Assembly (NCBI GenBank): GCA_016790435.1
Contig: JAEUPE010000153.1
Span: 1-42,466, forward strand
Direction of reading: 5' to 3'
DNA length: 42,466 bases
From: Rubrivivax sp.
Lineage (GTDB): Bacteria; Pseudomonadota; Gammaproteobacteria; Burkholderiales; Burkholderiaceae_C
Positions 1 to 42,466 of the stretch are shown one piece after another. Positions within the stretch are counted from its first letter, which is position 1, and each line of letters starts with the position of its first letter. The position numbers were made by a program, and so were the translations under genes. The notes below the pieces were generated by a model. It was not told where the DNA came from, searched no databases, and saw nothing but the letters and a program-made list of their open reading frames with translations.

Positions 1-1080
1 GACAGCGGCCAGTTCGTCGCATTGACGACGCAGCAGATCGCCGGCCTGACCACGAACCAGATCGCCGCGCTGGAGACCACCGACCTCGTCGAGTTCAGCA
101 CCAGCCAGATCCGTGCGCTCACCACCAGCCAGATCGCCGCCCTCGGCACCGGCCAGGTCGCTGACCTGAGCAGTACGCACATCGCCGCGCTCAGCACGAC
201 CCAGGTGCGGGCGATGCAGACGGCTGACGTCGCCGCCATCGATACCACCGACCTGGCTGCGATGAGCACGGCGCAACTGGCCGCGTTCACCACCGTCCAG
301 ATCGACGCCCTCGGCACGACGCAGCTCACCTCGCTGACGACGGCGCAGATCGCGGGCCTTTCGACCTCCCAACTGGCTGCTCTGGCCACCTCCGACCTCG
401 CGGCGCTGGACAGCGGCCAGTTCGTCGCCCTGAGCACGCAGCAGGTGGCGGCGCTGACGACGGCGCAGGTGGCGGCGCTGGAAACGACGGACCTCGTCGA
501 GTTCAGCACGTCGCAGATCCGCGCCTTCTCGACGGCGCAGATCGCGGCGCTCGGATCGACCCAGATCGACGACCTCACGACGACGCAGTTCGCGGCCCTC
601 GGCACCTCGCAGCTGCGCGCCATCGAGACGGCCGACGTCGCCGCCATCACGACCAGCGACATCGTGGCGCTCGGCACCGCCCAGATCGCGGCGCTCACCA
701 CGGCGCAGGTCTACGCCCTGGAGACCTCGCAGCTCTTCGAGCTCAGCACGTCCCAGATGGCGGCGATGACAACGGCGCAGATCGCAGCCCTCTCGACCTC
801 GGACCTCAACGCGCTCTCGACGACGCAGTTCGAGGCGCTTGAGACGAACCAGATCCGCGCGCTCACCACGGCGCAGATCGCGGCCCTCGAGACCGACATG
901 ATCGCCGCCTTCGCCACCGACCAGATCCGCGCCCTCAGCACGGCGCAGATCGTCGCCCTGACGACGTCTCAGGTCGTGGAGATCGAGACGGCCGACATCG
1001 CCGCCATGACGACGACGCAGATCCACGCCTTCGAGACGGCCGACATCGCCGCCATGAGCACCTCGCAGATCAACGCGCTG
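1..1080 (+). repeat. 24-bp tandem repeats (44 octapeptide units) with a 408-bp higher-order repeat
   Basis: The unit is 24 bp, encoding eight residues with a hydrophobic residue at positions 1 and 6, T or S at 2-3, and Q or D at 5. The phrase beginning gacagcggccagttcgtcgc occurs at 1 and again at 409. The spacing of 408 bp equals 17 units, so a block of 17 repeats was probably duplicated. Confidence 0.9.
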
Positions 1081-1782
1081 GTGAGCATGACGCCGATCGT
1101 GCTGGACCTCGACGGCAACGGCGTGCAGACGGTGAGCGCTGGCAACGGCGTCAGCTTCGACCTCGGTGGCACCGGCGTCGCCCAGCAATCCGGCTGGGTC
1201 GGCCGCGGTGACGGCTTGCTCGCGATGGACCTGAACGGCGACGGGCGCATCAACGACGGCCGCGAGCTCTTCGGTGCCGCCACCGAGCTCGCCAACGGCC
1301 AACGTGCCGGCCACGGCTTCAACGCCCTGGCCCAGCTGGACAGCAACGCCGACGGCGTGATCAACGCCGGCGACGCGAAGTTCGACCAGCTGCGCGTGTG
1401 GGTCGATGGCGACGGCGACGGCGTCACCGACGCCGGCGAACTGCGCGGCCTCGTGGAGATGGGCGTGGCCGAGCTGAACCTCGAGCACGCGCTTGGCAGC
1501 GAGGTGAACAACGGCAACCTGCTCGGCCTGACCTCGAACTACACGACGACCGACGGGCAGACGCGCGACATGGCCGACGTGTGGTTCACGCGCGAGCCGG
1601 CCAGCCCGGCACCGGAGCTCGGCGACCTGCTCGCCGAGGCCCCGACCGAGCTGCTCGCAGGCAGCGTGCCGGCTGCCGGCGGCGCCAGCCAGGGCACCGT
1701 GGCCAGCGCCGGTGCCGCGACGGTGACGGCGGTGTCGCGCCCGAACAGCGACGACGACTGGCGCAACCAGCCGCTCATCTGA
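1..1782 (+). CDS. Octapeptide-repeat surface protein with C-terminal Ca-binding loops (5' end outside window)
   Basis: The frame is open from base 1, so the start lies upstream of the window; the TTG at 22 is not a real start. Residues 1-359 in the window are a partial unit plus 44 tandem octapeptides of the form L-[ST]-T-x-Q-I-A-A, some with D in place of Q. The C-terminal ~230 residues contain loops rich in Asp, Asn and Gly: DLDGNG, DLNGDGRINDGRELFG, DSNADG and DGDGDG. These resemble EF-hand/dockerin-like calcium sites near the C-termini of large secreted RTX or adhesin-like proteins. No signal peptide or RTX nonapeptides are visible here. A secreted or surface-attached protein is inferred; the target is unknown. 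The repeats show no frameshift. A strong terminator follows the stop. Confidence 0.85.
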   Translation, partial: DSGQFVALTTQQIAGLTTNQIAALETTDLVEFSTSQIRALTTSQIAALGTGQVADLSSTHIAALSTTQVRAMQTADVAAIDTTDLAAMSTAQLAAFTTVQIDALGTTQLTSLTTAQIAGLSTSQLAALATSDLAALDSGQFVALSTQQVAALTTAQVAALETTDLVEFSTSQIRAFSTAQIAALGSTQIDDLTTTQFAALGTSQLRAIETADVAAITTSDIVALGTAQIAALTTAQVYALETSQLFELSTSQMAAMTTAQIAALSTSDLNALSTTQFEALETNQIRALTTAQIAALETDMIAAFATDQIRALSTAQIVALTTSQVVEIETADIAAMTTTQIHAFETADIAAMSTSQINALVSMTPIVLDLDGNGVQTVSAGNGVSFDLGGTGVAQQSGWVGRGDGLLAMDLNGDGRINDGRELFGAATELANGQRAGHGFNALAQLDSNADGVINAGDAKFDQLRVWVDGDGDGVTDAGELRGLVEMGVAELNLEHALGSEVNNGNLLGLTSNYTTTDGQTRDMADVWFTREPASPAPELGDLLAEAPTELLAGSVPAAGGASQGTVASAGAATVTAVSRPNSDDDWRNQPLI

Positions 1783-1817
1783 CGGTCGGCCGGCGACGGC
1801 CCGAAAGGGTTCGCTAG

Positions 1818-1858
1818 GGCCCGAACAGCCCCGCCTCGGCGGGACTGTTCGGGCCTTT
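1818..1858 (+). terminator. Rho-independent terminator after the octapeptide-repeat gene
   Basis: Left arm 1818-1835 pairs with right arm 1838-1855 with one mismatch, giving a long GC-rich stem with a tiny loop, followed by TTT at 1856-1858. It lies 36 bp after the stop codon at 1782. Confidence 0.8.
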
Positions 1859-1947
1859 GTCATGGCCAGGCGGGACTATGGTGGCAGGCGACCCTCGAAC
1901 TCGCCCAGCGGGCTCAGTTCGTCCAGCCCACCCTCGACCACCTGCCC

Positions 1948-2808
1948 ATGGCCACGCCGCCCGTCCACCTGCACCTCATCGCCTACAGCGAGGCGACGCT
2001 CGCCACGATCACCCAGGCGGGGCCGGGCTGGCTCGTGCTCGACAACCTGGCCAACCCGCGGCCCGACTGGTACGAGTACTGGCCCATCCGCGAGCACCTG
2101 CTGCGCGCCGAACGCGAAGGCGCGCTCGACGAGGCCGCCTTCTACGGCTTCTTCTCGCCCAAGTTCACGGCCAAGACGGGCCTGGATCACGCGGCGGTTT
2201 CACGCTTCGTGACCACCCACGCCGAACATGCCGACGCGCTGCTCTTCTCGCCACAGCCCGACATGGGCGCGTTCTTCCTCAACGTCTTCGAGCAGGGCGA
2301 GACCTTCGACGCCGGGCTCATCGAAGCCTACGGCCGCTTTCTGGAGCACCTCGGGCGTCCCGTGCCGCTGCGCCAGCTCGTGATGGACGCACGACAGGTC
2401 GTCTTCTCCAACTACTTCGTCGCGCGTCCGGCCTTCTGGCGCGAGTGGCTGAAGCTCAACGAGGCGATGTTCGAGATCTGCGAGGGCGAGCACGATAACC
2501 CCGCCCTGCAGTCGCTGAAGCAGGTGCTCACCGTGCCCACCAACTACGGCGGCGGCGCGCAGCGCAAGGTGTTCCTGATGGAACGCGCCGCCTCGCTGTT
2601 GCTGGCGACGCAGCCGCAATGGACCAGTGTGCCGCACGACCCCTTCGGCTTCGGCTGGAGCACGGCGCGCTTCCGCGCGTTCCCGCAGGAGGCGTTCATC
2701 AGCGATGCACTCAAGCGCGCCTGGCGCGACACGCGCTGGCCGGAGTACATGCAAGCCTTCGTCGGCGTGCGCGAACGCTTCATGGCGACGGGTGCGAAGG
2801 CGGCCTGA
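1948..2808 (+). CDS. Conserved protein of unknown function
   Basis: This 286-residue soluble protein has no signal peptide or membrane segment. Recognisable stretches are LVLDNLANPRPDWYEYWPIR near residue 30, FYGFFSPKF near 70, and KVFLMERAASLLLATQP near 210. They look like a conserved family I have seen annotated only as hypothetical, often near glycan-biosynthesis genes; I cannot name a Pfam domain with certainty. The sugar operon starting 1.5 kb away on the other strand makes a role in surface glycan metabolism possible, but this is inference. ATG 1948 is the only usable start in this frame after the terminator and has no clear Shine-Dalgarno sequence. The in-frame sequence upstream also reads protein-like, so a non-standard earlier start cannot be excluded. 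Confidence 0.75.
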   Translation: MATPPVHLHLIAYSEATLATITQAGPGWLVLDNLANPRPDWYEYWPIREHLLRAEREGALDEAAFYGFFSPKFTAKTGLDHAAVSRFVTTHAEHADALLFSPQPDMGAFFLNVFEQGETFDAGLIEAYGRFLEHLGRPVPLRQLVMDARQVVFSNYFVARPAFWREWLKLNEAMFEICEGEHDNPALQSLKQVLTVPTNYGGGAQRKVFLMERAASLLLATQPQWTSVPHDPFGFGWSTARFRAFPQEAFISDALKRAWRDTRWPEYMQAFVGVRERFMATGAKAA

Positions 2809-2910
2809 CACCACTTCGCAATCATTCGCTCAGATTGGCTTTATCGGGACTGCGCGGCGAGGCGGTGGCGCCCCGCCGAAGGCAACTCCGGGAAGACAGA
2901 TGTCGGTGCC

Positions 2911-3025
2911 CGCCGAGGATGCCGGGTGGCCGGCGCAGCGAAATCAAGGGGGCATTGAAGGGCCCGGCGCAGCTGGTCCCTTCAAAGAGGACATTCGCGG
3001 AGCCGGCCACCCGGCGTCCTCGGCG
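2911..3025. repeat. Nested inverted repeat between convergent genes
   Basis: Arms 2911-2934 and 3002-3025 are 24 bp and complementary except for one position. Inside them 2955-2964 pairs with 2975-2985 (one bulged T). The element sits between the stops at 2808 (+) and 3051 (-). It could be a bidirectional terminator, a REP/BIME-like element or a structured RNA. No U-tract follows the outer stem. The rest of 2809-3050 shows no gene. Confidence 0.65.
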
Positions 3026-3050
3026 CGCCACGGCGGCCCAGGGGGTCGGT

Positions 3051-4136
3051 TCAGGCGCCTGCGGGCACGGCCGTCGCGCGCTGCGCCGGCGCCTCGGCCG
3101 CCATCACCGTGCGGTCGCGGCCGGATTGTTTGGCGGCATAGAGCGCCGCGTCGGCGCGCTGCACGATCGCGGTCGGCGCGTCTCCCGGCCACGCCGGGGC
3201 CACACCGGCCGAAGCGGTGACGCGCAGCACCTCGCGGTCGGTGGCGCGCTGGCGCAGCTTGATGCGCGAGACGGCGCTGCGCACCGACTCGACGACCGCG
3301 CGCGCACGCGCCAGGCCGCAGCCGGGCAGCAGGATGGCAAATTCCTCGCCGCCATAGCGCGCCACCGACGCATCGGGGTCGGTGACCATTTCGCGCAGCA
3401 GTCGGCCGATCGCCTCCAGCACGCGGTCGCCCAGCACGTGGCCGTGCGTGTCGTTCACGCGCTTGAAGTGGTCCACGTCGAGCAGCGCGAGCACGTGCTC
3501 GTGGCCCGACGTCGCGGGCCGGGCCAGCATCGCGGCCAGGCGTTCGTCGAAGCCCCGGCGGTTGAGCACGCCGGTGAGCGCGCAGTGCACGGCCTCCGAA
3601 CGCAGGCTGCGCAGTTGCGCGCGCAGCTGGTCCGCCTCGTCGCGGCTTTGCGCCAGCTCCCGGCGCAGCGACTGCAACGAGTCCGCCATGCGTGCCGAGT
3701 GCGACTGCGTGCGCTCCACGTGCACCGCGATACGGGAGACGTCGTCGCCGCGCAACACCTCGGTCAGGCCCTCGAGCGTGCTGTGGAAGCGCCCGGCCTG
3801 GTCGCCCGTCTCGTGCGCAGCGGCGGCCATGCGACTCATCAGGCGGTCGAGCCCGTCCCCGACGCGCTCGGCATCACGTTCGCGCGCGGCGATCACGTGC
3901 TGGTCGTACAGGTTCTGGATCGTGCGGTCGCCCAGGCGCGGGTCGTCCTGCCGTGCCGCTTCGAAGGCCCGGCTCAATTCGGCGTTCCCACCCGCCAGGT
4001 GCTCGTACCAGACCGAGAAGGTCAGCGGGTTCAACGCCGCGTCGTGCGCGCTCATGCGCTGCAAGGCCAGGCGCAGCAGCTCGGCGCTGCGCTCCTTGGT
4101 CTCGGGGTAGCGGATCTTCGGGGTGGGGTCGGTCAT
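3051..4136 (-). CDS. Diguanylate cyclase (GGDEF domain)
   Basis: This predicted 361-residue cytoplasmic enzyme makes cyclic di-GMP from two GTP. The C-terminal ~170 residues form a GGDEF domain: LTGVLNRRGFDERL, LLDVDHFKRVNDTHGH, then the active-site motif RYGGEEF. The position five residues before GGEEF has D..A instead of the RxxD inhibitory site, so product inhibition at an I-site is not expected. The N-terminal ~180 residues have no transmembrane segment; they contain SVWYEHLAGGN and a heptad-like, probably coiled-coil stretch before the catalytic domain, a layout common in betaproteobacterial GGDEF proteins. ATG 4136 (MTDPTPKIRYPE) is preferred; an in-frame GTG at 4157 would add seven residues. 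The gene lies 159 bp downstream of the sugar operon on the same strand and may be independent. Confidence 0.92.
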   Translation of the reverse strand: MTDPTPKIRYPETKERSAELLRLALQRMSAHDAALNPLTFSVWYEHLAGGNAELSRAFEAARQDDPRLGDRTIQNLYDQHVIAARERDAERVGDGLDRLMSRMAAAAHETGDQAGRFHSTLEGLTEVLRGDDVSRIAVHVERTQSHSARMADSLQSLRRELAQSRDEADQLRAQLRSLRSEAVHCALTGVLNRRGFDERLAAMLARPATSGHEHVLALLDVDHFKRVNDTHGHVLGDRVLEAIGRLLREMVTDPDASVARYGGEEFAILLPGCGLARARAVVESVRSAVSRIKLRQRATDREVLRVTASAGVAPAWPGDAPTAIVQRADAALYAAKQSGRDRTVMAAEAPAQRATAVPAGA

Positions 4137-4295
4137 GGGCGGTCGAATGAAAGGCACAGCGCCGCCGGACTCGGGCGGGCGCCATACGCCCCCAAGTTAT
4201 CGACCGCTGGAGCGCATTTCTTCGGACCGCTTCGTGCGGTGATGCACGAGCGGCGCGGCCTCGCGGCTTGCGGGACTTGCGCGACCGCCGCGCCC

Positions 4296-5201
4296 TCAGG
4301 CGCCGATCGCCTCTTCGGCGCGCAAGCGCACGATGCCCGGCTGCGGCAGGCGGCAGGCCGGCGCCCACGGCGGCAACGAGGTATGCACGCGCCGCCCCGC
4401 CGTGAGCGCGATCACGAGCGCGAAGGATTCGCAGCCCACCACCCAGGTGCTGGCGCCAATGGCACTGGCCAGCGTCGCATGGTCGTCGAGCGCCACGTTG
4501 GCAACCCGGCGATGGGCCGCGATCCAGCGGTCGTACTTGCCGGCGGGCTCGGAGGGGTGCGGGCGCAGGCGGATCGGCGCCTTGGCCGGCATGCCGGCCG
4601 CCACGCGGGCGCGCATGAAGTGGTCGAGCGCCTGGAATTCGCCGGGCACGCCGCGGCCCCAGTCGGTGCGCATCGGCTCGAGCACGTACAGGACCTGCGC
4701 CTGTTCCTGGGGCACGCGCGGCAGCGGCGGGATCGCGGCAGCCTCGGCGCGCAGGTACAGGTTGTCGAAGCTGCGCACCACGGCACCCGGGAAGCACTGT
4801 TCGGCCAGTTCGGCGGCGCGCGTGTCGGTGACCCAGAATTCGTCGGGCCACACCGTCGCGCCATTGCGCTCGAAGCGCATCGGGTAGTTGACCCAATGGT
4901 CGATCACGGCCGCGGAGAAGAGGCCGCGGGCGCGCGCCTTCTGGCGCGCGCGGTGCTCGAGGTCGCTGGCCCAACCGGTGCCGCTAAGCAGCATGGCCGC
5001 GCCTTCGAGCGCGGCGTCGAGCTCGGTGCCGCGGCCGGTGGTCGCCGCGTCACCGAAACGGCCCCGGAACAACTGCGCCGCGGGGCCGTCCATCACCGGC
5101 CGCAGGCTCAGGTCGGGTCGGCGCAACCAGGGCAGGATGACATTGCAGGCGCCGGCATCGTGGCAGACCACCGCCAACGGCGAGCGAAGTTCAGGCGACA
5201 T
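4296..5201 (-). CDS. GT-B/epimerase-like protein of a sugar operon
   Basis: Last gene of the six-gene sugar operon, 301 residues, soluble. The N-terminus (LAVVCHDAGACNVILPWL) looks like the first strand and loop of a Rossmann-like half. The C-terminal half contains RLRPHPSEPAGKY and DDHATLASAIGASTWVVGCESFALVIAL, a pattern seen in GT-B glycosyltransferases, CDP-glycerol glycerophosphotransferase-like proteins and UDP-GlcNAc 2-epimerase folds. I therefore infer a glycosyltransferase or related sugar-nucleotide enzyme, with no substrate assigned. ATG 5201 is chosen because the protein-like sequence begins there and overlaps the end of the acetyltransferase gene by 11 bp, implying translational coupling. 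The longer open frame to 5288 only shadows that gene. Confidence 0.72.
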   Translation of the reverse strand: MSPELRSPLAVVCHDAGACNVILPWLRRPDLSLRPVMDGPAAQLFRGRFGDAATTGRGTELDAALEGAAMLLSGTGWASDLEHRARQKARARGLFSAAVIDHWVNYPMRFERNGATVWPDEFWVTDTRAAELAEQCFPGAVVRSFDNLYLRAEAAAIPPLPRVPQEQAQVLYVLEPMRTDWGRGVPGEFQALDHFMRARVAAGMPAKAPIRLRPHPSEPAGKYDRWIAAHRRVANVALDDHATLASAIGASTWVVGCESFALVIALTAGRRVHTSLPPWAPACRLPQPGIVRLRAEEAIGA

Positions 5202-5772
5202 GGGCGGGCTCCTCGGCCAGCGCAAAACGGGCGAAATGGACGATGTCGGTCGGCAGGCCCTCGACCAGCTCCTGTGCCCGGCGCACACCCTCGCGCCGCA
5301 TGCCCGAGCGCTCGGCCACGGCCAGCATCGATCGGTTGCAGGCGAGCGTGCCAGCCGTCACCTTGCGCAACCTGGGGGTCGTGAGCAGCCAATCGGTGAG
5401 CAGCTGCCAGGCCTCGAGGCCAATGCCCTGCCCCCACACGGCGCGCTCGCCGAGCAGGATGCCGACGTCGGCGGTGCCGTGCGGCAGCGAGCGGTAGGCG
5501 GTGAGCGTGCCGACGCTTCGCTCATCGGCCGCGGCCGCACCGGGCCCGGCCACGCGCAGGCTCGCGAAGAGGTTGGCGCTGCCCTCGAAGCCGGCGAAGT
5601 ACCGCTCGCAGCTCGCGCGCGTGTGGCGCACGAAGCGCTGGTTGCTGTAGCGCACGACCTCGGGGTCGTTGAGCCAGCCGATGTAGGCGTCGGTGATGTC
5701 GTTGGCGGTGAACGGGCGCAGCACCACGCGCGGCCCGCGCAGCAGCGGTGGCAGCGGGGTGGCCGGCATCAT
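5191..5772 (-). CDS. GNAT-family N-acetyltransferase
   Basis: 193 residues of the RimJ/RimL-type GNAT fold. Visible landmarks are VVLRPFTANDITDAYIGWLNDPEV at the N-terminus, VGTLTAYRSLPHGTADVGILLGERAVWGQGIGLEA with the acetyl-CoA binding Q/RxxGxG/A-type turn (WGQGIG), and NRSMLAVAERSGMRREG near the end. The N-terminal WLNDPEV..YSNQRF signature resembles PseH-like sugar N-acetyltransferases, which acetylate an amino group installed by a DegT aminotransferase. That is the role inferred here. Its ATG overlaps the aminotransferase stop (ATGA at 5769-5772), and its own stop overlaps the next gene, so it is the fifth gene of a tightly coupled operon. Confidence 0.85.
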   Translation of the reverse strand: MMPATPLPPLLRGPRVVLRPFTANDITDAYIGWLNDPEVVRYSNQRFVRHTRASCERYFAGFEGSANLFASLRVAGPGAAAADERSVGTLTAYRSLPHGTADVGILLGERAVWGQGIGLEAWQLLTDWLLTTPRLRKVTAGTLACNRSMLAVAERSGMRREGVRRAQELVEGLPTDIVHFARFALAEEPAHVA

Positions 5773-7193
5773 GCGTTGGCGCCTGCCGTCAGGCGCCGCG
5801 CACCGGGGCCGACAGTGCTGACGGTGCTGACGGTGCTGACGGTGGTGGCGTTGGCGAGGGCGGCAGCGGACGCCACGGTGCCGGCCACGGCGCCCGGCTC
5901 GGGCCGCAGTCGGTCGAGCTGGCCCCACACCTTGTGAAATGCGGCGATCACCTGCGCCACGTGCTCTGGCCCGTGCGCGAACTGCCCGAGCGCCAGGCCC
6001 AGGAAGGTCTGCGCGTGCAGTTGCTCGGCCACCGGGCATTGCCCCGGTCCGTAGTGGATGGTGCGGTCGCAGTACGGGCTCGCCCACGGGAAGCCACCGG
6101 TGCCGTAGGCCACCTTGTGCTTGAACATCGGCAGCAGGTGCAGGTTCTGGTAGCTGCCGACGAGGCCGGGCACGCCTTCGGCCTTCAGGGCCTCCAGCAA
6201 GCGCGCGCGCGGCAGGCCGAGCGCCGAGACGTCGACCTGCAGGCCGTAGATGTAGTACGCGTGCGTGTTGCCCACCGCCACGCGCGGTGTCTTCAGGCCG
6301 GGCAGGCCGGCCAGCCCCGCATCGAGTTGCGCCGCGGCGCGCTGGCGCGCGGCCACGCGCGGCGCCAGCTTGGCGAGTTGCACCGAGGCGATGGCCGCCT
6401 CGATCTCGCCCATGCGGAAGTTGAAGCCGAGCATGTTGGCCAGCTCCGCCGGCCGCTCGCTCTGCACCACCGCCTCGGCGTGGTTGCGGATGAGCGCCAA
6501 GCGCTTCGCGTAGCGGTCGTCGTCGGTGACGATGACACCGCCCTCGCCGCAATGGATGTGCTTGTGGTAGTTCAGGCTGTAGCCGCTGATGTCGGCGAGC
6601 GAGCCGGCCATGCGGTCGAACACCTTGGCGCCAGGCGCCTGCGCGCAATCACCGAGCAGCTTGATGCCGTGGCGCGTGCAGATCTCGCGCAGCGCCACCA
6701 TGTCGGCGCTCTGGCCGAAGATGTCCACGGCGATCACGGCCTTCGTGCGCGGGCCGATCTGCCGCTCGACCGAGGCGGGGTCGATGTTGAAGGTGTCGCG
6801 GTCGATGTCGGCGAACACGGGGATGCCGCACCAGTGCAGGATGGCCGTGGCCGTGGCCGCCATCGTCCAGGGCGTCGTGATGATCTCGTCGCCCGGCTCG
6901 ATGCCGATGGCGCCCACCGCGGCCACCAGGCCCGAGGTCCACGAGTTGACGGCGATGGCGTGCTTGACGCCGAAATACTCCGCTGCCTGAAGCTCAAAGG
7001 TGCGCACGCGCGGCCCGCCCATGAAGGCCTCGCCCGGCGCGCCGATGTAGCCCGACAGCACGCCGCTGCGGATGACCTCGCTCGCGGCGGCCACGTCGTC
7101 CTCGCCCATCGTCACCACCGGCGGCAGCGGCTGGGCGATGGCGGGCTGGCCGCCGAAGAGGGCGAGGGGGGCGTGCAGGGAGTCTTGCGTCAT
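5769..7193 (-). CDS. DegT/DnrJ/EryC1-family PLP aminotransferase
   Basis: 474 residues. The fold-type I sugar aminotransferase family is evident from AVNSWTSGLVAAVGAIGIEPGDEIITTPWTM, DCAQAPGA (Asp182, pyridine nitrogen) and YSLNYHKHIHCGEGG. In the last, Lys211 is the expected Schiff-base lysine followed at the family spacing by GEGG. Such enzymes transfer an amino group from glutamate to a keto-sugar nucleotide. With the dehydrogenase upstream and acetyltransferase downstream it fits oxidation, transamination, then acetylation. The C-terminus after about residue 430 is a low-complexity tail containing TVSTVSTVSTV, encoded by 9-bp repeats at 5811-5846, which makes it longer than typical members. 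A 69-bp gap separates it from the dehydrogenase gene; no good Shine-Dalgarno is seen. Confidence 0.92.
   Translation of the reverse strand: MTQDSLHAPLALFGGQPAIAQPLPPVVTMGEDDVAAASEVIRSGVLSGYIGAPGEAFMGGPRVRTFELQAAEYFGVKHAIAVNSWTSGLVAAVGAIGIEPGDEIITTPWTMAATATAILHWCGIPVFADIDRDTFNIDPASVERQIGPRTKAVIAVDIFGQSADMVALREICTRHGIKLLGDCAQAPGAKVFDRMAGSLADISGYSLNYHKHIHCGEGGVIVTDDDRYAKRLALIRNHAEAVVQSERPAELANMLGFNFRMGEIEAAIASVQLAKLAPRVAARQRAAAQLDAGLAGLPGLKTPRVAVGNTHAYYIYGLQVDVSALGLPRARLLEALKAEGVPGLVGSYQNLHLLPMFKHKVAYGTGGFPWASPYCDRTIHYGPGQCPVAEQLHAQTFLGLALGQFAHGPEHVAQVIAAFHKVWGQLDRLRPEPGAVAGTVASAAALANATTVSTVSTVSTVGPGARRLTAGANA
5811..5846 (-). repeat. 9-bp microrepeat in the aminotransferase tail
   Basis: Four tandem near-identical 9-mers of the type gacggtgct (plus strand) encode the Thr-Val-Ser repeats at the C-terminus. 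Unit changes by slippage would stay in frame. Confidence 0.85.
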
Positions 7194-7262
7194 GGTCGAG
7201 TTCGTGGGGGTGAGGGTTGGGCGCCGGGCGCGGGGGGACGCCTTGTGTGCAGGCCGCAGTCG

Positions 7263-8468
7263 TCAGGTCGCGCGCGCGACCTTCCTCGGCGTGCGCCGGG
7301 AAGCGCCGGTGCGGGCCGCGCTGCCGGCAGCGGCCAAGTCGGCGCCGGCCTGCCGCACCTCGGTGAGCGTGGGCAATGCGGCCGGCGAACGGGTGCTCGC
7401 GAAGGCGCCGGCCAGCGTCGCCGGAGAAGTGGACGTCTCGAAGTCGGCCCCGGCCGTGCGCGATGCTGCGGTGTCGTCACGGCCGAGCGCGCGGTGGCCG
7501 ATCAGCTCGCACAGGCGCTGCGCGGCGAGCGCCGTCTCGCCGGTGCTGGCCAGCGGCGCGTTGCGCGTCAGCGCGTCGTGCACGTTGCCCACCGCCGCCA
7601 GCGTGCTGGCGTGGTACTCGCCGCTCGTGCGCTGGCCGCTGTCGAGCACGGCATAGCCCTTGAAGTGCGGGCTGCCGACGACGCGGCGCACGCGCCAGCC
7701 GGCGCCGCCGTCTTCCATCGCGACCATGCCACGCTCAGTGAAGAGCTGCAGCTCGAAGACCGCGTAGTCGCCCGCGTGCGCGGCGTTCAGCGTCACCGGC
7801 ACGCCCTGGCGCGTCTGCAGCAGCGCGGGCACGCTGGGGTCGTCCTTCCAGTGGTCGAACAGGGGCGGGCCGGCGGCGATGAGCTCGAGCGGGCCGAGCA
7901 GCATCTGCATGAGGTCGACGAGGTGGCTGCCGTTGTTGAGCACGCCCTTGTTGTAGATGCCGATGGCGGCGCGCACGGCACCCCAGGGGCCGCCGGCGCC
8001 GGCCTGCAGCTCGCGCTTCAGGCGCACGATGTCCGGCGCCCAGCGGCGGTTGTGGTTGACGGCCATCTTCACGCCCGCGGCGGCGCACACCTCCACGGCA
8101 GCGGCCGTTTCGGCGGCACTGCCCGTCACGGGCTTCTCGCAGAAGAGCAGGCGCGGATGCAGGGAAAGGATGGCAGCGATGTGCGCGGCATGCAGCGCCG
8201 TCGGCGAGCACAGGCTCACGACGTCGTAGGGGCCGGCGGCGGCAGCCGCGTCGATGTTGGCGTAGCCCTTCTCGATGAGCCAGCGCTGCATGAAGGCTTC
8301 GCGCCGTGCCGCGTCGGGCTCGACGCAGGCGACGAGCCGGAAGCCGCCATGGCGCCAGTAGGCACCGGCATGCGTGAGCGGCGGAGCGCTCGACGGGCGC
8401 TCGGCGTCGAAGCCGCCGGCGATGTTGCCGCAGCCGACGATGAGCACGCGCAATTGCTGCAGGTTCAC
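7263..8468 (-). CDS. Gfo/Idh/MocA-family NAD(P)-dependent sugar dehydrogenase
   Basis: 401 residues. The N-terminal Rossmann motif VGCGNIAGGF (Gly12, Gly14) binds the dinucleotide, and CEKPVTG (Glu111-Lys112-Pro113) is the EKP signature with the catalytic lysine. NHNRRW and NNGSHLVDLMQMLLGPLE continue the family pattern, including the conserved His. It probably oxidises a sugar or sugar nucleotide to a keto form for the adjacent aminotransferase, as WbpB does for WbpE in P. aeruginosa; this parallel is inferred from gene order. The GTG start at 8468 overlaps the amidase stop (GTGA, 8465-8468). About 60 residues at the C-terminus are low-complexity Ala/Thr/Arg-rich and unlike the family core. 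Confidence 0.9.
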   Translation of the reverse strand: MNLQQLRVLIVGCGNIAGGFDAERPSSAPPLTHAGAYWRHGGFRLVACVEPDAARREAFMQRWLIEKGYANIDAAAAAGPYDVVSLCSPTALHAAHIAAILSLHPRLLFCEKPVTGSAAETAAAVEVCAAAGVKMAVNHNRRWAPDIVRLKRELQAGAGGPWGAVRAAIGIYNKGVLNNGSHLVDLMQMLLGPLELIAAGPPLFDHWKDDPSVPALLQTRQGVPVTLNAAHAGDYAVFELQLFTERGMVAMEDGGAGWRVRRVVGSPHFKGYAVLDSGQRTSGEYHASTLAAVGNVHDALTRNAPLASTGETALAAQRLCELIGHRALGRDDTAASRTAGADFETSTSPATLAGAFASTRSPAALPTLTEVRQAGADLAAAGSAARTGASRRTPRKVARAT

Positions 8469-9913
8469 GACACCGGCTCCTCGGCGGCGCGCGACGGCTC
8501 GGCGGTTGCGGGCGCCTTGGCCTCTCCGGCACCGTAGGCCTGCACGAACGAGCTCGCCGGCAGCAGCCCCGCCCGCACGGTCTCGGCCACGAACTTGAGC
8601 AGCAGCGGGTCGTTGTAGCGGCGGGCGACGAGCTGCAGCCCGAAAGGCAGGCCGCGCGGCGAGCGGAACACCGGCGCGCTGATCGCGGGCAGCTGCGCCA
8701 GCGTCCACATCAGCGCCGAATCGGGCGCCTCCTCGACATGGCGCAGCGGCGCCTCGCCGGCCGTGGAGAGCGTGACGGCGACGTCGAAGCCGCGCATGAA
8801 GCGGTCGGCGATGCGCGCGAGCTCGACCTGGCGAGCCAAGGCCGCCTCGTATTCGGCCGCCGTGATGCGTTGCCCGGCCTCGATGAGCGCCTTCATCACC
8901 GGCGAGACGAGCTCAGTGCGTTCGTGCTCGGCCTTGAAGTAGTAGGCGAGCGCGCGGTTGTAGATGGTGGCGTGCACGCGGTGGCACTCGGCCAGCTCGA
9001 AGGGCAGCTCGGGTTCGACGATCTCGATGCCGCAGGCGCGTGAACGCCGCGCCAACCAGGCCCAGCCTTCCACCGCCTGCCTGGCGTAACCCGGGGCGTG
9101 CGACCACACCTGCGGGCGCAGCAGCGCCACGCGCCAGGGCCGGCCGTCGGCGCGTTCGGTCCGCGAGGCCTGCCGCTGCTTGTCGGCGAAGGCGGCATGG
9201 CTGATGGGGTAGTCGCGCCCGTCGACGCGCAGCGCGTCGAACACCGGGCCGAGGTCAGCGGCATGGCCGACGAAGAAGCCGACGGTGTCGAGGCTGTCGG
9301 TGGTCTTCAGCATGCCCGTGCGCGGGATGAGGCCGAAGCTCGGCTTCATGCCCCACACGCCGGTGAAGCTGGCCGGGCGCACGAAGCTGCCGGCAGTCTG
9401 CGTGCCCAGGGCCACCGGCACCATGCCGGTGGCGACGGCCACGGCCGAGCCGCTGCTGCTGGTGCCGGGGGTGCGCTCGGGCGCCCACGTGTTGAGGGTC
9501 TTGCCGAGCGTGTGCACGGCGAACTCGGCCGTCACCGTCTGGCCCGGGATCAGCGCGCCGGCGCGCTTGGCGTGGAAGACGGCGCGTGCATCGTTGCCCG
9601 GCGTGAAGCCGGACCACAGCGGGCTGCCCATCTGCGTGGGGAAGTCGGCCGTGTTGAAGATGTCCTTGACGGCCACCGGCACGCCCTCGAGCGCGCGCAG
9701 CGGCTCGCCGCGCGCGAGGCGCGCCGCTGTGGCCGCGGCGGCGGCGTGCAACAGGTCACCGTCGAAGCGCACCCAGGCGTGCACGTCGAACTCGTGCCGC
9801 GCGACGGCAGCGCGGCAGGCGGTGGCCGCATCGGACGGCGTGAACTCGCCGCTGGCATAGCCAGCAAGCAAGGCACGCACGCCATGGCGGCGGAAGTCCA
9901 CGCGGCCGTTCAT
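8465..9913 (-). CDS. Amidase-signature family hydrolase
   Basis: 482 residues of the GatA/fatty-acid-amide-hydrolase superfamily. The Ser-cisSer-Lys triad appears complete: Lys83 in PVAVKDIFNT, the cis-Ser in PGTSSSGSA (residues 149-157), and nucleophile Ser176 in TQTAGSFVRPASF. Amidases hydrolyse C-N amide bonds and release ammonia or amines. There are no GatB or GatC partners, so a tRNA amidotransferase role is unlikely. The gene overlaps its upstream neighbour (a sugar amidotransferase) by ATGA at 9910-9913 and its downstream neighbour by GTGA, so all three are probably translated together. I infer that it supplies ammonia for, or trims amides on, the sugar being built. The last ~25 residues are low-complexity. 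Confidence 0.9.
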   Translation of the reverse strand: MNGRVDFRRHGVRALLAGYASGEFTPSDAATACRAAVARHEFDVHAWVRFDGDLLHAAAAATAARLARGEPLRALEGVPVAVKDIFNTADFPTQMGSPLWSGFTPGNDARAVFHAKRAGALIPGQTVTAEFAVHTLGKTLNTWAPERTPGTSSSGSAVAVATGMVPVALGTQTAGSFVRPASFTGVWGMKPSFGLIPRTGMLKTTDSLDTVGFFVGHAADLGPVFDALRVDGRDYPISHAAFADKQRQASRTERADGRPWRVALLRPQVWSHAPGYARQAVEGWAWLARRSRACGIEIVEPELPFELAECHRVHATIYNRALAYYFKAEHERTELVSPVMKALIEAGQRITAAEYEAALARQVELARIADRFMRGFDVAVTLSTAGEAPLRHVEEAPDSALMWTLAQLPAISAPVFRSPRGLPFGLQLVARRYNDPLLLKFVAETVRAGLLPASSFVQAYGAGEAKAPATAEPSRAAEEPVS

Positions 9914-11376
9914 GCCGACACCTCCACGGCGCCGGACCGGCTCGCGCAGGCGCAGGCGCCGCTGCCGCAGCCGCCTCCGGTGGATGACGTCACTGGTGTC
10001 GCGATCGGGGTCACCGCAGAGGGCGACCTCGACGCTGCGGCGGCCGGTTCTGCAACCGAAAGACCGGCCACGGCATCCGCGGCCTGCAGCTTCTCGATCA
10101 CCTGCAGCGGGTACGGCAGCAGCCGCTCTTCGTTCGGTGCCTTCTTCTCGTAGATCGGGATCACCTGGCCCTGCAGCTCCGGGCGGCGCTGCTTCTCCAG
10201 CGCCGCGTAGAACTCGGCTTCGGTGAGGCCGGTGATCTTCAGGTAGTAGTCCAACCCCTCGGGCCGCACGGCGTCGTGCTCGCGGATGAGCTCGAAGGCC
10301 TCGTCGCGCGAGAGCAGCCCCGCACGCACGTCAACGCTGGCGTGGAAGGTGGAGCGGCCATAACCACGCTTCAGGTAGCAGGCGAGGTCGTGCACGCCGG
10401 GCATCACGCACTCGACGCTCTTGTAGCGCTTGAAGCTGCCCTCGACCTGCGTCTCGCGCCAGCCGTAGTTGTCGCGCACGAACTCGGTCTGGCGCTCGTC
10501 GTCCCAGAAGAGGTAGTCGCCCAGGTGCAGGCCGAACTCGCCCACGCGCTCGCAGTCTTCCGCGCTCGGCACGTTGAAGGGCAGCAGGTCCTTCTCGGTG
10601 ACGGCCCAGTCGGCGCCGTACTCCTCGGCCTGGCGCACCATCTGGTCGGGCCTGAGCTTGGCGCTGACCTTGGTGAAGTACTCGCGGTCGAACTTGCGCA
10701 CCGGGTTGAGGTAGCTGGCGCGGCCCGAACTCTCGGCGATGCTCTCGCCCCAGATGAGCAGCGGGATGTTGAAGCGCACCGCCGCCTGCAGCGGGAAGGC
10801 GCCGACGCCGGCGTGGCAATGCCAGCAGGCGTCGCCGATGCCGAAGAGGCTGTGGCGGGCCAGCTTGTTCACGAGCTTGCGGTTCGGCGTGAACATGATG
10901 TGGTCCACGTTGAACTGCTCGAGCGAGTTCTGCAGGTTGTACCAACCGGTCTCGCTGTACCAGTTGTGGCTGAAGGTCACCGCGAGCGGCTTCATGCCGT
11001 AGATCTGCGTCAGCACGTAGAGCTGGAACGTGCTGTCCTTGCCGCCGGAAATGGGGATGATGCAGTCGTAGTTGCTGCCGGCCTTGGCCTTGGCGTCGTC
11101 GAGGATGCCGCGCAGCACCTTCTCGCGCGCCGTCCAGTCGATGTGGATCTTCTGCTCGGCGCTCTGGCAGGCCTGGCACACGCCAAGCTCGTCGAAGACC
11201 ACGCCTTCCTGGGTCTGCGGGATGCAGCAGCGCACGCAGTAGCGCAGGTGGGCGAAGGGCTTGCCGGCGGGCTCGTCGGCATCTTCGGGGCGCGACAGCA
11301 GGCGCGTCAGCGCACCCGCGCCGGCGGCCGTGGGGCCGGTGGAAGACTCGGGGGCAAGGGCAGACAACGGGGGCAT
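9910..11376 (-). CDS. N-acetyl sugar amidotransferase (WbpG/PseA type)
   Basis: 488 residues. The region RYCVRCCIPQTQ (Cys47, Cys50) with CQAC (Cys67, Cys70) forms a probable zinc ribbon. SGGKDS at residues 110-115 is the PP-loop that binds ATP. Family members activate an N-acetyl group on a nucleotide sugar and replace its oxygen with ammonia to give an acetamidino group. In the P. aeruginosa system ammonia comes from dedicated HisH/HisF-like proteins; none are seen in this operon. The C-terminus has an odd Ser/Cys-rich tail (GGGCGSGACACAS). ATG 11376 has a GGAG 8 bases upstream and heads the six-gene operon running to 4296. Confidence 0.92.
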   Translation of the reverse strand: MPPLSALAPESSTGPTAAGAGALTRLLSRPEDADEPAGKPFAHLRYCVRCCIPQTQEGVVFDELGVCQACQSAEQKIHIDWTAREKVLRGILDDAKAKAGSNYDCIIPISGGKDSTFQLYVLTQIYGMKPLAVTFSHNWYSETGWYNLQNSLEQFNVDHIMFTPNRKLVNKLARHSLFGIGDACWHCHAGVGAFPLQAAVRFNIPLLIWGESIAESSGRASYLNPVRKFDREYFTKVSAKLRPDQMVRQAEEYGADWAVTEKDLLPFNVPSAEDCERVGEFGLHLGDYLFWDDERQTEFVRDNYGWRETQVEGSFKRYKSVECVMPGVHDLACYLKRGYGRSTFHASVDVRAGLLSRDEAFELIREHDAVRPEGLDYYLKITGLTEAEFYAALEKQRRPELQGQVIPIYEKKAPNEERLLPYPLQVIEKLQAADAVAGLSVAEPAAAASRSPSAVTPIATPVTSSTGGGCGSGACACASRSGAVEVSA

Positions 11377-11616
11377 CGCGCGGACTCCGGGAGGTCTTGT
11401 CAGCGTAGCCAGCGGACGCCGGGCCGATGCCCGGAATCGGCCAGGTTTCGACCCGTTTCTCCGGCGCCCGGTGCACTGTCCGTGGCCGCCACGGCGACCA
11501 CGGCGGCGCGATCCCGGCGGCCAGGCACCCCCCCGTGAACGAGGGGGCACCGCGCAGGCGCCGCCAGATCGATAGTCGGCCCGCCGACCTGCACCCAGGC
11601 CGGCAAGGAGGGGGCG
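11377..11616. other. Divergent intergenic region upstream of the sugar operon and propeller lipoprotein
   Basis: 240 bp without a gene, containing the start regions of both divergent units. It holds the dyad at 11422-11442 and a short C-run/G-run hairpin near 11527-11546. I see no convincing -35/-10 pair. Confidence 0.6.
11422..11442. promoter_or_regulatory. Inverted repeat, possible operator of the sugar operon
   Basis: GGCCGAT-N7-ATCGGCC is a perfect 7-bp dyad 46 bp upstream of the amidotransferase ATG and 175 bp upstream of the lipoprotein ATG. Its role as an operator is inferred from symmetry and position only. Confidence 0.4.
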
Positions 11617-13671
11617 ATGAAGACCGGCATCGACGGCGTCAATCCATCCCGCTGGGCGTGCTTGGCCACGCCTTGCGCCGCGGCCCCGGGGGCGGCACCG
11701 GGGGCGACCCCCGTTCGCACTCGGCGCTTCGCCAAGGCGGCCCGCTCTCCCTGGCTCGTGGGCGTGCTGCTGCTGGCCCTGGCGGCCTGTGGCGGGGGCG
11801 GCGACAGCGGGGTCGATGCCGGTGCGGGCGCCACGGCCCCCTCCCCAGCGCCCGCACCGGCACCCGCCCCCGCGCCCTCGACCCCGCCGCCCGAGGCCGC
11901 ACGCATGGGCGCCGCGGCCGGCCAGGTGGTGGTGCTGCGCGCGCCCGCGTCCGACCAGGGCGCGGTCGCCATCGCCTTCAAGTGGACGCAGACGCGCGGC
12001 GCAGCCGTGCAGCTCAAGGACGCCGACAGTGCCCGCGCCCACTTCGTGATGCCCGCGACGAGCGGCGAAGGCGATGCCCCGCTCGGCTTCGCCGTCGCCC
12101 TCACGCACGCCGACGGCCGCGTCGAGGCCAAGGGCATCACCGTCACCACGCTGCAGACGTCGACGCCGCCCAGCCCGCCGCCGGCAGTGGCCGGCGACTA
12201 CGTGATCTTCAGCGCCGACAAGGACCTGAACAACCGCATCGACCTCTATCGGGCGCGGCTCGACGGCACCGAGGTCATCCGCCTCAACGGGCCGCTCGCG
12301 CCCGGCGGCGGTGTCGGCAGCTTCGCCGTCTCGCCGGACCGCTCCGAGGTCGCCTACATCGCCGACCAGGACAGCTTCGGCACGCGCGAGCTGTATGTGG
12401 CGCGCCTCGACGGCAGCGGCCTGCGCAAGGTGTCGGGGCCGTTGGTCGCCGACGGCAATGTCTTCCAGTTCACCTGGGCACCCGACAGCACCCGCATCGC
12501 CTACTTCGCGACCCAGGACACCGCGACGGTGATCGAGCTCTTCAGCAGCCGCCGCGACGGCAGCGACAACGTGCGCGTTTCCGGGCCGATGACGGCCGGT
12601 TCGAGCGGCGTGTTCGAGTTCGCCTGGGCGCCGGACAGCTCGCGCCTTCTTTACCGGGCAACGCAGTTCACCGCGAGCGTGGTCGAGCTCTTCACGAGCC
12701 GACCGGACGGCACGCAGAACGTGCGCGTCTCCGGCCCGATGGCCGCCGGCGGCAACGTGCAGTTCGGCCCGATCTGGGCACCGGACAGCTCGCGCATCGC
12801 CTACCGCGCCGACCAGCGTGTCGACGACACGGTCGAGCTGTTCACGAGCCGGCCCGACGGCGGCGGCAACGTGCGCGCCTCCGGCCCGCTGGTGACCGGT
12901 GGCAACGTCTTCGCGTTCGCCTGGGCACCCGACAGCTCGCGCATCGCCTACAACGCCGACCACCTGATCGACGACATGATCGACCTCTACACCAGCCGGC
13001 CCGACGGCAGCGGCAACACCCAGGTGTCGGCGGTGCAGTTCAACGGCGACGTGTTCGACTTCGCGTGGGCGCCCGACAGCTCGCGCATCGCCTACCGCAC
13101 CGACCAGATCACCGACAACGTGTTCGAGGTCTTCACGAGCGGCCCCGACGGCAGCGGCAACGTGCGCATTTCCGGTCCGCTGGTGCCGGGAGGCCAGGTC
13201 TTCGCCTTCGCCTGGGCCCCGGACAGCTCGCGCATCGCTTACATCGCCGACCAGCTCACCGACAACCGCCTGGAGCTTTTCACGAGCCGCCCCGACGGCA
13301 GCGGCAACGTGCGTGCCTCGGGGCCGGTCACCGGCACCGGCACGGGCCTGCCCGGCTCGATCTTCACCTGGTCACCCGACAGCGCCTACATCGCCTACCT
13401 CTCGGCCCAGCGGTCGGTCACGCTCGAGCTCTTCACCGCGCGCCCCGACGGCTCGCTCAACCCGGTGGTCTCCGGGCCGATGCCACCGGGCGGCAGCGTC
13501 TTCAACTTCCTGTGGGCACGCGACGGACAGCGCCTCGTCTACCGCGCCGACCAACTGGTGCCCAACCAGGCCGAGCTCTTCAGCTGCGCGCCCGACGGCG
13601 GCGCGGTGAACACGCGGGTCTCGGGCGCGCTGACGCTCGACGGCGACGTCTTCAGCTTCAGCGTGCCGTAG
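11617..13671 (+). CDS. TolB/PD40-like beta-propeller lipoprotein with PKD-like domain
   Basis: 684 residues. A hydrophobic stretch ends in the lipobox LALAAC (about residues 53-58), followed by GGGG and a Pro/Ala linker, so an exported lipoprotein is predicted. The basic region before the hydrophobic core is unusually long, but ATG 11617 has a strong AAGGAGG at good spacing. Residues ~95-185 look PKD-like (FKWTQTRGAAVQL). From about residue 195 there are ten ~49-residue repeats of the type IAYxADQ...ELFTSRPDGSGNVRxSGP...VFxFAWAPDSSR, matching the WD40-like beta-propeller (PD40) family found in TolB and peptidase S9 propellers. Ten blades could form one large or two small propellers. Binding of protein or glycan is plausible; the ligand is unknown. 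Confidence 0.88.
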   Translation: MKTGIDGVNPSRWACLATPCAAAPGAAPGATPVRTRRFAKAARSPWLVGVLLLALAACGGGGDSGVDAGAGATAPSPAPAPAPAPAPSTPPPEAARMGAAAGQVVVLRAPASDQGAVAIAFKWTQTRGAAVQLKDADSARAHFVMPATSGEGDAPLGFAVALTHADGRVEAKGITVTTLQTSTPPSPPPAVAGDYVIFSADKDLNNRIDLYRARLDGTEVIRLNGPLAPGGGVGSFAVSPDRSEVAYIADQDSFGTRELYVARLDGSGLRKVSGPLVADGNVFQFTWAPDSTRIAYFATQDTATVIELFSSRRDGSDNVRVSGPMTAGSSGVFEFAWAPDSSRLLYRATQFTASVVELFTSRPDGTQNVRVSGPMAAGGNVQFGPIWAPDSSRIAYRADQRVDDTVELFTSRPDGGGNVRASGPLVTGGNVFAFAWAPDSSRIAYNADHLIDDMIDLYTSRPDGSGNTQVSAVQFNGDVFDFAWAPDSSRIAYRTDQITDNVFEVFTSGPDGSGNVRISGPLVPGGQVFAFAWAPDSSRIAYIADQLTDNRLELFTSRPDGSGNVRASGPVTGTGTGLPGSIFTWSPDSAYIAYLSAQRSVTLELFTARPDGSLNPVVSGPMPPGGSVFNFLWARDGQRLVYRADQLVPNQAELFSCAPDGGAVNTRVSGALTLDGDVFSFSVP

Positions 13672-15334
13672 GGCACCGCAGCGCCGCGCGGCAGCGTGGC
13701 AAGCCGTTGCCGGACTAGGCCGCGCCGCGCAGCAGCGCGATGAGCGACGCGTGCGCCACCGGCGTCTCGACGACGATGCGGTGCACCAGCTCGTCGAGGG
13801 CGAGGCCCGGCCAGGCCGGCAGCGCGGCCGCGCCGGCCGACCATTCGTCCAGGCGTTTGCGCAGGCCCTGGCTGTCGGGCAGGGCCATCGACGGATGCTC
13901 GACGACGAAGCGCAGAAGCCGGCGAGCGCAGAGCATCTCACCCGTGGCCGCGAGCAGTTCGGAGAAGATGGCGACGCCCTCGAGCAGCGGCGGCATGCGG
14001 TCCATCGCCAGCGCGATCTCCAGCGAAGCGCGCAGCTCGCTGCGCACGAGCGCGAGGTCGCGCTCCTGCAGTGCGATGGAGGCGAACTGCAGGTGCATCC
14101 AGGCGGCGAAGTGCCGGTTGCCCGTGGCCTCGGCGATCTCGAGCGCGCGCCGGCCCCAGCTGCGCGCCGCGGCGTGGTCGCCGCTCTCGATGGCGAGCGC
14201 GGCCAGGTTGGACAGCGCCACCATGCGCGTGCGGTCCAGGCCGTGCCGGTCTGAGATTTCGAGCGCCGCCTTCAGGTGCGCGGTCGCCTGCGGCAGATCG
14301 CCGGCGTCCCATTGCAGCGTGGCCAGCGTCGCCAGGCACATCGCCTCGCCGGCGACATCGCCGAGGGCTCGGTAGCCGGCCATCGACTCGAGCAAGAGGG
14401 CACGGGCGGCCTCGCGCCGGCCGGTGGCCCGTTCGATGAGGCCGAGGTTGTGCTGCACGGCCGCCGCGCGACGGCGCTGCCCGCCAGCGAGCGCCGCCTT
14501 CAGCGCCGGCTCGAACCAGCGCCGCGCCTCGGCATGCTCGCCACCGCGCAGCGCGCGGGCACCGAGCACGCTGAGGCCGAGCGCCAGCGCGGCGTGGTCA
14601 CGCAGGCGCCGCGCCGCCTCGACTGCGCGCGTCGCCGCCGCTTGCGCTTCGGCATGCTGGTCGAGGCGGAAGTGCAGGTGGGCCACGCTGGCCAGCAGCG
14701 AGGCCTCCAGCGCCGGCTGCGCGGCCGCCGCCGGCGACTCGAGCGCCTGGCGCAGCAACGCGACGCCGGTGGCGATGCTGCCGCGGTGATCGCAGTAGTT
14801 CATCAGCGTCGGCGCGCATTGCGCCAGGGCGTTGGTGGCACGCTGCTCGATGGCCCAGGTCCAGGCGGCGCGGCAGTTCTCGAATTCGAGCTGCACCTGG
14901 TCCAGCGCCAGGCGGTCACCGTTTTCCACGGCCGGCCGCAGCTGCGCGAGCAGGCGATGGAAGTGGCGTGCGTGCGCGGCCAGGGTCGCGGCGCGTTCCT
15001 CGTCGCCGAGGCGGCGCCCCGCGAGCTGGTGCACGAGCGGATGCAGCACGCCGCGCGTGCCTTCGCGGCCGCCACCGCCTTCCTTGCGCAGCAGCGACTT
15101 GTCGGCCAGCGCCGCCAGCACCGGCAGCGCGGCGCCGGCGACGCTCTTCGCCGCGTCGGGCGTGAAGCCGCCACGGAACACCGACAAACGCGCCAGCGCC
15201 GCCCGCTCGCGCGCGGTGAGCAGGCGCCACGAGTGCTCGAAGACGTGGTCGAGGCTGGCGTGGCGCGCCTGCCGCGTCGCATCTTCGCTGCGCAGCAACT
15301 CGACGCCGTTGCGCAACTCCTCGGCGATGGCTTC

Positions 15335-15337
15335 TCA
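15335..15337 (-). other. In-frame TGA at an expected cysteine codon of the AfsR-like regulator
   Basis: The minus strand reads ...CGC GTG CTG TCC TGA GAA GCC ATC... with the same frame open for hundreds of codons on both sides and homologous domain sequence continuing directly. A single base separates TGA from TGC. Confidence 0.9.
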
Positions 15338-16081
15338 GGACAGCACGCGCGTCCACGCCGCGGCGAGCTCGAGCGCCAGCGGCAGGCCCTCCACCTGGCG
15401 GCAGATGTCGACGATGGCCGCCGCCTCCGCCGCAGGCACGATGGCCGGCTCCACGCGCCGCGCCGCACGCACGAACAGGCGCGCGGCATCGAAGGCCTCG
15501 AGACGGTCTTCGTCGTCGGGCTCCGGGCACGGCAGCCCCTGCAGCGGAAACAGCTGCTCGGCCTCCAGCGCCAGCCGCACACGCGAGGTGACGAGGATGC
15601 TCAGGCGCGGGCAGGCCTGCAACAGGCGCTGCAGCACCGCCGCCTCGGCCAGGAGGTGCTCGAAGTTGTCCAGCACCAGCAGCATGCGGCGGTCGCGCAC
15701 GAACGCGACCACCTGCGCCAGCGGCTCCTTGCCGCCGGCGGCCGCGAGGCCGAGTTCGCGCGCCAGGCGCTGCGCGAGTTCGCCGGCCTGGGAGAGGTCC
15801 TCGAGCTCGACGAACACGGCGCCGTCCGCGTGGCTGCCGCGACCTCCGGCGTCCCGCAGCACGCGCCGCGCCAGCCGCGTCTTGCCGACACCGCCGGGGC
15901 CGAGCAGCGTCAGCAGCCTGCAATCCGGCGCGGCGAGCAGCTCGCCGATGCGGCGCAGTTCGACGGCCCGGCCGACGAAATCGTCGCCTGGCGCCAACGA
16001 CGGCACGCCCGTCGTCGACGACGTGGGCGTGTCTTCGCGCGGCCGCCGCGCGAGAACATCCGCCGGCCCTGCCAGGTCCGG

Positions 16082-16116
16082 CAACGGCTGCGACGGCTGC
16101 GACGGCTGCGACGGCA
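16082..16116 (-). repeat. 9-bp microrepeat in the regulator linker
   Basis: Four tandem 9-mers of the type cgacggctg (plus strand) encode SQPSQPSQP between the BTAD-like and ATPase domains. Confidence 0.85.
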
Positions 16117-16892
16117 GCGCCGCGGCGGCGGGCGCGTCGAGCAAGGACGCCAGCTCGGCGCTCGGCGCAATGCCCAGCTCCTGCTCCAGCCGCGCGACGA
16201 AAGCGTGATGCACCTGCCGCGCACGTGCCGCCTGGCCCTGGCGCAGGAGCCAGGACACCTGCGCACGCAGGGCTGCCTCGTCGAGCGGGTCCGCCTCCAG
16301 CAGTTCGCCGGCGAGGCGCAGCGCCTCGGCGGTATCGATCGGCTGCGCCAGCCGCTCCAGCACGGCGGCGCGCCAGGCCGTGCGCAGGCGCTCGCGCTCG
16401 TAGCCGAGCCAGCCGGTCCAGGGCTCGTTGCCATCGTCCTCGAAGCCGGCGAGCAACTCGCCCTGGCGCAGCGGCAGCGCCTCGGCGAGCCGGCCGTCGC
16501 GCAGCGCCGCGTCGAACTCGTGCACGTCGACCGCGGCATCGAAGCGCAACGAGGGACCGGCCTGCTGCAGCCGCGCGGCCCAGGGCAGCGGCTGCAGCCG
16601 GAAGAGCGCCTTGCGCAGGTTCGAGTGGGCCAGTGTCGCCGCCTGCTGCGGCCACAGCATTGTCGCCAGCTCGGCGCGGCCAACCCATGCCCGCCGCATG
16701 GCCAGCAGCACGACGAGCTGGTGCCGGCGCTCGAACGGCAGCACGTGCGACAGCCCGTCGTGCACGAGGCGCGGCGTGCCGAAGAGGACGAGGCGGGTCG
16801 ACATGGTGGTGTTCGGGGCGACGATTCTGCGCGCCCGTGCACGCCGCCCTACGATCGCGGCCTTGCCCCCCGCCGGCCACGCCGCGCCCGCC

Positions 16893-19061
16893 ATGCCCGA
16901 CCGCCCTCGCGCCACTCGATCCCGGCCACACTGCCCCGGCACTCCCGGGCTCGCCGCGGTGCTGCGCCGCCACCTGGCCGTGCTCGGTGCCGTTGGCGCC
17001 CTGGGCACACTGGGTGCCCTCGGCGCTTGCAGCGCGCCGGTCGCGTCGTCCGCGCCTCAGGCCACACAGGCGTCGTCCGGCGCGACAGCGCCCTTCGCGC
17101 CTTCCGCACCCAGCACGTCGCTCACGCCCCCGGCCGCACTGCGCGTGGAAGGCGTGCCCCCGCTCGGGCGCGAGGCGCTGCCAGCGCTGCAGAAGTACGG
17201 CGAGGTGGTGGGCCACCAGTTCATCGACTGGCACCCCACGCAGCGCGAAATGCTGGTGACGCACCGCGCCCCCGGGCGCAGCACGACGCAGTTGTTCAGG
17301 CTGCGCGGGCCAATGGCCACGCCCGAGCCGCTCACCGACGGCGCCGACCCGGTGCCTTGGGCGGCCTGGGAGCCGCGGCGCGGCCGCTTCATCCTCTTCG
17401 AACGGGCCAGCGGCGGCGACGAGGCCTACCAGGTCTTCCGGCTCGACCCGCAGACGCGGGCTGCGACGCAGCTCACCCCGGCCGGCGAGCGGCACGACGT
17501 GGCCGGCTGGATCGAGTCACGCTCGCTCGCGCTCGTGCTCTCGGTGCCGCTCGACCGCACCGCGGCCGGCGGCCGCCGCGCCGAGTTGGTGACGCGGCTC
17601 ACGCTCGTCGACCCGCTGGCGCCCGACGCGCCAGGCGGCCGGCGCCTGCTGGGCGAGTTGCCCGGCGCCGGCTGGGGTGCCTTCGAGGTCTCGCCCGACG
17701 AGAAGCGCATCGCCTTCATGCGCTACATCGCCGCCACGCACTCCGAGGCCTGGGTGATGGACATCGACACCGGCGCGAGACGCCGCGTGCTGCCCGCCGA
17801 AGGCGACACCGGCACGCGCGCCGCGCACTTCGTCGCCGGCTGGACGAGCGACGGACGCGGCCTCTACGTCGTCAGCGACCGCGCCAGCGAGTTCCGCGAG
17901 CTCATGCAGTTCGACCTCGCCAGCGGCCGGCTGGCGCGCCTCACCTCGCACATCCCGTGGGACGTGAGCGAAGGCGATGCCGGTGCCGGCGACGGCACCG
18001 GCAGCACGCCGCTGGCGATGATCGTCAACGTCGACGGCCGCGACGAGTTGCGCCTCGTCGACCGCGCCACCGGCCGCGAGCGGCCGCTGCCCCCTGTGCC
18101 CGCGCTCGCCGGCGGCAGCGTGGGCCGAGCGCGCTTCCATCGCGCCAGCGGCGAGCTGGCGCTCGTGCGCACGAGCACGCAGGGGCCTGGGCAGGTGATG
18201 AGCCTGGACCTCGCGACCGGCCGCGCCGAGGCCTGGACCCGCGCCTCGGCGCCGCCGGGCCTGGACTTGACCCAGATGCCCGAGCAGCAGGTCGTGCGCT
18301 GGCAGAGCTTCGACGGCCGCACCCTGAGCGGCGTGCTGAGCCTGCCGCCGGCGCGCTTCACCGGCCGCCGGCCGGTGCTGATGTGGATGCACGGCGGCCC
18401 GGAGGGGCAGTCCAAGCTCGGCTGGAACGGCCGCATGAACTACCTGCTGCTCGAGCGCGGCGTGGCGCTCTTCGAGCCCAACGTGCGCGGCTCCAGCGGC
18501 TACGGCAAGACGTTCCTCGACCTGGACAACGGCCGCCGGCGCGAAGACTCGGTGCAGGACATGGCGAGCGCCATCGACTGGACCGCGACGCACCCGCGCC
18601 TGGACGGCCGCAAGGTGGTGGTCTACGGTGGCAGCTACGGGGGCTACATGGCGCTCGCCGCTGCCACGCGCCTGGCCGACAAGATCGCCGGCGCCGCCAG
18701 CGCGGTGGGCATCAGCAACTTCGTCAGCTTCCTCGAGAACACCGAGACCTATCGCCGCGACCTGCGCCGCGCCGAGTACGGCGACGAGCGCGACCCGGCG
18801 ATGCGCGAGTTCCTGCTCTCCATCTCGCCGCTGACGCACGCCGACCGGGTGAACAAGCCGCTGCTCGTGATGCAGGGCAAGAACGACCCGCGCGTGCCAT
18901 GGACCGAGAGCGAGCAGATCGTGCGCCGCCTGCAGCAACGCGGCGTGCCCGTGTGGTACCTGCTCGCCGACAACGAGGGGCACGGGTTCGTGCGGCGCGA
19001 GAACGCGGACTTCGCGATGGCGACGCTGGTGCGATTCCTGGAAGAGACGGTGTTGAAGTAG
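16893..19061 (+). CDS. S9 family prolyl-oligopeptidase-like lipoprotein
   Basis: 722 residues. The N-terminus has a signal peptide ending in lipobox LGALGAC, so a membrane-anchored periplasmic or surface protease is predicted. Residues ~90-460 are a propeller-like domain with PD40-style segments (SPDEKRIAFMRY, DGRGLYVVSDRAS). The C-terminal alpha/beta-hydrolase holds the complete triad: Ser581 in GGSYGGYMA, Asp665 in GKNDPRVP and His697 in NEGHGF. HGGPEGQ and FEPNVRGSSGYGKTF match the dipeptidyl/acylaminoacyl peptidase branch. It probably cleaves short peptides, often after Pro or Ala in this family; specificity cannot be read here. ATG 16893 is chosen because it places the signal peptide at the N-terminus; an in-frame opening extends much further upstream but lies opposite the regulator gene. 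Confidence 0.92.
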   Translation: MPDRPRATRSRPHCPGTPGLAAVLRRHLAVLGAVGALGTLGALGACSAPVASSAPQATQASSGATAPFAPSAPSTSLTPPAALRVEGVPPLGREALPALQKYGEVVGHQFIDWHPTQREMLVTHRAPGRSTTQLFRLRGPMATPEPLTDGADPVPWAAWEPRRGRFILFERASGGDEAYQVFRLDPQTRAATQLTPAGERHDVAGWIESRSLALVLSVPLDRTAAGGRRAELVTRLTLVDPLAPDAPGGRRLLGELPGAGWGAFEVSPDEKRIAFMRYIAATHSEAWVMDIDTGARRRVLPAEGDTGTRAAHFVAGWTSDGRGLYVVSDRASEFRELMQFDLASGRLARLTSHIPWDVSEGDAGAGDGTGSTPLAMIVNVDGRDELRLVDRATGRERPLPPVPALAGGSVGRARFHRASGELALVRTSTQGPGQVMSLDLATGRAEAWTRASAPPGLDLTQMPEQQVVRWQSFDGRTLSGVLSLPPARFTGRRPVLMWMHGGPEGQSKLGWNGRMNYLLLERGVALFEPNVRGSSGYGKTFLDLDNGRRREDSVQDMASAIDWTATHPRLDGRKVVVYGGSYGGYMALAAATRLADKIAGAASAVGISNFVSFLENTETYRRDLRRAEYGDERDPAMREFLLSISPLTHADRVNKPLLVMQGKNDPRVPWTESEQIVRRLQQRGVPVWYLLADNEGHGFVRRENADFAMATLVRFLEETVLK

Positions 19062-19103
19062 CGTCGTCGCACCGGCGGCCACCAGCCCGTCCGGGCGCGC
19101 GCC

Positions 19104-20576
19104 CTAGGTGTCGCCCGCGCGCTGCTCGCCGCCGGACGACGTTCCATGGGCACGGCCACGCTGCGCCTCGGCCCCAGTCGTTCCGGCCCTAGGAACTCCC
19201 ACCCGGGCCAGCAGACCGCCGCCGGCACGATTGGACAGGCTCACCTTCCAGCCCTGCGCCTGCGCGATCTGCCGCACGATGGCCAGGCCCAGCCCGTAGC
19301 CGCCGGTCTGCGGGCTGCGCGAGGCCTCGACGCGCTGGAACGGCCGCCATGCCGCCTCGAGGTCGTGTTCGGCGATGCCCGGGCCGCGATCGGCCACCTC
19401 CACCACCCCCTCGCCCGAGGCTTCGTCGACCGAGGCCGTCAGCTCGATCTCACCTGGGGCGTATCGCACGGCGTTGCCGATCAGGTTGTCGACGACGCGG
19501 GCGAACAGGCCCGCGGCGACAGCCACCTGCAGGTCGGCCGGGCCCCGCACGGCGATCGTGGCCTGCCGAGCCGCCGCAGCCGGGCGATGCGCCTCGGCAC
19601 GTGCCTGAAGCCACGGCGTCAGCGACACGGTCTGCGTCGGCTCGTGGTCGAGCCCGCGCGCCACATCGAGCATCTGGCCGATGAGGCCATTCATGGCCTC
19701 GACGTCCTGGTCCATGCGGTCGATGAGCTTGGCATCGGACTTCAGCCGCAGCATCTCCAGCGCCAGGCGCATGCGCGCCAGCGGCGTGCGCAGGTCGTGC
19801 GACACGCCGGCCAGCAAGGTCGTGCGCGCCTCCAGCAGCTCGCGCACGTGCAAGGCCATCTGATTGAAGTGCCCGGCCAGCTGCGCCAGCTCGCGCGGGC
19901 CGCTTTCGGGCAGCAGTTGCGGGTCGGTGCCTGTGGCCAGCTGTGCCGCGGCCCGCTCCAGGCGCGCCACCGGCTCGGCGATGCGGCGCGCCAGCCACAC
20001 CGCCGCCAGCCCGAGCAGCAGCGCACCCGCCACCAGCATCGACCCCAGCGCCACCAGCGGCCGCGTCGTCAGGCGCGCGTAGTCGAAGCCGACACCGATG
20101 CCGCGGCCGCCGACCTCCAGCCGCGTCCAGAGCCACTCGCCGGCATCGGGCCCGGGTTGATGGGCCAGCACCGCGGGCCGGCCCTGCCGGCCCTGCAAGG
20201 CGCGCTCCAGGAATAGGAGATAGAAGCCGTGCCAGTGCGCGCCGGCGGCGGACTCCGGCATGTCCGGCTGGATGGCCAGACGGTGCGCGCGCCGCAGCTC
20301 TTCCTCGAAGGCCGGGCGCGTCTCGGGCGGCAGCTCGACCCAGGTCTGCGCGGACAGGTGCATGAGCCCGGCCAGGTCGTCGGCCGCGCGCTGGCCCATC
20401 GGCCACATCACGAACACCATCGCCGCCCCGACGGCGATGGCCAGCAGCAGCCCATACAGCGCCGCCAGCCAGCGAAGGTAGTGCCGGGCCAGGGACACGG
20501 GCCGGGCGCTGCCCGTTGCGAGGCCCGGGTGCCGCGCCCCACGGGCCTCGGCCGCGGGGCGCTGCGGCGGGCTCAT
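19104..20576 (-). CDS. EnvZ-like sensor histidine kinase
   Basis: 490 residues. Transmembrane segments at about 36-58 and 175-195 enclose a periplasmic sensor region of ~115 residues. A HAMP domain follows (RRIAEPVARLERAAAQLA), then the phospho-acceptor motif VSHDLRTPLARMRLALEML with His260, and the ATPase boxes DNLIGNAVRYAP (N), DRGPGIA (G1) and GGYGLGLAIV (G2). The H-box sequence is the EnvZ type. Its ATG overlaps the response-regulator stop (ATGA at 20573-20576), so the two form a coupled operon. The low-complexity C-terminal tail (about 30 residues) is unremarkable. The stimulus is unknown; EnvZ homologues respond to osmolarity or envelope conditions. Confidence 0.93.
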   Translation of the reverse strand: MSPPQRPAAEARGARHPGLATGSARPVSLARHYLRWLAALYGLLLAIAVGAAMVFVMWPMGQRAADDLAGLMHLSAQTWVELPPETRPAFEEELRRAHRLAIQPDMPESAAGAHWHGFYLLFLERALQGRQGRPAVLAHQPGPDAGEWLWTRLEVGGRGIGVGFDYARLTTRPLVALGSMLVAGALLLGLAAVWLARRIAEPVARLERAAAQLATGTDPQLLPESGPRELAQLAGHFNQMALHVRELLEARTTLLAGVSHDLRTPLARMRLALEMLRLKSDAKLIDRMDQDVEAMNGLIGQMLDVARGLDHEPTQTVSLTPWLQARAEAHRPAAAARQATIAVRGPADLQVAVAAGLFARVVDNLIGNAVRYAPGEIELTASVDEASGEGVVEVADRGPGIAEHDLEAAWRPFQRVEASRSPQTGGYGLGLAIVRQIAQAQGWKVSLSNRAGGGLLARVGVPRAGTTGAEAQRGRAHGTSSGGEQRAGDT

Positions 20577-21340
20577 GCGCGCTGCCCACCCGCGGGGTTG
20601 AACAGGTAGCCCTCGCCGCGCACGGTGCGCACGTACACCGGGTGTGCGGGGTCGGGCTCGATCTTGCGCCGCAGGCGCGTGACGCGCACGTCGATGCTGC
20701 GATCGAACGCCTCGCGTTCGTAGCCCTTGAGCTGCTCGACCAGCAGGTCGCGCGTGAGCACGCGGTGCGGGTGCAGCACGAAGATGCGCAGCAGCGCGAA
20801 CTCGGCGCTCGTGACCGGAACCTCCTCGTCGCCACGCAGCAACCGCCAGGCCGCGGCATCGAGCGTGAACGGACCGAAGCGATGCAGGTGCTTCGCGCCC
20901 GGCGCCGCGTCCTCGCCCGGGGGCGCGCCGGCAGCGGCATCGGCCGCGCCGGGCTGCCCGCCGGCATGGGCGCGGCGCAGCAACGCGCGCAGGCGCGCCA
21001 GCAGTTCGCGCGGGCTGAAGGGCTTGCCGAGGTAGTCGTCGGCGCCCATCTCCAGCCCGACGACGCGGTCGATCTCCTCCCCGCGCGCGGAAAGCATGAG
21101 GATCGGCAAGGTGGAGGTGCGGCGCAACTCGCGCGCCAGCGTCAAGCCATCCTCACCGGGCAGCATGAGGTCGAGCACCAGCGCGTCGGGCCGGGCCACG
21201 GCCATGCGCTCATGCATCTGGCGGCCATCGCCCGCGACATCGACGACGAACCCACTTGCGCCGAGGTACTCGGCCAGCAACTCGCGCAACGCCGGGTCGT
21301 CGTCGACGACCAGGATGCGAGGCGCCGCGGTCGTGTCCAT
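20573..21340 (-). CDS. OmpR-like response regulator
   Basis: 255 residues. The receiver domain has acidic residues DDD at 13-15, phospho-acceptor Asp57 (LVLDLMLPGEDG), the Thr/Ser position in LMLSARGEE and Lys in GKPFSPREL. A linker of ~30 Gly/Ala residues leads to an OmpR/PhoB winged helix (LTSAEFALLRIFV-type core, RSIDVRVTRLRRKIEPDP, VRTVRGEGYLF). ATG 21340 is chosen because the receiver starts right after it. The gene is divergent from 21484, and four TGAxxC units at exact 10-bp spacing lie between, as expected for an OmpR site. It probably controls itself and the divergent small exported proteins. Confidence 0.94.
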   Translation of the reverse strand: MDTTAAPRILVVDDDPALRELLAEYLGASGFVVDVAGDGRQMHERMAVARPDALVLDLMLPGEDGLTLARELRRTSTLPILMLSARGEEIDRVVGLEMGADDYLGKPFSPRELLARLRALLRRAHAGGQPGAADAAAGAPPGEDAAPGAKHLHRFGPFTLDAAAWRLLRGDEEVPVTSAEFALLRIFVLHPHRVLTRDLLVEQLKGYEREAFDRSIDVRVTRLRRKIEPDPAHPVYVRTVRGEGYLFNPAGGQRA

Positions 21341-21382
21341 GTCGAGCCAGTCTACCCGCGCGGACCGGCGGGTCCGCCGTGC

Positions 21383-21418
21383 TGAAACGCGGTGAAACCG
21401 AGTGACACGCGTTGAGTC
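21383..21418. promoter_or_regulatory. OmpR-type direct repeats, 10-bp spacing
   Basis: TGAAAC at 21383, TGAAAC at 21393, TGACAC at 21403 and TGAGTC at 21413 lie exactly one helical turn apart, 43 bp upstream of the response-regulator start and 65 bp upstream of the divergent gene. OmpR dimers bind tandem 10-bp half-sites, so this is a likely binding array. Confidence 0.65.
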
Positions 21419-21483
21419 GGGCGCGACATCGCCGCGCAGCGTGCGACGGCGATGCTGCTCAGCACAGAGAAGAGGAGCACGCC

Positions 21484-22308
21484 ATGAAGAGTTCAGTCGA
21501 CCGCCGGCAGTTCGCCGCGTATGCATTCATCGCCGGCGCCATGCGCGCGTCTGGCGCGTTGCTGCCGTTCGTCGCCCTCGATGCGGCGGCCGCCGCGCCA
21601 GCAGCGGCGGGAAGCGACGGCGCCATGATCGACTTCGACAGCGTCTACATCCCGCCGCTGTTCCTCACCGGCGCTGCGCCCAAGAGCGCCGGGGGCCCGG
21701 CGCGAGCCAGGGGCGCGCTGGCGCGCCTGCAGGCGCAATGGCCGGCGCTGCGCACGCGCCTGCTCGCTGCGTGGCCGGGCGACGCCGCCTGGCGCCGCAC
21801 GCTCGATTCGGTGCAGGGGCACATCGCCGAATCGGACCGCCTGGCCGCGCGCGGCGCGTGGCCCGAGGCGCACGAGGCCCTGGAGCACGTGCGTGCGGCG
21901 CTGAAGAAGGCCCGCGAGGCGCGCGGCTTGGACTACGCGCTCGACCGCTTCGTCGCCTTCCACGACCCGATGGAACATCTGGCCGCCGCCGCCACGCAGT
22001 GGACTCCCGCGACGTTGGGTCTCGCCGAACGCGACCAGATCGAGCGCCTCTACGCTGAGGCGCGGGCGCGCTGGCGCGCCGTCGAATCGCTGGAGCTCGA
22101 GGCCTCGGCGCTGCGCCTCACGGCCGAGCGCGAGACACAACTGCGCAAGGCGATGGCCGACGTGAGCGCTGCGTTGGCACAGGTTTCGCAGGCGCTGCGC
22201 GGCGACGACGCAGCCGCCCTGCTCAAGGCCGCCGCGGCAACGAAGCCGCCGTTCATCCGTGCCTACACGGCGTTCGGCCTCGCCCCGGGCGATGCGCTTC
22301 CGGGCTGA
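21484..22308 (+). CDS. Exported helical protein of unknown function (possible Tat substrate)
   Basis: 274 residues. The N-terminus MKSSVDRRQFAAYAF with a following hydrophobic stretch and an Ala-rich cleavage region resembles a Tat signal (twin Arg at residues 7-8), so periplasmic export of a folded protein is possible. The mature part is Ala-rich and strongly helical with several amphipathic segments (ALARLQAQWPALRTRLL, EALEHVRAALKKARE, RFVAFHDPMEHLAAAA) and ends in KPPFIRAYTAFG. I do not recognise the family. There is no CXXCH. ATG 21484 has an AAGAGGA-type ribosome site; an upstream ATG at 21412 lies within the predicted OmpR repeats and lacks a signal peptide. It is the first gene of a set divergent from the EnvZ/OmpR-like pair. 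Confidence 0.8.
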   Translation: MKSSVDRRQFAAYAFIAGAMRASGALLPFVALDAAAAAPAAAGSDGAMIDFDSVYIPPLFLTGAAPKSAGGPARARGALARLQAQWPALRTRLLAAWPGDAAWRRTLDSVQGHIAESDRLAARGAWPEAHEALEHVRAALKKAREARGLDYALDRFVAFHDPMEHLAAAATQWTPATLGLAERDQIERLYAEARARWRAVESLELEASALRLTAERETQLRKAMADVSAALAQVSQALRGDDAAALLKAAAATKPPFIRAYTAFGLAPGDALPG

Positions 22309-22321
22309 GGGGCTGCGCGCC

Positions 22322-22651
22322 ATGCCGATGCGTACGCTCATGGTCCGCTGGTTGCTGCACGCGATGCCCGCGCTGAGCGCATGCGCCCTGACCACCCAGG
22401 CCGCGGCCGGCGACGCGCGAAGAGACCAGGCGGTTTCGGCGCCGGTGCCCACGCCGTGGGCGGCCCTCGTGCACCGGGCCGCGGGCGCATCACCGGGCGC
22501 ATCGGGGCCGGCGCTTCCTTACGGCCGCGGCTTCGAGGCGCGCCGATGCGCCACGCCCTGTGGCGGCCATCCGCCGGTCGGCGCCTCCGCGCCCTTCGGC
22601 GCCGGGCACGGCCGCCGCGGCCCGATGCGCTGTCGTCCGCCACCGCCATGA
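22322..22651 (+). CDS. Small exported protein, hypothetical
   Basis: A 109-codon frame with high third-position G/C throughout, starting 14 bp after the previous stop. A basic, hydrophobic N-terminus ending near ALTTQAAAG looks like a signal peptide. The rest is Gly/Pro/Ala-rich with two cysteines (RRCATPCGGH) and ends in RCRPPPP. I know no homologue. The position between two exported-protein genes on the same strand supports it, but compositional bias alone could produce this frame, so confidence is modest. Confidence 0.4.
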   Translation: MPMRTLMVRWLLHAMPALSACALTTQAAAGDARRDQAVSAPVPTPWAALVHRAAGASPGASGPALPYGRGFEARRCATPCGGHPPVGASAPFGAGHGRRGPMRCRPPPP

Positions 22652-22705
22652 GTGGCCCAGGCCGCTGACACGCACCCCACGATTCACCCACGAAAGGAGC
22701 CGATC

Positions 22706-23107
22706 ATGAAGACGATTCAACGAAGCCTGCTCGCAGCGGCAATGCTGTTGTCGGTGGCCGCCGTTCAAGCGCAAGGCGGGCCCGGCACGGGCCCCGGCGC
22801 CGGCGCGGGGCCGCGCGCGGCCAGTGCGGGGCCCGCCAGCGCGTCGGGTTCAGGGCCCGGACCCGGTGCACGCCCCGGCCGCCAGATGGCGGGGCGCTGG
22901 GGCAGCGACTCCACGCCCGGCTGGGCGCTGATGACCGAGGCCGAACGCAAGGAGCACGTCGAGCGCATGCGCGCGATGAAGAGCCTGGATGAGTGCCAGG
23001 CCTATGTCGCGCAGCACCGCGAGCAGATGGCCGCGCGCGCCAAGGAACGCGGCTCGGCCACGCTTCGTGCGCCGAGGCGCGATGCCTGCGCGGGGCTCAA
23101 GCCCTGA
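22706..23107 (+). CDS. Small periplasmic protein with Met/His-rich helical domain
   Basis: 133 residues. Signal peptide MKTIQRSLLAAAMLLSVAAVQA is cleaved before a Gly/Pro/Ala/Ser linker (residues ~23-65). The C-terminal half (ALMTEAERKEHVERMRAMKS, then LDECQAYVAQHREQMAARAKERG) is helical, with regularly spaced Met and His and two Cys. A role in metal binding or envelope stress is possible by composition but unproven. ATG 22706 has an excellent AAGGAG ribosome site. It is the third exported product downstream of the predicted OmpR site and may share that transcript. Confidence 0.78.
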   Translation: MKTIQRSLLAAAMLLSVAAVQAQGGPGTGPGAGAGPRAASAGPASASGSGPGPGARPGRQMAGRWGSDSTPGWALMTEAERKEHVERMRAMKSLDECQAYVAQHREQMAARAKERGSATLRAPRRDACAGLKP

Positions 23108-23163
23108 GGCGCGGCGCGCCGTGCGGCCTGTGCCGCGTCACGGCGCTGCGTCCCCACGAAACG

Positions 23164-23182
23164 GGCCCGCGAATCGCGGGCC
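23164..23182. terminator. Perfect hairpin between convergent genes
   Basis: GGCCCGCG at 23164-23171 and CGCGGGCC at 23175-23182 form a perfect 8-bp stem with loop AAT, 56 bp past the stop at 23107 and 90 bp before the convergent stop at 23272. There is no U-tract, so it is only a candidate bidirectional terminator. Nothing else is visible in 23108-23271. Confidence 0.5.
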
Positions 23183-23271
23183 TGGGCTCACCACGCGGGC
23201 GTCGGCCGTACGGCTCGCGCAACGACCTGCGCGCTGTCGCGCGCTCGGGTAAGGGCCGGAAGCGTCTTGCC

Positions 23272-23760
23272 TCAGCGCAGCTCGTCGAGCTGCGCCCGCA
23301 TCGCATGGCGCTGCGCCGGATCGGCGACGACCGCTTCGAGAGTGCCGAAGAAGGCGGCTCGGTCGGGCGCCGTGCGGGCGGCGCGGCGTGCCACCACTGC
23401 GGCCACGGGGCCGAGAGAGCGGGTGAGCACGCTCGCACTGGCGGTAACGAGTGAGTCGGGAATCATGCCGAGCCCGGCGTCGCCGGGCGCCGAGCCCTGG
23501 CTGGCGCTCCCCGGGTTGGTCACCTGCTCGGCCAGTCGCTCGCAGAGCGTAGTCAGGTCGAGGCAGCCGGGCGCGCTTCGACGCACCAGCACGGCCGCGA
23601 TCGGGCCGACGTGCCGGGCGAGCACGGCTTCCACCTGGCGCAGCAGGGCAGGATCCCATGGCGCCTGCGCCGCGTGTTGCCACACCGTGCTTCCGACCTC
23701 CACCATCAAGGCCTGCTTGAATTCGGCCGGTCCGGTGGAGCGATGGGTGAGATTCGACAT
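23272..23760 (-). CDS. Small protein with two copies of a ~45-residue helical repeat
   Basis: 162 residues, no signal peptide. Two related segments are VLARHVGPIAAVLVRRSAPGCLDLTTLCERLAEQV and VLTRSLGPVAAVVARRAARTAPDRAAFFGTLEAVV. I have seen such repeats (hxxxLGPhAxVhVRRAA) as C-terminal appendages of bacterial Ser/Thr kinases, adenylate cyclases and receiver proteins; here they stand alone. A regulatory adaptor role is a guess. ATG 23760 begins the first protein-like sequence (MSNLTHRSTGPAEF). It lies downstream of the orphan winged-helix gene on the same strand with a 211-bp gap that contains a TAACCTCGGTAG element. Confidence 0.7.
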   Translation of the reverse strand: MSNLTHRSTGPAEFKQALMVEVGSTVWQHAAQAPWDPALLRQVEAVLARHVGPIAAVLVRRSAPGCLDLTTLCERLAEQVTNPGSASQGSAPGDAGLGMIPDSLVTASASVLTRSLGPVAAVVARRAARTAPDRAAFFGTLEAVVADPAQRHAMRAQLDELR

Positions 23761-23840
23761 GCACAGACTCCTGTTCCAGGCACCGGCCGTGCACGGTAGC
23801 CTGCTGCTCAGGCCTGCATGTGTTGGAGGGTGCCAAGGGG

Positions 23841-23852
23841 TAACCTCGGTAG
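23841..23852. promoter_or_regulatory. ACC-TC-GGT element upstream of the two-repeat gene
   Basis: TAACCTCGGTAG lies 80 bp upstream of the start at 23760 and shares the core ACCTCGGTA with 25705-25716. It could be a shared regulator site, for instance for the winged-helix protein encoded between them. Confidence 0.35.
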
Positions 23853-23971
23853 CGGGGCACAGCAGATTCGCCCGACGCCGTAACGCTTGGCGACGCCATC
23901 GCGGCCCCGGTACGCGCGGCGGCATCAGAGCCGCTGGGACAGATCGAGACGTGTCGCAAGACAGGCCCCGG

Positions 23972-24286
23972 TCAAGCTGCACGCGCCAACGGCGGCGAAA
24001 CGATGCGGTAGCCGCGGCCCGGCAGCGTCTGGATGACCTCCCACCCGAGCTTGCGCCGGATGTTGCACAGGTGGATCCGCACCGCGTTGACCGACGAGAC
24101 CACGCCACCGTGTGCCATGAAGGCGACGAGCTCCGACTCTGCCCAGATCAGGCAGTTGGGCAGAAGCAGGGCTTCGACCACGAGCCACTCACGCGGCGTC
24201 ATGCCGATCAGCTGCCCGCCTCGCCAGATGCGCCGGTTGGGCACGTCGATCTCCAAGTCGCGCCCGCAAGGGTTTCCCAAGACCAT
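23972..24286 (-). CDS. Orphan OmpR/PhoB-type winged-helix DNA-binding protein
   Basis: 104 residues consisting almost only of a Trans_reg_C winged helix: LEIDVPNRRIWRGGQLIGMTPREWLVVEALLL, then SVNAVRIHLCNIRRKLG (recognition helix) and VIQTLPGRGYRIV (wing). No receiver domain or transmembrane segment precedes it. It must either act without phosphorylation or partner with another protein. ATG 24286 has a GAGGAG ribosome site; the open frame to 24328 only adds weak sequence. It lies 66 bp downstream of the poly-proline cytochrome gene on the same strand and may be cotranscribed. Confidence 0.85.
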   Translation of the reverse strand: MVLGNPCGRDLEIDVPNRRIWRGGQLIGMTPREWLVVEALLLPNCLIWAESELVAFMAHGGVVSSVNAVRIHLCNIRRKLGWEVIQTLPGRGYRIVSPPLARAA

Positions 24287-24352
24287 GTTTTCTTCTCCTC
24301 GAGCGCGCCCGGATGAGACCGCTCTCACCCGGGCCGTTGCGTCGGCGAGCCG

Positions 24353-25534
24353 CTACTTCGCGCTGGCGATGTACGCTGCAAGATCCAGCCGGTTCTGTGT
24401 CGTCAGGCTCGTGTTCAGGCTGGAGTGACTGCCGACCTTGCTTAAAACCGATGCCAGTCCGGCCACCGTGTTCGCCTTGGAATCACTGGCCTTGCTGGTG
24501 CCGTGGCAACCCGCGCACGAGTTGTTGTAGATGGCCGACCCGGATGCCACGTTGCCTACAGCGGGTGCGGGTGCCGGTGCCGGCGGCGGAGGGGGCGGTG
24601 GAGGGGGCGGGGGCGACGGAGTCGGCGGAGGCGGCGGTGGGGATGGAGGCGGCGGCGGCGGGGGCGGGGGCGGGGGCGGCGGTGTGACCGCGCCAGAGCC
24701 CGCCGACCAACTGCCCATGTCGCCGGCCACGGGCCCGGTGAGAGTGCCCGTCAGATTGCCGTCGGTCGCGACCTGTCCAGTGGCACGGATCGAGAGGTGA
24801 CCACCCCCCTTGAACGTGAGGCTGACCATCCCGGTCGCGCCGATCGTGCCGTCGACCTTGTAGCTGCGGCCCAAGCCCCCACCCGCTCCCACGGCGCCCA
24901 GCGCCGCGATCTTGGCCTCGTATTCGAGCGCCAACGCAGCCAGGTCGGCGTGGTACCGCTCGGTGCGCTCAGCGAAGGCGGCCCTGAAGATCTGCCAGGC
25001 CTCCTTCTGCGCCGCGGTGCGGCGCTTGCCGCCATCGGTTGGGGCGCCCGCCGCCAGCGCGGCCTTCAGGGTCTGCGTCAGTGCCTCCACGTCGGCCCTG
25101 AAGGCCGTGCGCAGATCGGCGCGCTTGGCACGCCGCTCGTCCTTCAACGCCTGCAATTGCGAGTTGGTGTCCGTGCCTCCCGCCGCGTCCGCAGCCGCCG
25201 GAACCAACGTCCCTTCGACCCGGGTGACACCGTCTTCGCGCTCGCTCTTCAGCATCAGCGTACCGGCCAGGCTGCGGCCGGCGTCAGGCCCGGCCGTGAA
25301 GGTGGCTGCGAAGGCGTAGAGGGTCTGCCCCATCCCCATCTCGTTGCCGGAATCACCATCGGACGACGTGCTGACACGCAACGCCGTGGCCGTCTCGACC
25401 ACGTCGACACGGGAGCCCATTGCCGCAGCGTCGGTGGCGGTCGACGATCCATCGCCGCCTCCACATCCGTACAAGACCGCGACCGCCACGCTCAGCGCGC
25501 TCAGCCTCAGCGCCTTCAGACCATTTGCATTCAT
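24353..25534 (-). CDS. Lipoprotein with poly-proline linker and C-terminal mono-haem cytochrome c domain
   Basis: 393 residues. Signal peptide ends in the lipobox VLYGC, followed by GGGDGSS. Residues ~30-265 are an unrecognised domain with a helical charged middle (LKDERRAKRADLRTAFRADV) and beta-rich flanks. Residues ~290-330 are an almost pure proline linker that could span a considerable distance from the membrane. The last ~65 residues contain one haem site, CAGCH. No Met follows it, so the usual His/Met axial pair is not available; the His in KVGSHSSL is a candidate sixth ligand. A tethered electron-transfer head is inferred. ATG 25534 has an AGAGGA ribosome site. Confidence 0.87.
   Translation of the reverse strand: MNANGLKALRLSALSVAVAVLYGCGGGDGSSTATDAAAMGSRVDVVETATALRVSTSSDGDSGNEMGMGQTLYAFAATFTAGPDAGRSLAGTLMLKSEREDGVTRVEGTLVPAAADAAGGTDTNSQLQALKDERRAKRADLRTAFRADVEALTQTLKAALAAGAPTDGGKRRTAAQKEAWQIFRAAFAERTERYHADLAALALEYEAKIAALGAVGAGGGLGRSYKVDGTIGATGMVSLTFKGGGHLSIRATGQVATDGNLTGTLTGPVAGDMGSWSAGSGAVTPPPPPPPPPPPPPSPPPPPPTPSPPPPPPPPPPPAPAPAPAVGNVASGSAIYNNSCAGCHGTSKASDSKANTVAGLASVLSKVGSHSSLNTSLTTQNRLDLAAYIASAK
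24590..24690 (-). repeat. Proline-codon tract in the cytochrome lipoprotein
   Basis: About 100 bp of CCG/CCC/CCA-type codons on the minus strand, interrupted by a few Ser, Thr and Ala codons, encode the linker before the cytochrome domain. Such G/C-only tracts are prone to sequencing and slippage errors. Confidence 0.8.
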
Positions 25535-25961
25535 GCTTGTTCCTCTCTGGACGATTCGACCGAAAGGCCAAGGTGCATTTGATTCGATCCGCACCAGCCC
25601 TTTCGAACTGCGCCAACGAAGCTTCGCGCGATAAATGCAGAGCGCCGAAGGCGAGCGAAAGATATCGAGGAAGCACGTCGCGTGGGCATTTGTGCCCGGG
25701 GGTCTTACCTCGGTAACTTCGGTCCCGTATCCAGGTACATCGATGTCTTCAGGTCTTACTTAGATTTGGTCCTCGCGACATGCCCTGCAAACTGATTGAA
25801 TCGAGCGACTGCGAATCCGAATCCAGCGTGCCATTTGCCCGATACCCACTCACAGGCGCGGTTGCGCAAGCCGCTGCATCTGCGCGGCAGGAAAATGCAA
25901 GCCACTCGCCGCGCCCTCGGCGGCAGGACTCATCGCATTGGCGCGACGGAGCCCTGGAGAT
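25535..25961. other. 427-bp intergenic region of lower GC
   Basis: No gene is supported. The small open frames here have little third-position G/C bias, unlike the real genes. The stretch 25680-25790 is distinctly A/T-richer and contains TTACCTCGGTAA at 25705-25716 and a short GGGCA-TTTG-TGCCC hairpin at 25684-25697. It is the upstream region of the cytochrome lipoprotein gene and probably contains its promoter. Confidence 0.6.
25705..25716. promoter_or_regulatory. TTACC-TC-GGTAA dyad upstream of the cytochrome lipoprotein
   Basis: A 5-bp inverted repeat around TC, 171 bp upstream of ATG 25534, sharing its core with the element at 23841-23852. Confidence 0.4.
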
Positions 25962-27251
25962 TCAGCCGCCGTGATGCGTGTCGAAGGCCACGCCCGCCTT
26001 CTGCAGCAGCCCGATGGGCAAGAGGCCGCCGGTGCAAACGATCACCGCGTCGCTGCGCAGCGTCTTCTCGCCCTCGCGGGCCTTGAGCCGCACGCGGCCC
26101 GGCTCGACGGCCGCGACGTTGGATTCGAGCTCCACCGTCACACGCCCGGCCGCCTGCAGCGCAGCCAGGCCCTCGCGGTTGCGCGCCTTCACGCGCGAGA
26201 AGGCCGCGCTGCGGTACGACAGTGTCACTTGCGTGCCCGGCCGCTCCGCGAGCGCGATGGCCGCTTCGAGCGCGCTGTCGCCACCGCCCACCACGAGCAC
26301 CGCCTGGCCGTCGTATTGCGCCGGGTCGATGAGGCGATAGACGACCTGCGGGCTGTCCTCGCCGGGCACGCCGAGCTTGCGCGGCGTGCCGCGCCGGCCC
26401 ATCGCCAGCAGCACGCTGCGCGCGCGATGGCTGCCGCGCGCCGTGCTGACGACGAAGCCCTCACCTTCGCGGCTGATGTTCTCCATGCACTCGCCGAAGC
26501 GGATCTGCAGGCCCGTGCGCTTGACCACGCCTTGCCAGAACTCGAGCAGCTTCTCCTTGCGCACGTCGGTGAAGCGCATCATGCCGACGAGCGCCAGCTT
26601 CACCGGCGCCGTCATCGCCACCTTGTGACGCGGGTAGTGGAAGACGGCGCCGCCGAGCGAAGGCTCCTGCTCGAGCAGCAGGTAGCGCAGCTTGTGCTCC
26701 ATCGCTGCCAGCCCGGCCGAGAGGCCGGCCGGGCCGCAGCCGACGATGATCACGTCGTACTCGGGCGCCGTGGCCCCTCGGCGCTTGCGAATCGCCTCCA
26801 TGGCCTGCCGCCCTTGCTCGGCCGCCTTGCGGATGAGGCCCATGCCACCCAGCTCGCCGGCGATGAACAGGCCCGGCACGTTGGTCTCGAAGTCCGGCGT
26901 CAGGCGCGGGATCTCGATGCCGCGCCGCTCGGTCCCGAAAACCAGCTTGATCGCATCGAGCGGGCACGCCGCCGCACAGGCGCCGTGGCCGATGCAGGCC
27001 GAGGCGTTGATGAGCGCCGCCTTGCCGCCTACCATGCCGAGCGCGCCTTCGGGGCATGCGGCGATGCAGGAGGCCGAGCCGAGGCAGCGCCCCGGATCCA
27101 CCACCGGGTGCAGTGAGGGCGGCTCGGCAAGGCCAGCCTCGATCGACGCCTGCAGTGCCGCGCGGCTGCGTCGGTCCACGTGCCGCCGCCGCCAGACGTA
27201 GGCACCCCAGGCCAGCGCCATCAGCGCTGCGTACATCCACAACAGTTCCAC
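25962..27251 (-). CDS. Membrane-anchored Fe-S/FAD oxidoreductase
   Basis: 429 residues. One N-terminal transmembrane helix (about residues 2-20) is followed by two ferredoxin-like motifs, CLGSASCIAACP and CIGHGACAAACP. Each lacks the second Cys of the usual CxxCxxCxxxCP (Ser and His instead). The rest is a two-dinucleotide-fold flavoprotein: VIIVGCGPAGLSAG for FAD, VLVVGGGDSALEAA for NAD(P)H, and CTGGLLPIGLL near the end. No CxxC redox disulfide of thioredoxin reductase is present, so electrons probably pass between NAD(P)H, FAD and Fe-S. It is the last gene of the multihaem operon, 37 bp after the porin gene, with GTG start 27251 and GGAGG upstream. It could link the conduit to the NAD(P) pool. 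Confidence 0.88.
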   Translation of the reverse strand: MELLWMYAALMALAWGAYVWRRRHVDRRSRAALQASIEAGLAEPPSLHPVVDPGRCLGSASCIAACPEGALGMVGGKAALINASACIGHGACAAACPLDAIKLVFGTERRGIEIPRLTPDFETNVPGLFIAGELGGMGLIRKAAEQGRQAMEAIRKRRGATAPEYDVIIVGCGPAGLSAGLAAMEHKLRYLLLEQEPSLGGAVFHYPRHKVAMTAPVKLALVGMMRFTDVRKEKLLEFWQGVVKRTGLQIRFGECMENISREGEGFVVSTARGSHRARSVLLAMGRRGTPRKLGVPGEDSPQVVYRLIDPAQYDGQAVLVVGGGDSALEAAIALAERPGTQVTLSYRSAAFSRVKARNREGLAALQAAGRVTVELESNVAAVEPGRVRLKAREGEKTLRSDAVIVCTGGLLPIGLLQKAGVAFDTHHGG

Positions 27252-27288
27252 GCCGGCCCCTCCGCGCTACCCCTGTGAAGACCTGCGC

Positions 27289-29850
27289 TCAGAACTCGTA
27301 GCGCGTGCCGAGCAGGTAGTTGACGCGCCGCGTCGACTCACGCGTGGTGAGCGTCAGCGTCGGGTCGGCGGGGTCGGGTGAGAGCCGCGTCGCACGCCCG
27401 ATCTCGTAGGTCAGGCTGCTCTCCACCGTCCACGGCTTGATGCCGCGCCAGGTGACCCGCAAGGCCGGCGTCACGCGCTGGTTGGTGCTGCCCTCGGGCG
27501 TCTTGTCGCGGTAGAACTGCAGCGAGGGTTCGAGCTGCCAGGCCGGGCCGAGGTAGCTCGAGTGGTTGTAGCTCAGCAGCACGCCCTCGATCGAGCGGCC
27601 GTTGAGCACGGTGCCGGACCACACGTGCGTGTCGCGCTGCGTCAGCAGGTTGGCGGCCACCACCTGCACGTTGAGCGCGTAGAAGTTGCCGCTCGCCGGC
27701 TGGCCGTTCTCGTAGCCCGCCACGCCCGGCACGGGCGGAATGGCGCCCGTGCTCGTCAGTTGCACGTTGGCACCCAGCTGCCAGGTCTTGTCCAGCGGTC
27801 GCGTGAAGCCGAGCTGCGCCTGCGTGACGAAGGGGGTCGTGCCGCGCACCTGCTCGCGCAGCGCCTCCAGCGTCGTCGTGGCGAGCTTGTCGCCGATGCG
27901 CTCGAAGCGCACGCCGGGCAGGGCCGGGTCCTCGAACGTGAGGGCGTTGCCCAGGGCCAGCAGCGGCAGCGCGCGCTTGTCGTACAGGACGTTGACGACG
28001 CCACCGTCGGCGAAGACCCAGGTGCCCTGCACGGTGGCGATGTTCATCGTCTTGAACAGCAGGTCGTGGTCGAGCTGCGCGAAGACCGAAGCGCCGTCCT
28101 TGAAGTAGCGCGCCTCCAGGCCGATGGCGCGGCGGTCGATCTCGGCGTCGATCTTCTGCTCGATGCCGTAGAGTGCGAGCCCGAGGTTGGGCACGAGGCC
28201 GTCGGCGTCGATGGCGCCGCCGACGAAGCGGCGCTTGGAGGCGAAGAACTTGTCCACCGGCTCGCCGGCCACGGCACTGAGCTTGATGCCGGGGTGCACG
28301 AGCACCTGGCCGGTGGCGCCGTCGAAGCGGCCGAGCACGCCGCCGCCCTGCGGCGACTGCCGCCCGAGGCGCACGCCCCAGCCGCCGGGCAGGGCCTTGT
28401 AGTCGAAATACAGCGAAGAGAGGCGGTTGCGGCTCTTGTCGCTGCGCTCGAGGTCGCTCGTGTACGAGTCGCGCAGCACGAAGCGCATGTCCTGGTCGGC
28501 GTCGCGCTGGCGCCAGGCGAAGTCGACGTCACCGAGCACCTGGCGGCTGCGGTCGGAAGACAGCAAGGGCTCGCCGGGGGTCGCGGGCAGGCCACCGACG
28601 GGCGAGTCCTTGAACTCCTGGCTGCGCAGTTGGCCGTTGCCGCCGAAGTAGGTGAGGCCGGCAGAGCCGCTGATCAGCGTGAGCGTGGGGGCGCGCGGCG
28701 GCGCGGGAACCCCGGCCGTGGCCGACGCAGCCGGGCTGCCGCCGGGCGAGGACGGTGCCCCTGCAGTGCCGGCCGCGGCCCCCGCTGGTCCCGCCACGGC
28801 AGCCCCCGGCAGCGCGGCGAGTTCGCGCCGCACACGCTCGCTGCCCTCGCCCGTGGGGAACTGGCGCAGGTAGGACTCGAACTCCAACCGCGCGCGGCGA
28901 TGGTCGCCCATGCGCGCGCGGGCGATGCCAGCCAGCTCCAACCCGTCGCGCGTGTAGCGGTTGGGTGGCAACGCGAGCAGGTCGTTGGCGGCATCGAGCG
29001 CCGCCGCGTGCGCGCCGCGGGCCAGGGCCTGGCGGCCGGTGTCGAGCAGCGCGGCGGCCGTCAGTTGCACGGCAGCGGGCGACATGCCGGCGGGTGCCTC
29101 GGCAGGCGCCTGCTCGGAAGTCGCCGGGGCGGAAGTCGCCGGGGCTGAGGCGGCAGGCGTGGGCGCCGGTACGGGCGGTGCCGGCACAGGCACCGGAACA
29201 GGCACGGGAACGGGAACGGGTTGGGGCACAGGCGCAGGCGCGGGAGCGGGGGCGGATGCGGCCGGCGCAGGCCCGGTGGGCCGGGGCAGCGGTGCCGGCA
29301 CGGGTGTCACCGGCACACGCGGCGCCGGGACGGGCGCGGTGACCGTCGGCCGCGCCGCCTCGCCCGGCCAATCGTGCAGAACGATCTCGAGGCTGCGCCC
29401 GCCGGCGCCGGCGCGAACGCTCAGGCGGGCCACGCCGGTGGCGCGCACCACCAGGCGGCGACCGCGGACGTCCGCTTCGGGGTCGTCCTCGAGCTGCACG
29501 TCGGGCAGGCCCTGCCGCGCGCCGAAACGCAGCGCCTGCGAGGAGCGCAGCTGCGCGTTGGTGGTCGACACCAGCGAGTAGTAGATGGACAGCAGCGCCG
29601 CGCGGTCGGCAGCCACGCTGCGCTGCAACTGCACCTGCTCGGTGAAGCGCACCAGCATCACCGTGTCCGACCCCTCACGGCGGGCATCGACCTGGTCGAT
29701 GGCCTGTGCCATCACGGCGGAAGGCAGGGTGCCCAGCGCGGCCAGCACGGCCCCGACCTGCACGATCACATGGGGGGAAACGGGCCAGGCCCGCGAAGGA
29801 GAACTCGAGAACACGGAGTGAAACCTCACCATCGATCCCATCAATCCCAT
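27289..29850 (-). CDS. Porin-like outer-membrane beta-barrel with periplasmic AMIN-like and TPR regions
   Basis: 853 residues. After an N-terminal signal peptide (cleavage near SAVMAQA) comes a ~110-residue beta-rich domain (IDQVDARREGSDTVMLVRF...) resembling AMIN/secretin-type periplasmic domains. A Pro/Val/Ala linker and TPR-like helices (ALARGAHAAALDAANDLLAL, RARLEFESYLRQFP) follow. From about residue 370 to the end the sequence alternates like a large beta-barrel (GVRLGRQSPQGGG, GLEARYFKDGASVFAQLDHD) and ends in LLGTRYEF with the C-terminal Phe of outer-membrane proteins. I infer a porin that houses one of the multihaem cytochromes. The start overlaps the cytochrome stop (TGATG); three in-frame ATGs (29850, 29841, 29832) arise from a 9-bp repeat. 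Confidence 0.82.
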   Translation of the reverse strand: MGLMGSMVRFHSVFSSSPSRAWPVSPHVIVQVGAVLAALGTLPSAVMAQAIDQVDARREGSDTVMLVRFTEQVQLQRSVAADRAALLSIYYSLVSTTNAQLRSSQALRFGARQGLPDVQLEDDPEADVRGRRLVVRATGVARLSVRAGAGGRSLEIVLHDWPGEAARPTVTAPVPAPRVPVTPVPAPLPRPTGPAPAASAPAPAPAPVPQPVPVPVPVPVPVPAPPVPAPTPAASAPATSAPATSEQAPAEAPAGMSPAAVQLTAAALLDTGRQALARGAHAAALDAANDLLALPPNRYTRDGLELAGIARARMGDHRRARLEFESYLRQFPTGEGSERVRRELAALPGAAVAGPAGAAAGTAGAPSSPGGSPAASATAGVPAPPRAPTLTLISGSAGLTYFGGNGQLRSQEFKDSPVGGLPATPGEPLLSSDRSRQVLGDVDFAWRQRDADQDMRFVLRDSYTSDLERSDKSRNRLSSLYFDYKALPGGWGVRLGRQSPQGGGVLGRFDGATGQVLVHPGIKLSAVAGEPVDKFFASKRRFVGGAIDADGLVPNLGLALYGIEQKIDAEIDRRAIGLEARYFKDGASVFAQLDHDLLFKTMNIATVQGTWVFADGGVVNVLYDKRALPLLALGNALTFEDPALPGVRFERIGDKLATTTLEALREQVRGTTPFVTQAQLGFTRPLDKTWQLGANVQLTSTGAIPPVPGVAGYENGQPASGNFYALNVQVVAANLLTQRDTHVWSGTVLNGRSIEGVLLSYNHSSYLGPAWQLEPSLQFYRDKTPEGSTNQRVTPALRVTWRGIKPWTVESSLTYEIGRATRLSPDPADPTLTLTTRESTRRVNYLLGTRYEF

Positions 29851-29856
29851 CAATCC
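29830..29856 (-). repeat. Three 9-bp repeats at the start of the porin gene
   Basis: catcgatcc-catcaatcc-catcaatcc on the plus strand gives three in-frame ATG codons on the minus strand and also contains the stop codon of the upstream cytochrome gene. Confidence 0.8.
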
Positions 29857-31829
29857 CACTTGGTGTAAGCGGCGCCCTTGTTGCCCAGCGGGCGGTGGCA
29901 GCCGGACTGCGAGCAGTCGGTGACGACCGTGCTCGACCCCGCCTCGTGGCGCAGCGACTTGCGCTCCATCGGGCCGGCGTAGCGCGTCGCGCTGTCGTGG
30001 CACGACTTGCACCAGCCGGCACCGTTGCCCTGGCTGTTGTTGTGGTTCATGCGCTGCGTGAGCCAGCTCGTCGTGCTCGTGTGGCACGACTTGCAGTCCA
30101 GCAGTGCGCCGCCGAGCAGTTGCGCCTCGGGGATGTGGTTGGCCGTCTTGGCCAGCGCACCCGTGGTGCCCTCGCCCAGGTACTGGCCGTTGTGACAGGC
30201 CTTGCACTCGGCGGTGGAGACGACCGTGTGGTTCATCGTCACGCTGGTCGTCCAGGCCGTCTGCGACTTGTGGCAGCTGTCGCACTTGGCCGCACCGGCG
30301 GGCACCGGCACGTGCCCGGCGTGTTTGCCCTTGGCCGAGGCACCGTTGTGGCAGGTGTCGCAGGTGCCGGTACCGACGGCGTTGGCCGCCGTGTGGGCGC
30401 CGGTGACACTCGTCCACACCGTCGTCGAGCGGTGGCAGCTGTCGCAGGTGGCGGTGGTCGCCACGTGTGTGGCCGACTTGCCTCTCGCCGAGGTGCCGTT
30501 GTGGCAGGTCGCGCAGGCGGTGGTGGCGACGACCGAGTGATTCATCGTCACTGCGGCGTTGAATGCCGACTGCGACTTGTGTCAGCTGACGCAGTTGCTC
30601 GTCGTCGAAGACACCGTGATGTGCGCGGCGTGCTTGCCCTTGGCCGATGTGCCGTTGTGGCAGGTGTCGCAGGTGCCGGTGCCCACGGCGTTGGCGGCGG
30701 AATGGGCGAACGTGGCGCCGGTCCACACCGTGGTCGAGCGATGGCAGCTGTCGCAGGCGGCGGTGGTGGCCACATGCGTGGCCGACTTGCCTCTCGCCGC
30801 GGTGCCGTTATGGCAGCTCGCGCAGGCCGTGGTGGCGACGACCGAGTGGTTCATCGTCACCGCGGCGTTGAAGGCGGTCTGCGACTTGTGGCAGCTGTCG
30901 CACTTGCTCGTCGAGGACGACACCGTGATGTGCGCGGCGTGCTTGCCCTTGGCCGCCACGCCGTTGTGGCAGGTGTCGCAGGTGCCGGTGCCCACCGCCG
31001 TGGCCGAGGTGTGCGCCCCGGTCACGCTGGTCCAGTTGGCCGTCGTGCGGTGGCAGGTCTCGCACGCCGCGGTGGTCGCCACGTGCGTGGGCGGCTTGCC
31101 GGTGGCCGAGGTGCCGTTGTGGCAGCTGGCGCAGGCCGCCGTCGCGACGACCGCGTGGTCCGTGCGCACCGAGACCGTGAAACTCGCCTGCGACTTGTGG
31201 CAGCTGTCGCACTTGGCGGCGCCGGCCGGCACCTGGATGTGCGCCGGGTGCTTGCCGCGCGCGCCGACCCCGTTGTGGCAGGTATCGCAGGTGCCCGTGC
31301 CCACGGCGTTGGCCGCCGAATGCCCGCCGGTGACGGCCAGCCACGTGCTCGTGGAGCGATGGCAGGTCTCGCACGAGGCCGTGGTCGGCACGTGCGTGGC
31401 CGGCTTGCCCGGCGCGATCGAGCTGTTGTGGCAGGTCATGCACGTGCCCGGCGCCACACCGCTGTGGCTGAAGCGGGCGCCGGTGAAGGTGCGCGTGTTG
31501 TGGCAGCTGTCGCAGGCCTGCTGGGTCGGCAGGTGCTTCACCGGCATCACGACGTTGCCGCGCGCCAGCCGCATGCCGGCCCGGTGGCAAGAGGCGCAGT
31601 CGCGCGGCGTGCCCTGGAAGATGCCGTTCTGGTGGCAGCTCTCGCAGCGCGCCTGTGCATGGCGGTCGGTGAGTGGAAAGCCCGTGCGCAGGTGGTCGAA
31701 GTCGGCGCTCTGCGGCGAGCCCGGTTTGGCCGGCTGCGCCATCGACACGGACAGCGAGAGGCCGCCCGGCGCCCAGGCCGCCGCGCCCCACAACAGCGCC
31801 GCCAGCAGCACTGCAAGCCACTTCTTCAT
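29850..31829 (-). CDS. Large multihaem cytochrome c (21 CXXCH plus variants) with internal TGA
   Basis: 660 codons including one in-frame TGA at 30582-30584. Signal peptide MKKWLAVLLAALLWGAAAWA precedes 14 CXXCH motifs up to the TGA, then seven more, then a CX4CH (CSQSGCH). The TGA replaces the second Cys of a further motif, CVS-stop-H, where parallel repeats read CDSCH. Much of the protein is a 103-residue, four-haem repeat. Truncation would leave 415 residues and 14 haems. The product is presumably a periplasmic or barrel-inserted electron wire. ATG 31829 overlaps the stop of the 24-haem gene (ATGA) and has GGGAGG upstream; the far end overlaps the porin start. The coupling suggests the whole length matters, but whether readthrough occurs cannot be told here. 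Confidence 0.85.
30180..31500 (-). repeat. 309-bp tandem repeats encoding four-haem modules
   Basis: The phrase ctgcgacttgt (complement of the CHKSQ region) recurs at 30261, 30570, 30879 and 31188, exactly 309 bp apart. Each 103-residue unit carries four haem motifs in the order CxSCHKSQ, CASCHNGT, C[ED][ST]CHR and CDTCHNG. Boundaries are approximate. Confidence 0.9.
30582..30584 (-). other. In-frame TGA in place of a haem-ligating cysteine codon
   Basis: The minus strand reads AGC AAC TGC GTC AGC TGA CAC AAG TCG where the repeat 309 bp away reads AGC AAG TGC GAC AGC TGC CAC AAG TCG. Haem-motif sequence resumes directly in the same frame. Confidence 0.92.
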
Positions 31830-33787
31830 GGTCGCCTCCCTTGGTTGGGCGATGGGTTCGGCACTTGGTTGGGGACTTGCCCGGGCCCTTGGTTGGGCGT
31901 TGGGTTGGACGGACCCATGCGCGCCCCGCGCGGGCGGATCTGCTTCCAGTGCCCGGTGCTGTGGCATTGCTCGCAGGCGCCGCCGAAGGCCCCGTCGTGC
32001 ACGTCGTCGCGGCGGTGGCACGAGACGCAGGTGGTACCCACGGCCGCCGCCGCGCGCCCCTTCGGCGCCGGCAGCGTGTGGCAGCCCTCGCACGCCAGCG
32101 CCGCATGCGCGCCGTCGAGCACGAAGCTCGTGCGCCGCGTGTGGTCGAAGCTGCCCAGGCCCCAGTGGCGCGTGTTGTGGCAGCTCGCGCAGTCGGTGCC
32201 GAAGCGGGCCTTGTGCCGGTCGTCCTTCTGATGGCAGCCGACACACTCGCGCGGCGCGTCCCGATAGCGCGGCGTGGCGTGGCAGTCCTTGCACGCCACC
32301 TGTGCGTGCCGGCCGGTGAGCACGAAGCGCGTGCGCGTGTGGTCGTAGGTGGCCACCTTCCAGTTGCGCTCGTCGTGGCAGCTCTCGCAGCGCGTGCCGA
32401 GCTGGCCCTCGTGCTTGTCGTTCTTCTTGTGGCACGAGAAGCAGTCGAGCGCGGTGCCGCGGAACTTCGTCAAGTCGGCGTGGCAGCTCTTGCAGGCGAG
32501 GCCGGGCGCGGCGTGCGCCTGCCGCAGCGGGAAGCGCGTCTTGGCATGGTCGAACTTCGGCGAGCTCTTCCAGTCGCGTTCGCTGTGGCAGCCGGCGCAG
32601 TCGGTGCCGAGCGTGCCCTGGTGGCGGTCGTCGCTGCGGTGGCAGCCGATGCAGTCCTTCGGCGCCTGCTTGTGGTCGGGGCTCTTGTGGCACGACTCGC
32701 AGCGCGCATCGCGGTGCTTGCCGCGCAGCGCAAAGGCCGTCTTGTCGTGGTCGAAGCGGCCGCGCTCCTTCCAGTTGTTCTCGGTGTGGCAGGCAGCGCA
32801 GTCGGCGCCGAGGCGGCCCTCGTGCTTGTCGTCCTTGCGGTGGCAGTCGATGCAGGCGCTGCCCGGCTTGTCGCGGCCGATGTTCAGCGCCGAGGTGGCG
32901 CTGCCCGTGCCGGCGGGCCCGCCGTGGCAATCGGCGCACTTGGCACTGCGGTGCTTGCCGCGCAGGACGAATCGCGTCGCGGTGTCGTGGTTGAAGTTCG
33001 CCGGCCGCCAGGCCCGCGTGTCGTGGCACGACTCGCAGCGTTCGCCGAGCTGGCCCTTGTGTGAGCGGCGGTCGTCGTCGCGGTGGCAGGCCAGGCAGGC
33101 GCGCGCCGTGTCCTTGTACTTGCCGTCGCGGTGGCATGAGTCGCAACGCGCGTTGGCGTGTTTGCCGGTGAGGCCGAAGCGCGTCGTGCCGTGGTCGAAC
33201 TTCACGTCCTTCCAGGTCTGCTCGCCGTGGCAGTCGGCGCACTTCGGGCCGAGGCCGCCCTTGTGCACGTCGTCCTTGCGGTGGCAGGCGTTGCATTCCT
33301 GCGGCGCCTCGCGGTACTTGCGGCCGCTCTGGTGGCACGAGACGCATCCCGCCTTGGCCGTCTGCGGCATCTTGGCCAAGTCCGCGTGCTTGCCGCGCAG
33401 CGCCCAGTCGGTGCCGGCATGGTCGAACGTCGCCTTGTCGAGGTTCACGATGCGGGCGTTGCGGCCGCGGTGGTCGGTGTGGCAGCTGCGGCAGGCCTGC
33501 CCCTGCCCGGGCAGCGGGCGCATGCGGCCGTGCAGGCCGATGCGCTCACGCACGTCCTGCCCCACGTCCTTGTGGCACGACATGCACAGCCGGTCCTGCG
33601 CGGCGCGGTCGAAGCGGACGTGGCACTGGGCACACTCGTCCTCCCACTTCGCATGGCCGGCGATGACATCGCCCGGCCGCAGCACCGACTCCAGGCTCTG
33701 CGCGGCGGCCGGCGCGGCGGCGTACGTGAAGGCGAGCATGAGCGTCAGCGCGAGGCAGAGCCGGGACACGAACCTGAGCACGGGCAT
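31826..33787 (-). CDS. 24-haem cytochrome c
   Basis: 653 residues. Signal peptide (LCLALTLMLAFTYAAAPAAAQS) precedes 24 CXXCH motifs spread over residues ~50-620, often in pairs such as CxxCHxxDDxHxGxLGxxCxxCH. That pattern, with repeated FDHxxTxFxLxGKHxxxxCxxCH, resembles NrfB/DmsE-like and doubly repeated multihaem families. Extra His in H-x-C contexts can supply bis-His ligation. It is predicted to be a periplasmic haem wire passing electrons between the inner-membrane partner and the outer-membrane complex. The C-terminal ~25 residues are a Pro-Asn-Gln-rich tail (NQGPGQVPNQVPNPSPNQ) of unknown purpose. ATG 33787 overlaps the upstream stop (TGATG) and its stop overlaps the next ATG. Confidence 0.93.
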   Translation of the reverse strand: MPVLRFVSRLCLALTLMLAFTYAAAPAAAQSLESVLRPGDVIAGHAKWEDECAQCHVRFDRAAQDRLCMSCHKDVGQDVRERIGLHGRMRPLPGQGQACRSCHTDHRGRNARIVNLDKATFDHAGTDWALRGKHADLAKMPQTAKAGCVSCHQSGRKYREAPQECNACHRKDDVHKGGLGPKCADCHGEQTWKDVKFDHGTTRFGLTGKHANARCDSCHRDGKYKDTARACLACHRDDDRRSHKGQLGERCESCHDTRAWRPANFNHDTATRFVLRGKHRSAKCADCHGGPAGTGSATSALNIGRDKPGSACIDCHRKDDKHEGRLGADCAACHTENNWKERGRFDHDKTAFALRGKHRDARCESCHKSPDHKQAPKDCIGCHRSDDRHQGTLGTDCAGCHSERDWKSSPKFDHAKTRFPLRQAHAAPGLACKSCHADLTKFRGTALDCFSCHKKNDKHEGQLGTRCESCHDERNWKVATYDHTRTRFVLTGRHAQVACKDCHATPRYRDAPRECVGCHQKDDRHKARFGTDCASCHNTRHWGLGSFDHTRRTSFVLDGAHAALACEGCHTLPAPKGRAAAAVGTTCVSCHRRDDVHDGAFGGACEQCHSTGHWKQIRPRGARMGPSNPTPNQGPGQVPNQVPNPSPNQGRRP

Positions 33788-34782
33788 CAATAGGCATGCA
33801 CCGCAATCACATGCACGACGGTGCTGATCACGAGCAGATAGATGAACGGCAGGTGGGCGATGTGCCACAGCGCGAAGACGCGCCCGAAAGCCTGCCGACG
33901 GGCGACCTGCACCACCGCCTGCAGGTGGTCGTCGACGAGCCGCTCGGCGCGCCGGCGGCGCCGCGCCAGCTCGTCGGCGCTCCAGCGCCCGGCGGCGGCG
34001 CGCGCCGCCAGCGGCGCGCGCAGGTCGCGCAGGCCGCGCCACAGCGCGAAGCGGCGCTGCAGCGGCAGCAGCAGCACCTGCCGCAGGTCGCGCAGGCGCC
34101 GTGGCTCGCCGCCGAGCTCGCGCGCCTCGAAGGCCCTGAGGCGCTGCTCCACCGCCGGCGCGTAGTGCAGCGCCGAGGGACCGGCCCCTTCGCTGCCCTC
34201 GCCTCGCTCAGCGGCCAGGCGCCCGCGGCGCTGCACCGCGTGCAGCGCGGCCACGGCGTCCTCGACATGGCTGTTCAATCGCACGTAGAGAAAGCGCCCG
34301 ACCACGCCGCTCCCGACCACGATGGCCATGCTGTACAGCGCCACGGTGGCGTTCAGCGAGCCGGTGCGGAATGCCGCGTGCACGAGGATGAGCCAGGGCC
34401 CGAACACTCCCATCAGGAGGTGGAACCAGAACCATCCCTTGACCTTGCCGAGGCGCCGCATCCAGCCCGCGTACTTGCGCAGCGGATACAGGAACAGCAG
34501 CAACATCATCGAGGCGCCGGCCACGCCGACCCAATAACCGAGCCGTTCCTGCGGCCGCACCCAGCCTTCCTCGCCGATCTGCCACGCCAACATCACGAGC
34601 CCGGCCAGCGCCACGACGAGCAGCAAGTCTCGGAGCCACTGGCGGTCGCCCGGACGACCCGGGGCGGGTGCGCTCGATGTGGGGGACGGGTCGATGCGCT
34701 CATCCTCCGCGGATGGATTGGAGGCGGCGAGCAGGCTGGCATCGGCCACGGTCGGCGCGAAGGAGTCCGTCATGCTGCCCAT
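33787..34782 (-). CDS. Membrane cytochrome b-like protein of the multihaem operon
   Basis: 331 residues. Four likely transmembrane helices: two between residues ~50 and 105 (LLLVVALAGLVMLAWQI and VGVAGASMMLLLFLYPL), one with WFWFHLLMGVFGPWLILVHAAF, one with LYSMAIVVGSGVVGRFLYV, and a last at the C-terminus, ALWHIAHLPFIYLLVISTVVHVIAVHAY. Paired His on these helices suggest b-type haem ligands, as in ferric-reductase or cytochrome b561-like proteins. A long Arg-rich cytoplasmic loop lies between helices four and five. I infer the inner-membrane electron exchange point, probably with quinone. ATG 34782 has GGAG at 8 bases; a GTG at 34788 overlapping the upstream stop and an ATG at 34773 are alternatives. 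Confidence 0.75.
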   Translation of the reverse strand: MGSMTDSFAPTVADASLLAASNPSAEDERIDPSPTSSAPAPGRPGDRQWLRDLLLVVALAGLVMLAWQIGEEGWVRPQERLGYWVGVAGASMMLLLFLYPLRKYAGWMRRLGKVKGWFWFHLLMGVFGPWLILVHAAFRTGSLNATVALYSMAIVVGSGVVGRFLYVRLNSHVEDAVAALHAVQRRGRLAAERGEGSEGAGPSALHYAPAVEQRLRAFEARELGGEPRRLRDLRQVLLLPLQRRFALWRGLRDLRAPLAARAAAGRWSADELARRRRRAERLVDDHLQAVVQVARRQAFGRVFALWHIAHLPFIYLLVISTVVHVIAVHAY

Positions 34783-34784
34783 GC

Positions 34785-36038
34785 TCACAACTCCACGTGG
34801 ATGCTGGTCGCCTGCAGCCGCGTGCGGTCGGCCGACAGGGTGCCCTTGACGGCGACGCGCCGGTTGAGCGCCAGGTCGGCCACGGTGCCGCCTTCGAACC
34901 GCGGCGTGCCGGCGTAGCTGACCGTCACGCCGCGCACGACGAAGGTCAGCGCGGTGGTGTCGAGCGCGCTGATGCGGCCCTCGAGCTCGAACCGGCGGCC
35001 GTCGGACTCGTCGTCGGACTCGAGCTCGACCTTGCGCGCGACCAGCGTGCCGCCGACCGTGCGCCCCTCCACCTCGACGCGCGCACCGACGGCGAGGCTG
35101 GCAGTGCCGCCCTCGAAAGTCGCCCCCCGCGCGTCCACCGGGACACCATCGACGCTGAAGTCCTGCGGCGACGCGAAGAGGGTGATGCGGCCTTCGATCT
35201 CGACCTGTTCACTGTCGCCCAGCATCAAGCCGGCAGGGCGCAACGCGCTTGCGATCCACTCCGTGCCGGTGCGCTGCGGCTGCAGCTTGACGCGCGCGAG
35301 CGTGCCCGCGGGCAACGAGGCCGGCAGATCGGCCTCGCCGAGGGCCGAGAGATCGATCGCGACGCCGCCCATCAGGAGCCGGCGCAGGCCACGCTCGTAG
35401 GTGTCGACAGGAGCGCGCAGCACGTAGGCCGGCGCCTGCGTGCGCGGCTCGATGCGCGTGGCCACGATGCGGGCATCGGCCACGTCCAGCTGGCCGAACA
35501 CGGCCAACACGTCGCCGGCGCGCAGCGAGGTCAGGCCGCCAGACAGCCGCGCATCCAGCACCGTGGTGGGCGTGACGACGACGCGCTGGCCCAGCACCCG
35601 CAGCACGGTACCGGAGGGCTCGACGCTCTCCAGCGGCCCGATCACCTGCTCGACCACGCGCACGCGCAGGGCGGTGGAATCACGCCGCGTGCCGCTGTCG
35701 ACGATGGCCGAGCCTTCGATGGCGGTCATCGTGCCGAGTTGCAGCGCCTGGGTGTCGAGCGGCTGGCCGTCGTCGTCGACGATCTGCGCGCCGCTTTCGT
35801 CGTGGTGGATGCCGCCGACCACGACGGAGCCGAAGCCGCTCACCGGCCCCACCGTCACGCTGGCCGGCGTGGCGCCGGTGCCGCCAGAGTCGACGCCCCC
35901 GCACCCGGAGAGCAGGAGGATCGCCACCAGTGCGATGAGCGAATACACCGCGCTGGCGATCCATGCCGCCCAGGCGGCCATCGCCGCCCGCCGGGTGTAG
36001 GGCCCGTACGGGAGCTCAGAGTTTCGGGTCATCGGCAT
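34785..36038 (-). CDS. DUF5666-domain lipoprotein
   Basis: 417 residues. A long N-terminus leads to a hydrophobic segment ending in lipobox LLLSGC followed by GGVDSGG, so a lipoprotein is predicted. The rest is a series of small beta domains of the DUF5666 type (GPVSGFGSVVVGGI, FSVDGVPVDARGATFEGG, LEGRISALDTTALTFVVRGVTVSY, LALNRRVAVKGTL). DUF5666 proteins are extracytoplasmic with unknown activity; I infer a structural or assembly partner of the cytochrome complex. ATG 36038 has GGAG 7 bases upstream and overlaps the DUF6502 gene by 23 bp; its end overlaps or touches the membrane-protein start, keeping the operon coupled. Confidence 0.85.
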   Translation of the reverse strand: MPMTRNSELPYGPYTRRAAMAAWAAWIASAVYSLIALVAILLLSGCGGVDSGGTGATPASVTVGPVSGFGSVVVGGIHHDESGAQIVDDDGQPLDTQALQLGTMTAIEGSAIVDSGTRRDSTALRVRVVEQVIGPLESVEPSGTVLRVLGQRVVVTPTTVLDARLSGGLTSLRAGDVLAVFGQLDVADARIVATRIEPRTQAPAYVLRAPVDTYERGLRRLLMGGVAIDLSALGEADLPASLPAGTLARVKLQPQRTGTEWIASALRPAGLMLGDSEQVEIEGRITLFASPQDFSVDGVPVDARGATFEGGTASLAVGARVEVEGRTVGGTLVARKVELESDDESDGRRFELEGRISALDTTALTFVVRGVTVSYAGTPRFEGGTVADLALNRRVAVKGTLSADRTRLQATSIHVEL

Positions 36039-36891
36039 TCGAAGGCTCCATCGTTGCCCCAGGGAGTGCGGGCAACGGCTCGTGATAGGCGTAAAGGCCG
36101 ACGCGCAGACGGTGGTCGGGCGCGCGCCCGGCAGCGCCGTCCTGCTCGATCAGCGCCTCCAGCGCCGGCACGAGCGCGGCGAGCAGGTGCGTCCACTGCG
36201 CCGAGACGAGCGCCTGGGCGGCGGGCACCGAGGCACCCGAGATCGTGTTGCTGAAGATCGCCTGCTCGAGGTGCCGGCGGTCGCGGTGCAGCACGTTGGC
36301 CACCGCGGCGGCGAGGTGGTCGCCGACGTTGGCGGCGAGAAAGCCGTACAGGCGCGCCTCGTCAGCCTCGGGCACCACGCGCACCGGCAGGGGCACGACG
36401 CTGTCGCCCTGGTCGGCCAGCCTGACCATGCCCAGGCGCAGCATCTCGTCGAGCAGGCTGCGCGGGTGCACGTGCTTGGTCACCGACTGCGCCATCGACT
36501 CGAAGCTCGGCGCCGGCCCCTGGCGCGGCAGCTTGCGCACATGCCCGTTGCGGTGCCGCAGCGAGCGGTCGGCGAGCCAGCGCGTGAGCAGTTGCGTCGC
36601 CGGCGTCATGCGCTGCAGCGACCGCGGCGCGAGATCGGCGCCGATGCGCGCCACGTCGCGCCGGCTCAGGCCGGTGGCGGTGGCCACCTGGCTGACATCG
36701 CGCACCGCGTCGTTGCCGGCGGCCTGCCGGCGTTCACGCGCCGCCCGCACATAAGCCCGCTTGAACAGTTCCTCGGCCTTGGCGAAGTGCAGGCCCCGCG
36801 CCACGCACAGGCGCGCCAGCGGCAGCAGCACCTCTTCGGCGGTGCGCAGCAGCAGGGCCTCGCGGTCGGCGATGTTCGCGGCTTCGGGCAT
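36016..36891 (-). CDS. DUF6502 family protein, probable regulator
   Basis: 291 residues, no signal peptide. The N-terminal half has LLLPLARLCVARGLHFAKAEELFKRAYVRAA and VATATGLSRRDVARI, helix-turn-helix-like segments typical of the DUF6502 family; the C-terminal half is helical (GFLAANVGDHLAAAVANVL). DUF6502 proteins are commonly found upstream of DUF5666 genes, as here. A DNA-binding regulatory role is inferred. ATG 36891 (MPEAANIADREA) is preferred because the other candidate, ATG 36921, lies inside a perfect palindrome likely to be an operator; neither has a clear ribosome site. First gene of the seven-gene electron-conduit operon. Confidence 0.78.
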   Translation of the reverse strand: MPEAANIADREALLLRTAEEVLLPLARLCVARGLHFAKAEELFKRAYVRAARERRQAAGNDAVRDVSQVATATGLSRRDVARIGADLAPRSLQRMTPATQLLTRWLADRSLRHRNGHVRKLPRQGPAPSFESMAQSVTKHVHPRSLLDEMLRLGMVRLADQGDSVVPLPVRVVPEADEARLYGFLAANVGDHLAAAVANVLHRDRRHLEQAIFSNTISGASVPAAQALVSAQWTHLLAALVPALEALIEQDGAAGRAPDHRLRVGLYAYHEPLPALPGATMEPSNADDPKL

Positions 36892-36902
36892 GGCTTGGCG
36901 GG

Positions 36903-36923
36903 AAATGCGCAATTCGCGCATTT
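36903..36923. promoter_or_regulatory. Palindrome at the head of the electron-conduit operon
   Basis: AAATGCGC-AATTC-GCGCATTT is a perfect 8-bp dyad immediately upstream of ATG 36891 and covering the alternative ATG 36921. A repressor site, perhaps for the DUF6502 protein itself, is inferred. Confidence 0.55.
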
Positions 36924-36927
36924 ACCG

Positions 36928-36944
36928 CTGAAGCCCACCTGAAG
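36928..36944 (+). promoter_or_regulatory. CTGAAG-N5-CTGAAG direct repeat upstream of the conduit operon
   Basis: Two identical hexamers 11 bp apart, the geometry of PmrA/QseB-type response-regulator boxes. The same arrangement occurs at 38471-38487 and, in variant form, in 41367-41406. Otherwise 36945-37108 shows no gene. Confidence 0.6.
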
Positions 36945-37108
36945 ATCAAGCGCCAGGCCCAATACAACGGTGAGAACTTGTATGCCGTGGGCGCGCGGTT
37001 CGCACAGCGGCGATGCCGCCTCCGGCGCTCGATCGTTGCCCTGGACGGCGAGCCGGGGAGCGCGCCGGACAGCGCCCGGTCAGCGCCGGTCGCCGCGCCG
37101 ACTTGGCC

Positions 37109-37639
37109 TCAGTCGTCGCGCTTGGGCAACGAGTGTGCGATGCCCTGGTGGCACTCGATGCAGGTCTTGCCCTCCTTGCGGCCCTCTTCCATCTTCTCGC
37201 GCGCGCGCGGCGTCTGCTTGTGGAAGTCCATCGCCTCCCAGCTGTGGCAGTTGCGACATTCGCGCGAGTCGTTGGCCTTCATGCCGGCCCACACGTGCTC
37301 GGCGAGCTCCTTGCGCTTGGCCTCGAACTTCTCGGGCGTGTCGATGGTGCCGCGGAAGTGGTGGAACAACTCATTGGAGGCTTGCATCTTGCGCAAGAGC
37401 TTCGGCCCCCAGGCCTTCGGCACATGGCAGTCGGCACAGACGGCCCCCACGCCGGTGCGGTTGGAGGCGTGCGCGCTCTTGCGGTACTCCTCGTAGACGG
37501 TGCTCTTCATCTCGTGGCAGGAGATGCAGAACGCCATCGTGTTGGTGGCTTCCATCGCGGTGTTGAAGCCGCCCCAGAACACCACACCGAGGAGGCCGCC
37601 CACGAGCAGCAGCGCAAAGGCGGACCTCGGTGCGCGCAT
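37109..37639 (-). CDS. NapC/NirT-family tetraheme cytochrome c
   Basis: 176 residues. One N-terminal transmembrane helix ([17 protein letters not shown]) anchors the protein, followed by four CXXCH motifs: CISCHEM, CADCHVP, CRNCHSW and CIECHQG. Order, spacing and the helix are those of the NapC/NirT/NrfH family, which oxidise quinol and pass electrons to periplasmic partners, or run in reverse. ATG 37639 overlaps the stop of the diheme gene (TGATG), so they are a coupled pair. It probably connects the quinone pool with the diheme protein and perhaps with the multihaem conduit 200 bp downstream. Confidence 0.95.
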
Positions 37640-38349
37640 CACTTCGGCGGCAGCGTGGTGAGGTGCACGGCGATGTCGGCCGCGATCTGGTGGTCGAGCG
37701 CCCGCAGCGCCGGCATGGCCTCACCCGGCTGGCCGTTGAGCAGCTTGTGCATCATCTCGGCGCCGTTGTCGGCGACCGAGCCGAGCGGCGGGCCGTCCTT
37801 GACCTTCTTGCCGTCTTCGCCGTGGCAGCCGGCGCACAGGGTGTTGAAGTAGGTGGCGCCGCGTGCGCGGTCGCCCTTGGCCTTGTTGGCCGCGTCGATG
37901 TACTTCGGCAAGCTGCCCTGGCCCTTGCTGACGAAGAGCGCGAGGTCGCTCGCGTCCTTGGCGCTCAGCATCGCCTCGGTGTAGCCGTGTGTCTTGTCGC
38001 GCAGCAGCGCGGCGATGGTGGCCGGCTCCTTGCCCGCCGCCCCCTGGATGCCGACGAAGCCGGTGAAGTGGCTGCCCTTGGCGTAGGCGCCGTCCTTGCC
38101 GCGGTAGTCCCAGCCGTGGCACTCCTTGCAGCGCCAGGAGTTCTCCTTGCCGTACTTGCCGCCCTTGATGTACGACGGATGGTCCGCGCCGGGCTTGGCG
38201 GTCTTGTTCTCGGCGTAGTACTTGTCGTACAGGCGCGCGCCACGTGCGATGGCGGACTCGACCTCCTGGGCCTGCGCGGACATCGCGGTGCAAACGAGCA
38301 GGATCGCTGCGGCCAGGCCGGTCAAGCGGGCGGATGTGCTGAAGCTCAT
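37639..38349 (-). CDS. Diheme cytochrome c
   Basis: 236 residues with a signal peptide ([17 protein letters not shown]). Two haem sites are visible, [16 protein letters not shown] near residue 75 and [19 protein letters not shown] near residue 175, each in a class-I-like domain; Met residues downstream (GEAMPALR and others) may be axial ligands. It is a soluble periplasmic electron carrier or small oxidoreductase; I cannot name the substrate. ATG 38349 is preferred because AGAGGAG lies six bases upstream; the ATG at 38355 directly abuts that site. It is first in the pair with the NapC/NirT gene. A CTGAAG-N5-CTGAAG repeat lies 122 bp upstream. Confidence 0.9.
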
Positions 38350-38470
38350 CGTCATCTCCTCTGTGCGCCAGACGCTGGATCGCGAAGGCGCATGGCAGTG
38401 TTGCGCGCGGCCGGGTGCCGGGCTTGCTCTGCATCAAGCGCCCCATCGAACGAGCGATCCGCTTACAAGC

Positions 38471-38487
38471 CTGAAGCGAACCTGAAG
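38471..38487 (+). promoter_or_regulatory. CTGAAG-N5-CTGAAG direct repeat upstream of the diheme/NapC operon
   Basis: Two identical hexamers 11 bp apart in the 200-bp gap between the diheme start and the histidine-kinase stop; same sequence as at 36928-36944. Confidence 0.62.
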
Positions 38488-38549
38488 ACCGACAGCCATG
38501 AGCCGACGGACATGCCGGTGGGGACACCCGACGGCGCCAGCCAGGCGCA

Positions 38550-40109
38550 CTAGCCTTCGATCTTGGCGGCAGCCGCCGGCAGGCGGATGAGCACCCGTAG
38601 GCCCGCCTGCGGCGCGTCGTGCAGGTCGAGGGCGCCACCGTACAGCGCCACCAACTCGGCGGCGATGGACAGGCCGAGCCCGGTGCCCGGCGTGGACTCA
38701 TCGAGCCGCGTTCCGCGGGTCAACACGGCTGCACGGTCTTCTGCCGCAATGCCGGGGCCGTCGTCGTCGATGCGGATGACGAGGCGCGGGCCTCCGTGCG
38801 CCGCCTCAGGGTCGGTCTCACCTGCGGTCTCACTTTCGGTGTCATGTGCGGCGTCATGTGCGGCGTCTTGTGCGGTGTCACCTCCGGCCTCGTGTGGGGC
38901 TTCATCTGCGATCCCAGTCCACACGGCCACGCGCACCTCGCGCCGCGCCCACTTGCAGGCGTTGTCGAGCACGTTGCCGACGATCTCCTGCAGGTCCTCG
39001 GCCTCGCCGGCGAAGCGGCAGGCCGCATCCGCCGGCAGCACGACGAGCACGAGGCCGCGCCCGGCAGGCACCTTCTCCATCACGCGCACGAGCCCGGCAA
39101 GCAGCGGCGCCACTGCGACACGGGCGCCGGGCAGCCCCTGCGCCGCGGCGGCGCGCGAGCGCGCGAGGTGCCACTCCACGTGGCGTTGGCCCCGGTCCAC
39201 CTGCTCGCGCACGAGGCCGGGCAGGTCGGCCGCCGCCGCGCGGTCGCGTGCAGCCGCCGTGGCGGCCTGCCGCATGGCCGCCAATGGCGTCTTGAGGGCA
39301 TGCGCGAGGTTGCCGGCCTGCGTGCGCGCGCGCGCCACCACTTCGGCATTGCGCGCGAGCACGGCGTTGAAGTCGTCGACCAGCGGCTGCACCTCGGCCG
39401 GCAACACGCCTTCGAGGCGCAACGCGCGCCCATCGTGCACGGCGGCCACGGCCCGCTGCAGCGTGCGCAGCGGCGCCAGGCCCACTGCCAGTTGCGCCCA
39501 GGTGGCCGCACCGAGCAAGGCGAGCAGCGCGGCGAGCGAAGCCGCCAGCACGCCGTTGAAGCGCTGCATCGCCGCCCGCGTCTCGCCCTGCTCGGCGGCG
39601 ACGATCAGGCGCCACCTCGGCGCGCTACCGGCCTCGCGCCTGACCGATCGCTCGACCACCAGCAGCGGCTCGCCCTGTGGCCCGGCCACCTCGTGCACGT
39701 CGACCGCGCCATCGGCCAGCGCATCGACCGGCAGGCCGAGCGTGGCGTCCCACAGCGAGCGCGAACGCAGCACGCCGCGGCGCGGCACCGGGCCGGGCCC
39801 GGCCCCGCCCGCGGCGCCTTCCTCGTCGATCTGCCAGTACAGGCCCGAACGCGGGCGCGACCAGCGCGGATCGCTGAGCGTGGTGGCGTCGATCTCGGGC
39901 CGGCCGTCAGCGTCGAACTCCAGCCTTGCCGTCACCTGGTCCAGCTGAGCGGTGAGCGTGAGCACGGCCTGGCGCTGCACGTGGTCACGGAAGAGGCCCG
40001 CCAGCAGCACGCCCGCCAGCACCAGCGCCACGAGCAATGCCACTACCGTCGCGGCGAGCAGGCGCCAGCGCAGCGAGCGCCGCCATGCGGGGCTTCGCAC
40101 GGTACTCAT
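38550..40109 (-). CDS. QseC/PmrB-like sensor histidine kinase
   Basis: 519 residues. A transmembrane helix at ~17-38 and another at ~188-210 flank a periplasmic domain of ~150 residues (YWQIDEEG, PLLVVERSVR). HAMP, then the H-box GNLAHALKTPLAAMR with His270, N-box EIVGNVLDNACKWAR, G1 DDDGPGIAAED and G2 GTGLGLSIAAEL. The NLAHxLKTPL H-box is the PhoQ/QseC style. Between N and G1 boxes is an Asp/Ala/His-rich insertion (DTAQDAAHDAAHDTESE) encoded by 12-bp repeats. ATG 40109 is 63 bp after the response-regulator stop; no clear ribosome site. It presumably senses periplasmic or redox conditions and phosphorylates the upstream-encoded regulator. Confidence 0.93.
   Translation of the reverse strand: MSTVRSPAWRRSLRWRLLAATVVALLVALVLAGVLLAGLFRDHVQRQAVLTLTAQLDQVTARLEFDADGRPEIDATTLSDPRWSRPRSGLYWQIDEEGAAGGAGPGPVPRRGVLRSRSLWDATLGLPVDALADGAVDVHEVAGPQGEPLLVVERSVRREAGSAPRWRLIVAAEQGETRAAMQRFNGVLAASLAALLALLGAATWAQLAVGLAPLRTLQRAVAAVHDGRALRLEGVLPAEVQPLVDDFNAVLARNAEVVARARTQAGNLAHALKTPLAAMRQAATAAARDRAAAADLPGLVREQVDRGQRHVEWHLARSRAAAAQGLPGARVAVAPLLAGLVRVMEKVPAGRGLVLVVLPADAACRFAGEAEDLQEIVGNVLDNACKWARREVRVAVWTGIADEAPHEAGGDTAQDAAHDAAHDTESETAGETDPEAAHGGPRLVIRIDDDGPGIAAEDRAAVLTRGTRLDESTPGTGLGLSIAAELVALYGGALDLHDAPQAGLRVLIRLPAAAAKIEG
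38841..38888 (-). repeat. 12-bp microrepeat in the kinase ATPase domain
   Basis: Three near-identical 12-mers (gtcatgtgcggc type, plus strand) and a degenerate fourth encode the DAAHDAAHDT insertion. Confidence 0.8.
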
Positions 40110-40172
40110 GGTGAGGTGCTCACGGCGTCGTGCTCGCCTCACATCGATGCCATCGCACCCGCGGCGCCGCAC

Positions 40173-40835
40173 TCACGGCACGGCGACGAGCCGGTAGCCG
40201 AGGCCGCGCACGGTCTCGATGGCCTCGGCCGGCAGCTTGCGGCGCAACCGGCCGACGAACACCTCGATCGTGTTGGAGTCGCGGTCGTGATCCTGTGCGT
40301 ACAGGTGTTCGGTGAGCTCGGTGCGCGAAACCACCGTGCCCGGCCGGTGCATGAGGTACGCGAGCAGGCGGAACTCCTGCGCCGTCAGCGCCACCGGCTG
40401 GCCGTGCACCGTGACCCGGCTGCTGCGTGTGTCCAGCGCCAGCGCACCGCACGCGAGCAGGGGCGAGGCAAGACCCTGCGCGCGGCGAATGAGGGCGCGC
40501 AGGCGCGCCAGCAGCTCTTCCATGTGGAAGGGCTTGGCCAGGTAGTCGTCGCCACCGGCGTCGATGCCGGCCACCTTCTCGTGCCAGCCGTCGCGCGCGG
40601 TGAGGATGAGCACCGGCATCGCGCGGCCCGCCTCGCGCCAGCGGCGCAACACGCTCAGCCCATCGAGCACGGGCAGGCCCAGGTCGAGCACGACCGCGTC
40701 GAACGGTTCGGACTCGCCCAGGTGCAGCGCGTCCCGGCCGTTGTCGGCTTCGTCGACGACGTAGCCGGCCTCGACCAGGGCGGCCCGCAGTGGCGAGCGC
40801 AGCGTCGGCTCGTCCTCGACGAGCAGGATCCTCAT
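40173..40835 (-). CDS. QseB/PmrA-like response regulator
   Basis: 220 residues. Receiver with ED at 7-8, phospho-acceptor Asp51 (VVLDLGLPVLDG), Thr in LILTARDG and Lys in AKPFHMEEL; winged helix with LTAQEFRLLAYLMHRPG, SNTIEVFVGRLRRKL and VRGLGYRLV. The sequence is of the QseB/PmrA/TctD type, whose members bind direct repeats spaced 11 bp. Such repeats are found near this gene and upstream of two cytochrome operons. ATG 40835 is chosen because the receiver begins there (MRILLVEDEP). It follows the PepSY gene by 34 bp and precedes the kinase, forming a three-gene operon. Confidence 0.95.
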   Translation of the reverse strand: MRILLVEDEPTLRSPLRAALVEAGYVVDEADNGRDALHLGESEPFDAVVLDLGLPVLDGLSVLRRWREAGRAMPVLILTARDGWHEKVAGIDAGGDDYLAKPFHMEELLARLRALIRRAQGLASPLLACGALALDTRSSRVTVHGQPVALTAQEFRLLAYLMHRPGTVVSRTELTEHLYAQDHDRDSNTIEVFVGRLRRKLPAEAIETVRGLGYRLVAVP

Positions 40836-40869
40836 GGCACCCGATGGGGGGGATGGCGGAGGGGGCGCT

Positions 40870-41292
40870 TCATCGCGGTTCCTCCCGGGCGTCCCGGGCG
40901 TCTTTGGCGGGAGGCGAGTCCGGATGGTCACGGCCCCGCTGGCGGTCGTTGCGGCCACGCTCGCGCTTGCTCTTCAGGACCTCCGCCGTCGCGGCATCGA
41001 GCTCGAGCTTCAGCAGCTGGCCGTCGGCCTGCAGCAGCTTGACCTCGTAGATCCAGCGGCCGGACTTGCGGCCTGCCGCGCGCTCGTCGGCGACGTCCTC
41101 GAACTCCAGTTCGAGCTCGAGCACCTTGCCCGGGTGCGTGCGCTGCAGGCGCTCCAGCAAGGTCGGCAGCGGCAGCACCTCGCCGGCCAACACGGCGGCG
41201 CGGGCCCGGTCGTGGTCACCCTTGCGGCCGGCCCAGGCCGCGGGCGCAGCGGACACGGCCAGCGCCATCACCGCCAAGGTCAGGGACCGCAT
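40870..41292 (-). CDS. Exported PepSY-domain protein
   Basis: 140 residues. Signal peptide MRSLTLAVMALAVSAAPAAWA is followed by a PepSY-like domain: ARAAVLAGEVLPLPTLLERLQ, VLELELEFED and GRWIYEVKLLQADGQLLKLELDAATAEVL. The C-terminus is very basic and acidic (KSKRERGRNDRQRGRDH). Small PepSY proteins often accompany two-component systems and may act as periplasmic inhibitors or sensors. ATG 41292 gives a compact signal peptide but has no ribosome site; ATG 41379 has GAAGG upstream but would add ~29 residues before the hydrophobic core. Confidence 0.85.
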   Translation of the reverse strand: MRSLTLAVMALAVSAAPAAWAGRKGDHDRARAAVLAGEVLPLPTLLERLQRTHPGKVLELELEFEDVADERAAGRKSGRWIYEVKLLQADGQLLKLELDAATAEVLKSKRERGRNDRQRGRDHPDSPPAKDARDAREEPR

Positions 41293-41366
41293 GGCGACGC
41301 AGCGCGCGGCACGCCGGACGGAAGCAGGCAGGCGAAGAAGCACCGAGGCATTGTCGGCGCCGTCGG

Positions 41367-41384
41367 ATGAACGCTGCATGAACG
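41367..41384 (+). promoter_or_regulatory. ATGAACG direct repeat, 11-bp spacing
   Basis: ATGAACG at 41367 and 41378, exactly 11 bp apart, in the divergent promoter region of the two-component operon and the SHP/DHC genes. It overlaps the alternative PepSY start at 41379. Confidence 0.5.
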
Positions 41385-41388
41385 GCGC

Positions 41389-41406
41389 CTTCAGACAAGG
41401 TTCAAG
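41389..41406 (-). promoter_or_regulatory. TTGAA/CTGAAG direct repeat, 11-bp spacing
   Basis: On the minus strand CTTGAACCTTGTCTGAAG has TGAA twice at 11-bp spacing, a variant of CTGAAG-N5-CTGAAG. Confidence 0.5.
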
Positions 41407-41465
41407 CGGGGTTTCGAAGAATGCGCTCATCGCGTCGATGTATGGCGCATCCACCGGAACCCTCG

Positions 41466-41963
41466 ATGTTCACTGCCTTCATCCGCCGCGCCCGCGCCAC
41501 GCCGCTCGCGCCGCTCAGTCCGCTCACGCCACTCACGCCACTCACGCCGCTTCGGCCACCCCGGGCACCGCAGCTGCTCGCGCTGCTGGCCCTGGCCCTG
41601 CCGCTGCACACCCTGCCGGCGCAGGCCGCTGACACCTCGCCGGCAGAACAGCTCGCTCGCTTCGCCACGCTCGCCGGCGCCCCAGGGCAGGCCGAGCGCG
41701 GCCGCGTGTTCTTCACCAGCCGCCACGGTGGGGAGTGGTCTTGCGCCTCGTGCCACGGCCAGCCGCCCGTCGCCACTGGCAAGCACGCGAGCACCGGCAA
41801 GGCCATCGAGCCGCTGGCGCCGGTGGCGAACGCCAAGGTCTTCACCGACACCGCGCGCGTCGACAAGTGGCTGCGCCGCAACTGCAACGACGTGCTGAAG
41901 CGCGAATGCACGAGCGGCGAGAAGGCCGACGTGCTCGCGTACCTGGTCAGCCTGAAGCCTTGA
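41466..41963 (+). CDS. SHP-type (DUF1924) high-spin cytochrome c
   Basis: 165 residues. After a Pro/Leu-rich stretch and a signal peptide (LLALLALALPLHTLPAQA) comes a mono-haem domain with CASCHGQPP and the hallmark WLRRNCNDVLKRECTSGEKADVLAYLVSLKP. In sphaeroides haem protein (SHP) the equivalent Asn is the unusual haem ligand and the two Cys form a disulfide; both features are visible here. SHP binds oxygen and other small ligands and is reduced by a diheme cytochrome c, the next gene. ATG 41466 is chosen over upstream ATGs because it precedes the signal sequence. The N-terminal region is stretched by 9-bp repeats (PLTPLTPLTPL). Divergent from the PepSY/two-component operon. Confidence 0.9.
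   Translation: MFTAFIRRARATPLAPLSPLTPLTPLTPLRPPRAPQLLALLALALPLHTLPAQAADTSPAEQLARFATLAGAPGQAERGRVFFTSRHGGEWSCASCHGQPPVATGKHASTGKAIEPLAPVANAKVFTDTARVDKWLRRNCNDVLKRECTSGEKADVLAYLVSLKP
41509..41553 (+). repeat. 9-bp microrepeat in the SHP leader region
   Basis: Tandem 9-mers of the type cgccactca encode PLTPLTPLTPL before the signal-peptide core. Confidence 0.8.
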
Positions 41964-41977
41964 ACGGAGCGCCTGCC

Positions 41978-42466
41978 ATGACCCCTCGACTTCTTGCGCC
42001 TGCGACCGCTGCCGCGCTCGCCGCCTGCGCCCTCACTGCCGGCATCACGGCCGGAATCACCGCCGCTATTACGACCCCCACCCCTGCCCGCGCCGACGAA
42101 CGCCAGCGGCTGCCCGCCGACATGCCCAAGGCCTACACGCAGGAGTGCGCGTCCTGCCACCCCGCCTATCCGCCGGGCCTGCTGCCACGCGCCTCGTGGA
42201 GCCGCGTCATGGCCGGCCTCGGCCAGCACTACGGCACCGACGCCTCGCTCGACGCCACGCTGACGAAGCAGATCGAGGCCTGGCTGCTGGCCCATGCCGG
42301 CACCTCGCGCAAGGTGAGCGGCGCCCCGCCGGACGACCGCATCACCCGCTCGGCCTGGTTCGAGCGCAAGCACCGGCACGTGCAGCCCGCCACCTGGCGC
42401 CTGCCGAGCGTGAAGAGCGCCGCCAGCTGCGGTGCCTGTCACGGCGGCGCCGACGAGGGCGACTAC
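41978..42466 (+). CDS. DHC-type diheme cytochrome c (3' end outside window)
   Basis: An open frame from ATG 41978 to the window edge (163 codons, no stop). A hydrophobic leader (LAPATAAALAACALTAGITAG...) precedes CASCHPAYPPGLLPRASWSRVMAGLGQHYG and later CGACHGGAD. This first-haem context is characteristic of DHC, the diheme cytochrome c that donates electrons to SHP. A GGAG lies 8 bases before the ATG, 14 bp after the SHP stop, so the two are one operon; a cytochrome b561-like gene often follows but would be beyond the edge. Confidence 0.88.
   Translation, partial: MTPRLLAPATAAALAACALTAGITAGITAAITTPTPARADERQRLPADMPKAYTQECASCHPAYPPGLLPRASWSRVMAGLGQHYGTDASLDATLTKQIEAWLLAHAGTSRKVSGAPPDDRITRSAWFERKHRHVQPATWRLPSVKSAASCGACHGGADEGDY

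Follow-up and report, generated by a model that had tools for sequence, protein, structure and literature searches.

A PCC3-type porin-cytochrome cluster and its co-occurring Fe-S/FAD protein

Seven adjacent genes encoding an outer-membrane barrel, two very large multihaem cytochromes and an Fe-S/FAD enzyme, among others, raise three questions: to which kind of electron conduit they belong, what the enzyme has to do with it, and which way electrons would travel. The genes lie in a window of 42,466 nt, which is the whole of contig C21 from one MAG (80.8% complete, 302 contigs).

Make-up of the operon

The seven minus-strand genes spanned 36921 to 25962, where a sequence-only reading had placed them, in the order DUF6502, DUF5666 lipoprotein, inner-membrane protein (IMP), MHC1, MHC2, barrel and Fe-S/FAD enzyme (Table 1). 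That reading had called the operon translationally coupled; this held for five of the six junctions, at which the genes overlapped by 1–23 nt, but not for the barrel and Fe-S/FAD genes, which were separated by a gap of 37 nt. Its assignments of the DUF6502, DUF5666 and Fe-S/FAD proteins were upheld by Pfam scores above the cut-offs or by strong domain matches. An identical seven-gene order, with 74–90% identity, was observed in a sister MAG (L126, 'Burkholderiales bacterium isolate NC_groundwater_1989...'). No CXXCH was found on the plus strand between 24000 and 38800, and Rfam at gathering scores produced no match within the window.

Table 1. Coordinates of the operon genes and of the in-frame stop codon within the window
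Feature	Position	Strand	Basis
DUF6502 protein, 301 aa, first gene of the operon	36016..36921	-	Pfam PF20112, 39.7 bits (cut-off 27)
DUF5666 predicted lipoprotein, 417 aa	34785..36038	-	Pfam PF18914, 103.6 bits (cut-off 27)
PCC3 IMP, 333 aa, five hydrophobic segments, predicted two-haem cytochrome b	33787..34788	-	Motifs
MHC1, 24-haem cytochrome, predicted periplasmic PCC3 subunit, 653 aa	31826..33787	-	24 CXXCH
MHC2, repeat-rich cytochrome, predicted outer PCC3 subunit	29850..31829	-	21 intact haem motifs and one interrupted
In-frame TGA, codon 416, within the 15th haem motif of MHC2	30582..30584	-	Sequence reading
Outer-membrane barrel, about 850 aa	27289..29850 (start codon uncertain; modelled 27289-29829)	-	AlphaFold2 model and fold matches
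Membrane-anchored Fe-S/FAD/NAD(P) oxidoreductase, 429 aa	25962..27251	-	Pfam, co-occurrence, fold

There can be little doubt that the operon is a PCC3-type porin-cytochrome cluster. The PCC3 clusters of He et al. (2017) include Slit_1446–1449 and Slit_0867–0870 of ES-1 (PMC5566968), and the core order of the window (IMP, MHC1, MHC2, porin) equalled that of Slit_1446 (IMP), Slit_1447 (periplasmic cytochrome, 24 haems), Slit_1448 (extracellular cytochrome, 28 haems) and Slit_1449 (porin) (PMC8788666, PMC12016527). The comparison with PCC3 made in the sequence-only reading was borne out by the barrel, the haem counts, the IMP motifs and the residues per haem, as well as by this gene order.

The IMP had the features of its PCC3 counterparts (approximately 300 aa, five transmembrane (TM) segments, two WX3HX13H motifs and SGXXG), carrying WFWFHLLMGVFGPWLILVH, SGVVG and WHIAHLPFIYLLVISTVVH, and the motif pattern was identical in all 32 homologue regions tested. 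Across 33 IMP homologues the positive loops lay on the presumed cytoplasmic side, which would place the loop between TM4 and TM5 (median 133 residues) and the first histidine of each pair (His 123 and His 312) in the cytoplasm, and His 137 and His 326 in the periplasm. Comparison of the 33 IMPs with Pfam at E 0.1 returned 12 families, all through weak rows (DUF6713, DUF4405 and one cytochrome b561 among them) and not including ferric reductase (PF01794), while the IMP profile found no significant relative among PDB sequences, its one row being at chance level (E 0.79). Since the IMP had no significant Pfam or PDB relative, its resemblance to ferric reductases and NADPH oxidases, described by He et al. 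(PMC5566968), is one of motif spacing only.

MHC1 contained the 24 haem motifs previously claimed for it, spaced in triplets, with 27.2 aa per haem. Its relatives mostly had 21, 24 or 27 haems (the two sets used for these counts share organisms), and MHC1, predicted to be periplasmic, thereby agreed with the approximately 21, 24 or 27 haems of PCC3. Counts of 15 and 18, seen in three rows of 105, apparently came from frames cut by frameshifts or gaps. In one MAG (L068/L132) MHC1 was split into frames of nine and 15 haems, probably by a frameshift. MHC2, predicted to be extracellular and interrupted by a TGA, corresponded to the second PCC3 cytochrome, being rich in repeats and in T/S/A/G (48%, versus 31% for MHC1) and having few residues per haem (31.4 per intact motif). 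Both cytochromes fell within the 22–39 residues per haem published for PCC3 (PMC5566968).

Two outcomes that would have spoken against a porin-cytochrome conduit did not arise. Firstly, AlphaFold2 yielded an outer-membrane-type barrel, the beta-barrel component of PCC3. The protein comprised an N-terminal beta domain, a disordered linker, TPR-like helices and a 22-stranded barrel with a terminal Phe; 22 long strands were counted between residues 383 and 845 from the DSSP string of the model, in which pLDDT was mostly above 90 except at residues 401–430. TonB-dependent receptors, ushers, porins and others were among its fold matches, although with low query-normalised Foldseek TM-scores (0.14–0.29). 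There was no match to the MtrB/PioB family (PF11854) at E 0.01, and a search of the 80.8% complete genome for MtrB_PioB found none. Secondly, rather than lacking the porin or both cytochromes, relatives repeatedly carried all three. When a named genome collection was scanned with the IMP alignment, at least 80 loci were found; among the 80 listed, MHC1 was present in 79, a barrel match within the fetched flank in 36, and MHC2 in a separate frame in 70, of which 59 placed it downstream of MHC1 on the same strand. (Nine of the 79 MHC2 matches lay in the MHC1 frame and were left uncounted.) One homologous cluster belonged to Sphaerotilus mobilis DSM 10617 (L189); PCC3 has been reported from the group that has L. 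mobilis DSM10617 as its type strain (PMC13386937), the correspondence being by strain and not by gene numbers.

Some of these loci departed from the usual pattern. In six titled Nitrospira or Nitrospirae (L186, L188, L193, L194, L198 and L204), an MHC2-like gene was found on the opposite strand, upstream of the IMP, as was the barrel where one was found, unlike the betaproteobacterial order. A locus titled Candidatus Methanoperedens (L160) had a Burkholderiales-like IMP (47% identity) with cytochromes, and is probably a misbinned contig.

Further genes surrounded the operon. A NapC/NirT-type tetrahaem protein and a cytochrome with two CXXCH motifs (37109–38355, minus strand) lay 187 nt upstream; these were rejected as parts of the operon, having no match in the L126 stretch, and among the 80 loci listed the NapC-like gene occurred in one and the dihaem protein in none. 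Upstream of these cytochrome genes were a histidine kinase (HATPase), an OmpR-type response regulator and a PepSY protein (38550–41454, minus strand). A proline-rich stretch with one C-terminal CXXCH cytochrome c domain (24353–25594, minus strand) was encoded 367 nt downstream of the Fe-S/FAD gene. Elsewhere, the window contained a protein consisting mostly of ALTTAQ repeats (22–1782, plus strand; PF20080, nine stretches, 322 bits) and a 147-bp tandem repeat in an unassigned coding region (12448–13313; 5.9 copies, 74% match).

The Fe-S/FAD protein and its distribution

The last protein of the operon matched Pyr_redox_3 (151.9 bits) and Fer4_10 (42 bits). No K/R preceded its N-terminal helix and approximately 4.9 followed it (mean over each 33-row alignment), which suggests that the body of the enzyme is cytoplasmic. 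The ferredoxin-like part had two motifs, C-x2-S-x2-C-x3-CP and C-x2-H-x2-C-x3-CP. In the second, the His standing in place of Cys was invariant in both 33-row alignments; in the first, Ser was present in 32 of 33 and 29 of 33 rows, replaced by Ala in a single row per alignment and, in the second alignment, also by Cys in three. The flavoprotein half (residues 164–428) matched YpdA, thioredoxin reductases and TrxR-type ferredoxin-NADP reductases, in a comparison that covered residues 161–427 of a model with pLDDT 83.7 and pTM 0.70, and the FAD and NAD(P) glycine motifs of this TrxR/YpdA-type dinucleotide-binding fold were invariant. Residues 160–429 of the translation contained no CXXC, the redox-active motif of thioredoxin reductase. 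The segment FETNVPGLFIAGE (residues 121–133) preceded the GxGxxG motif and resembled the C-terminal FAD segment of YpdA (chain residues 278–298), a likeness that was below significance on its own. Given this position in the sequence, the flavoprotein appears to be circularly permuted, its C-terminal FAD segment having moved to the front. A literature search found no permuted ferredoxin-TrxR.

The distribution of this enzyme followed that of PCC3 closely. Of 299 genomes from the family of the window, 22 had the IMP (counted at E 1e-40 or better, out of 30 genomes listed at E 0.001), 23 had the enzyme and 22 had both; hence, it was present in 22/22 PCC3 genomes and in 1/277 without PCC3 (Fisher p = 2e-32, kinship ignored). 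The sole genome with the enzyme alone (G218) showed neither IMP nor haem-rich frames on the 10-kb contig concerned. DUF6502, which served as a control, occurred in 118 of the 299 genomes, that is, in 16/22 with PCC3 but also in 102/277 without; it was enriched without being exclusive, and a PCC3-specific role for it was ruled out on the latter count. The head of the operon that the sequence-only reading had singled out does exist, the DUF6502 protein being 90% identical to its L126 copy and the DUF5666 protein beginning with a lipobox-like LLSGC stretch (read by eye), but DUF6502/DUF5666 is an accessory present in a minority of clusters.

The wider class gave a similar result. Among 369 genomes, the IMP was found in 42 (in 36 of 272 genera), the enzyme in 44 and both in 41, leaving the enzyme in 3/327 genomes without IMP. 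At E 1e-30 there were enzyme matches in 59 genomes, of which 15 were dropped, their sole match being the flavoprotein half within a larger protein, and the remaining 44 were counted as true Fe-S/FAD proteins, G591 and G793 from fragments. Concerning the exceptions, an enzyme fragment adjoined the IMP in the genome scored for IMP only (G683), and barrel and cytochrome matches lay within 8 kb in one scored for the enzyme only (G670). In G591, a 3.5-kb contig carried haem-rich frames next to a broken copy of the enzyme gene; G218 and G793 had no cytochrome on their short contigs. At 47 IMP places in the class, the enzyme was on the same contig in 41, and divergent within 3 kb in 35. It was in the flank of 37 of the 80 named loci listed; the other 43 belonged to 42 named genomes, and 38 of these, among them Sphaerotilus mobilis, Polaromonas jejuensis, Rubrivivax albus and Ideonella aquatica, had the enzyme elsewhere, in a few cases as a partial match. 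The four genomes without an enzyme match (L153, L154, L160 and L177) were all MAG-titled.

The Fe-S/FAD protein is therefore a near-constant partner of PCC3. The sequence-only reading had considered it unexplained by the MtrCAB model, and it is absent from the four-part PCC3 definition in the passages that give it, but it is no oddity of one operon. A functional partnership with the conduit is very probable, despite the fact that the gene is usually on the opposite strand and outside the operon. The passages of the PCC3 literature that describe its components name no Fe-S/FAD or flavin enzyme, although figures or supplements may show one: 'FAD' and 'flavoprotein' were absent from the main text of PMC5566968, PMC12442390, PMC8788666, PMC12016527 and PMC13386937, while that of PMC10734462 had no 'flavoprotein' and contained 'fad' solely as the start of one longer word. 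Further literature searches turned up no other paper on the enzyme. In Table 1 of PMC10734462, 41 of 87 iron oxidisers are credited with a '4Fe-4S ferredoxin' cluster and 42 with the periplasmic PCC3 subunit; the window enzyme had no CX2-4CH motif of the kind counted in that table (CXXCH was searched, longer spacings were read by eye).

Path and direction of electron flow

The favoured explanation is a PCC3-type conduit with a cytoplasmic redox partner and, by preference, outward flow; as a whole, it commands belief and doubt in equal measure. The Fe-S/FAD protein would be held on the cytoplasmic face by its N-terminal helix, and electrons would pass from NAD(P)H via FAD and two Fe-S clusters to the inner haem b of the IMP, the two haems of which would move them over the inner membrane. 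The 24-haem wire of MHC1 would bridge the periplasm, and the barrel would hand electrons to the outer cytochrome and then to an acceptor outside, such as oxidised metals, humics, an electrode or other cells. Judging by its sequence, the Fe-S/FAD protein probably uses NAD(P)H as substrate, and a cytoplasmic flavoprotein is what an IMP fed by NAD(P)H would need, considering that its motif spacing is like that of NADPH oxidases. Flow from NAD(P)H to the outside is downhill and with the membrane potential. Net outward flow is favoured because inward flow must reduce NAD(P)+ against both the redox potential and an inside-negative membrane, and can be given a little less than even confidence. It can be proposed, more tentatively still, that PCC3 works as a trans-envelope NAD(P)H oxidoreductase of five parts, in which a permuted TrxR-type flavoprotein and a Cys3His-type ferredoxin would bypass the quinone pool, and a wire of three-haem modules (eight in most clusters) would span the periplasm.

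The foremost alternative is PCC3 as first modelled, that is, an inward conduit for the oxidation of Fe(II) or minerals that delivers electrons through the IMP to the quinone pool. The Fe-S/FAD protein would then be a side enzyme, for instance one serving reverse electron flow from quinol or the IMP to NAD(P)+. This follows the proposal by He et al. of a quinone-active cytochrome b as IMP, with electrons entering from an outside donor (PMC5566968), and is consistent with the frequent presence of PCC3 among Gallionellaceae that oxidise iron, where 26 predicted complexes were complete and 11 partial (PMC10734462). The published expression results are divided (PMC8788666, PMC12442390). Both PCC3 copies of Sideroxydans sp. 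CL21 were expressed above the mean, and cells capable of iron oxidation expressed the copy-2 IMP at a significantly higher level (PMC12442390), which points to iron oxidation and against export. Conversely, both clusters of ES-1 were downregulated on Fe(II), and the authors concluded that, with the conditions used, PCC3 apparently takes no part in Fe(II) oxidation (PMC8788666). The window genome encoded RuBisCO-family proteins (two matches, 446 and 215 bits); the organism may therefore be autotrophic, and might want electrons inward. However, a four-part, quinone-linked conduit does not predict the near-perfect co-occurrence of the Fe-S/FAD protein, and the reduction of NAD(P)+ from Fe(II) along PCC3 would be uphill on general thermodynamic grounds. 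Overall, the inward conduit was judged rather unlikely.

Since 2017, PCC3 has been regarded as a candidate for iron oxidation. Should its inner end prove to be a near-constant flavoprotein linked to NAD(P)H, the customary interpretation, with electrons entering from Fe(II) and passing to quinone, may have to be reversed; PCC3 would then allow many freshwater Betaproteobacteria to discharge reducing power outside, with cytosolic NAD(P)H wired directly to the cell exterior and the quinone pool left out. The Fe-S/FAD protein is a small, expressible and assayable enzyme, which makes the question directly testable.

The interrupted cytochrome and comparison with known systems

MHC2 was not a single open frame in the window assembly. 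The sequence-only reading had described a cytochrome of 21 or more haems; 21 intact motifs among 22 sites were confirmed, but the TGA that breaks the frame had been overlooked. This codon hit the 15th motif, leaving 14 CXXCH before it and seven after it, and fell inside a 309-bp tandem repeat of 3.9 copies. In L126, MHC2 was one intact frame with 22 haems and an ordinary motif at the corresponding site. The TGA is either a real nonsense mutation or a MAG consensus error, the latter being plausible at a repeat. With MHC2 interrupted, the conduit may be broken in the window strain, and the cluster could be a decaying, non-functional copy of PCC3. Besides the TGA, other amino-acid differences from L126 sat beside it, and three other genomes drawn from the same genus gave no IMP match, as decay might produce. 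Yet the six other frames were open, at the identity to L126 given above, and the TGA was seen in a single MAG contig at precisely the kind of repeat where an error is plausible; decay was accordingly thought improbable.

A role in maturation is much less credible. It would make the Fe-S/FAD protein a membrane-anchored relative of disulfide reductases that keeps approximately 90 haem-binding cysteines reduced, and would fit its nearest solved relatives (YpdA bacillithiol-disulfide and thioredoxin reductases) and its near confinement to genomes with these large cytochromes. The organism probably makes selenoproteins, since SelA (527 bits), tRNA-Sec (75.5 bits) and, between them, a SelB-like frame (by eye) occurred together on one contig of the genome (G000:C19, L273). 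Despite this machinery, it is most improbable that the TGA encodes selenocysteine within a selenium-containing haem motif, because the 56 nt from one base before it folded no better than shuffles (z = -0.79; 42/200 at least as good) and L126 had an ordinary motif there; a literature search on the subject listed a single paper, on methanotrophic archaea.

The preferred reading, a PCC3-type conduit with a cytoplasmic partner, can be set against several known systems. With the transmembrane domain of NADPH oxidases and ferric reductases, the IMP shares two HX13H pairs on the third and last transmembrane segments; it differs in having no detectable homology, and the flavoprotein of the window is a separate, TrxR-type protein with Fe-S clusters. 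YpdA, TrxR and TrxR-type ferredoxin-NADP reductases differ in turn from the Fe-S/FAD protein, in which the FAD segment apparently stands before GxGxxG and after a membrane helix and a ferredoxin part, the second motif of the latter having an invariant His replacing Cys. MtrCAB, MtoAB and PioAB share the logic of a barrel combined with a multihaem cytochrome, but the window cytochromes have 24 and 22 haem sites where those systems have ten. Both scored below the cut-off for DmsE decahaem cytochromes (TIGR03508; 27.7 and 82 bits, against 192.2), and the MtrB/PioB-family barrel and MtrA/DmsE-family cytochrome of MtrAB, MtoAB and PioAB were both absent from the cluster. In PCC4 the periplasmic cytochromes accompanying the porin number three, with 4, 5 and 10 haems, unlike the two large cytochromes seen here. 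With PCC3 as described by He et al. (PMC5566968), the cluster shares the four core genes, the IMP motifs and a low ratio of residues to haems. It differs in its interrupted outer cytochrome and in the addition, within one operon, of DUF6502 and DUF5666 genes in front and an Fe-S/FAD gene behind, a partner for which the four-part definition, as published in the passages that give it, has no place. The cluster therefore adds an example of PCC3, and its new point is the Fe-S/FAD partner.
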